NCBI GenBank assembly: GCA_947505105.1
Contig: CANNKG010000017.1
Coordinates: 1-46,546 of the forward strand
Length of the DNA: 46,546 nt
Reading direction: 5' to 3'
Source of the DNA: Methylococcaceae bacterium
GTDB taxonomy: Bacteria; Pseudomonadota; Gammaproteobacteria; Methylococcales; Methylomonadaceae
Numbering within the stretch: the stretch's first letter is position 1; each line of letters opens with the position of its first letter. A program made the translations under genes and the position numbers. Below the pieces are notes generated by a model, which made no database searches, was not told the origin of the DNA, and was given only the letters and a program-made list of their open reading frames with translations. Shown here in pieces: positions 1-46,546 of the stretch.

Positions 1-2
1 AC

Positions 3-101
3 GATGTTTTTCAGTTGATGCCTTCGGGTAAGCATCTGAGTGGTCGAGATTTGGGCTGTATGGAGCAGACGGCTTCACTCAAATACCGAGTTGCTGGATG
101 A
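3..101 (+). CDS. C-terminal fragment of an unidentified protein (cut by window edge)
   Basis: An open frame enters from the left edge and runs 32 codons to a TGA at 99-101. The visible residues include LMPSGKHLSG and ASLKYRVAG. The frame has ordinary coding character and nothing overlaps it. I do not recognise the family. Because the start lies outside the window, neither length nor function can be judged. Confidence 0.35.
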   Translation, partial: DVFQLMPSGKHLSGRDLGCMEQTASLKYRVAG

Positions 102-238
102 TTTTATAGGAATCAGACTGCCAAAAATTTAAAAACTTGAACATCGAGAAATAGTGTTTTGAACTTTTTACAGATAAATAATATTTTATTTTATATTTCA
201 ATACAGCAATAATTTTTAATTACTTTACCTTAATCCTC

Positions 239-505
239 TCACCGACTTTCCATTTCTTGCCTAATTCTCGCTTTTTCAATTTGAATCTGGTTATATCGGA
301 TTTGGTCTCGCAGTCGGATTTCTTCGAGTTCTTCATACTGCCGCTCAAGTTCGATTTTCAAGCGCTGTTCTCTAATTTGATGGCCATAGTTTGTTAAATA
401 GTAATGTCTATGGGAATAATCATCTGTCAGGTAATTACTATTGTATCTTGATAACGTGGCGCATCCTGAAATTGTAAATATTGATAATACTATTAAAATT
501 TTCAT
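239..505 (-). CDS. Small predicted lipoprotein
   Basis: The 88-residue product begins with a short hydrophobic signal (MKILIVLSIFTISGC) ending in a lipobox, with Cys15 the likely acylated residue, so it should be anchored to a membrane facing the periplasm. Residues about 45-88 are rich in Glu, Arg, Gln and Ile and look like one amphipathic or coiled-coil helix. I chose the ATG at 505 because an upstream extension would need a TTG codon and would spoil the signal peptide. No family is recognised. It ends next to the edge of the AT-rich stretch at 102-238. Confidence 0.6.
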   Translation of the reverse strand: MKILIVLSIFTISGCATLSRYNSNYLTDDYSHRHYYLTNYGHQIREQRLKIELERQYEELEEIRLRDQIRYNQIQIEKARIRQEMESR

Positions 506-535
506 TGCGAAAAGGATTCTCAATTTGTGATTGTC

Positions 536-823
536 CTAATCTTCCGGATAAAAGTAATACGCCTTCATGGATTTTAGAAATTCCGGCGTTAATTCGTAAC
601 CGATATTATCCGGCAAAACCGAATCGATACCGCATTTAGGACAAAAGACTGTTTTACCGGGACCTTTTGACTCATTGGGCGATTCCTCTGCCCAGCACTC
701 CGCGTCAATTTCGCTCGGTGGATAGATAGCCAAACAAAAAAAGCACCCACAGACTTTACTATTTAAAATATCTGCTTCATGCCAAGATGATTTCAGATGG
801 ACTGCTTCATAATCAATCTTCAC
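536..823 (-). CDS. Small zinc-ribbon-like cytoplasmic protein
   Basis: This 95-residue protein carries a CGCFFC pair near residues 25-30 and an FCPKCG pair near 60-65, spaced as in a zinc ribbon. The remainder has the composition of a soluble protein, and it resembles conserved 'cytoplasmic protein' entries from proteobacteria that have no assigned role. The start is GTG at 823, supported by AGAGG seven bases upstream. The next minus-strand gene starts at 505, so the two could be co-transcribed. Function is unknown; metal binding is inferred from the cysteines. Confidence 0.6.
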   Translation of the reverse strand: MKIDYEAVHLKSSWHEADILNSKVCGCFFCLAIYPPSEIDAECWAEESPNESKGPGKTVFCPKCGIDSVLPDNIGYELTPEFLKSMKAYYFYPED

Positions 824-865
824 AAATGTACCTCTCTAATTTGATGATTTAATTTTTTCAATGGC

Positions 866-1078
866 TTATTTTAATACCGCCCAAGACGCCCATTCTGAAC
901 AATGAGCGTTAGCGTTAACATCTTGATTCCTCCATGGACCGCCTTGTTTCAGGCATTTTCCTTTACTAGATGGCGAATCGATTGTGACATTCATTCCATA
1001 TCGATCAACGGTGCGAACACCGCCCCAGTAGTTACATCTGGCGCATAATTTGAAGCTTTTCGAATATAAATGAGTCAT
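866..1078 (-). CDS. Hypothetical Cys-rich small protein
   Basis: The 70-residue product has four cysteines: CARC near residues 12-15, then KCLKQGG and HCSEW further on. It may bind a metal through them. The ATG at 1078 is preceded by a GGAAA-like ribosome site. It is the first gene of a minus-strand run (866, 536, 239) that diverges from the WYL regulator; the space between them holds a weak copy of the 17-bp dyad found elsewhere in this region. I do not recognise a family. Confidence 0.5.
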   Translation of the reverse strand: MTHLYSKSFKLCARCNYWGGVRTVDRYGMNVTIDSPSSKGKCLKQGGPWRNQDVNANAHCSEWASWAVLK

Positions 1079-1147
1079 ATTTTTTCCATTTGTTTAAAAC
1101 TTCTAGGGATACTCTTTTCAATCCTTAAGGTATTAAACCATCGGCTT

Positions 1148-1164
1148 GCGACAGAATAGGCGCT
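1148..1164 (+). promoter_or_regulatory. Weak copy of the RCGACA dyad upstream of the WYL regulator
   Basis: GCGACAGAATAGGCGCT shares the GCGACA half and the AT-rich centre with the stronger sites listed below, but its right half has diverged. It overlaps a GGCGC-TATT-GCGCC hairpin at 1159-1172. It lies between the divergent genes starting at 1078 and 1269, where an autoregulatory operator would be expected. It is the least certain member of the set. Confidence 0.25.
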
Positions 1165-1268
1165 ATTGCGCCAAATAATTTTCATTACCGGTACGATCAG
1201 TAGACAAAATAAGCAGAAATCGCGTAGTGACGTCTATACTTGCTTATTTAGATCTTTGGAATGAAAAA

Positions 1269-2297
1269 ATGCCCAGCAATAGCGATCTTAATGCCGTTTC
1301 CCGTCAATGGGAGATGTTGAAACTGTTACCCACCAGAATACCAGGCATTACCTGTCGAGATTTACAAACAAAACTCCATGAACTCGGCTATTCAGTTTCA
1401 AAACGCACTGTTGAGCGGGATTTGCGGGATTTAAGCATTCCTTTTCCGATTTTATGTAATGACAAGGGTAAACCGTATGGATGGTATTGGTCACCCGGTA
1501 CTAGCGCAGACCTCCCTGCAATTACCCTCGCAGAAGCCTTGTCATTACGTTTAGTTGAAGATTTACTGAAACCATTATTACCGAGTGCGATTCTGACAAG
1601 TTTGCAAGCGCATTTTAATCAGGCGCAGAATAAATTAAAGAGCATGAGACACGACAATGCCGCAGCGCATTGGCAAGATAAGGTACGCCACGTTCCACCG
1701 ACGCTCCCCCTATTACCACCGGTTATCGACCAGGAAGTATTGGAAGTGATTCAACAAGCCTTACTCTATGATCAGCAAATAGAAGTTGAATACCAAACGG
1801 TACATGCTGATAAATGTTCGCGGCAGATATTACATCCTTTAGCGTTAGTACAGAGAGGGTCCGTTACTTATCTGGTCGCTACAGCGTTTAATTATCAAGA
1901 TAAACGCCTGTACGCAATGCATAGAATTCGTCAAGCTAATTCACTGAATGAACCAAGTATTAGACCGGCAGACTTTAACTTGGATGCTTTTATCGCTAGC
2001 GGAGCCTTACAATTTGGTACGGGAACGTTAAAATTGCAGGCATGGATTACCGATGATCTTGTCATTTATCTAACGGAAACACCATTGTCACAAGATCAGT
2101 CTCTAGAAAAAACCGCGGATGGCTATCACCTGAGTGCAACGGTAAGCGATAGCTGGCAACTTCGCTGGTGGATTCTCTCGCATGGAAGTTTTATGGTCAT
2201 CTTACAACCACTATCTCTTCGAAACGAAATAGCGGGAATAATGCAGCAATCCGTTCAGAAATATGCATCGATTTCAGCAGAATTTCCTCCTGAATGA
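1269..2297 (+). CDS. WYL-domain transcriptional regulator
   Basis: A helix-turn-helix lies in the first 70 residues (motif YSVSKRTVERDLRDL), and a WYL-type sensor core in the middle (HPLALVQRG followed by TYLVATA), then a C-terminal WYL extension. WYL proteins bind nucleic-acid ligands; relatives such as PafBC and DriD sense ssDNA and control DNA-damage or defence genes. I prefer the ATG at 1269; an in-frame GTG at 1227 would add 14 residues. Repeated 17-bp dyads with a TGTCG/CGACA core in front of nearby transcription units make it a candidate local regulator, though nothing in the sequence proves which protein binds them. Length (342 aa) is normal for the family. Confidence 0.85.
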   Translation: MPSNSDLNAVSRQWEMLKLLPTRIPGITCRDLQTKLHELGYSVSKRTVERDLRDLSIPFPILCNDKGKPYGWYWSPGTSADLPAITLAEALSLRLVEDLLKPLLPSAILTSLQAHFNQAQNKLKSMRHDNAAAHWQDKVRHVPPTLPLLPPVIDQEVLEVIQQALLYDQQIEVEYQTVHADKCSRQILHPLALVQRGSVTYLVATAFNYQDKRLYAMHRIRQANSLNEPSIRPADFNLDAFIASGALQFGTGTLKLQAWITDDLVIYLTETPLSQDQSLEKTADGYHLSATVSDSWQLRWWILSHGSFMVILQPLSLRNEIAGIMQQSVQKYASISAEFPPE

Positions 2298-2323
2298 TCT
2301 TTCGTGACACTTTAAGATTACAA

Positions 2324-2340
2324 ACGTCCCATTGTGTCGT
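2324..2340 (-). promoter_or_regulatory. RCGACA dyad upstream of the metallopeptidase-like gene
   Basis: On the minus strand this reads ACGACACAATGGGACGT, matching the RCGACA-N6-GWCGT pattern shared with the sites at 5429, 5475, 14591, 16224, 17166 and 17303. It lies 117 bp before the ATG at 2457 and just after the WYL gene. The operator role is inferred from recurrence and placement. Confidence 0.45.
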
Positions 2341-2456
2341 AACCCCTTGGTATCCTTTATAACAATTCTACGTCAATACCGGCTGCCTGTAGCTTTTAAA
2401 AAAAACCGCCGAGCCATTATTTCAGTAATACCCAATAATCAATAGGATACTTATCA

Positions 2457-2918
2457 ATGCACTTAGAAAAAACAACCCCTGATTTGAAACATCTTCTATC
2501 CTTGGCGGTCGCATGGGCAGAACGGCAATCTGAAATAATACAGAATTCAGGCTCGCCATTAAGTCTTCCTGAATTGGATTTAGCCAGAAGAATGGGCGTT
2601 GTCAAACCTGAAGAAATTCGTCTCCAGATTGTTGAGGAGATTCCGACGCCTACTAATTCTACGTTATCAAAGTTTGCAGATAGTTTAGGTCTTTTAGATC
2701 GAAGAATGGCAGGATTGACGCTTGGGTACAGTATATTCATTCTTAAAGGCAAAAGATCCAATCGAATTATTTCCCATGAATGCCGCCATGTATTCCAATA
2801 TGAGCAAGCAGGCTCCATGCAGATGTTTATCGAGGAATATATTTCGCAACTCATCCAGTTTGGATATGCAAATTCACCGTTTGAACAAGATGCTTATGCG
2901 CATGAAACTGATATTTAA
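2457..2918 (+). CDS. Putative zinc metallopeptidase-like protein
   Basis: The 153-residue product has an HExxH-like motif, HECRHVFQYE, at about residues 107-116, followed by FEQDAYAHE near the C-terminus, whose acidic residues could supply the third zinc ligand. Together these suggest a small gluzincin-type peptidase or a peptidase-derived protein. There is no signal peptide or membrane segment, so it should be cytoplasmic. The ATG has a GGATA ribosome site eight bases upstream. A long open frame on the opposite strand (2417-2854) is a shadow, since the HExxH motif and ribosome site are on the plus strand. Substrate unknown. Confidence 0.6.
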   Translation: MHLEKTTPDLKHLLSLAVAWAERQSEIIQNSGSPLSLPELDLARRMGVVKPEEIRLQIVEEIPTPTNSTLSKFADSLGLLDRRMAGLTLGYSIFILKGKRSNRIISHECRHVFQYEQAGSMQMFIEEYISQLIQFGYANSPFEQDAYAHETDI

Positions 2919-2979
2919 ATAATAAAGTATTAAACATTGAATTCTAAATTCAAGTTCTATACTTATTCGGAGGTTATTT

Positions 2980-3432
2980 ATGCCCCAACTGCTCGAACAT
3001 ATTGATGCTATTGCACGAAAAAAACAACGAGATATTTTATTTGTAACGTTTGAACCAAGGGCAACAATTTATCTTGGTGAGTATATAGGTAGAGATATAC
3101 TTGAGGAGGAACCGAATAATTATGATTATGAATCCGATCCTAAGCGTACAGAAGTCTGCCAGTGGTTAGATGATCATAAAATTTCTTGGCAAGAATGTGG
3201 CCATTTTGCGAGTGAATGTGGCTGGATGAGTTACTGCGGTCAAATTTATATTGACGTCCCTTATGATAAAAACAATGCTGAATACCAATTGCTAGAAGCT
3301 TATTTTGAATATCCCGATGGTAGTCCGCGTATGAAAAACATCGTTTTATATTGTTTAGCTTTAGAAATTGCAATGGTAAATGCACATCATGATGAGCCAG
3401 GATTCTGGGAAAACTGGGCTGAAAACTTTTGA
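2980..3432 (+). CDS. Hypothetical acidic protein, 150 aa
   Basis: A well-supported gene: ATG at 2980 with a strong CGGAGG ribosome site. The product is acidic and soluble, with WQECGHFASECGW in the middle (two Cys, one His) and a Trp-rich C-terminus (FWENWAENF). It follows the metallopeptidase-like gene by 61 bp in the same direction and may share its transcript. No family is recognised, and no transmembrane or signal segment is visible. Confidence 0.6.
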   Translation: MPQLLEHIDAIARKKQRDILFVTFEPRATIYLGEYIGRDILEEEPNNYDYESDPKRTEVCQWLDDHKISWQECGHFASECGWMSYCGQIYIDVPYDKNNAEYQLLEAYFEYPDGSPRMKNIVLYCLALEIAMVNAHHDEPGFWENWAENF

Positions 3433-3468
3433 GTATTTGAATAACGCACTTACAAAGTAATTAATATT

Positions 3469-4334
3469 ATGTGGTTACCGAATAAAATAGCCAAGCTACC
3501 TGTCAACACTGATGGCAAAGACTATATCATTGGCGATCTGCATGGCTGTTTTGCGTTATTAGAGAGATTGTTATCATCAGTTCACTTTGATCCTCAACAA
3601 GATCGTTTGTTTTCCGTTGGTGATTTAATTGACCGTGGTCCAGAGTCGTTGCGTTGTTTACAATTACTCACAGAACCCTGGTTTTACGCGGTACTCGGCA
3701 ATCATGAAGTGATGATAATTAATTTTTTCCTATCATATCTACAGAATGGTGTTTTTCAACACTTATCCGATACCGAAGATTCAGGTTTTTTAGAAAATGG
3801 CGGCGAGTGGGTCAATGCTTACTTTGATATTGAACAACGTTGTATGTTTCCAGCATTTACAAAAGCATTAGAGCCGCTGTTATCATTACCACTGCTATTA
3901 GTCGTTGGAGAAAATCAGTGTCGTTTTCATATTATCCACGCTCAACTTACCAAAACGAAATCAGATAAAACAATACCTTCGGTTTATGTAGATAAAGATA
4001 TTGACCGCTGGTTAGCGCATGAAAAAATACCCAAATGCGCTGTCAATAACTTATTATGGGGTCGGAGTTTAACCATAAAGAAACACCTTTTAGCAACGAA
4101 ACAGACGGGCTTATCGACTACGTTTTGTGGACATACTTCGCTCATAAACCTCGCAAAGTGTTGTCACACCTCTGTTTAGATACCGGCGCTTTTATAACAA
4201 CCCATGTTGATTCGGAATTTAATCGACTGGATTATGGTTTAACACTTTTTGATGTTCAGCAATGTTGCTGCTACTCGACTTCGGGGACAAGCCATTCGAT
4301 TTTTAGTCAAAAAATACCTCATGCAATGACGTAG
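3469..4334 (+). pseudogene. PP2A-like serine/threonine phosphatase, frameshifted
   Basis: The metallophosphatase signature is complete: GDLHGCF near residue 23, GDLIDRGPES near 50, and GNHEV near 78, so the family (PrpA/PrpB-like protein phosphatase or Ap4A hydrolase) is clear. The first frame reads as far as FCGHTSL and then hits a stop at 4179. The expected end (LDTGAF, then GLTLFDV) continues in the frame one base back, open to 4334. A single missing base between about 4127 and 4150 explains the break. The product as written would lose its C-terminal strand and probably be unstable. A sequencing error is an alternative explanation. Confidence 0.75.
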
Positions 4335-4506
4335 CTAACACGAAGAAATTAAATTGCCCGTTTTATGGAATGTACTGACGAAAGGAGTTCCTACCGCTTA
4401 AATATATTTGATTGGATACTGACAGTTTTATTCAGACATCCTATGGCGGTAGATTTTAATTACGAGCTACCTTCGCACAATCACTAAATAGCCAATGTTT
4501 ATTTAC

Positions 4507-5196
4507 CTACCAAATTCCTTTAGGTACATATGCATTTAATTTTTCTATTAACGAAGGTGGTAAGTTTTCGGGTAAAGTGGGTCGCTGCCCTTTTTTCTTA
4601 AGGAAGAAAACATGCTCATTAGAGGATTTATTTATATAATTCGCTTTTAGTTCGTCTTGTATCTTACTATTATACTGATCATATTTCACATCTGAAATCG
4701 ATTTTTTGTCAAATAATATAATTATATCGCCATCTATAAAATTTAATAACTCATCATTCATCGATATAATTCTTTTCATAGTTTCAGCTACGCATTCATG
4801 ACAAGCAAAAAGCATATTTTCACTAACTGCAAAATTATTGTTTTCGTTTTCATGCTTTGCTTTTTCGAAATCAGTAACAACCCAAATTATATGAATATTA
4901 TATTTTTCATACCCCATTGTATTTAAATTCTCAGTAATAATAGCAAAATCTGCGAGATTACTTAAGTTAATATCGATAATCAAATTAGGTTTTTCATTAT
5001 TATCAACGACCATAATACCATCAAGCATTTTATTTTTATAAGGAACATCTAGTTTATTGACTATTGTATCAGCTATCTCTTTTAAAATTCTTACATGTTG
5101 TATATTTTCGCTATCATATTCATCAATATTTTGACCTTGTAAAAAAAGTTTAGCTATTTCACCTGTTTGAGCAAGATAATATAAATCATCAAACAT
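4507..5196 (-). CDS. Zeta-toxin-like kinase C-terminal region without a P-loop (tentative)
   Basis: The 229-residue product contains NIHIIWVVTDFEKA, then SENMLFACHE and DGDIIILFDKK, which together recall the C-terminal half of zeta-toxin/UDP-GlcNAc-kinase-like P-loop proteins found in phages and plasmids. The N-terminal Walker A loop those proteins need is absent, so this is either a truncated gene or a regulatory relative. It is markedly more AT-rich than its neighbours, suggesting transfer. A 51-codon gene precedes it by 27 bp on the same strand. Assignment is from memory of the motif pattern and is uncertain. Confidence 0.4.
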   Translation of the reverse strand: MFDDLYYLAQTGEIAKLFLQGQNIDEYDSENIQHVRILKEIADTIVNKLDVPYKNKMLDGIMVVDNNEKPNLIIDINLSNLADFAIITENLNTMGYEKYNIHIIWVVTDFEKAKHENENNNFAVSENMLFACHECVAETMKRIISMNDELLNFIDGDIIILFDKKSISDVKYDQYNSKIQDELKANYINKSSNEHVFFLKKKGQRPTLPENLPPSLIEKLNAYVPKGIW

Positions 5197-5223
5197 AATA
5201 ATATATCCATTAATACATATATT

Positions 5224-5379
5224 TTAATTATTAACAAAATATTGCTTAGAGCTAGTTTTTACTGCCATTATTACAACATTATTAAAATCAGGATATTTTG
5301 TATCATCAATCTGTGCCAATGAATCTTCTATATCGTATGGGAACTGATAGGCGTTTTCATAATCATCAAAATCAAACAT
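5224..5379 (-). CDS. Small hypothetical protein, 51 aa
   Basis: A short ATG-started frame, MFDFDDYENAYQFP onward, ending in TAA at 5224. It is acidic at its N-terminus, AT-rich like the 229-aa gene that follows 27 bp downstream, and reads in the same direction. The layout (short acidic gene before a larger gene with kinase-like features) resembles an antitoxin-toxin pair, but no antitoxin family is recognised. Two RCGACA dyads lie just upstream, in the interval shared with the divergent rtcB. Confidence 0.4.
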   Translation of the reverse strand: MFDFDDYENAYQFPYDIEDSLAQIDDTKYPDFNNVVIMAVKTSSKQYFVNN

Positions 5380-5428
5380 ATCTCATTACTCATTGTTATT
5401 ACAGACGCATGTATTACTACACATTGCT

Positions 5429-5445
5429 GCGACAATATAAGACTC
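5429..5445 (+). promoter_or_regulatory. RCGACA dyad in the rtcB divergent promoter, site 1
   Basis: GCGACAATATAAGACTC matches the recurrent pattern (compare the minus-strand reading at 17303). It is 104 bp before the rtcB ATG and 50 bp before the divergent 51-aa gene. A repressor or activator bound here could control both directions. Role inferred. Confidence 0.45.
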
Positions 5446-5474
5446 ATTAAACACACGACTATTAAATTTCAAAT

Positions 5475-5491
5475 AAGTCACAAAATGTCGC
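5475..5491 (-). promoter_or_regulatory. RCGACA dyad in the rtcB divergent promoter, site 2
   Basis: On the minus strand it reads GCGACATTTTGTGACTT: the left half is conserved, the right half partly so. It lies 58 bp before the rtcB start, close to where a promoter would be. Two sites in one interval suggest cooperative binding. Role inferred. Confidence 0.35.
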
Positions 5492-5548
5492 ATAGATAAG
5501 ATTTAATATCCTTCTAAAAAATACATACCCAATTAAAGGACGACGACC

Positions 5549-6745
5549 ATGCCTATTCAACAAGTTTTACTAGATCAAAATGTACCGGTCAAAATTTGGA
5601 CGAATGACGTAGAAGAGCGCTCCAAGGAACAATTAAAAAACATCGCAAGTTTACCGTTCATACATCATCATATTGCAGCAATGCCTGACGTTCACGTAGG
5701 TCTTGGTGCCACTATCGGTTCGGTGATTGCAACGAATAATGCGATTATTCCCGCCGCTGTTGGCGTCGACTTAGGCTGCGGTATGGTTGCCGCGCGTTTA
5801 TCATTGACCACAAATGAACTCGATGAAAACAATTTGAAGAAAGTCTTCAATCAAATCAACCGTGATGTGCCAGTAGGTCGAAGCCAACATAGCGACGAGC
5901 GGATTTTGATAAATGCCGTTCAGCCTTTTGTCAGTGGCTTACAAACCATCACCGACAAGCATCCGGCATTGCTAAAAATTTTTAAGAAATTTAATACCTG
6001 GATGAATCAAATGGGGACGTTAGGTGGCGGCAACCATTTTATTGAAGTGTGCTTTGATGAAACACAAAATATCTGGATTATGCTGCATTCCGGCAGTCGT
6101 GGGATAGGCAATGGACTGGCGGATTATTTTATTCAGTTAGCACGCAAAGATATGGAGCGTTGGATGATTCAATTACCTGATCGTGATTTAGCTTACCTTA
6201 CAGAAGGTTCAGAGTATTTTGATGATTATGTAGCTGCGGTACATTGGGCGCAAGAATACGCGATGCAAAATCGCCAATCTATGATGGATTTGGTATTAGG
6301 CGCCTTAGCCCGTCATCTGCAATCCTTTACCGTCACGACTGAAGTAGTCAATTGCCATCATAACTATATAGCCAAGGAACATCACTTCGGCGCTGATGTT
6401 TGGGTCACGCGTAAAGGCGCTATCCGAGCGCGTAAAGGTGATTTAGGCATTATTCCCGGCAGTATGGGAGCCAAAAGTTATATTGTTCGCGGGTTGGGTA
6501 ATGAAGAAAGCTTTCACTCCAGTGCTCATGGGGCTGGTCGAAAAATGAGCCGATCAGCTGCCGAAAAACAATTCAGCCAAACCGATTTAATTGAGCAAAC
6601 TGAAGGCGTCATGTGTCGGAAAGACAAAGGTGTCATAGACGAAATACCGGGCGCTTATAAAAATATTGATCAAGTGATGGCAAATCAGAGCGATCTGACA
6701 GAAATATTACATTCACTTAAACAAATTATTTGCATTAAAGGGTGA
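5549..6745 (+). CDS. rtcB: RtcB-family RNA ligase
   Basis: RtcB joins 2',3'-cyclic phosphate and 5'-OH RNA ends using GTP and Mn2+, repairing or splicing cleaved RNA. All signature blocks are present: DVHVGLGA (about 47), GVDLGCGM (72-79, metal-binding Cys77), GGGNHFIE (about 159), HSGSRGIG (180), VNCHHN (about 267), KGAIRARKGD (289) and HGAGRKMSR (327), where His327 should be the guanylylated residue. Length (398 aa) is normal for the short clade. A GGA-containing ribosome site precedes the ATG. It overlaps or abuts the HDAC-like gene, indicating one operon, and two RCGACA dyads lie upstream. RNA repair is a sensible partner for a genome carrying RNA-cleaving CRISPR effectors. Confidence 0.93.
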   Translation: MPIQQVLLDQNVPVKIWTNDVEERSKEQLKNIASLPFIHHHIAAMPDVHVGLGATIGSVIATNNAIIPAAVGVDLGCGMVAARLSLTTNELDENNLKKVFNQINRDVPVGRSQHSDERILINAVQPFVSGLQTITDKHPALLKIFKKFNTWMNQMGTLGGGNHFIEVCFDETQNIWIMLHSGSRGIGNGLADYFIQLARKDMERWMIQLPDRDLAYLTEGSEYFDDYVAAVHWAQEYAMQNRQSMMDLVLGALARHLQSFTVTTEVVNCHHNYIAKEHHFGADVWVTRKGAIRARKGDLGIIPGSMGAKSYIVRGLGNEESFHSSAHGAGRKMSRSAAEKQFSQTDLIEQTEGVMCRKDKGVIDEIPGAYKNIDQVMANQSDLTEILHSLKQIICIKG

Positions 6746-6756
6746 GCAGGCATTTT

Positions 6757-7596
6757 ATGAAAGTATTTTACACCCCGCGTATGGTAGTCGCTGATGCTCA
6801 ATCTTATTCACCGAGCGCAGCAAAACCAAAACAAGTCGTCGAATCATGGCTTGCATCCGGTTTCCCGATTCAAATTATCCAACCCAAACCGGTAACCAGA
6901 GAGCAACTTTATCGGGCACACAGTCAAGAGTATGTCGACGGCGTTTTATCATTAAAAATACGAAATGGATTCGGCAATACCTTGAAATCAGTTGCAAAAT
7001 CATTGTTGTACACTAATGGCTCTATGCTGGCGGCAGCCCATGAGGCATTATTATCCAAGAGCATTACCTGTTCACCTACTTCAGGCTTTCATCATGCTCA
7101 TTGGCACAAAGGTAGCGCTTACTGCACATTTAATGGCTTGATGGTAACCACTCTTGATTTGCTCGAAATTGGCATCGCTACCAAAATTGGAATTTTAGAT
7201 TGCGATATGCATTATGGTGATGGTACGCAGCACATTATAGACACCTTAGGTGTTGCTGATGCTATTGTGCATTTTTCGGTAGGAGAAACACCGCACAATC
7301 CAAATACTTTTTTAAGCTGTTTAGAAGAGAAGATTCTGGAATTGTATTCCGAGTGCGACATTCTCCTTTATCAAGCGGGCGCCGATCCACACGTTGATGA
7401 TCCTTTAGGTGGCTGGTTATCCACCCAACAACTGATGCAAAGAGACAAGATTGTATTTGATACTGCGCGACTTATGAACCTCCCCGTGACTTGGAATCTT
7501 GCGGGTGGCTACCAACGTGATAGTTTCGGTAGCATTAGTCCGGTACTCGAAATACACGACAATACTATGCGTGTTGGAGTAATCGATACGGACTGA
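6757..7596 (+). CDS. Histone deacetylase-family hydrolase
   Basis: An arginase-fold, Zn-dependent deacetylase of the HDAC/acetoin utilisation group. Visible motifs: GFHHAHWHKGSAYC around residue 109 (charge-relay histidines), LDCDMHYGDGTQ around 147 (zinc-binding Asp and His), GADPHVDDPLGG around 208 (zinc-binding Asp) and LAGGYQRD around 250. The substrate could be an acetylated protein lysine or small amine. I chose ATG 6757; a GTG at 6742 overlapping the rtcB stop would add five residues. Tight spacing shows co-transcription with rtcB, which links a deacetylase to RNA repair here. 279 aa is on the short side for the family but includes all active-site blocks. Confidence 0.88.
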   Translation: MKVFYTPRMVVADAQSYSPSAAKPKQVVESWLASGFPIQIIQPKPVTREQLYRAHSQEYVDGVLSLKIRNGFGNTLKSVAKSLLYTNGSMLAAAHEALLSKSITCSPTSGFHHAHWHKGSAYCTFNGLMVTTLDLLEIGIATKIGILDCDMHYGDGTQHIIDTLGVADAIVHFSVGETPHNPNTFLSCLEEKILELYSECDILLYQAGADPHVDDPLGGWLSTQQLMQRDKIVFDTARLMNLPVTWNLAGGYQRDSFGSISPVLEIHDNTMRVGVIDTD

Positions 7597-7939
7597 TCTT
7601 GTGCCCTGATTTAGAGGACACTCGGCTTCACGCCCTGAGTCGGTGGGCGGGTTGGTTTTCTGATCATCATTGAATTATTTATAAGGGTTCTTTACGGTTT
7701 CACAATTATACTTGCCAGTCAATGCGTAAGTCCTATATAGTAAAATTGCGAAAGGCTTAATTCGAAATTAGGCTATGTCCTGAAGCATTTGAAGCTAAAA
7801 AAGTCGCTTAGCAATGTATGTGTCCGTGATATAGGGCAAGATCATGGGTGCGTAACATCAGTTAATAAAACAAACTGTGACGAAATGTTGCTAAAGATCT
7901 ATGCCTTATCTTCATTAATCTAACTTAAAAAGTATTCGT
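7597..7939. other. Intergenic region, possible mobile-element scar
   Basis: No open frame of note. The first 60 bases (GCCCTGATTTAGAGGACACT and on) look like an insertion-sequence end, but no partner end or transposase remains here. The rest is AT-rich and precedes the 124-aa gene without an obvious ribosome site. Confidence 0.25.
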
Positions 7940-8314
7940 ATGAAAATTATATCTACTCACTCTTGTGGTATTAAAGATCCGGAAAGTGGTGAAGAATTTG
8001 AATGGGAAGGAGATGAAGAGGCTCTTTGTAATTCTTCTTTGATAACGGAGGTATTACTTCATAGTCTTGCAGATAGCCCTTTTATTGGAGGAGAATTTTT
8101 TTGTAAATGGGAAGCTTTTTATAAAGAAAATAAAAACCGAATTGATAAAAATGGAGATGAAGAGTATTTAGATGTTGACGAATTATTAGAAGAATTTGAC
8201 AGTCCACATTTCGCTTTAGAAGTGACAACTGGGGGCGGCCCTAGCCTTTCTACCATCTATTTTATTCTTGAAGAAAAGTATGAAAGCCAGTTAGATAGGT
8301 TACTAATTAGATAG
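7940..8314 (+). CDS. Hypothetical acidic protein, 124 aa
   Basis: The product is strongly acidic (clusters of Glu and Asp throughout, for example EWEGDEEALC and EEYLDVDELLEEF) with one Gly-rich turn, TTGGGPSLST, near residue 98. It has no signal or membrane segment. Its gene is AT-rich compared with rtcB and lies isolated between the rtcB operon and an IS630 remnant, so it probably arrived separately. No family recognised. Confidence 0.5.
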   Translation: MKIISTHSCGIKDPESGEEFEWEGDEEALCNSSLITEVLLHSLADSPFIGGEFFCKWEAFYKENKNRIDKNGDEEYLDVDELLEEFDSPHFALEVTTGGGPSLSTIYFILEEKYESQLDRLLIR

Positions 8315-8355
8315 AGTTAGTGTGCTGAACTTATAGATTTTCAGAAAATTATACT

Positions 8356-8590
8356 TCACGCGGATACTAATGCAGATTTTGTAAACAGCTGAAATCTTGG
8401 GTTCAAAAATGTTTTTACTTGTTCCTTGTAAGTCGATTTCACTTTATCGAAGCAATCGTCAATAGTCGCTTTAAATTCCGAAAATATTTCATAAAATTCA
8501 TTTTAAAGTCAGGTCTTTTTGGTGAATTTCTAGAGTCGTTCAATCAAATTTAAATTGGGTGAATACGGGAGAAGAAAAAGATCACTTTCT
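8356..8590 (-). pseudogene. Degenerate C-terminal remnant of an IS630-family transposase
   Basis: On the minus strand one frame reads LLPYSPNLNLIERL, the hallmark block that surrounds the last catalytic acid of IS630/DDE_3 transposases, followed by a TAG where Trp is usual. After a frame change, the C-terminal tail continues (FYEIFSEFKATIDD, then YKEQVKTFLNPRF). Only about the last 75 codons survive; no start or terminal inverted repeats are visible. It abuts the 3' end of the helicase gene. Confidence 0.7.
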
Positions 8591-8629
8591 CATAATTGAT
8601 CTAACATCCTGTTTTTATAAAGTTTACGC

Positions 8630-11600
8630 TTACGCTTGAACACTCAGCATCCCTCCCGTTACCGCAAAATGTATCCAGCATTCCAATACTGGTTGTTTGG
8701 TAATGGTTTCAACCGCTGCTTTATATAACTCAAGCTGTCCAGAGTATTTCAAAGCGACTGCTTCCCATTCATTACGCGCTTGCGGATTGGATTTATGATC
8801 AATAATGATAAAACCTGCTTCGGTTTCTAGTAATAGATCAATCCAGCCACTGGCGCTTTGACCTGTTGGAAGTTGATACTCAAGCGGATATTCAACATGC
8901 GTGGCAATTACTTTGAAGCGATGGTTAATAAATTCTTGTAAACGATTAATACAGATCAAGGCATCCGCCAGAGTAATATTTTCAGTGACGCCGTAATTTG
9001 TGAGGACTTGTTCTGCTAGTTGTTTTTTATCACCTGTTGAATTAATGATCTGAGTGGCAATCAGCGCATGGATTGCTTCTCCCAAATGGGTGATATCCGG
9101 CATACCTTGCAAGCAAATCCGTTCTCCTAGTGTAACGACCTCTACAACACATGCTTGATCGATTGAATTCAATAATGAAGGTGATATTTTGGCTGGTAAT
9201 TTTTTATGACTTGGCTTGATTGGGATAAACCAGCGAGGGGCAATAGAGTCATTAATACCACTTTCCACTGAAGTCGGAGTCGCTAAAGATTTATAAGCAA
9301 CAGGTATACTTCCCGTATCATTAGGTAAGCTCAAGGTACTATCCTCTTCCTGAGGTAACATCCAGTCGGCATTAACTGATTTCAGCCATTCGCCTTGAGT
9401 ATCTTTTAACGGAATAATCAAACAATCACGCGGTCGCGTTAAACTGACATACAGCAGACGTTTCGCTTCTTCTTCCGCGCGCTTGGCTTCGGCCAGACCA
9501 TAGACTGATTGTTGCACTCGGTCTTTAACAGCGATATCTTTTTCCTGTTTACCAAAAGGCCAGAGCCAATAGCGTAGCTGTCTGCCGTCTAATGGCTGAG
9601 TAATATCTAAATCATCCTGTCTTGCATCAACGGTTAAGCCCCAATAATTACGTCGAATATTCGCTTCTAAATCTAAAGTGATAACAATCGGCCACTCCAA
9701 ACCTTTTGCTCCGTGATGGGTTAACAGTTGCACAGCTTCTGATTGACGATTGACTGCTTGTGCGTCTTCCCCGTCTTGAGCAAGTGCATTTAACCATAGC
9801 AATAAGCCCGTGACGCTAGCAATCTGGTTTTCATTACTACACTGATTTTCGTAGTCGTTGGCAAAGGCAAGTAATTGCTCAATATTCAGTAGTCGTTGTT
9901 TAGCGGCATGAATATTAGCTTGCCACTGCAAAACGATTTGACGAATATCCGCTGAGTGTATCGCTTGCTGCATGACTTCGGCTGGGGTTAAGTATTGTAG
10001 CCTTAAGCGCTGGGGAACGAGCTTTTGTAGCAGTGGGTTATCATCGCCCCAGTAGCCTGATTTATCCGGTTGCGTAACATAGGCCAAGCGATCTTGTAGC
10101 CAGGTTTCCGGCGATTGTCCCAATGTCAGGCACAATATTTCGGCCGTCGCTAAAGTGTCTTTGGGATCGGCCAAATATCGCATCGCCGCTAACACTAGAG
10201 CAATTTCCGGTGTGTTTAACAAACCTGTTTGACTGCGGCTCATCGGGATGTGTAAGGTATTTAACGCGTTGGCCACACTTTCAAGATGCTCATTGGTACG
10301 ACAAAGTAATGCAATATCACCATAATGCGCCGCTCTCATAACAGCGGATGCTTTATCTACTAACTCATAATTAGAGTCAATGAGTGATTTGATCCCATGG
10401 GCCAAGGCCAAATGACGTTCAGCCAAGTTTTTTCCTACTAATTGCCAATGCATAACCGCTGGATGCGAATGTTCTGCCATTCCTGGTCGCGGATTTAGCA
10501 GTATGCGCTCTTTTGCTAAGCTGTTTTCAAAAGCAGGAACAAATACTGCATTTACATAACTCACTAACTCAGGACGCGAACGCCAGGAAATGGGCAAAAT
10601 TTCAGTCTTACCACCATTTGCTTCCAGATGCTGGAGTATGGCTTGCATCAATTCGGGATCGGAACCACGAAACCCGTAGATTGCCTGTTTCACATCGCCG
10701 ACCCAAATGACTTTTTTGGCGAGCTTTGCCAAGCGTAAAAATAACCCGAGTTGGATGGGACTGGTATCCTGAAATTCATCCACCATCAGAAATTCAAGTT
10801 CATCCTGCAATACCGCTTGTACTTGTGAATTCTCCAATAAATCGTATAACAAACTTTCCTGATCAGTAAAATCGATCAAGCCACGGATCTTTTTGTAATC
10901 CTGAAATTGTGCTAAAGCAACCGCCGCCAAATTAAATATTTGAGTGCTGAACTGATGGATATCAGCATGTAAGCGCCGATGATTTTCGTAATAACCTGCG
11001 ATACCTTGCACTAATTCCGAAATACCCTGACTTTTCTTAGTGGCTTTTTCTTTCGCCAATTTAACCCAGTGACTCCAAGGTAAATCCTGCTTTCTGAGCA
11101 CGGGTAAATATTGTTGTAACAATTCCAGATAATCTTTAGTACCTTTGGTAGTATCAACACCGACATTGATATTGTGGGTCAGCGCATTAATCGCCGCAGT
11201 CACGGTTTTTAATAATTCTTGGTCTAAATCCAACTCACTTACGGGTGGATAAAAAGCTAGTAATTGCTCTGCACTACGAATCCCACTTACTTTAATTTGT
11301 TCGATAGTTTGGTTATTAGCGCGGGCGGTATTGATAATATTTTTGATCAGCTCTTTCCAATCCTCTTGTCCAACCCGACGACCTAGAGCATTCATGTCTT
11401 GAACTAACTCAACATTCAGCACTTGTTCCAATGCTAAGTTAAACAAGTGCTTAGCTTCAATTTCTTCGATAACTTTTAGTTGTGGCGAGAGTCCCGCTTC
11501 AAAAGCAAACCGACTCAGCAGTTGACCACAGACACTGTTTACCGTCCCCAGCATGGCTTGATCCATCTGGTTGGCTATGTGGGTAAATCCTCGCTCATTT

Positions 11601-11776
11601 AGCCGCTGCCTCACTCGTTCACGCAGTTCACCCGCCGCTAATTTGGTAAAGGTTGTACCGATCACACCTGCCGCATTGATAGGTGGTTGCTGTGTTAATA
11701 ATTTTTCCAGTTCAACCGCCAAACGATAAGTTTTACCACTGCCTGCACCGGCGCTGATAAAAGTAATGTTATCCAT
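8630..11776 (-). CDS. UvrD/RecB-type helicase-nuclease (AddA-like)
   Basis: A 1048-residue SF1A helicase with a C-terminal RecB-type nuclease, the AddA/RecB architecture for processing DNA double-strand breaks. Walker A is at residues 8-16 (SAGAGSGKT), motif II is LMVDEFQDTS, motif V HHGAKGLEW and motif VI LLYVSLTRPRD. The nuclease site appears near the end as GWIDLLLE followed by FIIIDHKS. An open extension upstream (to 11905) overlaps the preceding gene and is not conserved, so I start at ATG 11776, four bases after the upstream stop; this implies translational coupling to the AddB-like gene. The product likely resects DNA ends for recombination and can also feed CRISPR adaptation. Confidence 0.88.
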   Translation of the reverse strand: MDNITFISAGAGSGKTYRLAVELEKLLTQQPPINAAGVIGTTFTKLAAGELRERVRQRLNERGFTHIANQMDQAMLGTVNSVCGQLLSRFAFEAGLSPQLKVIEEIEAKHLFNLALEQVLNVELVQDMNALGRRVGQEDWKELIKNIINTARANNQTIEQIKVSGIRSAEQLLAFYPPVSELDLDQELLKTVTAAINALTHNINVGVDTTKGTKDYLELLQQYLPVLRKQDLPWSHWVKLAKEKATKKSQGISELVQGIAGYYENHRRLHADIHQFSTQIFNLAAVALAQFQDYKKIRGLIDFTDQESLLYDLLENSQVQAVLQDELEFLMVDEFQDTSPIQLGLFLRLAKLAKKVIWVGDVKQAIYGFRGSDPELMQAILQHLEANGGKTEILPISWRSRPELVSYVNAVFVPAFENSLAKERILLNPRPGMAEHSHPAVMHWQLVGKNLAERHLALAHGIKSLIDSNYELVDKASAVMRAAHYGDIALLCRTNEHLESVANALNTLHIPMSRSQTGLLNTPEIALVLAAMRYLADPKDTLATAEILCLTLGQSPETWLQDRLAYVTQPDKSGYWGDDNPLLQKLVPQRLRLQYLTPAEVMQQAIHSADIRQIVLQWQANIHAAKQRLLNIEQLLAFANDYENQCSNENQIASVTGLLLWLNALAQDGEDAQAVNRQSEAVQLLTHHGAKGLEWPIVITLDLEANIRRNYWGLTVDARQDDLDITQPLDGRQLRYWLWPFGKQEKDIAVKDRVQQSVYGLAEAKRAEEEAKRLLYVSLTRPRDCLIIPLKDTQGEWLKSVNADWMLPQEEDSTLSLPNDTGSIPVAYKSLATPTSVESGINDSIAPRWFIPIKPSHKKLPAKISPSLLNSIDQACVVEVVTLGERICLQGMPDITHLGEAIHALIATQIINSTGDKKQLAEQVLTNYGVTENITLADALICINRLQEFINHRFKVIATHVEYPLEYQLPTGQSASGWIDLLLETEAGFIIIDHKSNPQARNEWEAVALKYSGQLELYKAAVETITKQPVLECWIHFAVTGGMLSVQA

Positions 11777-11780
11777 ATCT

Positions 11781-14534
11781 TTAAACCCCAAATCCGGTGA
11801 GTACGCGGTAGTCATTAAAATTATCGTTATGATCAGGAATAGCCAAGGCATTCTCTTCTGGATCGGAGTCAGTATCGGGCTGTGCACCTTTGACGGTAAC
11901 TTCAATCAATCCCTGATCTAATTGAGCTCGGCGCCAATTCCAGGTGGTTTGCATTTTTTGCCAGATAACCGCCTGATTTTCTGAAATGTTCGCCTGGATA
12001 GCTTGGGCTGCTGGAAAATAATAGCTATCTTGCACCAACATCAAACCGCCGCCATCAATAATGTAATATGCCACGGCAGGCCATGACTGCGCGGCGGTAT
12101 TTTTATGCCGCAAATAAGCATAGGTAATAAGTTGTAAGTGGGAATTCTCTTTTAAACTGGCTTTTCGGTATTTAGCACTACCCCATTTTATATCGATTAC
12201 CGCTTCCTGCTGTTGATCATTGACCACGAGCATATCAAAATAGCCCAGCAATTTACCGCCAAAAAACAGCGCTTCTTGTCTCAGTTCCAGATTGACTTGG
12301 ATCACCTTGGCAGCGCGTAATTGACGCAATAGTTCATGTAATGATTGTCTGGCAGTAGCTAGAAACTGCTCTTTTTCTATCATCCGACCAGGTTGTAGTA
12401 ATACTGCACCTTGTTCATTCAACAACTGTGGCAGCGTTTGGTCAAACCAAGTGTTTATAATTTCTGTTACATCAGTGTTCGCGGTCAATAACGCACTCTG
12501 CTGCGTAAAAAATTGTTGATATAACTGATGTACCAATAAACCCTTTAAAGTATTACCATCGTTTAGTGCTTGCAAAGTGCCCGCTGTCAATTGCGCTTTA
12601 TAATGTAAAACCCATTGATAAGGACTATAAAAGAAATTTTCCAAACTGGAATAGGACTCTTGCTCACGCTTAGCTAAATATTCGCCGCTGTCTAATCGCC
12701 ACCAGCGTCGTGTTGGTGCTAAAGGTAAAAAGGGTACTGGCAAGGTTGGCAACGAATCAAGGTGCCCTATGAAGTCTTCAGTTAAAACACTGTCCTCCAC
12801 CTTAATTTCTTGCCAATTTTCTAAACAACTGCTGATCTGATCCCATAATGGATGTTGCAGCACTAGGTCGTCATGACACACAATGATCAAGCGTTCCTTT
12901 GCCGCAAAAATAGGTTTTAGCCAGTGCAACGCCTGCTGTTGCAGTTGTTGCTGCAGATTAGGTAATTGCACCCCTTGAGTATGTAATTCCGCGATTTCTT
13001 GTTTGGACCAAGGTAAGTTAGTAGAAGTGCTGGTCTGCTGCAAATCCCACCATACGACCGTATCAATAGGTGTATAAAAACTGTCGGGTTTTATAGCGCC
13101 TACCAACCAAGGTGTTTGTCCTGCCAAGCATTCAGAAGTTTGGTCGACAATGCCTGTACCAGCCCCCGTTAACTGCTGTAACAACAACTGCAATTGTTCA
13201 AAAAAAATCACTGATGTACCTTGTTGCAGCAAATCTGTTAACGCAGTTTTAAGTTCATTCGCCTGCTGGTGTGCAACACCAAATAGTTTACGCATGCCAT
13301 CATCGACGATAAAAGCGGGTTGTTGAGTTAACCAATGCATAACCTTAGTGATACGCTGCAAGGCAATCTCAAGTGGCATACCATTAGCTGGCGTATAACG
13401 CTCACTTGAAAACCAATAAGTTAAGTCTTCTTTTAATTGCTTAAAGCCCGACTCAGTATAATTTTCCCGTTCTGGTTCTATGTTCAGTAAATTGGATAAT
13501 TTTTGCTGCCATTGTTCACCACCAATACCGGGTGCAACAGCAACTACCTCCGCCAGTGGGTAACGAATTCGTTTGGGCAAAAGTCCTACCGGATGCATCA
13601 AAAACTGCAACAGCGTTTCTGGATTCAACGGTTCCCATAGTAATGCCAACGCAATCGGTAAAATTTGGAGTACCGGACGCCAAGGTGATGTATGTTCAAA
13701 ACCCAGACGTGGCAAATCTACTGCGGAGAATGCATCATCTAACTGATATCCATCGACACCCGCCAAGATTGCGACGCTATCCGTTTGCAAGGCGGTGCTT
13801 TGCTGCTGAAGCCAGTGAGCGATTAGTCGTGCAGAAATAGCTTTGGAATGGGCTTTAAGCACCCTGAAACTGGCATCACCTTGCAAACTCACTTTAGCGA
13901 CAGCGCCGTTTGGTTGTTTGCTTAAACATTCAGTATTTAATTGCAAAAGAGTGTGTTGAACGCGGCTCAAGTCATTTTCTGTTCGGGAACTACTGGGGGT
14001 AAGTTCTGCAGTTTCCGTCAATGGAAAATGTTGTAACACTTGTTGCCAGAGCGGAGAGAAGTCAGTCAAGGGATCAAGCAGAGTGATGTGTTGGATCTGA
14101 GTGCTTTGAACAGCAAGTTGAGCTAATACGCGTTGCAAGCGCTCTCCGAACCCCAAACTAACATGAATTTTCGCTAGCGATTCCACTTCCGCCAAATCCA
14201 CAAAGCGTTCCGAAACCGCACCTCGTGAAGGCACAAATTGTCCATCCCAGCCGAATTCATACCAGCTATCCCGCCAATATAATAAGGTTTTTGCAACATT
14301 AAACTGATCAACAGCAAACGAACGATGATAAAAGCGTGTCTCGTGATCACAAGCGATTAGACAACCAAGATATTGGATGATACGCGTGGTAGAAGATTCA
14401 ATTGCCGGGGCAATGCCACATTGAGTTTCCAGGAGTGAAAGCATCCCTAATGGGCCAACCTCCTTACTGCCCAATGTAGAAATTTTCAATCTGGGCTGCA
14501 TGCCATCCAATCCCAGTCCAAATAAAATCTTCAT
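11781..14534 (-). CDS. PD-(D/E)XK nuclease, AddB-like partner
   Basis: The 917-residue product has a degenerate helicase-like body and a C-terminal RecB-type nuclease: GYFDMLVV followed by AVIDIKWGS at about residues 755-785 gives the D...D-x-K active site. A block around residue 650 (YSPYQWVLHYKAQL) matches the region preceding nuclease domains in AddB proteins. No obvious four-Cys iron-sulfur cluster is visible. Its immediate coupling with the AddA-like gene supports an AddAB-type complex for end resection. The start ATG has an AAAGG site. A copy of the RCGACA dyad lies 57 bp upstream, tying it to the candidate regulon. Confidence 0.82.
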   Translation of the reverse strand: MKILFGLGLDGMQPRLKISTLGSKEVGPLGMLSLLETQCGIAPAIESSTTRIIQYLGCLIACDHETRFYHRSFAVDQFNVAKTLLYWRDSWYEFGWDGQFVPSRGAVSERFVDLAEVESLAKIHVSLGFGERLQRVLAQLAVQSTQIQHITLLDPLTDFSPLWQQVLQHFPLTETAELTPSSSRTENDLSRVQHTLLQLNTECLSKQPNGAVAKVSLQGDASFRVLKAHSKAISARLIAHWLQQQSTALQTDSVAILAGVDGYQLDDAFSAVDLPRLGFEHTSPWRPVLQILPIALALLWEPLNPETLLQFLMHPVGLLPKRIRYPLAEVVAVAPGIGGEQWQQKLSNLLNIEPERENYTESGFKQLKEDLTYWFSSERYTPANGMPLEIALQRITKVMHWLTQQPAFIVDDGMRKLFGVAHQQANELKTALTDLLQQGTSVIFFEQLQLLLQQLTGAGTGIVDQTSECLAGQTPWLVGAIKPDSFYTPIDTVVWWDLQQTSTSTNLPWSKQEIAELHTQGVQLPNLQQQLQQQALHWLKPIFAAKERLIIVCHDDLVLQHPLWDQISSCLENWQEIKVEDSVLTEDFIGHLDSLPTLPVPFLPLAPTRRWWRLDSGEYLAKREQESYSSLENFFYSPYQWVLHYKAQLTAGTLQALNDGNTLKGLLVHQLYQQFFTQQSALLTANTDVTEIINTWFDQTLPQLLNEQGAVLLQPGRMIEKEQFLATARQSLHELLRQLRAAKVIQVNLELRQEALFFGGKLLGYFDMLVVNDQQQEAVIDIKWGSAKYRKASLKENSHLQLITYAYLRHKNTAAQSWPAVAYYIIDGGGLMLVQDSYYFPAAQAIQANISENQAVIWQKMQTTWNWRRAQLDQGLIEVTVKGAQPDTDSDPEENALAIPDHNDNFNDYRVLTGFGV

Positions 14535-14590
14535 ACCTTTTTACCCCTATCTTTAATACAATTATTATCAGCCCAGTATAGATTACAAAT

Positions 14591-14607
14591 GCGACAATAA
14601 AAGACGG
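14591..14607 (+). promoter_or_regulatory. RCGACA dyad upstream of the AddB-like gene
   Basis: GCGACAATAAAAGACGG shares both half-sites with the other copies and sits 57 bp before the start of the addB-addA-like operon, a suitable distance for a promoter-proximal operator. Role inferred from recurrence. Confidence 0.45.
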
Positions 14608-14719
14608 GCGCGTTTTGTACTCCCAACACAAAGAGCGAATTTCCATGATCTCTTGATAGCTTCTACACCAAAATGGTTATCGTACACACTATGCTCAAAA
14701 TCACGATTCTAGTCAGCCA

Positions 14720-16078
14720 TTAGCATTCCTCATCTGGACGCTGCTCAAAAATCGCTTTCCCTTGGGAAGGTTTTCGACGTAAGTAACTGGGTGACTGGGA
14801 TTCGTTCAACTCGTTGAACATTAAAGCCTCCTCTTTGGCTGACAAGCGATTCGACATCTTTTTACTTGTATAAAAGGCCTCTTTGCGGAAGCGATGACTA
14901 TCTTTTGCACGAGCCAATTCACTCATGGAGTCGAGTACTTCTATAACCCATGAATAATCAGCAAAGCGTATTTTCCCGTCCTCAAGCATTTTTTGAACGG
15001 TTTCCCAATCTTCATGGTCGGTTACGAATCGAAGTTTAGCCAAAAATGCCCCCGCCTCAATCTCTGCTTGTCGAGTTTTGACCAACGGTTCGTCAAGCAA
15101 TACGTTCCAGGCGGAAACTGATATGGCGTGCAAATTGAGTGCCTTATCTGAAAAATCAAGCTCTTCACCATCGGGGGTACAGGCAGACACCTTAGCCTGC
15201 AATAATTCACAACCGGATGCGAGAGCCATAGTTGCTGGAATTTCGAGTTCTATCAGTGCCCATGCCTCAGCACCATAGGCTAGGTCTGGCAGGTTAGTAA
15301 TGGTTATAGTTTCCTTACTATTGATCGGATAATCATTGAGTAATTTGAGCTTTACATCTTTAGGTGTGACTAAAGTCAATTTAACTTGACGAGCATACAA
15401 ATTCGAAATCAAATCAAATTCGGTGGCGAATGGTTCATAAAGATCAGCAGCAGTATCACCATAGTAATGATTACCTCTACCTTGGGTAGCCATTTCCACC
15501 ATCAATTCCTCATTAAAATTTCTGCCTAAACCATATGTAGATGTACTGACCCCCAGTTCAGCAGCCTCTGCACAATAAGCCGCAATTGCATTACAATCAG
15601 TAGTTTCTCCTTTGTTGGCATTACCATCAGAAAGTAACAAAACACGGGCAAGTGCAGCACAGTTAGCTTCAGGCAGTATAGAATCAGCGCCACTTCGCCA
15701 CCCACCATACAAATTTGTCGATCCGCCAGAATGAATCCTGGCTAAAGCTTGATGAAATACTTTGCGATCACCGACTTCTTTGGCTGGAACCATAGTTCGA
15801 ACTCGATCATCGAAAACGATCAATGAAGCAATATCAGTGGTATTTAGTCTATCAATCATATATTTTGCGCACAATACGGCTTCGAATAACGGCTCACCCG
15901 ACATCGAACCGGATCTATCAAGCGTCAATGCTAAATGATAAGGTTTACGCTTTTTCAATTCAAAAGGATTGGCATCAGGTGCTTGTACTCTCATCAAAAC
16001 TATTAGTTTTTGAGCAACGCCGTCTATCAAGGCGGATTTACTTGGTGTTATAACAATTTGAGCGTCATTAGTTGACAT
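14720..16078 (-). CDS. VWA-domain protein
   Basis: The 452-residue product carries a von Willebrand factor A domain with a full metal-dependent adhesion site: DRSGSMSG at residue 54 (DxSxS), the GGSTNLYGG threonine block near 120, and LLSDGNANKG near 150. It has no signal peptide, so it should be cytoplasmic, where such proteins often scaffold ATPases or defence complexes. I start at ATG 16078, preceded by AAGGAA; the longer frame to 16135 lacks such support. An operator-like palindrome lies 146 bp upstream. Partners are unknown; the C-terminal half (after residue 250) is a mostly helical unassigned region. Confidence 0.85.
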   Translation of the reverse strand: MSTNDAQIVITPSKSALIDGVAQKLIVLMRVQAPDANPFELKKRKPYHLALTLDRSGSMSGEPLFEAVLCAKYMIDRLNTTDIASLIVFDDRVRTMVPAKEVGDRKVFHQALARIHSGGSTNLYGGWRSGADSILPEANCAALARVLLLSDGNANKGETTDCNAIAAYCAEAAELGVSTSTYGLGRNFNEELMVEMATQGRGNHYYGDTAADLYEPFATEFDLISNLYARQVKLTLVTPKDVKLKLLNDYPINSKETITITNLPDLAYGAEAWALIELEIPATMALASGCELLQAKVSACTPDGEELDFSDKALNLHAISVSAWNVLLDEPLVKTRQAEIEAGAFLAKLRFVTDHEDWETVQKMLEDGKIRFADYSWVIEVLDSMSELARAKDSHRFRKEAFYTSKKMSNRLSAKEEALMFNELNESQSPSYLRRKPSQGKAIFEQRPDEEC

Positions 16079-16433
16079 AAAGTTTTCCTTATAAAAGACT
16101 ATCGATGAACAATTCAGGACATCGAAAAAAAACATGCATTAACCGCAAATTACGCTTACCTGAAATTTAAGAATAAATGACCAAAAGGCCATGAGATTTA
16201 GATGGAAATTAAAACATATACGAACGACATAATATGTCGTGTCTAAAACAGTTTTTTAGTATCGGACCAGAGGAAGCCTAAGAGGCCAAGGATCAAAATC
16301 AAAATATATAATTGATTTTTAAAATTTATAATTATCCTTTAGCAGCGAACGTATCTTTCAAGCCAAGACTGCGTGAGCTATTTCAAGTACGACTTTTAAC
16401 ATTCAAATTACGGAGAAGATTAACAGTCGCCAA
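16079..16433. other. AT-rich regulatory interval upstream of the VWA gene
   Basis: No coding frame is supported. It holds the strong palindrome at 16224-16240 and AT-rich stretches suitable for a promoter driving the VWA gene; its far end merges into the UmuC remnant. Confidence 0.5.
16224..16240 (+). promoter_or_regulatory. Perfect RCGACA palindrome upstream of the VWA gene
   Basis: ACGACATAATATGTCGT is an almost perfect palindrome (7-bp arms around a 3-base centre) and the best example of the motif family. It is 146 bp from the VWA start. Such symmetry indicates binding of a homodimer. The protein is not identified by the sequence; the WYL regulator is the only transcription factor encoded nearby. 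Confidence 0.55.
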
Positions 16434-16580
16434 TCATTCGACTTCGACTAATTCATCCCAATTAGTAGTGTAGCTTTTCGAACACCTTACATGTCTAGAT
16501 TTCCAAGTCCTATCTAAACCGACCACGGCGATTACCGTCGTATTTGGAAAGCGTTGATTAATTTGATCCATAACATTCAT
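16434..16580 (-). pseudogene. Remnant of the UmuC C-terminus
   Basis: A 48-codon minus-strand frame begins MNVMDQINQRFPN and ends SYTTNWDELVEVE. This matches the tail of UmuC (DUF4113), the DNA polymerase V catalytic subunit, where MDxIN and YTTxWDELP blocks are typical. The polymerase domains are entirely missing, replaced upstream by the 147-aa gene, so this is a scar of a deleted translesion polymerase gene. Confidence 0.65.
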
Positions 16581-16583
16581 CAA

Positions 16584-17027
16584 TTAACAATTTTCATTAG
16601 AAAATACCGAACCATAATCTAATTTAGCCTTGATTTCATGGCATTGGTGACAGAGAGCTTGTACCCATCGATTGATAACGACAGTTTGTGCTGCTATTGC
16701 GCCGCATGTTTCACAAATCGTCATTGATGCATCGCTTGCAGAATTAATCAGTGCGCACATCTCATCAGTTTGGTTGATCAAATGAACCCGTAAACTCCCA
16801 AATTTTTGCTTCACTTGAATTGCTTCCGGCCATCTATCACTATCGGGTTTTAATCCAGCGCATCGGGCACATTCTTCAATAGCGTGCGAAAGCTTCCAAA
16901 TCAAATCGAACCAGCCATCGTCACACTCGAATCCCCATGACATGGAGGATTCTTGTAATGACTTATCTTTCCCCCGATAGAGCATAGGAAAGGCTTGATA
17001 CAGTTTTTCGGTATTTTCTGGGGTCAT
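16584..17027 (-). CDS. Conserved hypothetical protein with C-terminal zinc ribbon
   Basis: The 147-residue product begins MTPENTEKLYQAFPMLYRG and includes GFECDDGWFDLIWKLS and QVKQKFGSLRVHL, blocks I recognise from a widespread family of short hypothetical proteins in proteobacteria and phages. The C-terminus has CETCG and CHQC, likely a zinc ribbon. ATG 17027 is preceded by a good GAGGGA site. Two RCGACA dyads lie upstream (17166 and 17303). It abuts the UmuC scar, so it may have been inserted into or replaced that gene. Function unknown. Confidence 0.65.
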   Translation of the reverse strand: MTPENTEKLYQAFPMLYRGKDKSLQESSMSWGFECDDGWFDLIWKLSHAIEECARCAGLKPDSDRWPEAIQVKQKFGSLRVHLINQTDEMCALINSASDASMTICETCGAIAAQTVVINRWVQALCHQCHEIKAKLDYGSVFSNENC

Positions 17028-17165
17028 GACTATCCCTCAACAGTCTAATTACCAAGTCACTAATAGGTCAGGTTACTGATCTTGATAAATCAACAAAGCT
17101 GTTTCGCTGGTCTCAAGATCACATAAAGAATTACTTTGAAAGCGCACATAGTAAATTAGATATTT

Positions 17166-17182
17166 ACGACAAAATAAGTCGT
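17166..17182 (+). promoter_or_regulatory. RCGACA dyad upstream of the 147-aa gene, site 1
   Basis: ACGACAAAATAAGTCGT has both half-sites intact (ACGAC and GTCGT separated by seven bases). It is 139 bp before the ATG at 17027, nearly the same distance as the VWA site from its gene. Confidence 0.5.
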
Positions 17183-17302
17183 ATTGTGCTATTTAATTTT
17201 CAAATTCTTGAATTCCAGAAGAATGACCTTTGTAACAGCTCAGCATGAATCTCGATCAATCTAACCACCAGATAGAAAATATAAAATATTGCAGTATTTA
17301 AT

Positions 17303-17319
17303 ACGTCTTATATTGTCGT
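17303..17319 (-). promoter_or_regulatory. RCGACA dyad upstream of the 147-aa gene, site 2
   Basis: The minus strand reads ACGACAATATAAGACGT, identical over 14 consecutive bases (CGACAATATAAGAC) to the rtcB site at 5429. Two sites 137 bp apart in the same interval suggest looping or two promoters. Role inferred. Confidence 0.5.
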
Positions 17320-17421
17320 ATATGAGCACCGGAATTATTTACGCTAATTACTAGATATCATGATGTATTGAAAAAAAACAATTACATCAGTCAAGCGATT
17401 CTAGCATTTCCATAGGCGTTG

Positions 17422-17733
17422 TTAACGGTTACACATCAAGTTAACACCATCACTAAACAACAACACATCTTCTGGAAAAATCTGTCTTCCCAATAACGAT
17501 ACCTTTATCGTCAAAGGCAATCGATAGCAACGAATATCGTCCTGCTTAAGATGTATAAGTTTTTCAAGATTAGCTAACAGTTTGAGCAAAGACTTACGTT
17601 TTAATACCACCGTAAAAACTGAATACTGTAGCGGTAGCCCCTGCGTTTTAAGAAATCGATGCACCTTAGCTAGCCGCTTAGGATCGGCTATGTCGTAACA
17701 AATCAGATACAAACCTTGCTGGTGATCAGCCAT
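17422..17733 (-). CDS. cas2: Cas2-like protein of the second adaptation module
   Basis: The 103-residue ferredoxin-fold protein has the Cas2 opening strand YLICYDIADPKRLAK (Asp at the usual position), then GLPLQYSVFTVVL and DDIRCYRLP, all matching Cas2. Cas2 is the structural core of the Cas1-Cas2 integrase. Its start overlaps the stop of the Cas1-like gene (TAATG), so both are translationally coupled and presumably form a complex. It is clearly distinct from the canonical Cas2 at 19510-19794, and its C-terminal third (KVSLLGRQIFPED) is longer. It could be a normal integrase partner or a repurposed one. Confidence 0.75.
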   Translation of the reverse strand: MADHQQGLYLICYDIADPKRLAKVHRFLKTQGLPLQYSVFTVVLKRKSLLKLLANLEKLIHLKQDDIRCYRLPLTIKVSLLGRQIFPEDVLLFSDGVNLMCNR

Positions 17734-18476
17734 TAACTAACTGTCAACAAAAACTGATGTAACTTATTCAAAGAACTCTTCGCCAACAAATACATGCGAT
17801 CCTCTTGAGCTTGGAACAACTGCGCGATTGCTTTAACATCGGGAAGACCTTCGGGATTATGCCAAGCCATCAAGGCTGGATAAAAATCCCAAACCAATAA
17901 TCTGCTTAAATCCCTCACTAAATCAACAGGACCAGCAATTAAAGCCTCGTCATCATTCGAGAATCCAAAATTGGGCAACATGATCATTAATTCACTCTGT
18001 AACAAACTTTCCAGCAAATTCGCCCGCAAGCGATCCGTTGTTGAAAATTCCAACACAAAATGCAATCTTAATTCCTGAATCGATACCAAGCGCCAATCCA
18101 CAATGCCAGAACGTCTCGCTAAACTTCTGGCGACCAGCTTTTCCATAGAAGCATACCAATTCTCGTAAAGCGCCAAACCATCACTACGTGCCAGTAAATC
18201 TACCAAACGCTGAGAAAGAGATTGTCGGTTGCCACATTGACCTAACCAACGTGCCCGCACTTCACCGTTAGCATTTAAAAACAACAAGGTAATTCCAGCA
18301 TCGGCACACGCCAGCAAAGCTGACATCGACCATTCGACAACGCCTTTACAAACAACACGAGAAATTCTCGATAAGGGAAATAACTGATCAGCCTTTTCCG
18401 GTACCACTATTCTCAATGCCGGATCATCGAGTACAACTCGACAGCCAGGAAAACCATCAATATAAAGTGGGCGCAT
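17733..18476 (-). CDS. Cas1-like protein lacking the catalytic Glu and His
   Basis: The 247-residue product has a Cas1-type N-terminal beta domain (LYIDGFPGCRVVL, ISRVVCKGVVEWS, GITLLFLNANGEVRARWLG) and a helical C-terminal half. The blocks that hold the Cas1 active site are altered: no E-G-x-x-A segment and no GFxH; only an Asp in VDLVRDLSRLL sits where the acidic pair should be. It is about 75 residues shorter than the canonical Cas1. Position right after cas2-cas1 and coupling to its own Cas2-like gene mark a second, probably catalytically inactive, adaptation pair. Role unknown: integration factor, regulator, or capture complex. Confidence 0.7.
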   Translation of the reverse strand: MRPLYIDGFPGCRVVLDDPALRIVVPEKADQLFPLSRISRVVCKGVVEWSMSALLACADAGITLLFLNANGEVRARWLGQCGNRQSLSQRLVDLLARSDGLALYENWYASMEKLVARSLARRSGIVDWRLVSIQELRLHFVLEFSTTDRLRANLLESLLQSELMIMLPNFGFSNDDEALIAGPVDLVRDLSRLLVWDFYPALMAWHNPEGLPDVKAIAQLFQAQEDRMYLLAKSSLNKLHQFLLTVS

Positions 18477-18538
18477 CTGTTCCCCCCATCACCACACAGT
18501 CATTCCTCATACGACAGCCCCCCACTAAAAAGCTTCTT

Positions 18539-19507
18539 TCACAACAAACCTACAGACTGTTGATAAATTTCAAGACAACGCCGCGCTAAACGATACCCGT
18601 TTAAACGCAACAAGCGCCGCACCGCTCTAGCCTCAGCCTCATAACAGCCATAAAAAATCTGCCGACCAGCTTTGCCTAACAAACAACGCTCATTTTCAAA
18701 GCTAAAATGATCCATCGTCAGCTGCCGATCACGAAACAATTGCCACACCCAGCGATCAACCAAAGGACGGAGTGGCTCAATCAAATCGCAAGCCAAAGAT
18801 TCCCGCCCGAAATGAAGCTCATGAAAAAAACCGAGCATTGGATCCAAGCCCACCTGATGCAGTGCTCTCACGGCATCATAATGCAGCAGCGTATAACCCA
18901 AAGACAGGCAAACATTTACAGGATCAGGGGGGGGGCGCTTTTTTCGGCCGGTAAATTTTAAGGCATCAGGAAACAAATGCCGATAACCACTAAAAAATGC
19001 CGCAGCCCCTGCCCCTTCATAACCTTGCAATTGATCGCTATCCGGCAATTCAGACAACTGAGCCAAGGTGTTCAGAATTGTCATAAGGGTTTCATTCGAT
19101 GTCGACAACGGATAGCGTAAATCCGGTCGTTGCAACAAAGCATCATGAAGAAAGCGCCTTTGCGCACGCAGCTTGTGACAAATTAACTGGAAAGCTAACT
19201 CTTTACGTAACTCAGAATCTTCAACCAAACGATACTGCCCGATCCTTCGCATACTATCGTTATGGGAACGCCCCACCAACATTGCAGTCGCTTCACTATA
19301 CCGTCCAGACAAAAGTAATAGGCTGATATTACGTTCAGACAACGCCCCCAACACTCGACTTTCGAGTAGAACATTTCCATGCATGACTACCCGTTCCAGC
19401 AAATTCAACGGAACAGAACCTTTTCTAGCGCCGTCTTCATACAATACTAATGCCTGACCATCCAGTTTAACGCTCAAATTTTTCCGATCCAGATACAAAT
19501 TACTCAT
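18539..19507 (-). CDS. cas1: Cas1, CRISPR spacer integrase
   Basis: A 322-residue canonical Cas1. The metal ligands are visible: Glu164 in GYEGAGAAAFF, His229 in GFFHELHFGRESL and Asp241/Glu244 in CDLIEPLRP, with the PPPDPVN block before them. Cas1 with Cas2 inserts new spacers at the leader end of the array. It follows cas2 by two bases. A run of nine C residues (G9 at 18927-18935 on the plus strand) codes for the PPP of that block, next to an A6 run: an unusual homopolymer inside the active-site region that could slip. Confidence 0.95.
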   Translation of the reverse strand: MSNLYLDRKNLSVKLDGQALVLYEDGARKGSVPLNLLERVVMHGNVLLESRVLGALSERNISLLLLSGRYSEATAMLVGRSHNDSMRRIGQYRLVEDSELRKELAFQLICHKLRAQRRFLHDALLQRPDLRYPLSTSNETLMTILNTLAQLSELPDSDQLQGYEGAGAAAFFSGYRHLFPDALKFTGRKKRPPPDPVNVCLSLGYTLLHYDAVRALHQVGLDPMLGFFHELHFGRESLACDLIEPLRPLVDRWVWQLFRDRQLTMDHFSFENERCLLGKAGRQIFYGCYEAEARAVRRLLRLNGYRLARRCLEIYQQSVGLL

Positions 19508-19509
19508 AC

Positions 19510-19794
19510 TTAACCCACATAAAAAAAGCTGTCATTTTGGGGCAACACGGCTTTACCCAGGATATGGATATAACTAGCGCCAGCTAAATGCAGCAGAAAA
19601 AAGCGATCCTCTTCCGGGTCAATCACCTGTTCGATACGCTCTAACAATTGCTGCTTTTCTTGAGGCGTCAAAAAACATTCAAACACCGACTTTTGACCAC
19701 CAGATGCATAAGCTCGTAGCACCTTCAGCGCTTTGCGTAAGCGAGAATTAGAAGAAATATCGTAAGCAGCCAAATAAAGTTGTCGTTGCGTCAT
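19510..19794 (-). CDS. cas2: Cas2, CRISPR adaptation protein
   Basis: A 94-residue Cas2: YLAAYDISSNSRLRKAL (first strand with Asp), GGQKSVFECFL, and RFFLLHL. It partners with the Cas1 immediately downstream. I use ATG 19794; a TTG at 19800 would add two residues. It is transcribed away from the CRISPR array, so the 0.2-kb interval between its start and the first repeat holds both its promoter and the array leader. Confidence 0.93.
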   Translation of the reverse strand: MTQRQLYLAAYDISSNSRLRKALKVLRAYASGGQKSVFECFLTPQEKQQLLERIEQVIDPEEDRFFLLHLAGASYIHILGKAVLPQNDSFFYVG

Positions 19795-20003
19795 GGGCAA
19801 TTACTGTATGAAAAAAATAAGGTGATGTCAGAACTCGCAAGCTTGTCGCTCCCTTCAAAGTTTGAATAACGCGACCGAGGCAGGAAATTAAAAGCAGTTG
19901 CTCAAGTAGATAGAACCTGGAATAAGAACAAGTGAGGTCAAATATTGGGTTTCATAAGGACAACAGGATGCCGTGAAGTGTTACCAAGATGTAACGATAA
20001 ACA
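19795..20003 (+). promoter_or_regulatory. CRISPR leader and divergent cas2 promoter region
   Basis: A 209-base interval between cas2 and the first repeat. The array's repeat orientation (5'-handle at the right end of each repeat) places transcription rightwards, so this is the leader end, where new spacers enter. It has no coding frame. I see no clear -35/-10 pair; the last bases before the first repeat (GTAACGATAAACA) would be the leader anchor. Confidence 0.65.
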
Positions 20004-23000
20004 GTCTTAATCCCTTCTTTATCAGGTCATATATTCAAATTATAGGCTTTTAGTGAGCCTGCGGGATGCTCCGTCTTAATCCCTTCTTTATCAGGTCATA
20101 TATTCAAATAGCACCGAACATGCTCAAGTGGGCTAATAAATTGTCTTAATCCCTTCTTTATCAGGTCATATATTCAAATGCAAACTATACGACAAGTTAA
20201 GAAACGGCGGTATTGTCTTAATCCCTTCTTTATCAGGTCATATATTCAAATACTTTTTGAACAGATAAAAGCAACAAAAAAGCAAGAGTCTTAATCCCTT
20301 CTTTATCAGGTCATATATTCAAATTTGCTTAACTAACAAAACGCCATAACAGGCGGCGTCTTAATCCCTTCTTTATCAGGTCATATATTCAAATAGAAGA
20401 TCATGTTCAAGTTCACACACAAGGGCAGTCTTAATCCCTTCTTTATCAGGTCATATATTCAAATTAAACCTTAAACTGGAGCAAGACCCGATGAGTATGT
20501 CTTAATCCCTTCTTTATCAGGTCATATATTCAAATTTAATCCTAATCCAAGTATAAGATCATGTTGCACGTCTTAATCCCTTCTTTATCAGGTCATATAT
20601 TCAAATAACGGCTGTTTTAATTAACCATGATCCACAGCTCGTCTTAATCCCTTCTTTATCAGGTCATATATTCAAATAATATACCCCCGTGAAGTCGTCA
20701 AAAGATCACTGTCTTAATCCCTTCTTTATCAGGTCATATATTCAAATTAGACCGTAACACCGAGATCGCATTAATTGCGAGTCTTAATCCCTTCTTTATC
20801 AGGTCATATATTCATATTCAGTCGCTTTTGAGGCTTCGACTGTTCTAATAGAGTCTTAATCCCTTCTTTATCAGGTCATATATTCAAATTATTCAGTTTA
20901 ATGTTGTACCAAATAATATTTGGTGTCTTAATCCCTTCTTTATCAGGTCATATATTCAAATTAGAAAAATTGATGCAAAACCGTTAACCGACGATAGTCT
21001 TAATCCCTTCTTTATCAGGTCATATATTCAAATTTAGGTTATTATGATTACGTGAAAACTAATCGGTCTTAATCCCTTCTTTATCAGGTCATATATTCAA
21101 ATACCGTGACAACAAAGCCTACGACCTGTTAGCTGCGTCTTAATCCCTTCTTTATCAGGTCATATATTCAAATAGAAGATTTCGGCAAAAACGGTCAGAT
21201 TAAACGTCTTAATCCCTTCTTTATCAGGTCATATATTCAAATAAGAAAATAAAGAAACTAGCCTAAATAGCATGTCTTAATCCCTTCTTTATCAGGTCAT
21301 ATATTCAAATTTACAAACAGTCAAACAACTAACAAGGCGTTTTGGTCTTAATCCCTTCTTTATCAGGTCATATATTCAAATTTAGAAACTTTGTCGTTAA
21401 TGGAGATAAGCTGACGTCTTAATCCCTTCTTTATCAGGTCATATATTCAAATCAGCGCAGCATCACGAACAAACAACCAAGGTGACGTCTTAATCCCTTC
21501 TTTATCAGGTCATATATTCAAATTAGACCTCGAACCGGGTCAAGACTTGCACCGCGGTCTTAATCCCTTCTTTATCAGGTCATATATTCAAATCGGTACA
21601 CATCGAAGGCCGCCGCTGGTTTGACAAGTCTTAATCCCTTCTTTATCAGGTCATATATTCAAATTCGACGACATCACCAACGCCCCGCTTTATTTTAGTC
21701 TTAATCCCTTCTTTATCAGGTCATATATTCAAATCTACTCGCTTAAACCCTATAGCACAGACGTACTGGGTCTTAATCCCTTCTTTATCAGGTCATATAT
21801 TCAAATCTTTACGGGGATGATCGCCCGGTCAGTTACCCGTCTTAATCCCTTCTTTATCAGGTCATATATTCAAATGAGTGTGACTGCAAAGGTCATACGC
21901 AATCAAGCGGTCTTAATCCCTTCTTTATCAGGTCATATATTCAAATATGTCGCGGTGAATAAAGTGGTCATTCATAACCAAGTCTTAATCCCTTCTTTAT
22001 CAGGTCATATATTCAAATAATGGATAATAAAGAATTTAGTTCAGATTCTGGAGTCTTAATCCCTTCTTTATCAGGTCATATATTCAAATTTGGGAATCTA
22101 AAGGTAATGGTATTGGAATCTTCCGTCTTAATCCCTTCTTTATCAGGTCATATATTCAAATTTATGATAAGCAATATCTTTCATTATTAGAATTAGTCTT
22201 AATCCCTTCTTTATCAGGTCATATATTCAAATCAAAAAATTTAATCAATCGAATTGAATTTTTGTCTTAATCCCTTCTTTATCAGGTCATATATTCAAAT
22301 TTATCTATTAACGACATTCATTTTCCTTTTTCGTCTTAATCCCTTCTTTATCAGGTCATATATTCAAATTTAAAGTGAGCCATAAACAACTACACACAGC
22401 CGTCTTAATCCCTTCTTTATCAGGTCATATATTCAAATGCAATTCCCGCTTATGTATGGCAAACCATCGACGTCTTAATCCCTTCTTTATCAGGTCATAT
22501 ATTCAAATGTGGTTCAAACAACATTAGCTTAGAAACAGCTGTCTTAATCCCTTCTTTATCAGGTCATATATTCAAATATAAGCGTATCGAAAAGCACGGC
22601 TACAATTGTCTTAATCCCTTCTTTATCAGGTCATATATTCAAATCACCGAGGCGAAGAAAACCCCGCCGACGATGCGTCTTAATCCCTTCTTTATCAGGT
22701 CATATATTCAAATATCTGAACGATTCACACCTTGACACCGCTTTAAAAGTCTTAATCCCTTCTTTATCAGGTCATATATTCAAATGACCATGAAAGTTTT
22801 TATTACCACCACACCCGCTGTCTTAATCCCTTCTTTATCAGGTCATATATTCAAATGCCGGATCGGTTTTAAGCCCACTTATCGATTTAGTCTTAATCCC
22901 TTCTTTATCAGGTCATATATTCAAATTGAACGCCTTGATTAACATACACGGCGACAGCAACGTCTTAATCCCTTCTTTATCAGGTCATATATTCAAATGC

Positions 23001-26000
23001 CAGACATGCGCAACTGTAAAAAACTTTATGAGTCTTAATCCCTTCTTTATCAGGTCATATATTCAAATTCGAACATAGCCGCGAAGCCCACAATCTTGGA
23101 CGGTCTTAATCCCTTCTTTATCAGGTCATATATTCAAATTTGAAAGATAAGATGATTGAGGCTGGCTATGTTAAGTCTTAATCCCTTCTTTATCAGGTCA
23201 TATATTCAAATAAAAGCCCGAAAGAAAGAAAGACCCCGCCCCCGGGTCTTAATCCCTTCTTTATCAGGTCATATATTCAAATTTACCCAAATACCCCCAC
23301 ATCACCATAAACAGTAAAGTCTTAATCCCTTCTTTATCAGGTCATATATTCAAATGCACACAATCGATGGACAACGCCCCAGCGCCGTCGTCTTAATCCC
23401 TTCTTTATCAGGTCATATATTCAAATGAACATAGCCGCGAAGCCCACAATCTCGGGCGCGTCTTAATCCCTTCTTTATCAGGTCATATATTCAAATAGAC
23501 CCCATGAGCGTAATAGCCAAAACCCGCACGTCTTAATCCCTTCTTTATCAGGTCATATATTCAAATCCGCACCATCGAAGGAAAGACCGCTACGTATGAT
23601 GTCTTAATCCCTTCTTTATCAGGTCATATATTCAAATTTGTAATACAGTCTACAATCTAAAAAAAAAGCCTGAGTCTTAATCCCTTCTTTATCAGGTCAT
23701 ATATTCAAATTAATTAATAGAGCTGGGGCAAGCTTTATTAGATTCTGTCTTAATCCCTTCTTTATCAGGTCATATATTCAAATTTAACCTGAATGGCGAC
23801 AGCAACCCACTTACCCGTCTTAATCCCTTCTTTATCAGGTCATATATTCAAATTGAACAACCAACAACGCTACACCCTAAAAACCCGTCTTAATCCCTTC
23901 TTTATCAGGTCATATATTCAAATGAAATCGAAACGCAGTTAATGAACTGGAGTAGATAGTCTTAATCCCTTCTTTATCAGGTCATATATTCAAATTTCCT
24001 ATTACTGTTTGTTGGTAATAGGTTTGGGGTCTTAATCCCTTCTTTATCAGGTCATATATTCAAATGCATAGAGATAAACGACACAGGCGATATTATCCAG
24101 TCTTAATCCCTTCTTTATCAGGTCATATATTCAAATGTTGTACAGAGCTGCACCAAGCATATTTGCCGAGTCTTAATCCCTTCTTTATCAGGTCATATAT
24201 TCAAATTTAAGGAACTCGACGACATTACCAACGCGCCGACGTCTTAATCCCTTCTTTATCAGGTCATATATTCAAATCAAATGGCGATACAGTATTAATC
24301 ACTGTATCTGGGTCTTAATCCCTTCTTTATCAGGTCATATATTCAAATACCTGAAACGCACAAACCCCACGCAAGCTTTTGAGTCTTAATCCCTTCTTTA
24401 TCAGGTCATATATTCAAATATACAAAAAACCACTAAAGCATGGCCGGCTGGACGTCTTAATCCCTTCTTTATCAGGTCATATATTCAAATGAGTCTGGTG
24501 CGCAAATAGTAACACCCAATTGGTGTCTTAATCCCTTCTTTATCAGGTCATATATTCAAATGTGAGAAGGTCATGAAAACCACCGTAACGATTAGTCTTA
24601 ATCCCTTCTTTATCAGGTCATATATTCAAATCCGACGGTACCTACGAAACTACCGACGACCTTAGTCTTAATCCCTTCTTTATCAGGTCATATATTCAAA
24701 TAAACCAACTAAAAGGTAAAGACAATGAGCAATTTAGTCTTAATCCCTTCTTTATCAGGTCATATATTCAAATCCGCCGGTTTTATGACATTCCGCATCG
24801 TACACGGTCTTAATCCCTTCTTTATCAGGTCATATATTCAAATTGAGGGGTTTATTGATAATTACATGGCATTTAAGTCTTAATCCCTTCTTTATCAGGT
24901 CATATATTCAAATGATTACAGTTTACAATATGACACTGATTATTTTGTCTTAATCCCTTCTTTATCAGGTCATATATTCAAATGCCTCAAATATTGACGT
25001 ATCCGATTATAAAATGTCTTAATCCCTTCTTTATCAGGTCATATATTCAAATGCAGTTTGCAGGCTTTACACTACATTAGATTTTTGTCTTAATCCCTTC
25101 TTTATCAGGTCATATATTCAAATAACAGATTTGAATCTGAAAGCTACACGCTTTCGTCTTAATCCCTTCTTTATCAGGTCATATATTCAAATGTCAATTC
25201 GACTTGATAGCCAACATCACAAATTGGTCTTAATCCCTTCTTTATCAGGTCATATATTCAAATGATATTTGCTGCAAATGAAGCAATTAAAGAGCGTCTT
25301 AATCCCTTCTTTATCAGGTCATATATTCAAATGTTTTATAAGTCTAAACCTATTCGATATTACAAGTCTTAATCCCTTCTTTATCAGGTCATATATTCAA
25401 ATATTACACCGTGTATGATCGAAAAGCCTTAATGTCTTAATCCCTTCTTTATCAGGTCATATATTCAAATGAATCGCATGATTCTATATACTCAAATAGA
25501 TTAGGTCTTAATCCCTTCTTTATCAGGTCATATATTCAAATTCTTATTGAGTGCAGTTATGACAGCTGCACATCAGTCTTAATCCCTTCTTTATCAGGTC
25601 ATATATTCAAATTTTAAATAACTCCAATGACGCCATGATTAATCATGTCTTAATCCCTTCTTTATCAGGTCATATATTCAAATCCAAGTAATATTTATTA
25701 CATGGTAGAAAAAAGTCTTAATCCCTTCTTTATCAGGTCATATATTCAAATAGCGCATTAGTCACATTATATGTTTTAATTTGTGTCTTAATCCCTTCTT
25801 TATCAGGTCATATATTCAAATTTGGAGTAATACAATATGTGCTTAATAATTTTTGTCTTAATCCCTTCTTTATCAGGTCATATATTCAAATCAACCGAAA
25901 CGCGGTTTTCAATTTATTGCGCAATGTCTTAATCCCTTCTTTATCAGGTCATATATTCAAATCAAAAAGAGATTTTAACTTCTACTGAGCCAATGAGTCT

Positions 26001-29000
26001 TAATCCCTTCTTTATCAGGTCATATATTCAAATGCCAAGTCATTGAAATAGATTTAGAATCGAGGTCTTAATCCCTTCTTTATCAGGTCATATATTCAAA
26101 TATATTATAATTTCGTTAAGGATAACCGCAAAACGTCTTAATCCCTTCTTTATCAGGTCATATATTCAAATGACAAAATTGATTTAATATCTCAACTAAT
26201 AACTGTCTTAATCCCTTCTTTATCAGGTCATATATTCAAATAAAACTGAGATTTTACTAGCATCTAATTTACTAGGTCTTAATCCCTTCTTTATCAGGTC
26301 ATATATTCAAATAAAAAATATATCTTATATGGCTATAGTATCTCAGTCTTAATCCCTTCTTTATCAGGTCATATATTCAAATAAAATAAGTATGGATGCT
26401 ATGCCGCCAATATTGACGTCTTAATCCCTTCTTTATCAGGTCATATATTCAAATGTTTTAAACTGGATAATATCCAGTTTAACGTGCTGTCTTAATCCCT
26501 TCTTTATCAGGTCATATATTCAAATCACGACCATGATCATGATGCACCAAGCTACTCGTCTTAATCCCTTCTTTATCAGGTCATATATTCAAATAGTGGG
26601 GACAATTGGGTGTTGTGCTCAGATGGTGTCTTAATCCCTTCTTTATCAGGTCATATATTCAAATTTATCTATGGTGCGAGGAGTGTGAGGAATGGACGGT
26701 CTTAATCCCTTCTTTATCAGGTCATATATTCAAATTTTACAAAAGCTTAAATTTACCTTTTGAGGCCCGTCTTAATCCCTTCTTTATCAGGTCATATATT
26801 CAAATTGAGATTAAATTAGATGTTAAGCCGATAATTTCCGTCTTAATCCCTTCTTTATCAGGTCATATATTCAAATTTTAGAAACAGAGAACTAGACCAC
26901 GATGGCACGTCTTAATCCCTTCTTTATCAGGTCATATATTCAAATAATATAGAGTTTGGGCTTCATTTTCGTTTTGCGTCTTAATCCCTTCTTTATCAGG
27001 TCATATATTCAAATGCAATGGTTTTTACACGTTAGACTATTGTGAGTCTTAATCCCTTCTTTATCAGGTCATATATTCAAATGACTATTCCGATACCTTC
27101 AGCAAGTATCCTGAGTCTTAATCCCTTCTTTATCAGGTCATATATTCAAATATCTGGGCTGAACATGACATGCCTAGTGAATTTGGTCTTAATCCCTTCT
27201 TTATCAGGTCATATATTCAAATTTCATGGCGGAGTGCATGTCATGAGCTTGTTATTCTGTCTTAATCCCTTCTTTATCAGGTCATATATTCAAATTATAA
27301 GACAATGGCAACTAAAGCAAAAGACGTGTCTTAATCCCTTCTTTATCAGGTCATATATTCAAATCTAATCGAACAATGGCGATAGGAATTGACCTTTGTC
27401 TTAATCCCTTCTTTATCAGGTCATATATTCAAATACAGTTTGAAAAAGAAACAGTACAAGAAACAAGTCTTAATCCCTTCTTTATCAGGTCATATATTCA
27501 AATTTTTTGAAAAGTCTTTATGAAAAGACTGAGTTACAGTCTTAATCCCTTCTTTATCAGGTCATATATTCAAATACAAGCTTTCCGATAACTAAAGGAA
27601 TGATAACGGTGTCTTAATCCCTTCTTTATCAGGTCATATATTCAAATGTTCATAAGTATCATAAACTAGAAATTGTTTTAGTCTTAATCCCTTCTTTATC
27701 AGGTCATATATTCAAATCCTAAGAGCAAAAGCTATATTGTGCAAAATAAGTCTTAATCCCTTCTTTATCAGGTCATATATTCAAATATAACAAATGGTGA
27801 TTATCATGGTAACGAATACGTCTTAATCCCTTCTTTATCAGGTCATATATTCAAATATATAATCATTAAACACCTTCTAAGTGTTTGATGTGTCTTAATC
27901 CCTTCTTTATCAGGTCATATATTCAAATTTAGCGGCGTTCAAGCCGGTACAGTTTTCAGTGTCTTAATCCCTTCTTTATCAGGTCATATATTCAAATGAA
28001 CTTACGCTTTTATTACTAACAACGGAAAGAGGTCTTAATCCCTTCTTTATCAGGTCATATATTCAAATAAATAATATCGGCGGTTGTGAGTCGCATATTG
28101 TGTCTTAATCCCTTCTTTATCAGGTCATATATTCAAATTCAGTACGGGTGTTATTTGCCCAATATTGGCTGGTCTTAATCCCTTCTTTATCAGGTCATAT
28201 ATTCAAATTACAACAACAGGCTATGAAGGGCAAGCTGTTGGAGGTCTTAATCCCTTCTTTATCAGGTCATATATTCAAATACCAGTCAAGGATTAAATGC
28301 CTTGATTGGAACTGACTGTCTTAATCCCTTCTTTATCAGGTCATATATTCAAATATTACAAAAAAATTGGGCAGCAATGCCCTTGTAGGTCTTAATCCCT
28401 TCTTTATCAGGTCATATATTCAAATTGGTCATAACGTCAGAACTGTTTTGAATTGTGCGTCTTAATCCCTTCTTTATCAGGTCATATATTCAAATGGCAT
28501 TGGCAGATAATAGTCTGTATGGCAAAGCCGTCTTAATCCCTTCTTTATCAGGTCATATATTCAAATCAAACGGTGATAGTATGTCAAAACCAAACAAAGG
28601 TCTTAATCCCTTCTTTATCAGGTCATATATTCAAATTGACAAAGGTCGGGTAGTAATCTTCAAAGAAGAGTCTTAATCCCTTCTTTATCAGGTCATATAT
28701 TCAAATTTAAGGATGCTCAGGAATAAAGCTCAGTACTTATGTCTTAATCCCTTCTTTATCAGGTCATATATTCAAATATAAAATAAAAAGGTGATAAAAA
28801 TGATAATGATTGTCTTAATCCCTTCTTTATCAGGTCATATATTCAAATAAAGTCTTTAAATGGGAAAAACTTAGCCTTAAAGTCTTAATCCCTTCTTTAT
28901 CAGGTCATATATTCAAATAAAACAGTATAATAGCTTCACTGTTTGATAAAAGTCTTAATCCCTTCTTTATCAGGTCATATATTCAAATGTATAACCTTTT

Positions 29001-29057
29001 AACACATAGCGCGTACAAGGGTCTTAATCCCTTCTTTATCAGGTCATATATTCAAAT
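20004..29057 (+). CRISPR. CRISPR array, about 129 repeats of 37 bp
   Basis: A 37-bp repeat starting GTCTTAATCCC and ending ATATATTCAAAT recurs about 129 times by my manual count, separated by unique spacers mostly 32-36 bases long; the mean period is about 70 bases. Repeats are practically invariant from first to last; the only variant I found is at 20781-20817 (A to T at 20815, in the handle). The last eight bases, ATTCAAAT, correspond to the 8-nt 5'-handle of type III crRNAs. The repeat has no strong hairpin, fitting Cas6 processing of an unstructured repeat. Spacers in the right half are noticeably more AT-rich. Open frames inside the array are repeat artefacts. Confidence 0.99.
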
Positions 29058-29151
29058 AGCTTGCACGGTTTCTCCTTTTAATATCAGCAGGTTACAAAGG
29101 GGGTTGAGGATTTTTTTCGACTTTAAAAAGTTGACTATCAGCATAGTGCTC

Positions 29152-30285
29152 CTAATTAATCCATTTAAGTAATTCTTCAGGCAGTTGCGTCAAATTTCTG
29201 CTGTCGCAGACCATTATGCCTAAATCTCGGGCGCGTTGACGATCGTAATCATTCAACGTATTAAAGTATACTAGCATGGCGCGCGCCTGTAAGCCGCCGA
29301 TTAAATCTCGCAAACTGTCCAGTTTATAAAGTGTTTCAGTATTTTTTCCATCACGCATACTTTTATCGCTATGGGTCTTACATTCGATCAGATACAGCCG
29401 ATTGTGCTTTAAAAACACTACATCTAGCTCATTTCTGATCGGAGGTTTCATGTGGTTTCTTTCGACTTCCAAGCTTCGAGCAATGTCTTGAATATTGTGG
29501 ATCTTCTTTATATTCAGACAGAGTCCATAGACATGATCTTCCAACCAACCGCCATTGACATAAAATCTTGCCGCCTCATTTGGAAAGCGCAGTCGATTAC
29601 CCTCAAGGTTCAAAAGTCCTTCTTGTTCGAAAATGCCACACAAGTTGATAAACTCCGCATAACCTAAATGCGCGTTGTCAACCAGCACGGTCGCGCGAGT
29701 TCTCGCCTGAGCGGCATAAGCATTCAAAATACTCAACGGCGCACTTAATCCCTGCGCTTCAACAATCAACCTTTGAGTTAATTCGCGTAAGCGTACCGGA
29801 ACCCCATGTTTATCACCTTGATGGGTAATTTGAGCGCCGTAACTCGCCAGAAAATCCGGCAACTTAACCCGATTTGCCAGCGTATGACTGGCTTGATCTT
29901 CCGGATACATCCAAATAAGTCGATCCTCATCGGGATGCACATAAAATATCGGCTTTTCAAAGGCTCGAAATACTTCGTACGCGGCGATACTCATTGGTTT
30001 GGTACCACCAGTTGCATTAAGCGCCATTGCTTCTGAATCCGACTGATCGAGAAGATCAAACATTCGATCTCGAATATGTTCAATATCGAACGCATTAGCA
30101 ATCATATGCCGCCTCGTCTGAATTCCTTTAGTCTTGATGACACTTTCCAGCCATTCAGCTCGTTGTTGCATATCAGGACTTACTACCAACACTACGCGCT
30201 TGGGACAGAGCTGTTCATCTAAAAGGGGCGTGATATTAGGCACCGCTTGCGCAGAAACCAAGATCAGATGCGTATCGAGTTTCAT
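29152..30285 (-). CDS. card1: Card1/Can2-like CARF nuclease
   Basis: The 377-residue protein has an N-terminal CARF domain (LILVSAQAVPN, then ATGGTKPMS at about 91-99) and a C-terminal PD-(D/E)XK nuclease of the DUF1887 family (GGWLEDHVY near 246, NELDVVFL near 285, LIECKTHS near 299). Such proteins (Card1/Can2) are activated by cyclic tetra-adenylate made by Cas10 and cut ssDNA, RNA or supercoiled DNA, causing dormancy. Catalytic residues Glu249, Asp288, Glu301 and Lys303 look intact. The start overlaps the stop of the upstream CARF gene (ATGA). The gene converges with the CRISPR array, only 94 bases from the last repeat. Confidence 0.9.
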   Translation of the reverse strand: MKLDTHLILVSAQAVPNITPLLDEQLCPKRVVLVVSPDMQQRAEWLESVIKTKGIQTRRHMIANAFDIEHIRDRMFDLLDQSDSEAMALNATGGTKPMSIAAYEVFRAFEKPIFYVHPDEDRLIWMYPEDQASHTLANRVKLPDFLASYGAQITHQGDKHGVPVRLRELTQRLIVEAQGLSAPLSILNAYAAQARTRATVLVDNAHLGYAEFINLCGIFEQEGLLNLEGNRLRFPNEAARFYVNGGWLEDHVYGLCLNIKKIHNIQDIARSLEVERNHMKPPIRNELDVVFLKHNRLYLIECKTHSDKSMRDGKNTETLYKLDSLRDLIGGLQARAMLVYFNTLNDYDRQRARDLGIMVCDSRNLTQLPEELLKWIN

Positions 30286-30890
30286 AGACGTACTCCCGAT
30301 AAAATTTTGATGCGGGTAGCATTGGATTCAGGTTTGTTATCCCGGTATACCGTCGTGACATAGATAGTCGCAATACCCGATTCTTCAGCCGCCATAAATG
30401 CACCCAAACTCATGGTTTTTTTGCCACCGGTAATATCAACCGCAATATCACTCACTTCATCCTGTTTAATCATTTCCAGCAACTCCAAGGTTTTTCGTTT
30501 CACTTCCACAGGATCATCAGCATCATTAATTAAACCTTCACAAACTCGTATCTGTTTGATTTCAGATGAAGCTCTAATTTGATCTGCCAAGGCTTGGGTA
30601 TCTCGAGTATATAGCAAACCTATACAGGTAGGTTGGACTTGACGGATGACCCATTGAGGCAACTCACTTTGACTTACCGTAAAAATCAAACCTTGCCACG
30701 CATTTTGCGGCGGAATTTCACCAATAGTGGGAAAACTATTCCGAATCAGCCAACGACGTAAGGTATTGCGATAAAAAAAACCATAGATGCCACCAATGAG
30801 CGTCATCGTCATGACAAGATCACCGAGTAAGATGCCGAACCGATCCAAGTATAGCCAGAACGTTTCTGAGAGATAAAAAGTATCTTGCAT
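30282..30890 (-). CDS. Membrane-anchored CARF protein without visible effector domain
   Basis: The 202-residue product starts with about 17 soluble residues, then one transmembrane helix (about 18-40: FGILLGDLVMTMTLIGG and on), then a basic stretch, and a CARF-like Rossmann domain to the end with the signature DITGGKKTMSLG at 152-163. There is no HEPN, nuclease or protease domain. It should sit in the inner membrane with its CARF domain in the cytoplasm (positive-inside). Coupled by 4-bp overlap with card1 and located after cad1, it presumably senses or degrades the cyclic oligoadenylate, or signals at the membrane. No named family is recognised. Confidence 0.75.
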   Translation of the reverse strand: MQDTFYLSETFWLYLDRFGILLGDLVMTMTLIGGIYGFFYRNTLRRWLIRNSFPTIGEIPPQNAWQGLIFTVSQSELPQWVIRQVQPTCIGLLYTRDTQALADQIRASSEIKQIRVCEGLINDADDPVEVKRKTLELLEMIKQDEVSDIAVDITGGKKTMSLGAFMAAEESGIATIYVTTVYRDNKPESNATRIKILSGVRL

Positions 30891-30967
30891 GACTGAATTA
30901 AGGGGGTAAATATTTATATATAGAATCGGAAAAAGTAACGAACCGTACCGGTAATTTTGCGAATTTA

Positions 30968-33052
30968 CTAATCGTCTACCAACAATTGATAAATTTCGGC
31001 ATCCATGCGTTTTAACATTTGCTCTTTGGCTTCACTCGGTAAAAACGCATGTACAAATCCTTGTTTAATAATGGCTAAACCATCCCACAACGACAATTGG
31101 TAATCTATCATCCGCACTGCGGTCAAATATTCGTCTGCCAGCGTGGTGCGGCTGATCCCCGGATTATCGGTACATATCGTCAGCGGCAAACCATTTTGCC
31201 AAAGTTTTAGCAAAGGATAATGAGGATATGGGGCTGTTGCCGTAAAATTTGGGTCGAAAAATCCAACCACTTCTCGATTGGAAGTCGGACATAATTCCAG
31301 ACAAATATCCCGATTACGAAAGCGTTCGGCTAAGTTAGGATGGTCGCCAATACTCAAGCCGTGACCAATACGGTCGGCATGTAAATTATAAGCCGCTTCC
31401 CAGATGGCTTCAGCCGCTTCACCTTCACCAGCATGAATCGTTAGCGGCAAACAATGTTCGAACGCCGGTAGAAAACAGCCCGCGATTTTGGCGGGATTTG
31501 CAACACTTTCATCACCCGCCAAATCGAGACCTACGATAAATTCTGGCAGCAATTCCTTAGCCTGAACCGCCAGCGCTAGGGTATCTTGCAACGCTGTAAT
31601 GCTATGGCGCCGATCGGCAATCAAGATAAACCGAAACTCAATCTTTACCGCTTGATTTGAACAGGCGTTCAGCAAGGCATCATAAAATTGCGTTAAAAAC
31701 ACCAAACCATTGCCGTATTTTTGCGGACTACCCCTTAGCTCCACATAATGCAGACCTTCACGTTGCGCCTGAACGACGACTTGTTTGGCGTAAGTTTCCA
31801 GCGCAGCGGGATGACTGAGCAAGGTTGAACCAGATAATTCCCCAGGTCGCTCATAAGCCTCAAAGCCTTGAGGATGTTGATTTTTAAGCGCGAGACGAGG
31901 CTCGGTCACGCCAAACAGATTAAACTCCAACACGTCGGAAGAGGTATGTACCAATAGCGCTGCGGCATTGTGGCTGCGCGTTCCAAGTTGTTTGATATGC
32001 AACGGCCAGTCCCAAGGCCACTCACCCTGTTCGGCGAGCGGCTGAATGACTTGCCGTGCCGTTTGTCGTTCGAGCAGAGTTAAGCTGTCCCAAATGGCCC
32101 GCCCAACCTCTTGCTGCGCGGGTAAATCCAAACACCCGCCGAGATGGCGATGCAAATCGGCCTTCGGCAGCGCGACCAACCACGCGCGATGTTGGTCGGT
32201 GAGTTTGGTCTGACGCAACTGCTCAATCAGGCGCGGCGGTAATCGATACAGGGACCGCCAGTTTTCATGCCGATCATGACGGCTGATTTCAAGCAGATAA
32301 TTGCCCAGCAAGCGGGAACCTGCTTGCTCACGTCGTCTGATTTCGTCAACCAAACGCGGTGCATTCGCCTGCCACAGCGTTACTTCGCTCAATAGAGGAA
32401 TCGGAATCGGATAGTCGCAACCTTTGATCGGTGGACATTGATCCAAATGCACGTCCAGAATTTCACTGCGGGTTGTCGCGCCGGTCACTAACGGTAAGAT
32501 CTCGGCGCACAATGGTGCCAGCATAGGACAGGTAAAAAAACTAGGCGGCGCGCTTTTAAGTTCTACGGACATCGGTTCTTCTGCAATGACATGCAACATG
32601 GCTTGACACCCAAACAAACTTCCGGCCCATTGAATATCAGCACTCATGGTTTTTCGCCCACCCGCCAGCGACAAGGTCAATTGCCCGCCGTGCAGTCGTT
32701 CCTGCGCCGCCAAACACGTTCTAAGAATCAACTCGCGCATGTCGTCACATTCCTGCTGACTAGCGAGTTGCTGTGTTTGCGCGGCTTGAAAGATGCGTAA
32801 CACTGGCGAATCAACCAGACCTTGATGCCATTCAAACAAGCACTCAAGACTTTGCTGAGTTTGTCGACCCTGCGTCGTTACAATCCAGATTTCATCAGGT
32901 GCCTGTAATTGATACTGCACGCGCCGCTGTTCAATGTGCAGGCGTTGAGGATGATTACGGTAGAGCGGTAATCTTTCCGGCGCGAGAAATCCATAGACTT
33001 CTGGAATCACCGCCCAACTGGTGCCTAGGGAGCAAATGAGGATATTTGGCAT
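30968..33052 (-). CDS. cad1: Cad1: CARF-adenosine deaminase effector
   Basis: The 694-residue protein fuses an N-terminal CARF domain (LICSLGTSWAV, then SLAGGRKTMS near 128-137) to a C-terminal adenosine deaminase. The zinc site is complete: DLHRHLGG (His301, His303), TIHAGEGE (His540, Glu543), DRIGHGLS (His564) and TICTDNPG (Asp629). This is the layout of Cad1, a type III effector reported to deaminate ATP to ITP when bound to cyclic oligoadenylates, thereby stopping host growth and phage replication. A GAGG site lies next to the ATG. It heads a three-CARF cluster (cad1, membrane CARF, card1). The linker (about 200-290) is unassigned. Confidence 0.92.
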   Translation of the reverse strand: MPNILICSLGTSWAVIPEVYGFLAPERLPLYRNHPQRLHIEQRRVQYQLQAPDEIWIVTTQGRQTQQSLECLFEWHQGLVDSPVLRIFQAAQTQQLASQQECDDMRELILRTCLAAQERLHGGQLTLSLAGGRKTMSADIQWAGSLFGCQAMLHVIAEEPMSVELKSAPPSFFTCPMLAPLCAEILPLVTGATTRSEILDVHLDQCPPIKGCDYPIPIPLLSEVTLWQANAPRLVDEIRRREQAGSRLLGNYLLEISRHDRHENWRSLYRLPPRLIEQLRQTKLTDQHRAWLVALPKADLHRHLGGCLDLPAQQEVGRAIWDSLTLLERQTARQVIQPLAEQGEWPWDWPLHIKQLGTRSHNAAALLVHTSSDVLEFNLFGVTEPRLALKNQHPQGFEAYERPGELSGSTLLSHPAALETYAKQVVVQAQREGLHYVELRGSPQKYGNGLVFLTQFYDALLNACSNQAVKIEFRFILIADRRHSITALQDTLALAVQAKELLPEFIVGLDLAGDESVANPAKIAGCFLPAFEHCLPLTIHAGEGEAAEAIWEAAYNLHADRIGHGLSIGDHPNLAERFRNRDICLELCPTSNREVVGFFDPNFTATAPYPHYPLLKLWQNGLPLTICTDNPGISRTTLADEYLTAVRMIDYQLSLWDGLAIIKQGFVHAFLPSEAKEQMLKRMDAEIYQLLVDD

Positions 33053-33058
33053 ACCTCG

Positions 33059-33175
33059 TCAGAAAGGTAGTTGAATCGCGGCCGGACTCATGACGATATG
33101 CCCCCATTGGTCGGTTTCGAATTTGTAGAGTAAATTGTTGACGGTCGGATTGTTGCAGATGCCTTGCCAGGTCAT
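33059..33175 (-). pseudogene. N-terminal remnant of a Uma2-family protein
   Basis: A 38-codon frame reading MTWQGICNNPTVNN and later GHIVMSPAAIQLPF matches the opening of Uma2-type putative endonucleases, which start with a WQ-CxxP block and a GxIxMSP block. It stops just where those proteins continue into their catalytic region, six bases before the cad1 start, so it is a truncated scar. Confidence 0.55.
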
Positions 33176-33266
33176 AAATTTAACTCCGATCAAAATTGAG
33201 ATTTTTTAGGGTTTGGCTCTAAATCACTGTTAGCACTTCCTCAGCCTACGGATAGTTGTTCAGATT

Positions 33267-33555
33267 TCATAAGGCAATCCCGGTCGATTTGGCGATTTGG
33301 TAAATCGCCAGCTCTTGAGCCGGGTCTTTCAGCTCGAGATCAATTTTTTGCTCGCCCAGGCGCTGTTGTAACACGGTCAAAAAGTGGATTTTTTTCTCAA
33401 ACAGCCCGTGTTAAACCGCTGGCTCCAGATATAAATCAATATCGCCGCCCCTTTTAGTATCATCCACCCGGCTGCCGAATAAATAAACGCTGGTTTCTGC
33501 ACCAAAGATGTTTTGGGCTTCGATTTTGATGAGCTGTTGGACATGAGGGGAGGCG
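33267..33555 (-). pseudogene. Disrupted minimal nucleotidyltransferase (MNT-like)
   Basis: One minus-strand frame reads VYLFGSRVDDTKRGGDIDLY, the nucleotidyltransferase core (GSR followed by GDxD), then meets a TAA at 33411-33413, after which the frame continues (KIDLELKDPAQELAIYQIAK) to a proper end at 33267. The N-terminus is also out of frame. MNT proteins are antitoxins of HEPN toxins or AMPylating enzymes. It overlaps the end of the next entry on the same strand in a different frame. Confidence 0.6.
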
Positions 33556-33748
33556 CACCTTTGTCATCCGTATTCCAAATTGCGTCAAGATCAAGTTCCA
33601 AGCGCTGTTCATATTCGCCTTTAGCTTCAAGTACCAAGGGTTCACCTTGGAAATCACCAGCAGTTGCTTCGAAAAAACCAATCGGCCAACCGTTAGCGTC
33701 GGTTTCTAGCCTTGCCGATCCAGATATTTCATTACAACCAGTTGCCAT
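33377..33748 (-). CDS. Short antitoxin-like protein with read-through tail
   Basis: The 123-residue frame starts 25 bases after cmr6 with a GAGGA site. Residues about 1-60 contain NGWPIGFFEATAGDF and GEYEQRLEL, blocks I associate with small partner proteins of PIN-domain toxins. From about residue 65 on, the frame merely runs through the disrupted nucleotidyltransferase in the wrong frame, so the tail is probably not native. It is likely a broken toxin-antitoxin unit carried in the Cmr operon. Whether the protein is made is unknown. Confidence 0.4.
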   Translation of the reverse strand: MATGCNEISGSARLETDANGWPIGFFEATAGDFQGEPLVLEAKGEYEQRLELDLDAIWNTDDKGAPPLMSNSSSKSKPKTSLVQKPAFIYSAAGWMILKGAAILIYIWSQRFNTGCLRKKSTF

Positions 33749-33772
33749 CAGGTTTTTCCTCGGGTAATTGCG

Positions 33773-35086
33773 TTAATTTTGCAATTGAGTTAACAATTCC
33801 TTCGCTTTTTTATTTCCCTTGGCACCAATGAATTCAACAAGCAGTCGCGCAATTTCCAGCAAATCATCTTTATCCGTTCTTGACCACTTGTCTGCTGCAG
33901 TGATGAGTTGTTTAAGCTCAGTATATAGAGGCCCCCCAATTTGTTCACTGACCTTTGATTTTTGCTTGGTTTGCAATTTTTGGCGCAATTCCTGGATCAG
34001 CTTTTGCTCGGTGGACAATGCTTCTAGCCGCATTTGCTCCTGATACTCGACAAGAGCATCTATTTTTCCTTGATCGAAGTTCATTTGCCCATAGCCCACT
34101 GCCGTTTTTGCGCCAAAACCCAACCAGTCGAAAGCATGTTCGAAAGTGGCTTTAAGTAAAGTTTTCCAATGCTGTCGAAAAAACTCGGGCAAACGTGCTT
34201 CAGCACAAGTACAGTAAAAATCGAACTGGCTATTGGGTGGCAGCGTTAACAACACGTTGGGCACCGGTTGTTCCGAATCGTGCGGTGAGTTTTTACCATT
34301 AAAATAGCCACCGTGATGCGGCGTTAAAATGTCCATCGCTAAACTTTTGCTTTCCGGAAATACATCCCAAAAACATAAAGCACCTTGAATACTGATCGAC
34401 TCACGCAAAGTTTTATTAAGCGCTAAATCATTCAAAAAAGCCTGTGGCTGATCGATGTATCGCTTTTTATCTTTAGCTTCAGTCGCGCATTCAATAAACT
34501 TTTTTAATGCGGCAACTTCATATTCACCCCTTGCCAACCATTCCTGATAAATAGCTTGACGGCGCTGCGCTTCCTCATCCAATACGTCAATGCCATAGGC
34601 GGATTGTTTAAACATCGAACCACCAGCTTCAAAACCAAATAGCCACCAAACACTAAGCATATCCCAGCCCTGCTTGTCGCCATACAACCCCAAGGCCAGT
34701 TGCTCGGCAGCCGTTCGCAACACGCCTTTGACACTGGAACCGGGTAAATAAGGCAAGCCGTAGGGATTGATAAAGGCAAAGCCGTTTTCTAAAGGGTGTT
34801 CGTTGCCGATGCCGGTCATAAACGGAGCAATGCTTTTGGCCGGAAAATATTCAGCGTTTTGTTTTAGCGCAATGGATTGCTGGCGTTGGCGCAGATTTTC
34901 GGTGAGTTTTATCGAATTCGGCGATAAAGATTTGGCGACTGTTTTCAGCGCCTCTTTTTTGCCGCTTTCGGCCCTGCTCCAATTATCTTGCCAAACTGGA
35001 AAATACAAACCGAAGCGATGACCGGGGGCGACATCCTGACTTTCTATATGTTTTGTCATATAGTTGGGAACAGCAGCTTTTGTCAT
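33773..35086 (-). CDS. cmr6: Cmr6, type III-B RAMP protein
   Basis: Cmr6 caps the Cmr complex near the 3' end of the crRNA. The 437-residue product shows the RAMP pattern: a central LPGSSVKGVLRTAAE block near 115, the ILTPHHGGYFNG block near 250, and the Gly-rich WLGFGAKTAVGYGQ loop near 320. A charged helical extension of about 95 residues follows (from about 340), which is longer than typical. AAGGAG lies five bases before the ATG. It is the last Cmr subunit in the operon order 1-2-3-4-5-6. Confidence 0.9.
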   Translation of the reverse strand: MTKAAVPNYMTKHIESQDVAPGHRFGLYFPVWQDNWSRAESGKKEALKTVAKSLSPNSIKLTENLRQRQQSIALKQNAEYFPAKSIAPFMTGIGNEHPLENGFAFINPYGLPYLPGSSVKGVLRTAAEQLALGLYGDKQGWDMLSVWWLFGFEAGGSMFKQSAYGIDVLDEEAQRRQAIYQEWLARGEYEVAALKKFIECATEAKDKKRYIDQPQAFLNDLALNKTLRESISIQGALCFWDVFPESKSLAMDILTPHHGGYFNGKNSPHDSEQPVPNVLLTLPPNSQFDFYCTCAEARLPEFFRQHWKTLLKATFEHAFDWLGFGAKTAVGYGQMNFDQGKIDALVEYQEQMRLEALSTEQKLIQELRQKLQTKQKSKVSEQIGGPLYTELKQLITAADKWSRTDKDDLLEIARLLVEFIGAKGNKKAKELLTQLQN

Positions 35087-35095
35087 GGTAACTCC

Positions 35096-35446
35096 TTAAT
35101 GACTAATGGCAGAAAACTGGCGTATCCAGCGCAGCAGAGCCAGGGTTTCTTCGGTGGCTTTGCGGTATTTTTGACTGTCGGCATTTAATAATGCCTCCAT
35201 CATCTTGTCAAAAGACATCAAGACATTTTCATCATGTTTGAAATAGCTGGCCAGCCAGTCGATAATATGCTTATTCAACGAGTGATGTTTTTTATCCTGA
35301 TAAAAGGCTAACGTTTGCATTAGCCCATTATTCATAATCAAAGCCGGCGCCCCCTTAGCCAGTTTAGTGTAATCGTCGTTTTCGCCTTGCACTACTCTCC
35401 ACGCATAAGCCGCACGCTTTTGCTCCATGCTAGGTAACTTACTCAT
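35096..35446 (-). CDS. cmr5: Cmr5, type III-B small subunit
   Basis: The small helical subunit that lines the Cmr backbone and contacts the crRNA-target duplex. 116 residues starting MSKLPSMEQKRAAYAW, with AKGAPALIMNNGLMQTLAFY near 38-57, the conserved Cmr5 block. ATG 35446 overlaps the end of cmr4 by eight bases (ATGAGTAA), so the longer open frame upstream (to 35611) is not native. The spacing indicates translational coupling. Confidence 0.93.
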   Translation of the reverse strand: MSKLPSMEQKRAAYAWRVVQGENDDYTKLAKGAPALIMNNGLMQTLAFYQDKKHHSLNKHIIDWLASYFKHDENVLMSFDKMMEALLNADSQKYRKATEETLALLRWIRQFSAISH

Positions 35447-36380
35447 GGGTACCCCCGATAACCGAACAAATAATTTGCCCTCGCCCTGTCGTCGCATCAC
35501 CACCGAATTGCACCATACGACCATTGAGCGCTTGCCATTTGTCTGCATCACCGTTTTCAAGCAAATCAATAATCTTGCTAGCATCCATGACTTTATCTGG
35601 TTTTTTTTCACGCGAATAACGCTCTTGACTTGCCATTACGACCGTAAACAACAGGCTTTCCGGTGGCAAATTTTCGGTATAGAACAACGCCCCGCCATCT
35701 GCGGTGCCGCTGACATCATCGATGCGTACATGCGGTTCGACAACGGTGGAATTAACCACAAAATAATGTAATTCGTCATCTGAAAGCAACACTAAGTCAG
35801 TTTTCAGTTTGTTACGAAAATATTCAAAATATTTTTCTGTAGGCAACGCGGATTCAGCCAGCCAATCAGCAATAACACCGAAACTATTATCAGCGTCCAT
35901 TTGTGCACTAAGTTCATAAGCTTCTAGTGCTAATTTGTTTTCGGTCAATAAATTAGGATTTCGCATCCGACAATCACCACTATTAATTTCTGGAATATTC
36001 CAAGTGGTTATAATTTTTGCCAATCCCAACTGTCGTTTAAGTCGCCCCAGTAACAACGGTGAAGTCGCATAAACGAAACCCACCTTGGGACACCGTACCG
36101 GAAACGCCACCAGTTGCCCATCGCTGAAACTCAAAGCCCCTGCATGTTCAGCAGCATCGGATTCCGGGCCAAATAAACGATTGAGCAGGTTTTTATCCTC
36201 GTCCCGCGCCCAATAATCATGGCGGATTGCGCCTTTAATCCCCGAACCGGCCATCATCGGGTACTCAGTATGGCGTTCGCGTTGGATCGGATTGTCAATC
36301 AATCCGCCCACCGCCGTACCGGTGCCCATATGCACCGGACTGACGCAATAAAGAAATGCAATTCGTGTTTCCTGAAACAT
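35439..36380 (-). CDS. cmr4: Cmr4, type III-B backbone RNase
   Basis: Cmr4 forms the helical backbone and cuts the target RNA at 6-nt intervals. The 313-residue product shows SPVHMGTGTAVGGLID near 14-29, where Asp29 corresponds to the catalytic Asp of the thumb loop, then IQRERHTEYPM and SGIKGAIRHDYW, all Cmr4 hallmarks. A strong AAGGAG site precedes the ATG, consistent with a need for several copies per complex. The active-site Asp appears intact, so the complex should be cleavage-competent. Confidence 0.95.
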   Translation of the reverse strand: MFQETRIAFLYCVSPVHMGTGTAVGGLIDNPIQRERHTEYPMMAGSGIKGAIRHDYWARDEDKNLLNRLFGPESDAAEHAGALSFSDGQLVAFPVRCPKVGFVYATSPLLLGRLKRQLGLAKIITTWNIPEINSGDCRMRNPNLLTENKLALEAYELSAQMDADNSFGVIADWLAESALPTEKYFEYFRNKLKTDLVLLSDDELHYFVVNSTVVEPHVRIDDVSGTADGGALFYTENLPPESLLFTVVMASQERYSREKKPDKVMDASKIIDLLENGDADKWQALNGRMVQFGGDATTGRGQIICSVIGGTHE

Positions 36381-36394
36381 AGTGACTCCTTACT

Positions 36395-37546
36395 TTAAAG
36401 CGGCCAAGCCGCGATCATGATGTTGTTAAAACCTTCGGCGCGGCGTTTACGATCAGGATAATCACTGATTGCAAACAAACTCTGTTCGACAAGTTTGCCA
36501 AGCGCGTTAACGTCCCCTTCAAATTGGTCGAACCAATATACGCTTCCTGAACTGACTGATTTTAAGGCCGGTTTGGGTTGATGCGCTGCAATATCCCAGC
36601 CGCTAATCGTGTCGGCTCTGGCGACACTGGCGGTGATCAAACGCGCGCTAAAATCGTCGGTTTGCCACTGAAAACCATTCGCGTTTTGACGCATTCCTGG
36701 TAATAACCAACCTGCCTCGAATAAACCCGGTGTGGTCAGCAGCAAGCGAAAGCGCTTTTGTTGGTCGATGATTTCCCACTTGGGCTTTGGTCTTTGCCAA
36801 GCAACTTTGTATTGCTGAGCACCTCGCCCATCGCCCCCTAAACGCACAAGACTCTGTTGAGGCAACAAACCCGGCGCTCCGCTTACGCCACTCAAAAAGC
36901 CGATTCCTCGTGCTAACGCAACGGTTTCTACCGTATAAAGCTGACTTTCAACAGTTGTTCTGGCTTCGGGCGCCAGTGTAATGCCTAAGCGCGCATCAAG
37001 CTTCCATAAGTCCCCTGAAAGGACAAGATGCTCATTTTTTAGCGGTTCGGCATTTAGCCAAGCCTGAATACCGGCAGCATTGATCCAAATCCCCCCCTCG
37101 GGTTTAGCTGGTTTTTCACTCCGTAATACCGGTAAATGCTGACAAGGTGCACTGCTTAACAAGCCGGATGGCAAGGATTCTGGTTGTAGGTAATAAATAA
37201 GCTGTCGATTATTTTGCACAATCACATCAGCGGGCAGTGGTAAATACACATCGTCGATTTGCTGATCACGCACTTTTGCAAGCAAAAAATCACTAATTCT
37301 AAAACTTCCAGGTTTTGAAGGCGTTCCCAAACTTTCCTGTAAATGCAGAGGTAAAGCGACCTGATCGACGGCAAACTTACCGGCATCTATTTGATGTGTC
37401 GCTAGAATTTGTGAGCGTAAAGCTCCTGCTGCCATTGAAGGCCAGGGCGGCATTAACGCCTCGCCGGGTGTTGAAGCGTCGGCAAACAGTCGATTGCCAC
37501 GCAAATACAAAATATCTAAGGGTTCTGTAAAGTGATATTCCGTCAT
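36395..37546 (-). CDS. cmr3: Cmr3, type III-B RAMP protein
   Basis: Cmr3 binds Cas10 and the 5'-handle of the crRNA. The 383-residue product has the typical N-terminus (FTEPLDILYLRGNRLF) followed by PPWPSMAAGALRSQIL near 33-48, and a C-terminal FNNIMIAAWPL. Its ATG overlaps the cmr2 stop (TAATG) and has GGAGG upstream, so it is translated together with cmr2. It must recognise the unusual ATTCAAAT handle encoded by the array. Confidence 0.9.
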   Translation of the reverse strand: MTEYHFTEPLDILYLRGNRLFADASTPGEALMPPWPSMAAGALRSQILATHQIDAGKFAVDQVALPLHLQESLGTPSKPGSFRISDFLLAKVRDQQIDDVYLPLPADVIVQNNRQLIYYLQPESLPSGLLSSAPCQHLPVLRSEKPAKPEGGIWINAAGIQAWLNAEPLKNEHLVLSGDLWKLDARLGITLAPEARTTVESQLYTVETVALARGIGFLSGVSGAPGLLPQQSLVRLGGDGRGAQQYKVAWQRPKPKWEIIDQQKRFRLLLTTPGLFEAGWLLPGMRQNANGFQWQTDDFSARLITASVARADTISGWDIAAHQPKPALKSVSSGSVYWFDQFEGDVNALGKLVEQSLFAISDYPDRKRRAEGFNNIMIAAWPL

Positions 37547-40464
37547 TAAACACCTCCGGCACGGGTTTCGCGGGCTAAAAATTCGGCAATGCCGATAAAA
37601 TGAGTCATGAAATCAATTTCATGCTGGCGATGTTCTACTTTATCATGCTGTTTTAAGCGCATGGCCAAGGAAACTAAAGACTGCGCGAGATCTTGATAAC
37701 TTTGTTGGCCTTGGTTTTGCCGTTTGAGTTGATACACAAGCGATTGTTGTAACATGGCTGAATATAAAGCCGAATTTTCAGAAAAAGCGCTTTCCGGCGG
37801 CAATTGCCGTAGCCAATCTTGGGCCAGATATGCAGACCGGCGCGATAAATTCGGATCAGACAAGGCATCCCGCAATCGCATGAGTTGACCCATAGGGCTA
37901 TCTAACAAGCTTTCCGGCTCTTCAGCATTGTTGAACCAAGGACTGGTTAGACTGACCGTGCCGCCGGAGCGCTTTAGAATGTCTATCGCAAACGCATTGC
38001 GCCCGCCTTTATGTTTTGCCCGTTGTTCAGCCTTGCGTAAAGTTTTTAATACTTGTCCAAGCGGCGCGGTATGGTGTGCAACGACCGCTCCACACGAAGC
38101 TGTCGCTTTATGACCCATGACGCGGTAAAGCTTTTCGCTATACCAAACATACCCATTATTGAGTTTCATCACCGCTTGATCTTGTTTAAGCAACTGCTTC
38201 CAAACGGTTAAAGGCTCACCATTAACCGGAAATATCCCGCTATAAACCAGACGTAACATCAACATCATCGGCAGCAAGTCATCTACCGCCACCATCGCCA
38301 TAACGTCATCACCGCCCGCATAAAGCAGTTTGCCTTTGTATAGCTCCTCTACTACTATCCGTGCCAAATCCAAAGAAAAACCGTTAAGCGCATCGGAAAT
38401 GGCCATGTGTCGGGCCGGAGATGGATAGCGTTTACTTTCCAGGTAAGGACTCAAATAGCTCTTATAACGCTGATCGATACCTGCTTGAATTTTGGTGTGC
38501 CAGCTTGCCTGATATGCCAAACGGTATTGATCTTCGCTCCCGGAAAGCCAAGCACCCATATTGTCGCCATCCATCAAGATAAGCGCATAGTAGGATTCTT
38601 GAAAAAAACTGCTCAAACATTTTTTAATCTTAGGATCTAAGCTTTCATTCTCCTTATTAGCCTCCCAAAAACTAGGCAGCTTTTTTGCTATGACTCGTGC
38701 TTGCTGATTGCTACCCGCGAGATTGAGTAGTTTCTGGGGCACAGCCGACTGTTCAGGCCAGCTTTCGAGTTGCGCCAGCAAAGGTATCGGCAATAATTCA
38801 CGTTGTGGATTATTCATCCATTTTACAAAACCGGTCGAAAAGGCTAGGTCATGTGTCGATACGACATAGCGATTCAAGCTTTGTAAGCCATCAACCGAAT
38901 TTTTTATCTCACTTATAAATTGGGAAGGCCAAAGCCGTTTAAGCATATCCAACGCACTTAAATGCTCACCTTTTTTTACCCAAGAAGGTTTTTCATCGGC
39001 AATTTTCTGCCACAACGTACCCTTGCGCTTGCCGGGGGATAATTTGAGTTGTTCTTGCTCGGTGGTCAGCCATTCGTACTCACCGCTCGACGTGTTGCGG
39101 TAACCATGTTGCGGCTTTTGCTGAAATGGCCTAATAGTTTTGGCAGCCGAAGCGACTCTGTCCAACAGATCATAAATCGCGGGATATAAGACGCCGGGAT
39201 TCGGTTTATAAAACTTCCAACCTTGTTCGAGTTCTATCGGTTGATTGAGAATTTCCCAAGCGGGATTACCCAAGAATCCTGGTAAACTGTCGCCTTCCGG
39301 GTAAAACGGCTGCATGGTTTTTACCAGCGAATCAATACTCAAGGCTTTATCGCTGTCTTGCGTATATAACCACGGTACCGCCGCCCAATAAACTTCCGGG
39401 AATCCTGCTAATTGTTCTTTGAGCTGCTGATGGCAATATAAATCCGGCTGTTTGAGTTTGGCAATTTCCAAACATTGCTCCAGCATCGCTGTGGCCTCTG
39501 TTAATACCCACTCCCGAACCTTTTTAGTGACTTCTTCAGAGAGTTCCTTGGCTAATGAAGCGGGCACCAAAGCCAAGAATTTATTCGGCAAAGCTGCTGC
39601 AAATAAAGGATTAGCATCAGTTTTGGCTTTGCGCCATTCACATCCTTCAAATCGGCTGGCTGGTAATCCCATGTCGTTTTGCAGCCATAAATCCACCAGC
39701 GGTACGCCGCGCAGTTGTGGGAAAATAATGGAATCAGGTCCTAAGCGTTCGCAGATGATCTTCATGCCCTCCCAGGCAATGCGCGACAATATATGTGAGC
39801 CTGCCCACAGATCTGATGTTGAACGACCAGCGGCAATGAACGATTGCACTGGCCCGAAGCTGACAGTCAATAACGCGGGTTGCTCGTTGGGATCAGCGGC
39901 AAATGCACCGCAAAACGCCGAAGTTAAATCCAGATGCGCCCAAATGGTATGATCAGGCACTCGGGTATCAGCAGGCAGCAAACGCCATAATAAGCCTAAG
40001 CCTTGCGGATTAAGCTCAGGACCGAATCGCCAAAAACTGAGTAAAGTTTTTTGCCAGTCAATAGAGCCGTGTGCGTCGCGTTCAATTAATTCTTGGAAAC
40101 AAGCACTACTGAAAGCTTTGATCTGTTCAGGCGTTATGTCGATTTTTGATAATGAAGCCGCCTCTCCGGTCAAGGGATGTTTGATTTCCGGTTGTTCATT
40201 GAAACGCACCTGTGCCCAACTGGCATAGCGGTTATTGACATCTTGCGGAAATTGGGGACGGTCGGCGGCAGAAGCCCAATGATCGGCAGTTTTCACCCAT
40301 TTTGCCATTTGCGTATCCAAACCATTGGGGAAAAAAGTCCTCAATAATTCACGCGTCGTACCACCTTCATGACCAGCTGGATCCCGCAATAACACCAACG
40401 CTTTTTCGGCGGGATCGTGAACACGGGCGGCAAGCTTGGCTTGCCAGAGTTTGTTGTCAGCCAT
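37546..40464 (-). CDS. cmr2: Cmr2/Cas10, cyclic oligoadenylate synthase
   Basis: The 972-residue signature subunit. An N-terminal HD-type nuclease begins ARVHDPAEKAL with His16-Asp17 intact; the palm polymerase has its catalytic AGGDDV motif at about 717-720, and the preceding block YYALILMDGDNMGAWLSG (near 625) is the first palm motif. A functional palm makes cyclic oligoadenylates when the complex binds target RNA, so it should switch on the five CARF proteins encoded nearby. Length is in the normal range, and no frame disruption is visible. It lies between cmr1 and cmr3. Confidence 0.96.
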   Translation of the reverse strand: MADNKLWQAKLAARVHDPAEKALVLLRDPAGHEGGTTRELLRTFFPNGLDTQMAKWVKTADHWASAADRPQFPQDVNNRYASWAQVRFNEQPEIKHPLTGEAASLSKIDITPEQIKAFSSACFQELIERDAHGSIDWQKTLLSFWRFGPELNPQGLGLLWRLLPADTRVPDHTIWAHLDLTSAFCGAFAADPNEQPALLTVSFGPVQSFIAAGRSTSDLWAGSHILSRIAWEGMKIICERLGPDSIIFPQLRGVPLVDLWLQNDMGLPASRFEGCEWRKAKTDANPLFAAALPNKFLALVPASLAKELSEEVTKKVREWVLTEATAMLEQCLEIAKLKQPDLYCHQQLKEQLAGFPEVYWAAVPWLYTQDSDKALSIDSLVKTMQPFYPEGDSLPGFLGNPAWEILNQPIELEQGWKFYKPNPGVLYPAIYDLLDRVASAAKTIRPFQQKPQHGYRNTSSGEYEWLTTEQEQLKLSPGKRKGTLWQKIADEKPSWVKKGEHLSALDMLKRLWPSQFISEIKNSVDGLQSLNRYVVSTHDLAFSTGFVKWMNNPQRELLPIPLLAQLESWPEQSAVPQKLLNLAGSNQQARVIAKKLPSFWEANKENESLDPKIKKCLSSFFQESYYALILMDGDNMGAWLSGSEDQYRLAYQASWHTKIQAGIDQRYKSYLSPYLESKRYPSPARHMAISDALNGFSLDLARIVVEELYKGKLLYAGGDDVMAMVAVDDLLPMMLMLRLVYSGIFPVNGEPLTVWKQLLKQDQAVMKLNNGYVWYSEKLYRVMGHKATASCGAVVAHHTAPLGQVLKTLRKAEQRAKHKGGRNAFAIDILKRSGGTVSLTSPWFNNAEEPESLLDSPMGQLMRLRDALSDPNLSRRSAYLAQDWLRQLPPESAFSENSALYSAMLQQSLVYQLKRQNQGQQSYQDLAQSLVSLAMRLKQHDKVEHRQHEIDFMTHFIGIAEFLARETRAGGV

Positions 40465-40467
40465 GGG

Positions 40468-41541
40468 TTAACCTTTAATCCTTTCGAGTTGTTGATCAAG
40501 TGTTTTGTGTACTGTTTGCCAAATGGCTATTTGATCCTGAATAGTGGGTGGAGTCGATAAAAATTGCATCATTTCGCGAGGAATCGTAGAGGGTAAATGC
40601 ATAACTATTCCTCGAAATGAAGCGTCAGAATGAATCACTTTAAAGCGAACCTGATTGGCTAATCTGCCATTATTTCGCCATCCATTGACTTTTACTTCGT
40701 GATTGGTAACTGGGTAAGCTAATAGATGTCGCTTTTCAAATTGCCCTGGCTTACCATTTGAGAAAGGTAAAGTAGTACGAAATTTTATTTTGATTTCTGT
40801 CAAATCTTTAATCACGTCCGCCCATTTATTGCGTTCCGGTGTTTGCCAAATTAATAACCCTGTTGAATCCATACCAATTGCATGCGACCAATCTAACTGC
40901 AAACAGTTCTCCAGCGAACATGCAAAACTTTTTACTACAGCGATTTTTTGAAAATCTTCAATACCATTTCCTTGTAAATCAACTGATCCCCAGCCATTTC
41001 TGGAACGACCACCGAGCGTTCCAAACCAATGAATAAATTGCATGGTCTGACTTAAAGTTTTTTGTAATTCCTCCGGATACATCAAGGTCAAAATATTTTG
41101 CTCTTGCGCATTAATAGCCGGTGGATGACTCAACCCATCTCTAAAATGCAGCGGACCGTAAGCAAGATAAGTTTCTGGCAACATAGCTCGCAGTTTTCCA
41201 GTATTTCGATCCTTCACTTCTGGATGAGTAATTTTGTTACTTGATGGCGAATCTATCCAACGCAACAAACTACCAGGCTCTTGTTTGTTAAGTTTTATTC
41301 TCACTTGGCTCCGCATCCCCCAAGCCTGACCTTTATTATCATCCAACCAAGCATGGCCAAACATTCGACCCTCAGCTTCACGAATGCGCTGCCAGTCATA
41401 CGCATAGTCCTTGGCGACTACAATTCGCCACCAGTGCTGAATCAGGGCCTTAAAGGGCGGCGTTCTCCAAACAGATTTTTGTTCGGCATCACCCATAAAC
41501 GCTGGAACATTGAAACTTACGTTGTATTCCTTTTTAATCAT
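40468..41541 (-). CDS. cmr1: Cmr1, type III-B RAMP protein
   Basis: Cmr1 sits at the 3' end of the crRNA in the Cmr complex and helps with target RNA capture. The 357-residue product has the typical start (EYNVSFNVPAFMGDAEQ) with the RTPPFKALIQHWWR block near 27-40 and an FGTLGGRSRNGWGSVDL Gly-rich loop near 195. I choose ATG 41541 because GAGG lies six bases before it; a GTG at 41553, overlapping the previous stop, would add four residues. It is immediately followed by cmr2. Confidence 0.92.
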   Translation of the reverse strand: MIKKEYNVSFNVPAFMGDAEQKSVWRTPPFKALIQHWWRIVVAKDYAYDWQRIREAEGRMFGHAWLDDNKGQAWGMRSQVRIKLNKQEPGSLLRWIDSPSSNKITHPEVKDRNTGKLRAMLPETYLAYGPLHFRDGLSHPPAINAQEQNILTLMYPEELQKTLSQTMQFIHWFGTLGGRSRNGWGSVDLQGNGIEDFQKIAVVKSFACSLENCLQLDWSHAIGMDSTGLLIWQTPERNKWADVIKDLTEIKIKFRTTLPFSNGKPGQFEKRHLLAYPVTNHEVKVNGWRNNGRLANQVRFKVIHSDASFRGIVMHLPSTIPREMMQFLSTPPTIQDQIAIWQTVHKTLDQQLERIKG

Positions 41542-41552
41542 TTGATACCTCA

Positions 41553-42656
41553 CTAGGTAAAATCAATTTGGCTTGCATCTAACTTTATTCTATAACGCGT
41601 CACCGGCCTCTTCCCCACCGCCTGAATCAAATACGGTTCTGCCGCACTGTCTAAAACTGCTTTTAATTTCTGCTGCACCCGCGATTTACGTTGTTCGAAA
41701 AAATCTTTGGACATCCCCTGACGAAGCGCATGACGCGTTCGTTCGATAGCAGCCATTGCGCCGAGTAGTCGAACATAAACCTCCAAATATTCGGTAGCAT
41801 AAGTCGTTTCCGGAGCACCATCCGCAGGGCATTTGATATCATCTAGCTTATTTTTCTGCCGTTCCAGCAACCAAAGATAAAATGCAAAATCAACCGGCGG
41901 CAACTTGATGACCTGTTGATGAATCACTAGATGACCAAGCGTTAAATTAATTTCCATATAGGGCGCTCCAAAGGCTTGTTGCGCCTTACTGATTACTGCC
42001 GAAAAGCTACTTTGACCATTTAAAAATGCTCGATCTAAGCCATGACGCAATCGAACAAACGGAATATCCGCTAACACAACCTTGGCATCCTGAGTATCCA
42101 GAGGCTTTCGTGAAACATCATGCGTATAAATAATCGACGAATAGGGAGTCGGATAATAAAATTGCGGATGCGATTCGTATTCTTCCGAAACCAGCACATG
42201 GCTCAAACGATCTTGATAACGACCATAAAGCGATAACGCATAACCCGCATAAAACCCCATCGTCTTACGCCCACCCGTGATCGACACATGTAAACTTGTT
42301 TCGGACTGCGCAGTAAATTGTCGGATATATTCGGTAATCGTATCCGCTAACACTTGATTATCAGCCCGAGTGCGAATGTCGTTTAAAGGTTGCTTATTTT
42401 CATCATTGACGACATGGATATGTTCTTCAGTAAATTCGATTTTAGGCAGGTGATAATCATTGAGCAATCGATTAAACCAATGATCTTTCAACAAAGTTAA
42501 ACGGGCACGCTCGGCACCTTCAGTGGTACTCAACAAATGAACTTCGGTAGGCAATAGCTCTTGCTGTTGATAAATTGCGTATAGACATTCGGTCACCACC
42601 TGCGGAGAAAGCCCTGTAACCACAAACAAGATTCTTTGTTTAAAATGTCCATTCAT
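41553..42656 (-). CDS. CARF protein, NE0113 (Csm6-like/ring-nuclease) family
   Basis: The 367-residue product opens RILFVVTGLSPQVVTECL with the SITGGRKTMGFYAGYALSLY signature (TGGRKTM near 127-133) and FYYPTP; this is the family annotated TIGR02584/NE0113 in type III loci. The CARF domain would bind cyclic oligoadenylate. The C-terminal half is helical, includes a possible winged-helix (the YRIKLDASQ end), and shows no R-x4-6-H HEPN motif. It may therefore degrade the signal or regulate the operon rather than cut RNA. ATG 42656 is chosen; a TTG four codons upstream is less likely. It is the first gene of the transcript that continues into cmr1-6. Confidence 0.85.
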   Translation of the reverse strand: MNGHFKQRILFVVTGLSPQVVTECLYAIYQQQELLPTEVHLLSTTEGAERARLTLLKDHWFNRLLNDYHLPKIEFTEEHIHVVNDENKQPLNDIRTRADNQVLADTITEYIRQFTAQSETSLHVSITGGRKTMGFYAGYALSLYGRYQDRLSHVLVSEEYESHPQFYYPTPYSSIIYTHDVSRKPLDTQDAKVVLADIPFVRLRHGLDRAFLNGQSSFSAVISKAQQAFGAPYMEINLTLGHLVIHQQVIKLPPVDFAFYLWLLERQKNKLDDIKCPADGAPETTYATEYLEVYVRLLGAMAAIERTRHALRQGMSKDFFEQRKSRVQQKLKAVLDSAAEPYLIQAVGKRPVTRYRIKLDASQIDFT

Positions 42657-42966
42657 AAAGTCCAACAAGCCTCTTATGAGGCTAAATATCGCGCGATTAA
42701 AGTGAATTCAAATTTCTGAAAAATCTTAGAAACTTACATGAAATAACCGGCCTCCCCCCCCTTTTTTTCCTCTAAGAGAGGACTGTGATGTAAGGGGATT
42801 TAAGTTGCTCAACATATTTCCTGTATATAGCTTTAGTGACTGCGAATACAAAACTCACATAATTAATTCTGAAAACTTCAACGCTCTTTAAACTCGCTAT
42901 CAATTAAATCACACCCTAAGACGTTTCGCCGATTTCGCAAGCTTGTGAGACTATTCCATTTGAAGT
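42657..42966. other. Intergenic promoter region of the csx-cmr transcript
   Basis: 310 bases with no supported gene. It contains a C8-T7 tract at 42754-42768 beside a short CCTCT/AGAGG hairpin, and AT-rich stretches near the NE0113-family gene. It probably holds the promoter of the cmr operon, separate from cas6. No clear terminator (hairpin plus T-run in the transcript direction) is visible. Confidence 0.4.
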
Positions 42967-44250
42967 TTAGCAGATTAATGCAATTTCATAGTCGGATGGT
43001 AACTGTGGAGGCATACCTTTTATGTTTACACTCTGTAATTCTATTAGCAGCATGGGAATGAACTGTTGTTCAAACCAGTTCAGAAGTTTTAACCAAGCAG
43101 TTTCATGAACCGGCTCGAATCCATGGGCCAAAATTGACTGATTTCGAATCAGCAGATAATCGAGTAAATGCTTTTGTTCCCGTTCTATAAACTGAGCTGC
43201 AGCTTGGTTCGTTTTTAACTTAATCAGTTGCCACGCATCATATAAGCCGACTTGGTACACACCATTGCGATTTTTATGCAAGATCATTCCTGGCGGGATG
43301 GCCTCTCCAGGGATGTTTGACGTTTCGATACCACACTGACTTTTTAATAACCATTGAGCTGACCATTCAATTAGACGGTAAATTCGCGCAATTGCATCGT
43401 CATAACGCCCCTGGGCAGCGCGACGCTTTGCATTTAAATAAAGATCGAGTAATTTTGCAGCATCCCGCTTCAGCGGATTTTGATCATTTAAACGCGACGC
43501 GATTGAGATTAAGGGTTTAAGTGTCGTCGGTAATTTTGATGCATATTCCTGTAACAATTCCAAAGCGGTTGCATGATTAAAGTTATCCCATTCTGCAAAC
43601 GCACGGCTTAAATCTCTAAACCGTCCATATTCGGCACGCAAAAGTGGATTGTACGGCGGGGTTATTAACGCAAGTCCGGCAACCGCTTCACCGTAGGCAT
43701 AACGGTTCCAGGCTTGCCGATAAGGCGCCAATTGCCGTTCAAAGCGAATTTTTTCGATATTTGCCGGAGCAGCATATTGCGAGCCATCACGGACTTTTAT
43801 TAAATCACTTCGACTTCCAGTCACCAACTGCAATTCAATTTCCGAATGTTCCAATACTGCCATTACTAAACCAGCACTCATCGACTTGGTTCCACCGGTA
43901 TAATCGGCGATCAATTTTGGCGCCTCGAAACGCTTGATCACTTCATCAATCGCGCGCTGACTGACGCTGTAGATATGATCCAAATCATCCGATAACGTCA
44001 GATACACAGTAAATTGTTGTGAATTCAATCCAGTTTGAGTAGGGATATTGGGCAAACTGGGATTGTCATCCTGAGCGTGGGCCTTGATGCAATTACCCAC
44101 ACCATCAATTTGAACATTCGAGCCGACTTTTCCCGTGGCCGGATCACGATCGGTACAGATAAATACCACATGATCCGGGTGCTGTTCTTTGATGGCGCTG
44201 ATAATCGGCTGGTGACTGCCACCAACCGTACAGATAAGTATTCTAGTCAT
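42967..44250 (-). CDS. CARF-HEPN ribonuclease (Csm6/Csx1-like, TIGR02710 family)
   Basis: An N-terminal CARF domain starts RILICTVGGSHQPI and includes the nucleotide-binding ADYTGGTKSMSAG (about 116-127). A long helical region leads to a HEPN ribonuclease site, IRNQSILAHGF, with Arg369 and His376 as the catalytic pair. Such proteins cut RNA non-specifically when cyclic oligoadenylate binds. I start at ATG 44250, which gives the conserved CARF opening; ATG 44283 would add 11 residues. It lies downstream of cas6, in the same direction, with a 78-bp gap. Confidence 0.85.
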   Translation of the reverse strand: MTRILICTVGGSHQPIISAIKEQHPDHVVFICTDRDPATGKVGSNVQIDGVGNCIKAHAQDDNPSLPNIPTQTGLNSQQFTVYLTLSDDLDHIYSVSQRAIDEVIKRFEAPKLIADYTGGTKSMSAGLVMAVLEHSEIELQLVTGSRSDLIKVRDGSQYAAPANIEKIRFERQLAPYRQAWNRYAYGEAVAGLALITPPYNPLLRAEYGRFRDLSRAFAEWDNFNHATALELLQEYASKLPTTLKPLISIASRLNDQNPLKRDAAKLLDLYLNAKRRAAQGRYDDAIARIYRLIEWSAQWLLKSQCGIETSNIPGEAIPPGMILHKNRNGVYQVGLYDAWQLIKLKTNQAAAQFIEREQKHLLDYLLIRNQSILAHGFEPVHETAWLKLLNWFEQQFIPMLLIELQSVNIKGMPPQLPSDYEIALIC

Positions 44251-44328
44251 AGTATTATAGGAGTTGATTTCACGTTCGATCATCTTAGGATAGGATTATC
44301 CAATGCCTATCGTTCGATTTGTTTGTTT

Positions 44329-45279
44329 TTATAGTGCAACTATTTTATAGGCGCCCATACCCATACTGGTCCCTTTTCCAACATGTGTCCATTGACCCAA
44401 CCACAAATATGGCCAAAAACATTCAAGATCAGACATCTCCAAATAAACGCTCCCCATAACGCCACCCATGATCATTTCAGTTTGCTGGCGAGATGAATAG
44501 CGCGTCCAGTCATACCATCGGAGCTTACTATTGTTGAATTGAACTGTTTTTGCCCGCAGCGTGAGCTCTCTGAAATCAATGTCCAAAGGGGTGTCAGTAT
44601 GAAAATAACTCAACATCGAAATCCGACGGAGCAGATTTCCAAAAAAAACCTCAAAACTAAACGCGACTTGCGAAGTATTTTTACCATCTTGCTTAATCCG
44701 CATCGGACTTTGAATCACAATTTCAATCCGATCGGGCATTTCCGGGAATTCTTCACTCCGCGGCAAAGCCAGTAGCTGTAGATTATTGTCTTCATAGACT
44801 ACTTTAAAAGAATGATCGGATAATTGCTGCTCTACCGTAGTAAGATTAAACAATTGTCGATGCCCACCAATACCTTCACTGCCCGCTTTTTGCAGAGCAT
44901 AGACTATATAGGGGAAAAATCGCAAACCATGCGCAAAAACAATCAGATTGAATTGGTACACTCCTAACTCACTCCTACCCCCTTCATCAAATTCAAAAAC
45001 GAAAGGATGCGGCGTTGCATTATATTTTCGCATTTTTTCAGCATTCGCCGGTGGAGGCGTTTCGAATAAGTAAGAATAAGCACATGAGGTTTTGAGCAGA
45101 CATTCAGTACAGGGAATATTTCTAACAACACAAACAGATTTTTTAAGCGCTGCCCCAAAGGCACCACGCCAAGCGGAACCTGGATAGTCAGGTAAGCGTA
45201 AAGGCTCTTGATAACTATAGGTCACTCTAAATTTGCTGAGCGGTAATAATGGGGCATTGCGTTGTCGATTATTCTGCAT
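44329..45279 (-). CDS. cas6: Cas6, pre-crRNA processing endonuclease
   Basis: The 316-residue RAMP protein matches the Cas6 family: LPDYPGSAWRGAFGAALKK near 28-46, a Cys-rich block (RNIPCTECLLKTSC) following it, and a C-terminal Gly-rich loop WTHVGKGTSMGMGAYKI typical for RAMPs. It cuts each repeat to release crRNAs with the 8-nt handle. The ATG has a near-ideal AGGAGG eight bases upstream. As the first gene of the right-hand locus it serves the array 15 kb away. No frame damage seen. Confidence 0.92.
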   Translation of the reverse strand: MQNNRQRNAPLLPLSKFRVTYSYQEPLRLPDYPGSAWRGAFGAALKKSVCVVRNIPCTECLLKTSCAYSYLFETPPPANAEKMRKYNATPHPFVFEFDEGGRSELGVYQFNLIVFAHGLRFFPYIVYALQKAGSEGIGGHRQLFNLTTVEQQLSDHSFKVVYEDNNLQLLALPRSEEFPEMPDRIEIVIQSPMRIKQDGKNTSQVAFSFEVFFGNLLRRISMLSYFHTDTPLDIDFRELTLRAKTVQFNNSKLRWYDWTRYSSRQQTEMIMGGVMGSVYLEMSDLECFWPYLWLGQWTHVGKGTSMGMGAYKIVAL

Positions 45280-45351
45280 AGAATAAGCCTCCTAAAAACC
45301 TACAGTATAGAAAATTTTTACTAAATCACAGTTTTTGGCAAGCTTGCTAAG

Positions 45352-45596
45352 CTATACAATTGTGATAAGTGTTCTTCGCGGGATTGGCAAAAAACGCAAG
45401 GTCAAAGCTTGTTCCCATTCCATTAAACAATGCTTAAGCTCGGTTTCTAACCATTGCAGATTAGAACAAGTATGATGAACCAATCCTCAAAAGCTTGATT
45501 CACTGCTTTGGTGTGCATGGTCCGGGTTAACTTTTCGTGGCGTCAATAAGGTGTATCTACAAAACTACCTGGCAATACATGAATCGGCTCATAACT
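45352..45596 (-). pseudogene. Frameshifted remnant of an unidentified protein
   Basis: On the minus strand one frame reads YEPIHVLPGSFVDTPY to a stop at 45543-45545, continues open (RHEKLTRTMHTKAVNQAFED), and then the following frame reads HTCSNLQWLETELKHCLMEW to a TAG at 45352. Read together they look like one continuous protein broken by an internal stop and a frame change. I do not recognise it. It lies between the cas6 promoter and the RadC-like gene. Confidence 0.4.
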
Positions 45597-45697
45597 TTAA
45601 AATCATGCATATAGAGTTCTTGAGAATTTTATGTGGCGTCACACAATTCGCTTCATGAGCCAAATTATTTTTTAACTTACCGAATGAAGCTTAATTT

Positions 45698-45823
45698 TTA
45701 GGCGCAATTCGGAGAAGGAGTAATCGACAAGAAATAGACCGGATAATTACAATTTCCTCTTGCTTCGATACGATAACCGCAGCGCTTAAACCAAGATCGA
45801 GCGTCATGTTCTGACAAGTACAT
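45698..45823 (-). CDS. Possible small protein, 41 aa
   Basis: The end of a longer open frame overlapping the RadC-like gene's 3' end. The part from ATG 45823 (YLSEHDARSWFKRCGYRIEA) has good coding character, but the ATG lacks a ribosome site, so it may be a truncated tail of a larger protein. No family recognised. Confidence 0.28.
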   Translation of the reverse strand: MYLSEHDARSWFKRCGYRIEARGNCNYPVYFLSITPSPNCA

Positions 45824-45905
45824 AAAATTCAGTTCACTAATAATAAAACTCAACCTACCCCCCAAGCAAGCAAATTGAGTCTTTAATTTTTGACTGTGGA
45901 ATAGT

Positions 45906-46400
45906 CTACATCCACCCCATTTCAGCAAATGAAACCACTGAATCACCACCGACAATGAAGTGATCCAGAACTCGGACATCAATCAAGGCTAACCCCTCAA
46001 TTAATTTCCGGGTAATTTCTCGATCAGCGTTACTGGGTTCTGAAATACCGGACGGATGGTTATGGGCAAATATCATCGCTTTGGCATTCAATTGCAGGGT
46101 GCGTTTTAAGACTTCCCGCGGATAAACACTTGCTGAATCAATGGTACCGACAAACAAGGTTTCAAAAGCCAACACGCGATGTTGATTGTCGAGAAACAAG
46201 CTACAAAACACTTCATGCTCTAATGTTGCCAGTTGCAGCATCAGGTATTCTTTCGACGCTGCCGGAGAGGTTAATGCCCTGCCCCGATTAAAGCGTCGTT
46301 GGATTAAACATTTAGCCATCGCCAGAATTTCATCCTGACTGACAGGCCGGGTTAAGGTGTATCGTCCGCTTTGCTCAGCGGTAGTAAATGGCGCGATCAT
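45906..46400 (-). CDS. RadC-family JAB-domain protein, short mobile-element type
   Basis: The 164-residue product has the JAMM metalloprotease-like signature AHNHPSGISEPSNADREIT (His, His and Asp ligands) and ends FIVGGDSVVSFAEMGWM. The N-terminal helix-hairpin-helix of full RadC (about 224 aa) is missing, as in the YeeS-type RadC homologues carried by integrative elements and prophages. The biochemical role is not established. It hints that the right edge of the window lies within an integrated element. Confidence 0.88.
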   Translation of the reverse strand: MIAPFTTAEQSGRYTLTRPVSQDEILAMAKCLIQRRFNRGRALTSPAASKEYLMLQLATLEHEVFCSLFLDNQHRVLAFETLFVGTIDSASVYPREVLKRTLQLNAKAMIFAHNHPSGISEPSNADREITRKLIEGLALIDVRVLDHFIVGGDSVVSFAEMGWM

Positions 46401-46439
46401 AATTTTTGAACCTATGCTTGAATTTGGTCGGCTGATGAA

Positions 46440-46546
46440 TTACTCCAATCCACCGACAAATTTCTTACCGTCCATTGAAGAACGGTAGAAGGTTACTCCA
46501 GTCACATATACCGGATCAAAATCATAATATCTCCCTGATTTTAGTG
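46440..46546 (-). CDS. C-terminal fragment of an unidentified protein (cut by window edge)
   Basis: An open minus-strand frame enters from the right edge and ends in TAA at 46440-46442. Visible residues: RYYDFDPVYVTGVTFYRS and GKKFVGGLE. It has coding character and lies just upstream of the RadC-like gene, in the same direction. The family is not recognised from this fragment. Confidence 0.4.
   Translation of the reverse strand, partial: LKSGRYYDFDPVYVTGVTFYRSSMDGKKFVGGLE

Follow-up and report, generated by a model that had tools for sequence, protein, structure and literature searches.

A second, apparently non-catalytic Cas1 and a second Cas2 in a type III CRISPR adaptation cassette: candidate subunits of a mixed integrase

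The four-gene cassette and its surroundings

The window, the whole stretch of 46,546 nucleotides analysed here (Methylococcaceae bacterium, GenBank assembly GCA_947505105.1, contig CANNKG010000017.1), harbors four consecutive CRISPR adaptation genes at positions 17422-19794 of the minus strand. Their order is cas2-cas1-cas1L-cas2L, where cas1L and cas2L designate the second Cas1 and the second Cas2 gene, and all four reading frames are intact. The genes and the neighbouring CRISPR features are:

19510..19794, minus strand: cas2, the first Cas2 (94 aa; Pfam CRISPR_Cas2, 56.6 bits)
18539..19507, minus strand: cas1, the canonical integrase (322 aa; Pfam Cas1, 240.7 bits, profile positions 1-282 of 283)
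17733..18476, minus strand: cas1L, the second Cas1, predicted non-catalytic (247 aa; Pfam Cas1, 32.2 bits, residues 10-104 only)
17422..17733, minus strand: cas2L, the second Cas2 (103 aa; Pfam CRISPR_Cas2, 59.2 bits)
20004..29057, minus strand: CRISPR array, 128 exact 37-nt repeats and at least one variant copy
29152..33052, minus strand: genes for CARF effectors (a Card1-like nuclease, a CARF/TM protein and a CARF-adenosine deaminase)
33773..41553, minus strand: type III-B effector genes cmr6, cmr5, cmr4, cmr3, cas10/cmr2 and cmr1 (NCBIfam; Cmr1 by PADLOC only)
44329..45279, minus strand: cas6 (NCBIfam TIGR01877, E 3.9e-7, below the cut-off)

This agrees with the earlier note, which had described a canonical Cas2-Cas1 pair followed by an incomplete Cas1-like and a Cas2-like gene; the TAATG overlap reported there is also present, cas1L and cas2L sharing one base. 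Both small proteins are Cas2, with scores above the Pfam cut-off of 23.8 bits, and in a tree the first one groups with the Cas2 of related loci, separate from Cas2L. The canonical Cas1 carries E164, H229, D241 and E244, and its nearest solved relative is 8d3l. The cas1 and cas1L genes are the only Cas1 matches in this genome (5.1 Mb, 307 contigs). No effector domain was found in the four cassette proteins, and an NCBIfam scan detected no reverse transcriptase domain in them or in 16 other proteins of the window.

Read in the sense of the cassette, the array repeat ends GGGATTAAGAC, and the leader probably lies at the high-coordinate end. The 127 defined intervals are all distinct, and one of them, of 105 nt, spans the variant repeat. 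A megablast search of the array, which needs 28 exact bases, gave no phage matches to the spacers. Among the effector genes, cmr3 scored 77.5 bits, below its NCBIfam cut-off of 100.4. With Cmr genes and a 37-nt array linked to the cassette, the window carries a type III adaptation module.

Spread of the cassette and its type III setting

In PADLOC-DB, the window Cas1L is matched best by PDLC01185 ("Cas1, diverged variant, second in the loci"), with 38 bits (next profile 32.2) and an E value of 3.4e-10 over residues 14-147 only. Like the window Cas1L, which follows cas1, the protein of this profile is described as the second Cas1 of its locus; the accompanying note names no function and omits the second Cas2. 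PDLC01185 matches 58 of 61 Cas1L, and two general Cas1 profiles match 60 and 59 of the same 61.

Relatives were sought in a collection with one genome per species (84,980 species) by a scan seeded with the neighbouring Cas1. It gave at least 572 confirmed relatives, of which the best 80 were used as named loci. All query Cas1 rows came from Cas1L-bearing loci, so that a Cas1 beside Cas1L is guaranteed by construction. Among these best 80 of 572, the full cas2-cas1-cas1L-cas2L order occurs in 62, and 15 have cas2-cas1-cas2L and lack Cas1L. The cassette is incomplete in the other three, two of which end at a contig edge (L075 and L129) and one of which has a probable frameshift in cas1L (L137). 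In the 15 loci without Cas1L, no ORF besides the Cas1 themselves matched the Cas1L profile at E <0.1. Both Cas2 paralogues are present in 78 of the 80 loci, the other two being cut after cas1L, a count that holds for this Cas1 clade only. Cas2L is the constant part of the cassette and Cas1L is optional. The suggestion of a self-contained dead Cas1 with its own Cas2 is therefore not supported, given the 15 loci with Cas2L and no Cas1L. As an independent check of the Cas1-seeded sample, 42 distinct loci were found with Cas1L itself; 40 of them hold cas1 and cas2L near by, with the two others at contig edges, and 41 include a canonical Cas1, the remaining locus being cut by its contig.

In 27 of the 62 complete loci cas1L and cas2L overlap, with 13 overlaps of 1 base and 14 of 4 bases, and in 57 the distance between the two genes is 30 bases or less, as measured from starts picked by script. 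One open frame spans both genes in L137. A frameshift is likelier than a fusion there, because another frame has its stop codon overlapping the start of cas2L, an arrangement shared with other loci. Other apparent fusions were read as artefacts of frames extended upstream, and one candidate (L057), which reads as a formamidopyrimidine-DNA glycosylase from its sequence, was removed ahead of counting.

Genome tallies are inflated by weak N-terminal matches to ordinary Cas1. At the level of the class, 25 of 369 genomes matched PDLC01185, five of them weakly (L032-L036), leaving 20 with Cas1L; in the family the match was 22 of 101, with three weak or false, leaving 19. The raw count among the relatives is 13 of 61, weak matches included. 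In the phylum, 46 of 398 genomes matched the 61-row Cas1L profile, six near full-length and one more cut by its contig, a tally of protein matches alone. No Cas1L match was found in plasmids. Viral contigs gave four loci with Cas1, none of which has Cas1L.

The setting of the 80 loci was searched with the window type III genes as seeds. Effector subunits were found in 46, some by weak matches (L109, 21 bits), and CARF or ring-nuclease-type genes only in 15, so that, within the sequence available, 61 of the 80 carry genes of the type III effector or CARF type. Two more (L084 and L112) have cas6 only, and 17 gave no match; one of these 17 (L079) has a Csx1-like CARF-HEPN gene according to PADLOC. 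Ten flanking ORFs of L092, L111, L120 and L128 contained no CRISPR effector family. NCBIfam searches with ten proteins from seven loci identified Csm3 in five loci, one Csm1 and one composite Cas7-like protein; Csm5 was matched in three loci, once above the cut-off. As judged from these gene families, the cassette accompanies type III systems in general, III-A as well as III-B. The co-occurrence with III-B arrays, which the earlier note had suggested checking, holds as a link to type III, but not as a restriction to III-B, since Csm genes occur among the relatives. A role outside CRISPR, which had been listed as an option, finds little support in view of the 61 loci with type III or CARF-type genes and the canonical Cas1 in 41 of 42 loci. 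Repeats with a window-like ending, in the sense of cas1, were found in four loci without Cas1L (L085, L104, L109 and L134); they mostly end in GGGATTRAGAC, with GGGATTRAAAC in many L109 copies.

Active site, fold and history of Cas1L

In the canonical Cas1 of the related loci, E164, H229, D241 and E244 are invariant (79 of 79 rows, excluding the short Cas1 of L091 and L139). In the same alignment, with 64 Cas1L rows (excluding L129, which is cut, and L137, and with the upstream-running frames of L126 and L138 cut to the last 270 residues), the Glu column is gapped in 63. A His stands at the His column in 9 of the 64, eight of which are of the Nitrospirota type described below, and the catalytic Asp is kept in 49. 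In the window Cas1L, D189 is retained, and both the catalytic Glu and the catalytic His are missing. The same picture emerged when a profile of 61 Cas1L (the window included; L078, L126, L129, L137 and L138 left out) was set against the solved Cas1 8d3l: the Glu falls in a stretch missing from Cas1L, the His is substituted and the Asp is matched. In 41 further Cas1L, Glu was found in one, His in two and Asp in 28.

The window protein was modelled with AlphaFold2 (pLDDT 89.6, pTM 0.66). The 50 Foldseek rows listed, out of 474 at an E value of 10 or less, and the 50 listed by VIA-align belong to Cas1, Cas1 complexes or casposases. The exceptions are 2yzs, the one such case among the Foldseek rows, and 3god, neither of which names Cas1 in its title. 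The best VIA-align match has Z 13.2 and rmsd 9.9 over 240 aligned residues. According to the model, the window Cas1L is a complete two-domain Cas1 fold without the catalytic site, in a domain arrangement that appears uncertain or altered. It has both domains and the overall fold in common with canonical Cas1 (PF01867), the N-terminal domain matching by sequence as well. However, it is 75 residues shorter and, of the Glu, His and Asp set, keeps the Asp alone. The claim that the second Cas1 is catalytically incomplete is thereby borne out. Its net charge is -2, versus +7 for Cas1; the Cas1L median is +5 (n=62).

For the window protein, alignment did not restore the Glu and His; a distant subclade, however, retains the His and probably the Glu. 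This Nitrospirota type has nine members (L084, L089, L096, L097, L100, L102, L108, L112 and L136), five of them Nitrospirota, and shows an invariant Glu (9/9), a His (8/9) and an Asp (9/9). The Glu is followed by an invariant Tyr and starts a helix (residues 139-149 in L097). The Glu-Tyr spacing differs from that of canonical Cas1, and the combined alignment had put this Glu outside the Glu column; by its context it is probably the catalytic Glu. The modelled L097 protein can be superposed on Cas1 along its entire length (Z 24.9, rmsd 3.2, 266 aligned). In the window protein an Ile stands opposite this Glu, namely Ile125 if judged by alignment and Ile133 if judged by the start of the helix. 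Glu135 is near by, in a column with Asp or Glu in just 11 of the 41 further Cas1L. Given the Nitrospirota type, inactivation of Cas1L may have been stepwise. Since a Glu-His-Asp set is plausible there, the gene may owe its origin to something other than the logic of a dead subunit.

In a tree (L078, L126 and L138 again cut to the last 270 residues), all 64 Cas1L fall into a single clade (support 99) to which none of the Cas1 used belongs; inside it, the Nitrospirota type makes up one group (100) and the remaining Cas1L the other (82). A tree of 79 Cas2L and 81 Cas2, built on 104 columns only and with several long branches, divides the two by a single change, loci without Cas1L included. On the Cas1 tree, which was rooted with nine other Cas1 and has poorly resolved deep forks, presence and absence of Cas1L require six changes by parsimony and at least three by well-supported branches. 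Because Cas1L is one clade, these changes are read as losses. The simplest reading of the trees would be two old duplications, with several later losses of Cas1L and retention of Cas2L. Gains through transfer of cas1L alone may be the alternative.

Cas1L evolves fast, with one invariant column among 61 rows. Its dN/dS is 0.04-0.17 in 10 of 13 hand-picked close pairs that are partly non-independent. For canonical Cas1 these pairs give 0.05-0.30, and the value of Cas1L exceeds that of Cas1 in 9 of the 13. The three remaining pairs (L073/L076, L126/L142 and L138/L142) have 0.41-0.57. The full frames of L126 and L138, with starts that could not be fixed, entered three rows of this analysis and may inflate dN/dS there. 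Two of the three high pairs include such frames. The four-gene order in 62 of 80 loci, the single Cas1L clade and the low dN/dS exclude a decaying copy that only this strain would have.

A possible mixed integrase and the alternatives

The known integrase is a hexamer of four Cas1 and two Cas2 (PMC9048733; PMC12259127). Two of the four Cas1 are active in the known complexes and the others wall the repeat channel (PMC12259127). A non-catalytic Cas1 touches the repeat close to the ruler element (PMC6895254), and the PAM end is capped by Cas1b' (PMC10284694). The Cas1b protomers described for these complexes are, as we propose for Cas1L, Cas1 that do not join DNA (PMC12259127, PMC6895254, PMC10284694). 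There, the idle and the active subunits come from one gene, whereas the cassette would have a separate gene for the idle one.

Our preferred reading, to which we give about an even chance, is that Cas1L is the dedicated non-catalytic subunit, and Cas2 with Cas2L the mixed core, of one heteromeric integrase. Cas1L would occupy the idle Cas1 positions, which would free its active site to decay, and the central dimer would be Cas2-Cas2L. With its two unlike faces, such a complex could distinguish the ends of the prespacer, or the leader side from the spacer side of the repeat, independently of a PAM. A gene copy confined to the idle role would keep its fold and could dispense with Glu and His, which matches Cas1L. 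Since Cas2L occurs in loci without Cas1L, it must act there with Cas1 and/or Cas2, and its retention in them speaks for a single mixed particle rather than two distinct ones. The low dN/dS, the single Cas1L clade and the kept gene order count for the mixed integrase. Against it count the fast evolution of Cas1L (dN/dS above Cas1 in 9 of 13 pairs), the uncertain domain arrangement (pTM 0.66, rmsd 9.9), the charge of the window Cas1L beside that of Cas1, the plausible Glu-His-Asp set of the Nitrospirota type, and the 15 loci that manage without Cas1L. We infer the co-assembly, the placement of each subunit and any polarity. Among the roles listed in the earlier note, that of an integration accessory fits best, and Cas1L probably has a structural role in CRISPR memory formation.

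A wider proposal is possible, though doubtful as a whole: an asymmetric four-subunit integrase that arose by gene duplication and owes to its pseudo-enzyme and its Cas2 heterodimer a fixed polarity, which orients PAM-less type III spacers, with the Nitrospirota type as an active intermediate and cas2-cas1-cas2L as a reduced form. Type III uptake is PAM-independent, and interference requires an RNA complementary to the guide (PMC9048733). We speculate that a built-in polarity would be useful under these two conditions. The cassette bears on an unsettled question, namely how useful spacers complementary to transcripts are gained by type III systems in the absence of a PAM. If the proposal is true, different genes would encode the catalytic and the non-catalytic subunits of this integrase, and it would be a clear case of an enzyme turned scaffold, of which both a reduced form and an intermediate that seems active are extant. 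The split into Cas1 and Cas1L with two Cas2 makes each subunit separately removable, which is impossible where one Cas1 fills four places.

Cas1L and Cas2L could instead form a DNA-binding complex of their own, whose task would be to capture or shield prespacers, or else to bind the leader and control the active integrase. The adjacency and frequent overlap of the two genes, the presence of Cas2L with Cas1L in every locus neither cut nor frameshifted, the retained Cas1 fold and the positive median charge all agree with this. Yet Cas2L is not dedicated to Cas1L, being found in 15 of 80 loci without it, and the window Cas1L is negatively charged; we regard such a complex as unlikely. The pair might also pick the spacer source, for example by contacting transcription or the type III effector, and in this way draw spacers from transcribed strands. 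A type III setting was present wherever effector genes were seen, and the PAM-independent uptake together with the need for an RNA-complementary guide (PMC9048733) also speaks for it. However, neither an effector nor a reverse transcriptase domain was found in the four proteins and the array has no phage match by megablast; we regard this reading as improbable.

Still slightly less probable is a Cas1L that remains catalytic, for instance in trimming prespacer ends, through a changed or partial site that includes the retained Asp. The Asp in 49 of 64 rows and the Glu-His-Asp set of the Nitrospirota type are consistent with it. In the other 52 rows, however, His stays below 30% in every column, and wherever Asp or Glu makes up 50% or more of a column, that column lies away from the expected place of the Glu. 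The Asp itself lies within a DLxxLL-like stretch and was perhaps kept for packing. Two independent adaptation modules, the second a decaying relic of a once-active Cas1-Cas2, would account for the loss of two catalytic residues, the shorter protein, the absence of cas1L from 15 loci and the probable frameshift in L137. This is very improbable, as dN/dS of 0.04-0.17 in 10 of 13 pairs largely refutes it and the gene order is conserved across several phyla.

The cassette has partial parallels on plasmids. In pMC64A (Aeromonas media) and pSna507_unt13 (Sphaerotilus sulfidivorans), two annotated Cas2 flank one Cas1, like in the cassette, and these Cas1 are 40% and 47% identical to the window Cas1, respectively. 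Type III-B genes adjoin cas2-cas1-cas2 in pMC64A. In contrast to the window, both plasmids lack Cas1L, and cas1 overlaps the second cas2. Among the open-access papers listed, we found no treatment of a second inactive Cas1, or of two cas2 in a type III setting. The same papers gave no prior statement of a constant Cas2L, an optional Cas1L or a Glu-His-Asp subclade. The view of Cas1L as an under-described component thus holds in that it is conserved and undiscussed in the open-access papers found, but it already has a profile in PADLOC-DB. The type III system of Methylacidiphilum strain V4 is reported with two Cas2 and a "truncated" cas1 (PMC6688271), and could be an instance of the four-gene cassette.

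CRISPR array and other genes of the window

The CRISPR array of the window (20004-29057) is very long, and its spacers, mostly 30 to 37 bases in length, are all different. The presence of 128 identical repeats together with the absence of any repeated spacer suggests that acquisition has been recent and frequent. The following CARF effector genes are encoded in the window.

CARF effector genes of the window
29152-30285, Card1-like nuclease, near the CARF-adenosine deaminase gene
30282-30890, CARF/TM-type protein, beside the same gene
30968-33052, CARF-adenosine deaminase protein, with a CARF-type N-terminus (Cas_NE0113 match) and a C-terminal adenosine deaminase domain

Searches of Pfam, NCBIfam and PADLOC gave no match for an ORF of 123 aa (33377-33748) that lies within the type III-B region. 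A few kb away from the adaptation cassette there is a pair of long ORFs (8630-14534; 1091 and 917 aa), which are a candidate AddAB-like helicase-nuclease from sequence reading alone.

Nitrospirota-type Cas1L and gapped cassettes

In the Nitrospirota-type Cas1L, a subclade of nine (loci L084, L089, L096, L097, L100, L102, L108, L112 and L136), a Glu is invariant, a His is found in eight and an Asp is also present. Judging from these residues, such loci could possibly carry one cassette with two active Cas1 proteins. In one of them, L112, cas1L and cas2L lie about 2.4 kb apart. Gaps were also found in L124, where cas1 lies about 4.3 kb downstream of cas2, and in L063, where 956 bases separate cas1 from cas1L; these three cassettes may have been split by insertions. 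At another locus, L119, a composite Cas7-like protein (1696-3183) is encoded beside the Cas1L cassette and matched both the Cmr4 and the III-E gRAMP models, each below the cut-off.

Plasmid cassettes and a possible published case

Cassettes of the order cas2-cas1-cas2 are also plasmid-borne. The one on a Sphaerotilus plasmid (L177) has BREX genes as neighbours, and a type III effector is not among the annotations of the stretch examined around it. The cassette on the Aeromonas media plasmid pMC64A (L178) is accompanied by cmr1-cmr6, cas10 and cas6. The type III system of Methylacidiphilum strain V4 is reported to have a 'truncated' cas1 and two Cas2 (PMC6688271), and is possibly an unrecognised cassette of the cas2-cas1-cas1L-cas2L kind.
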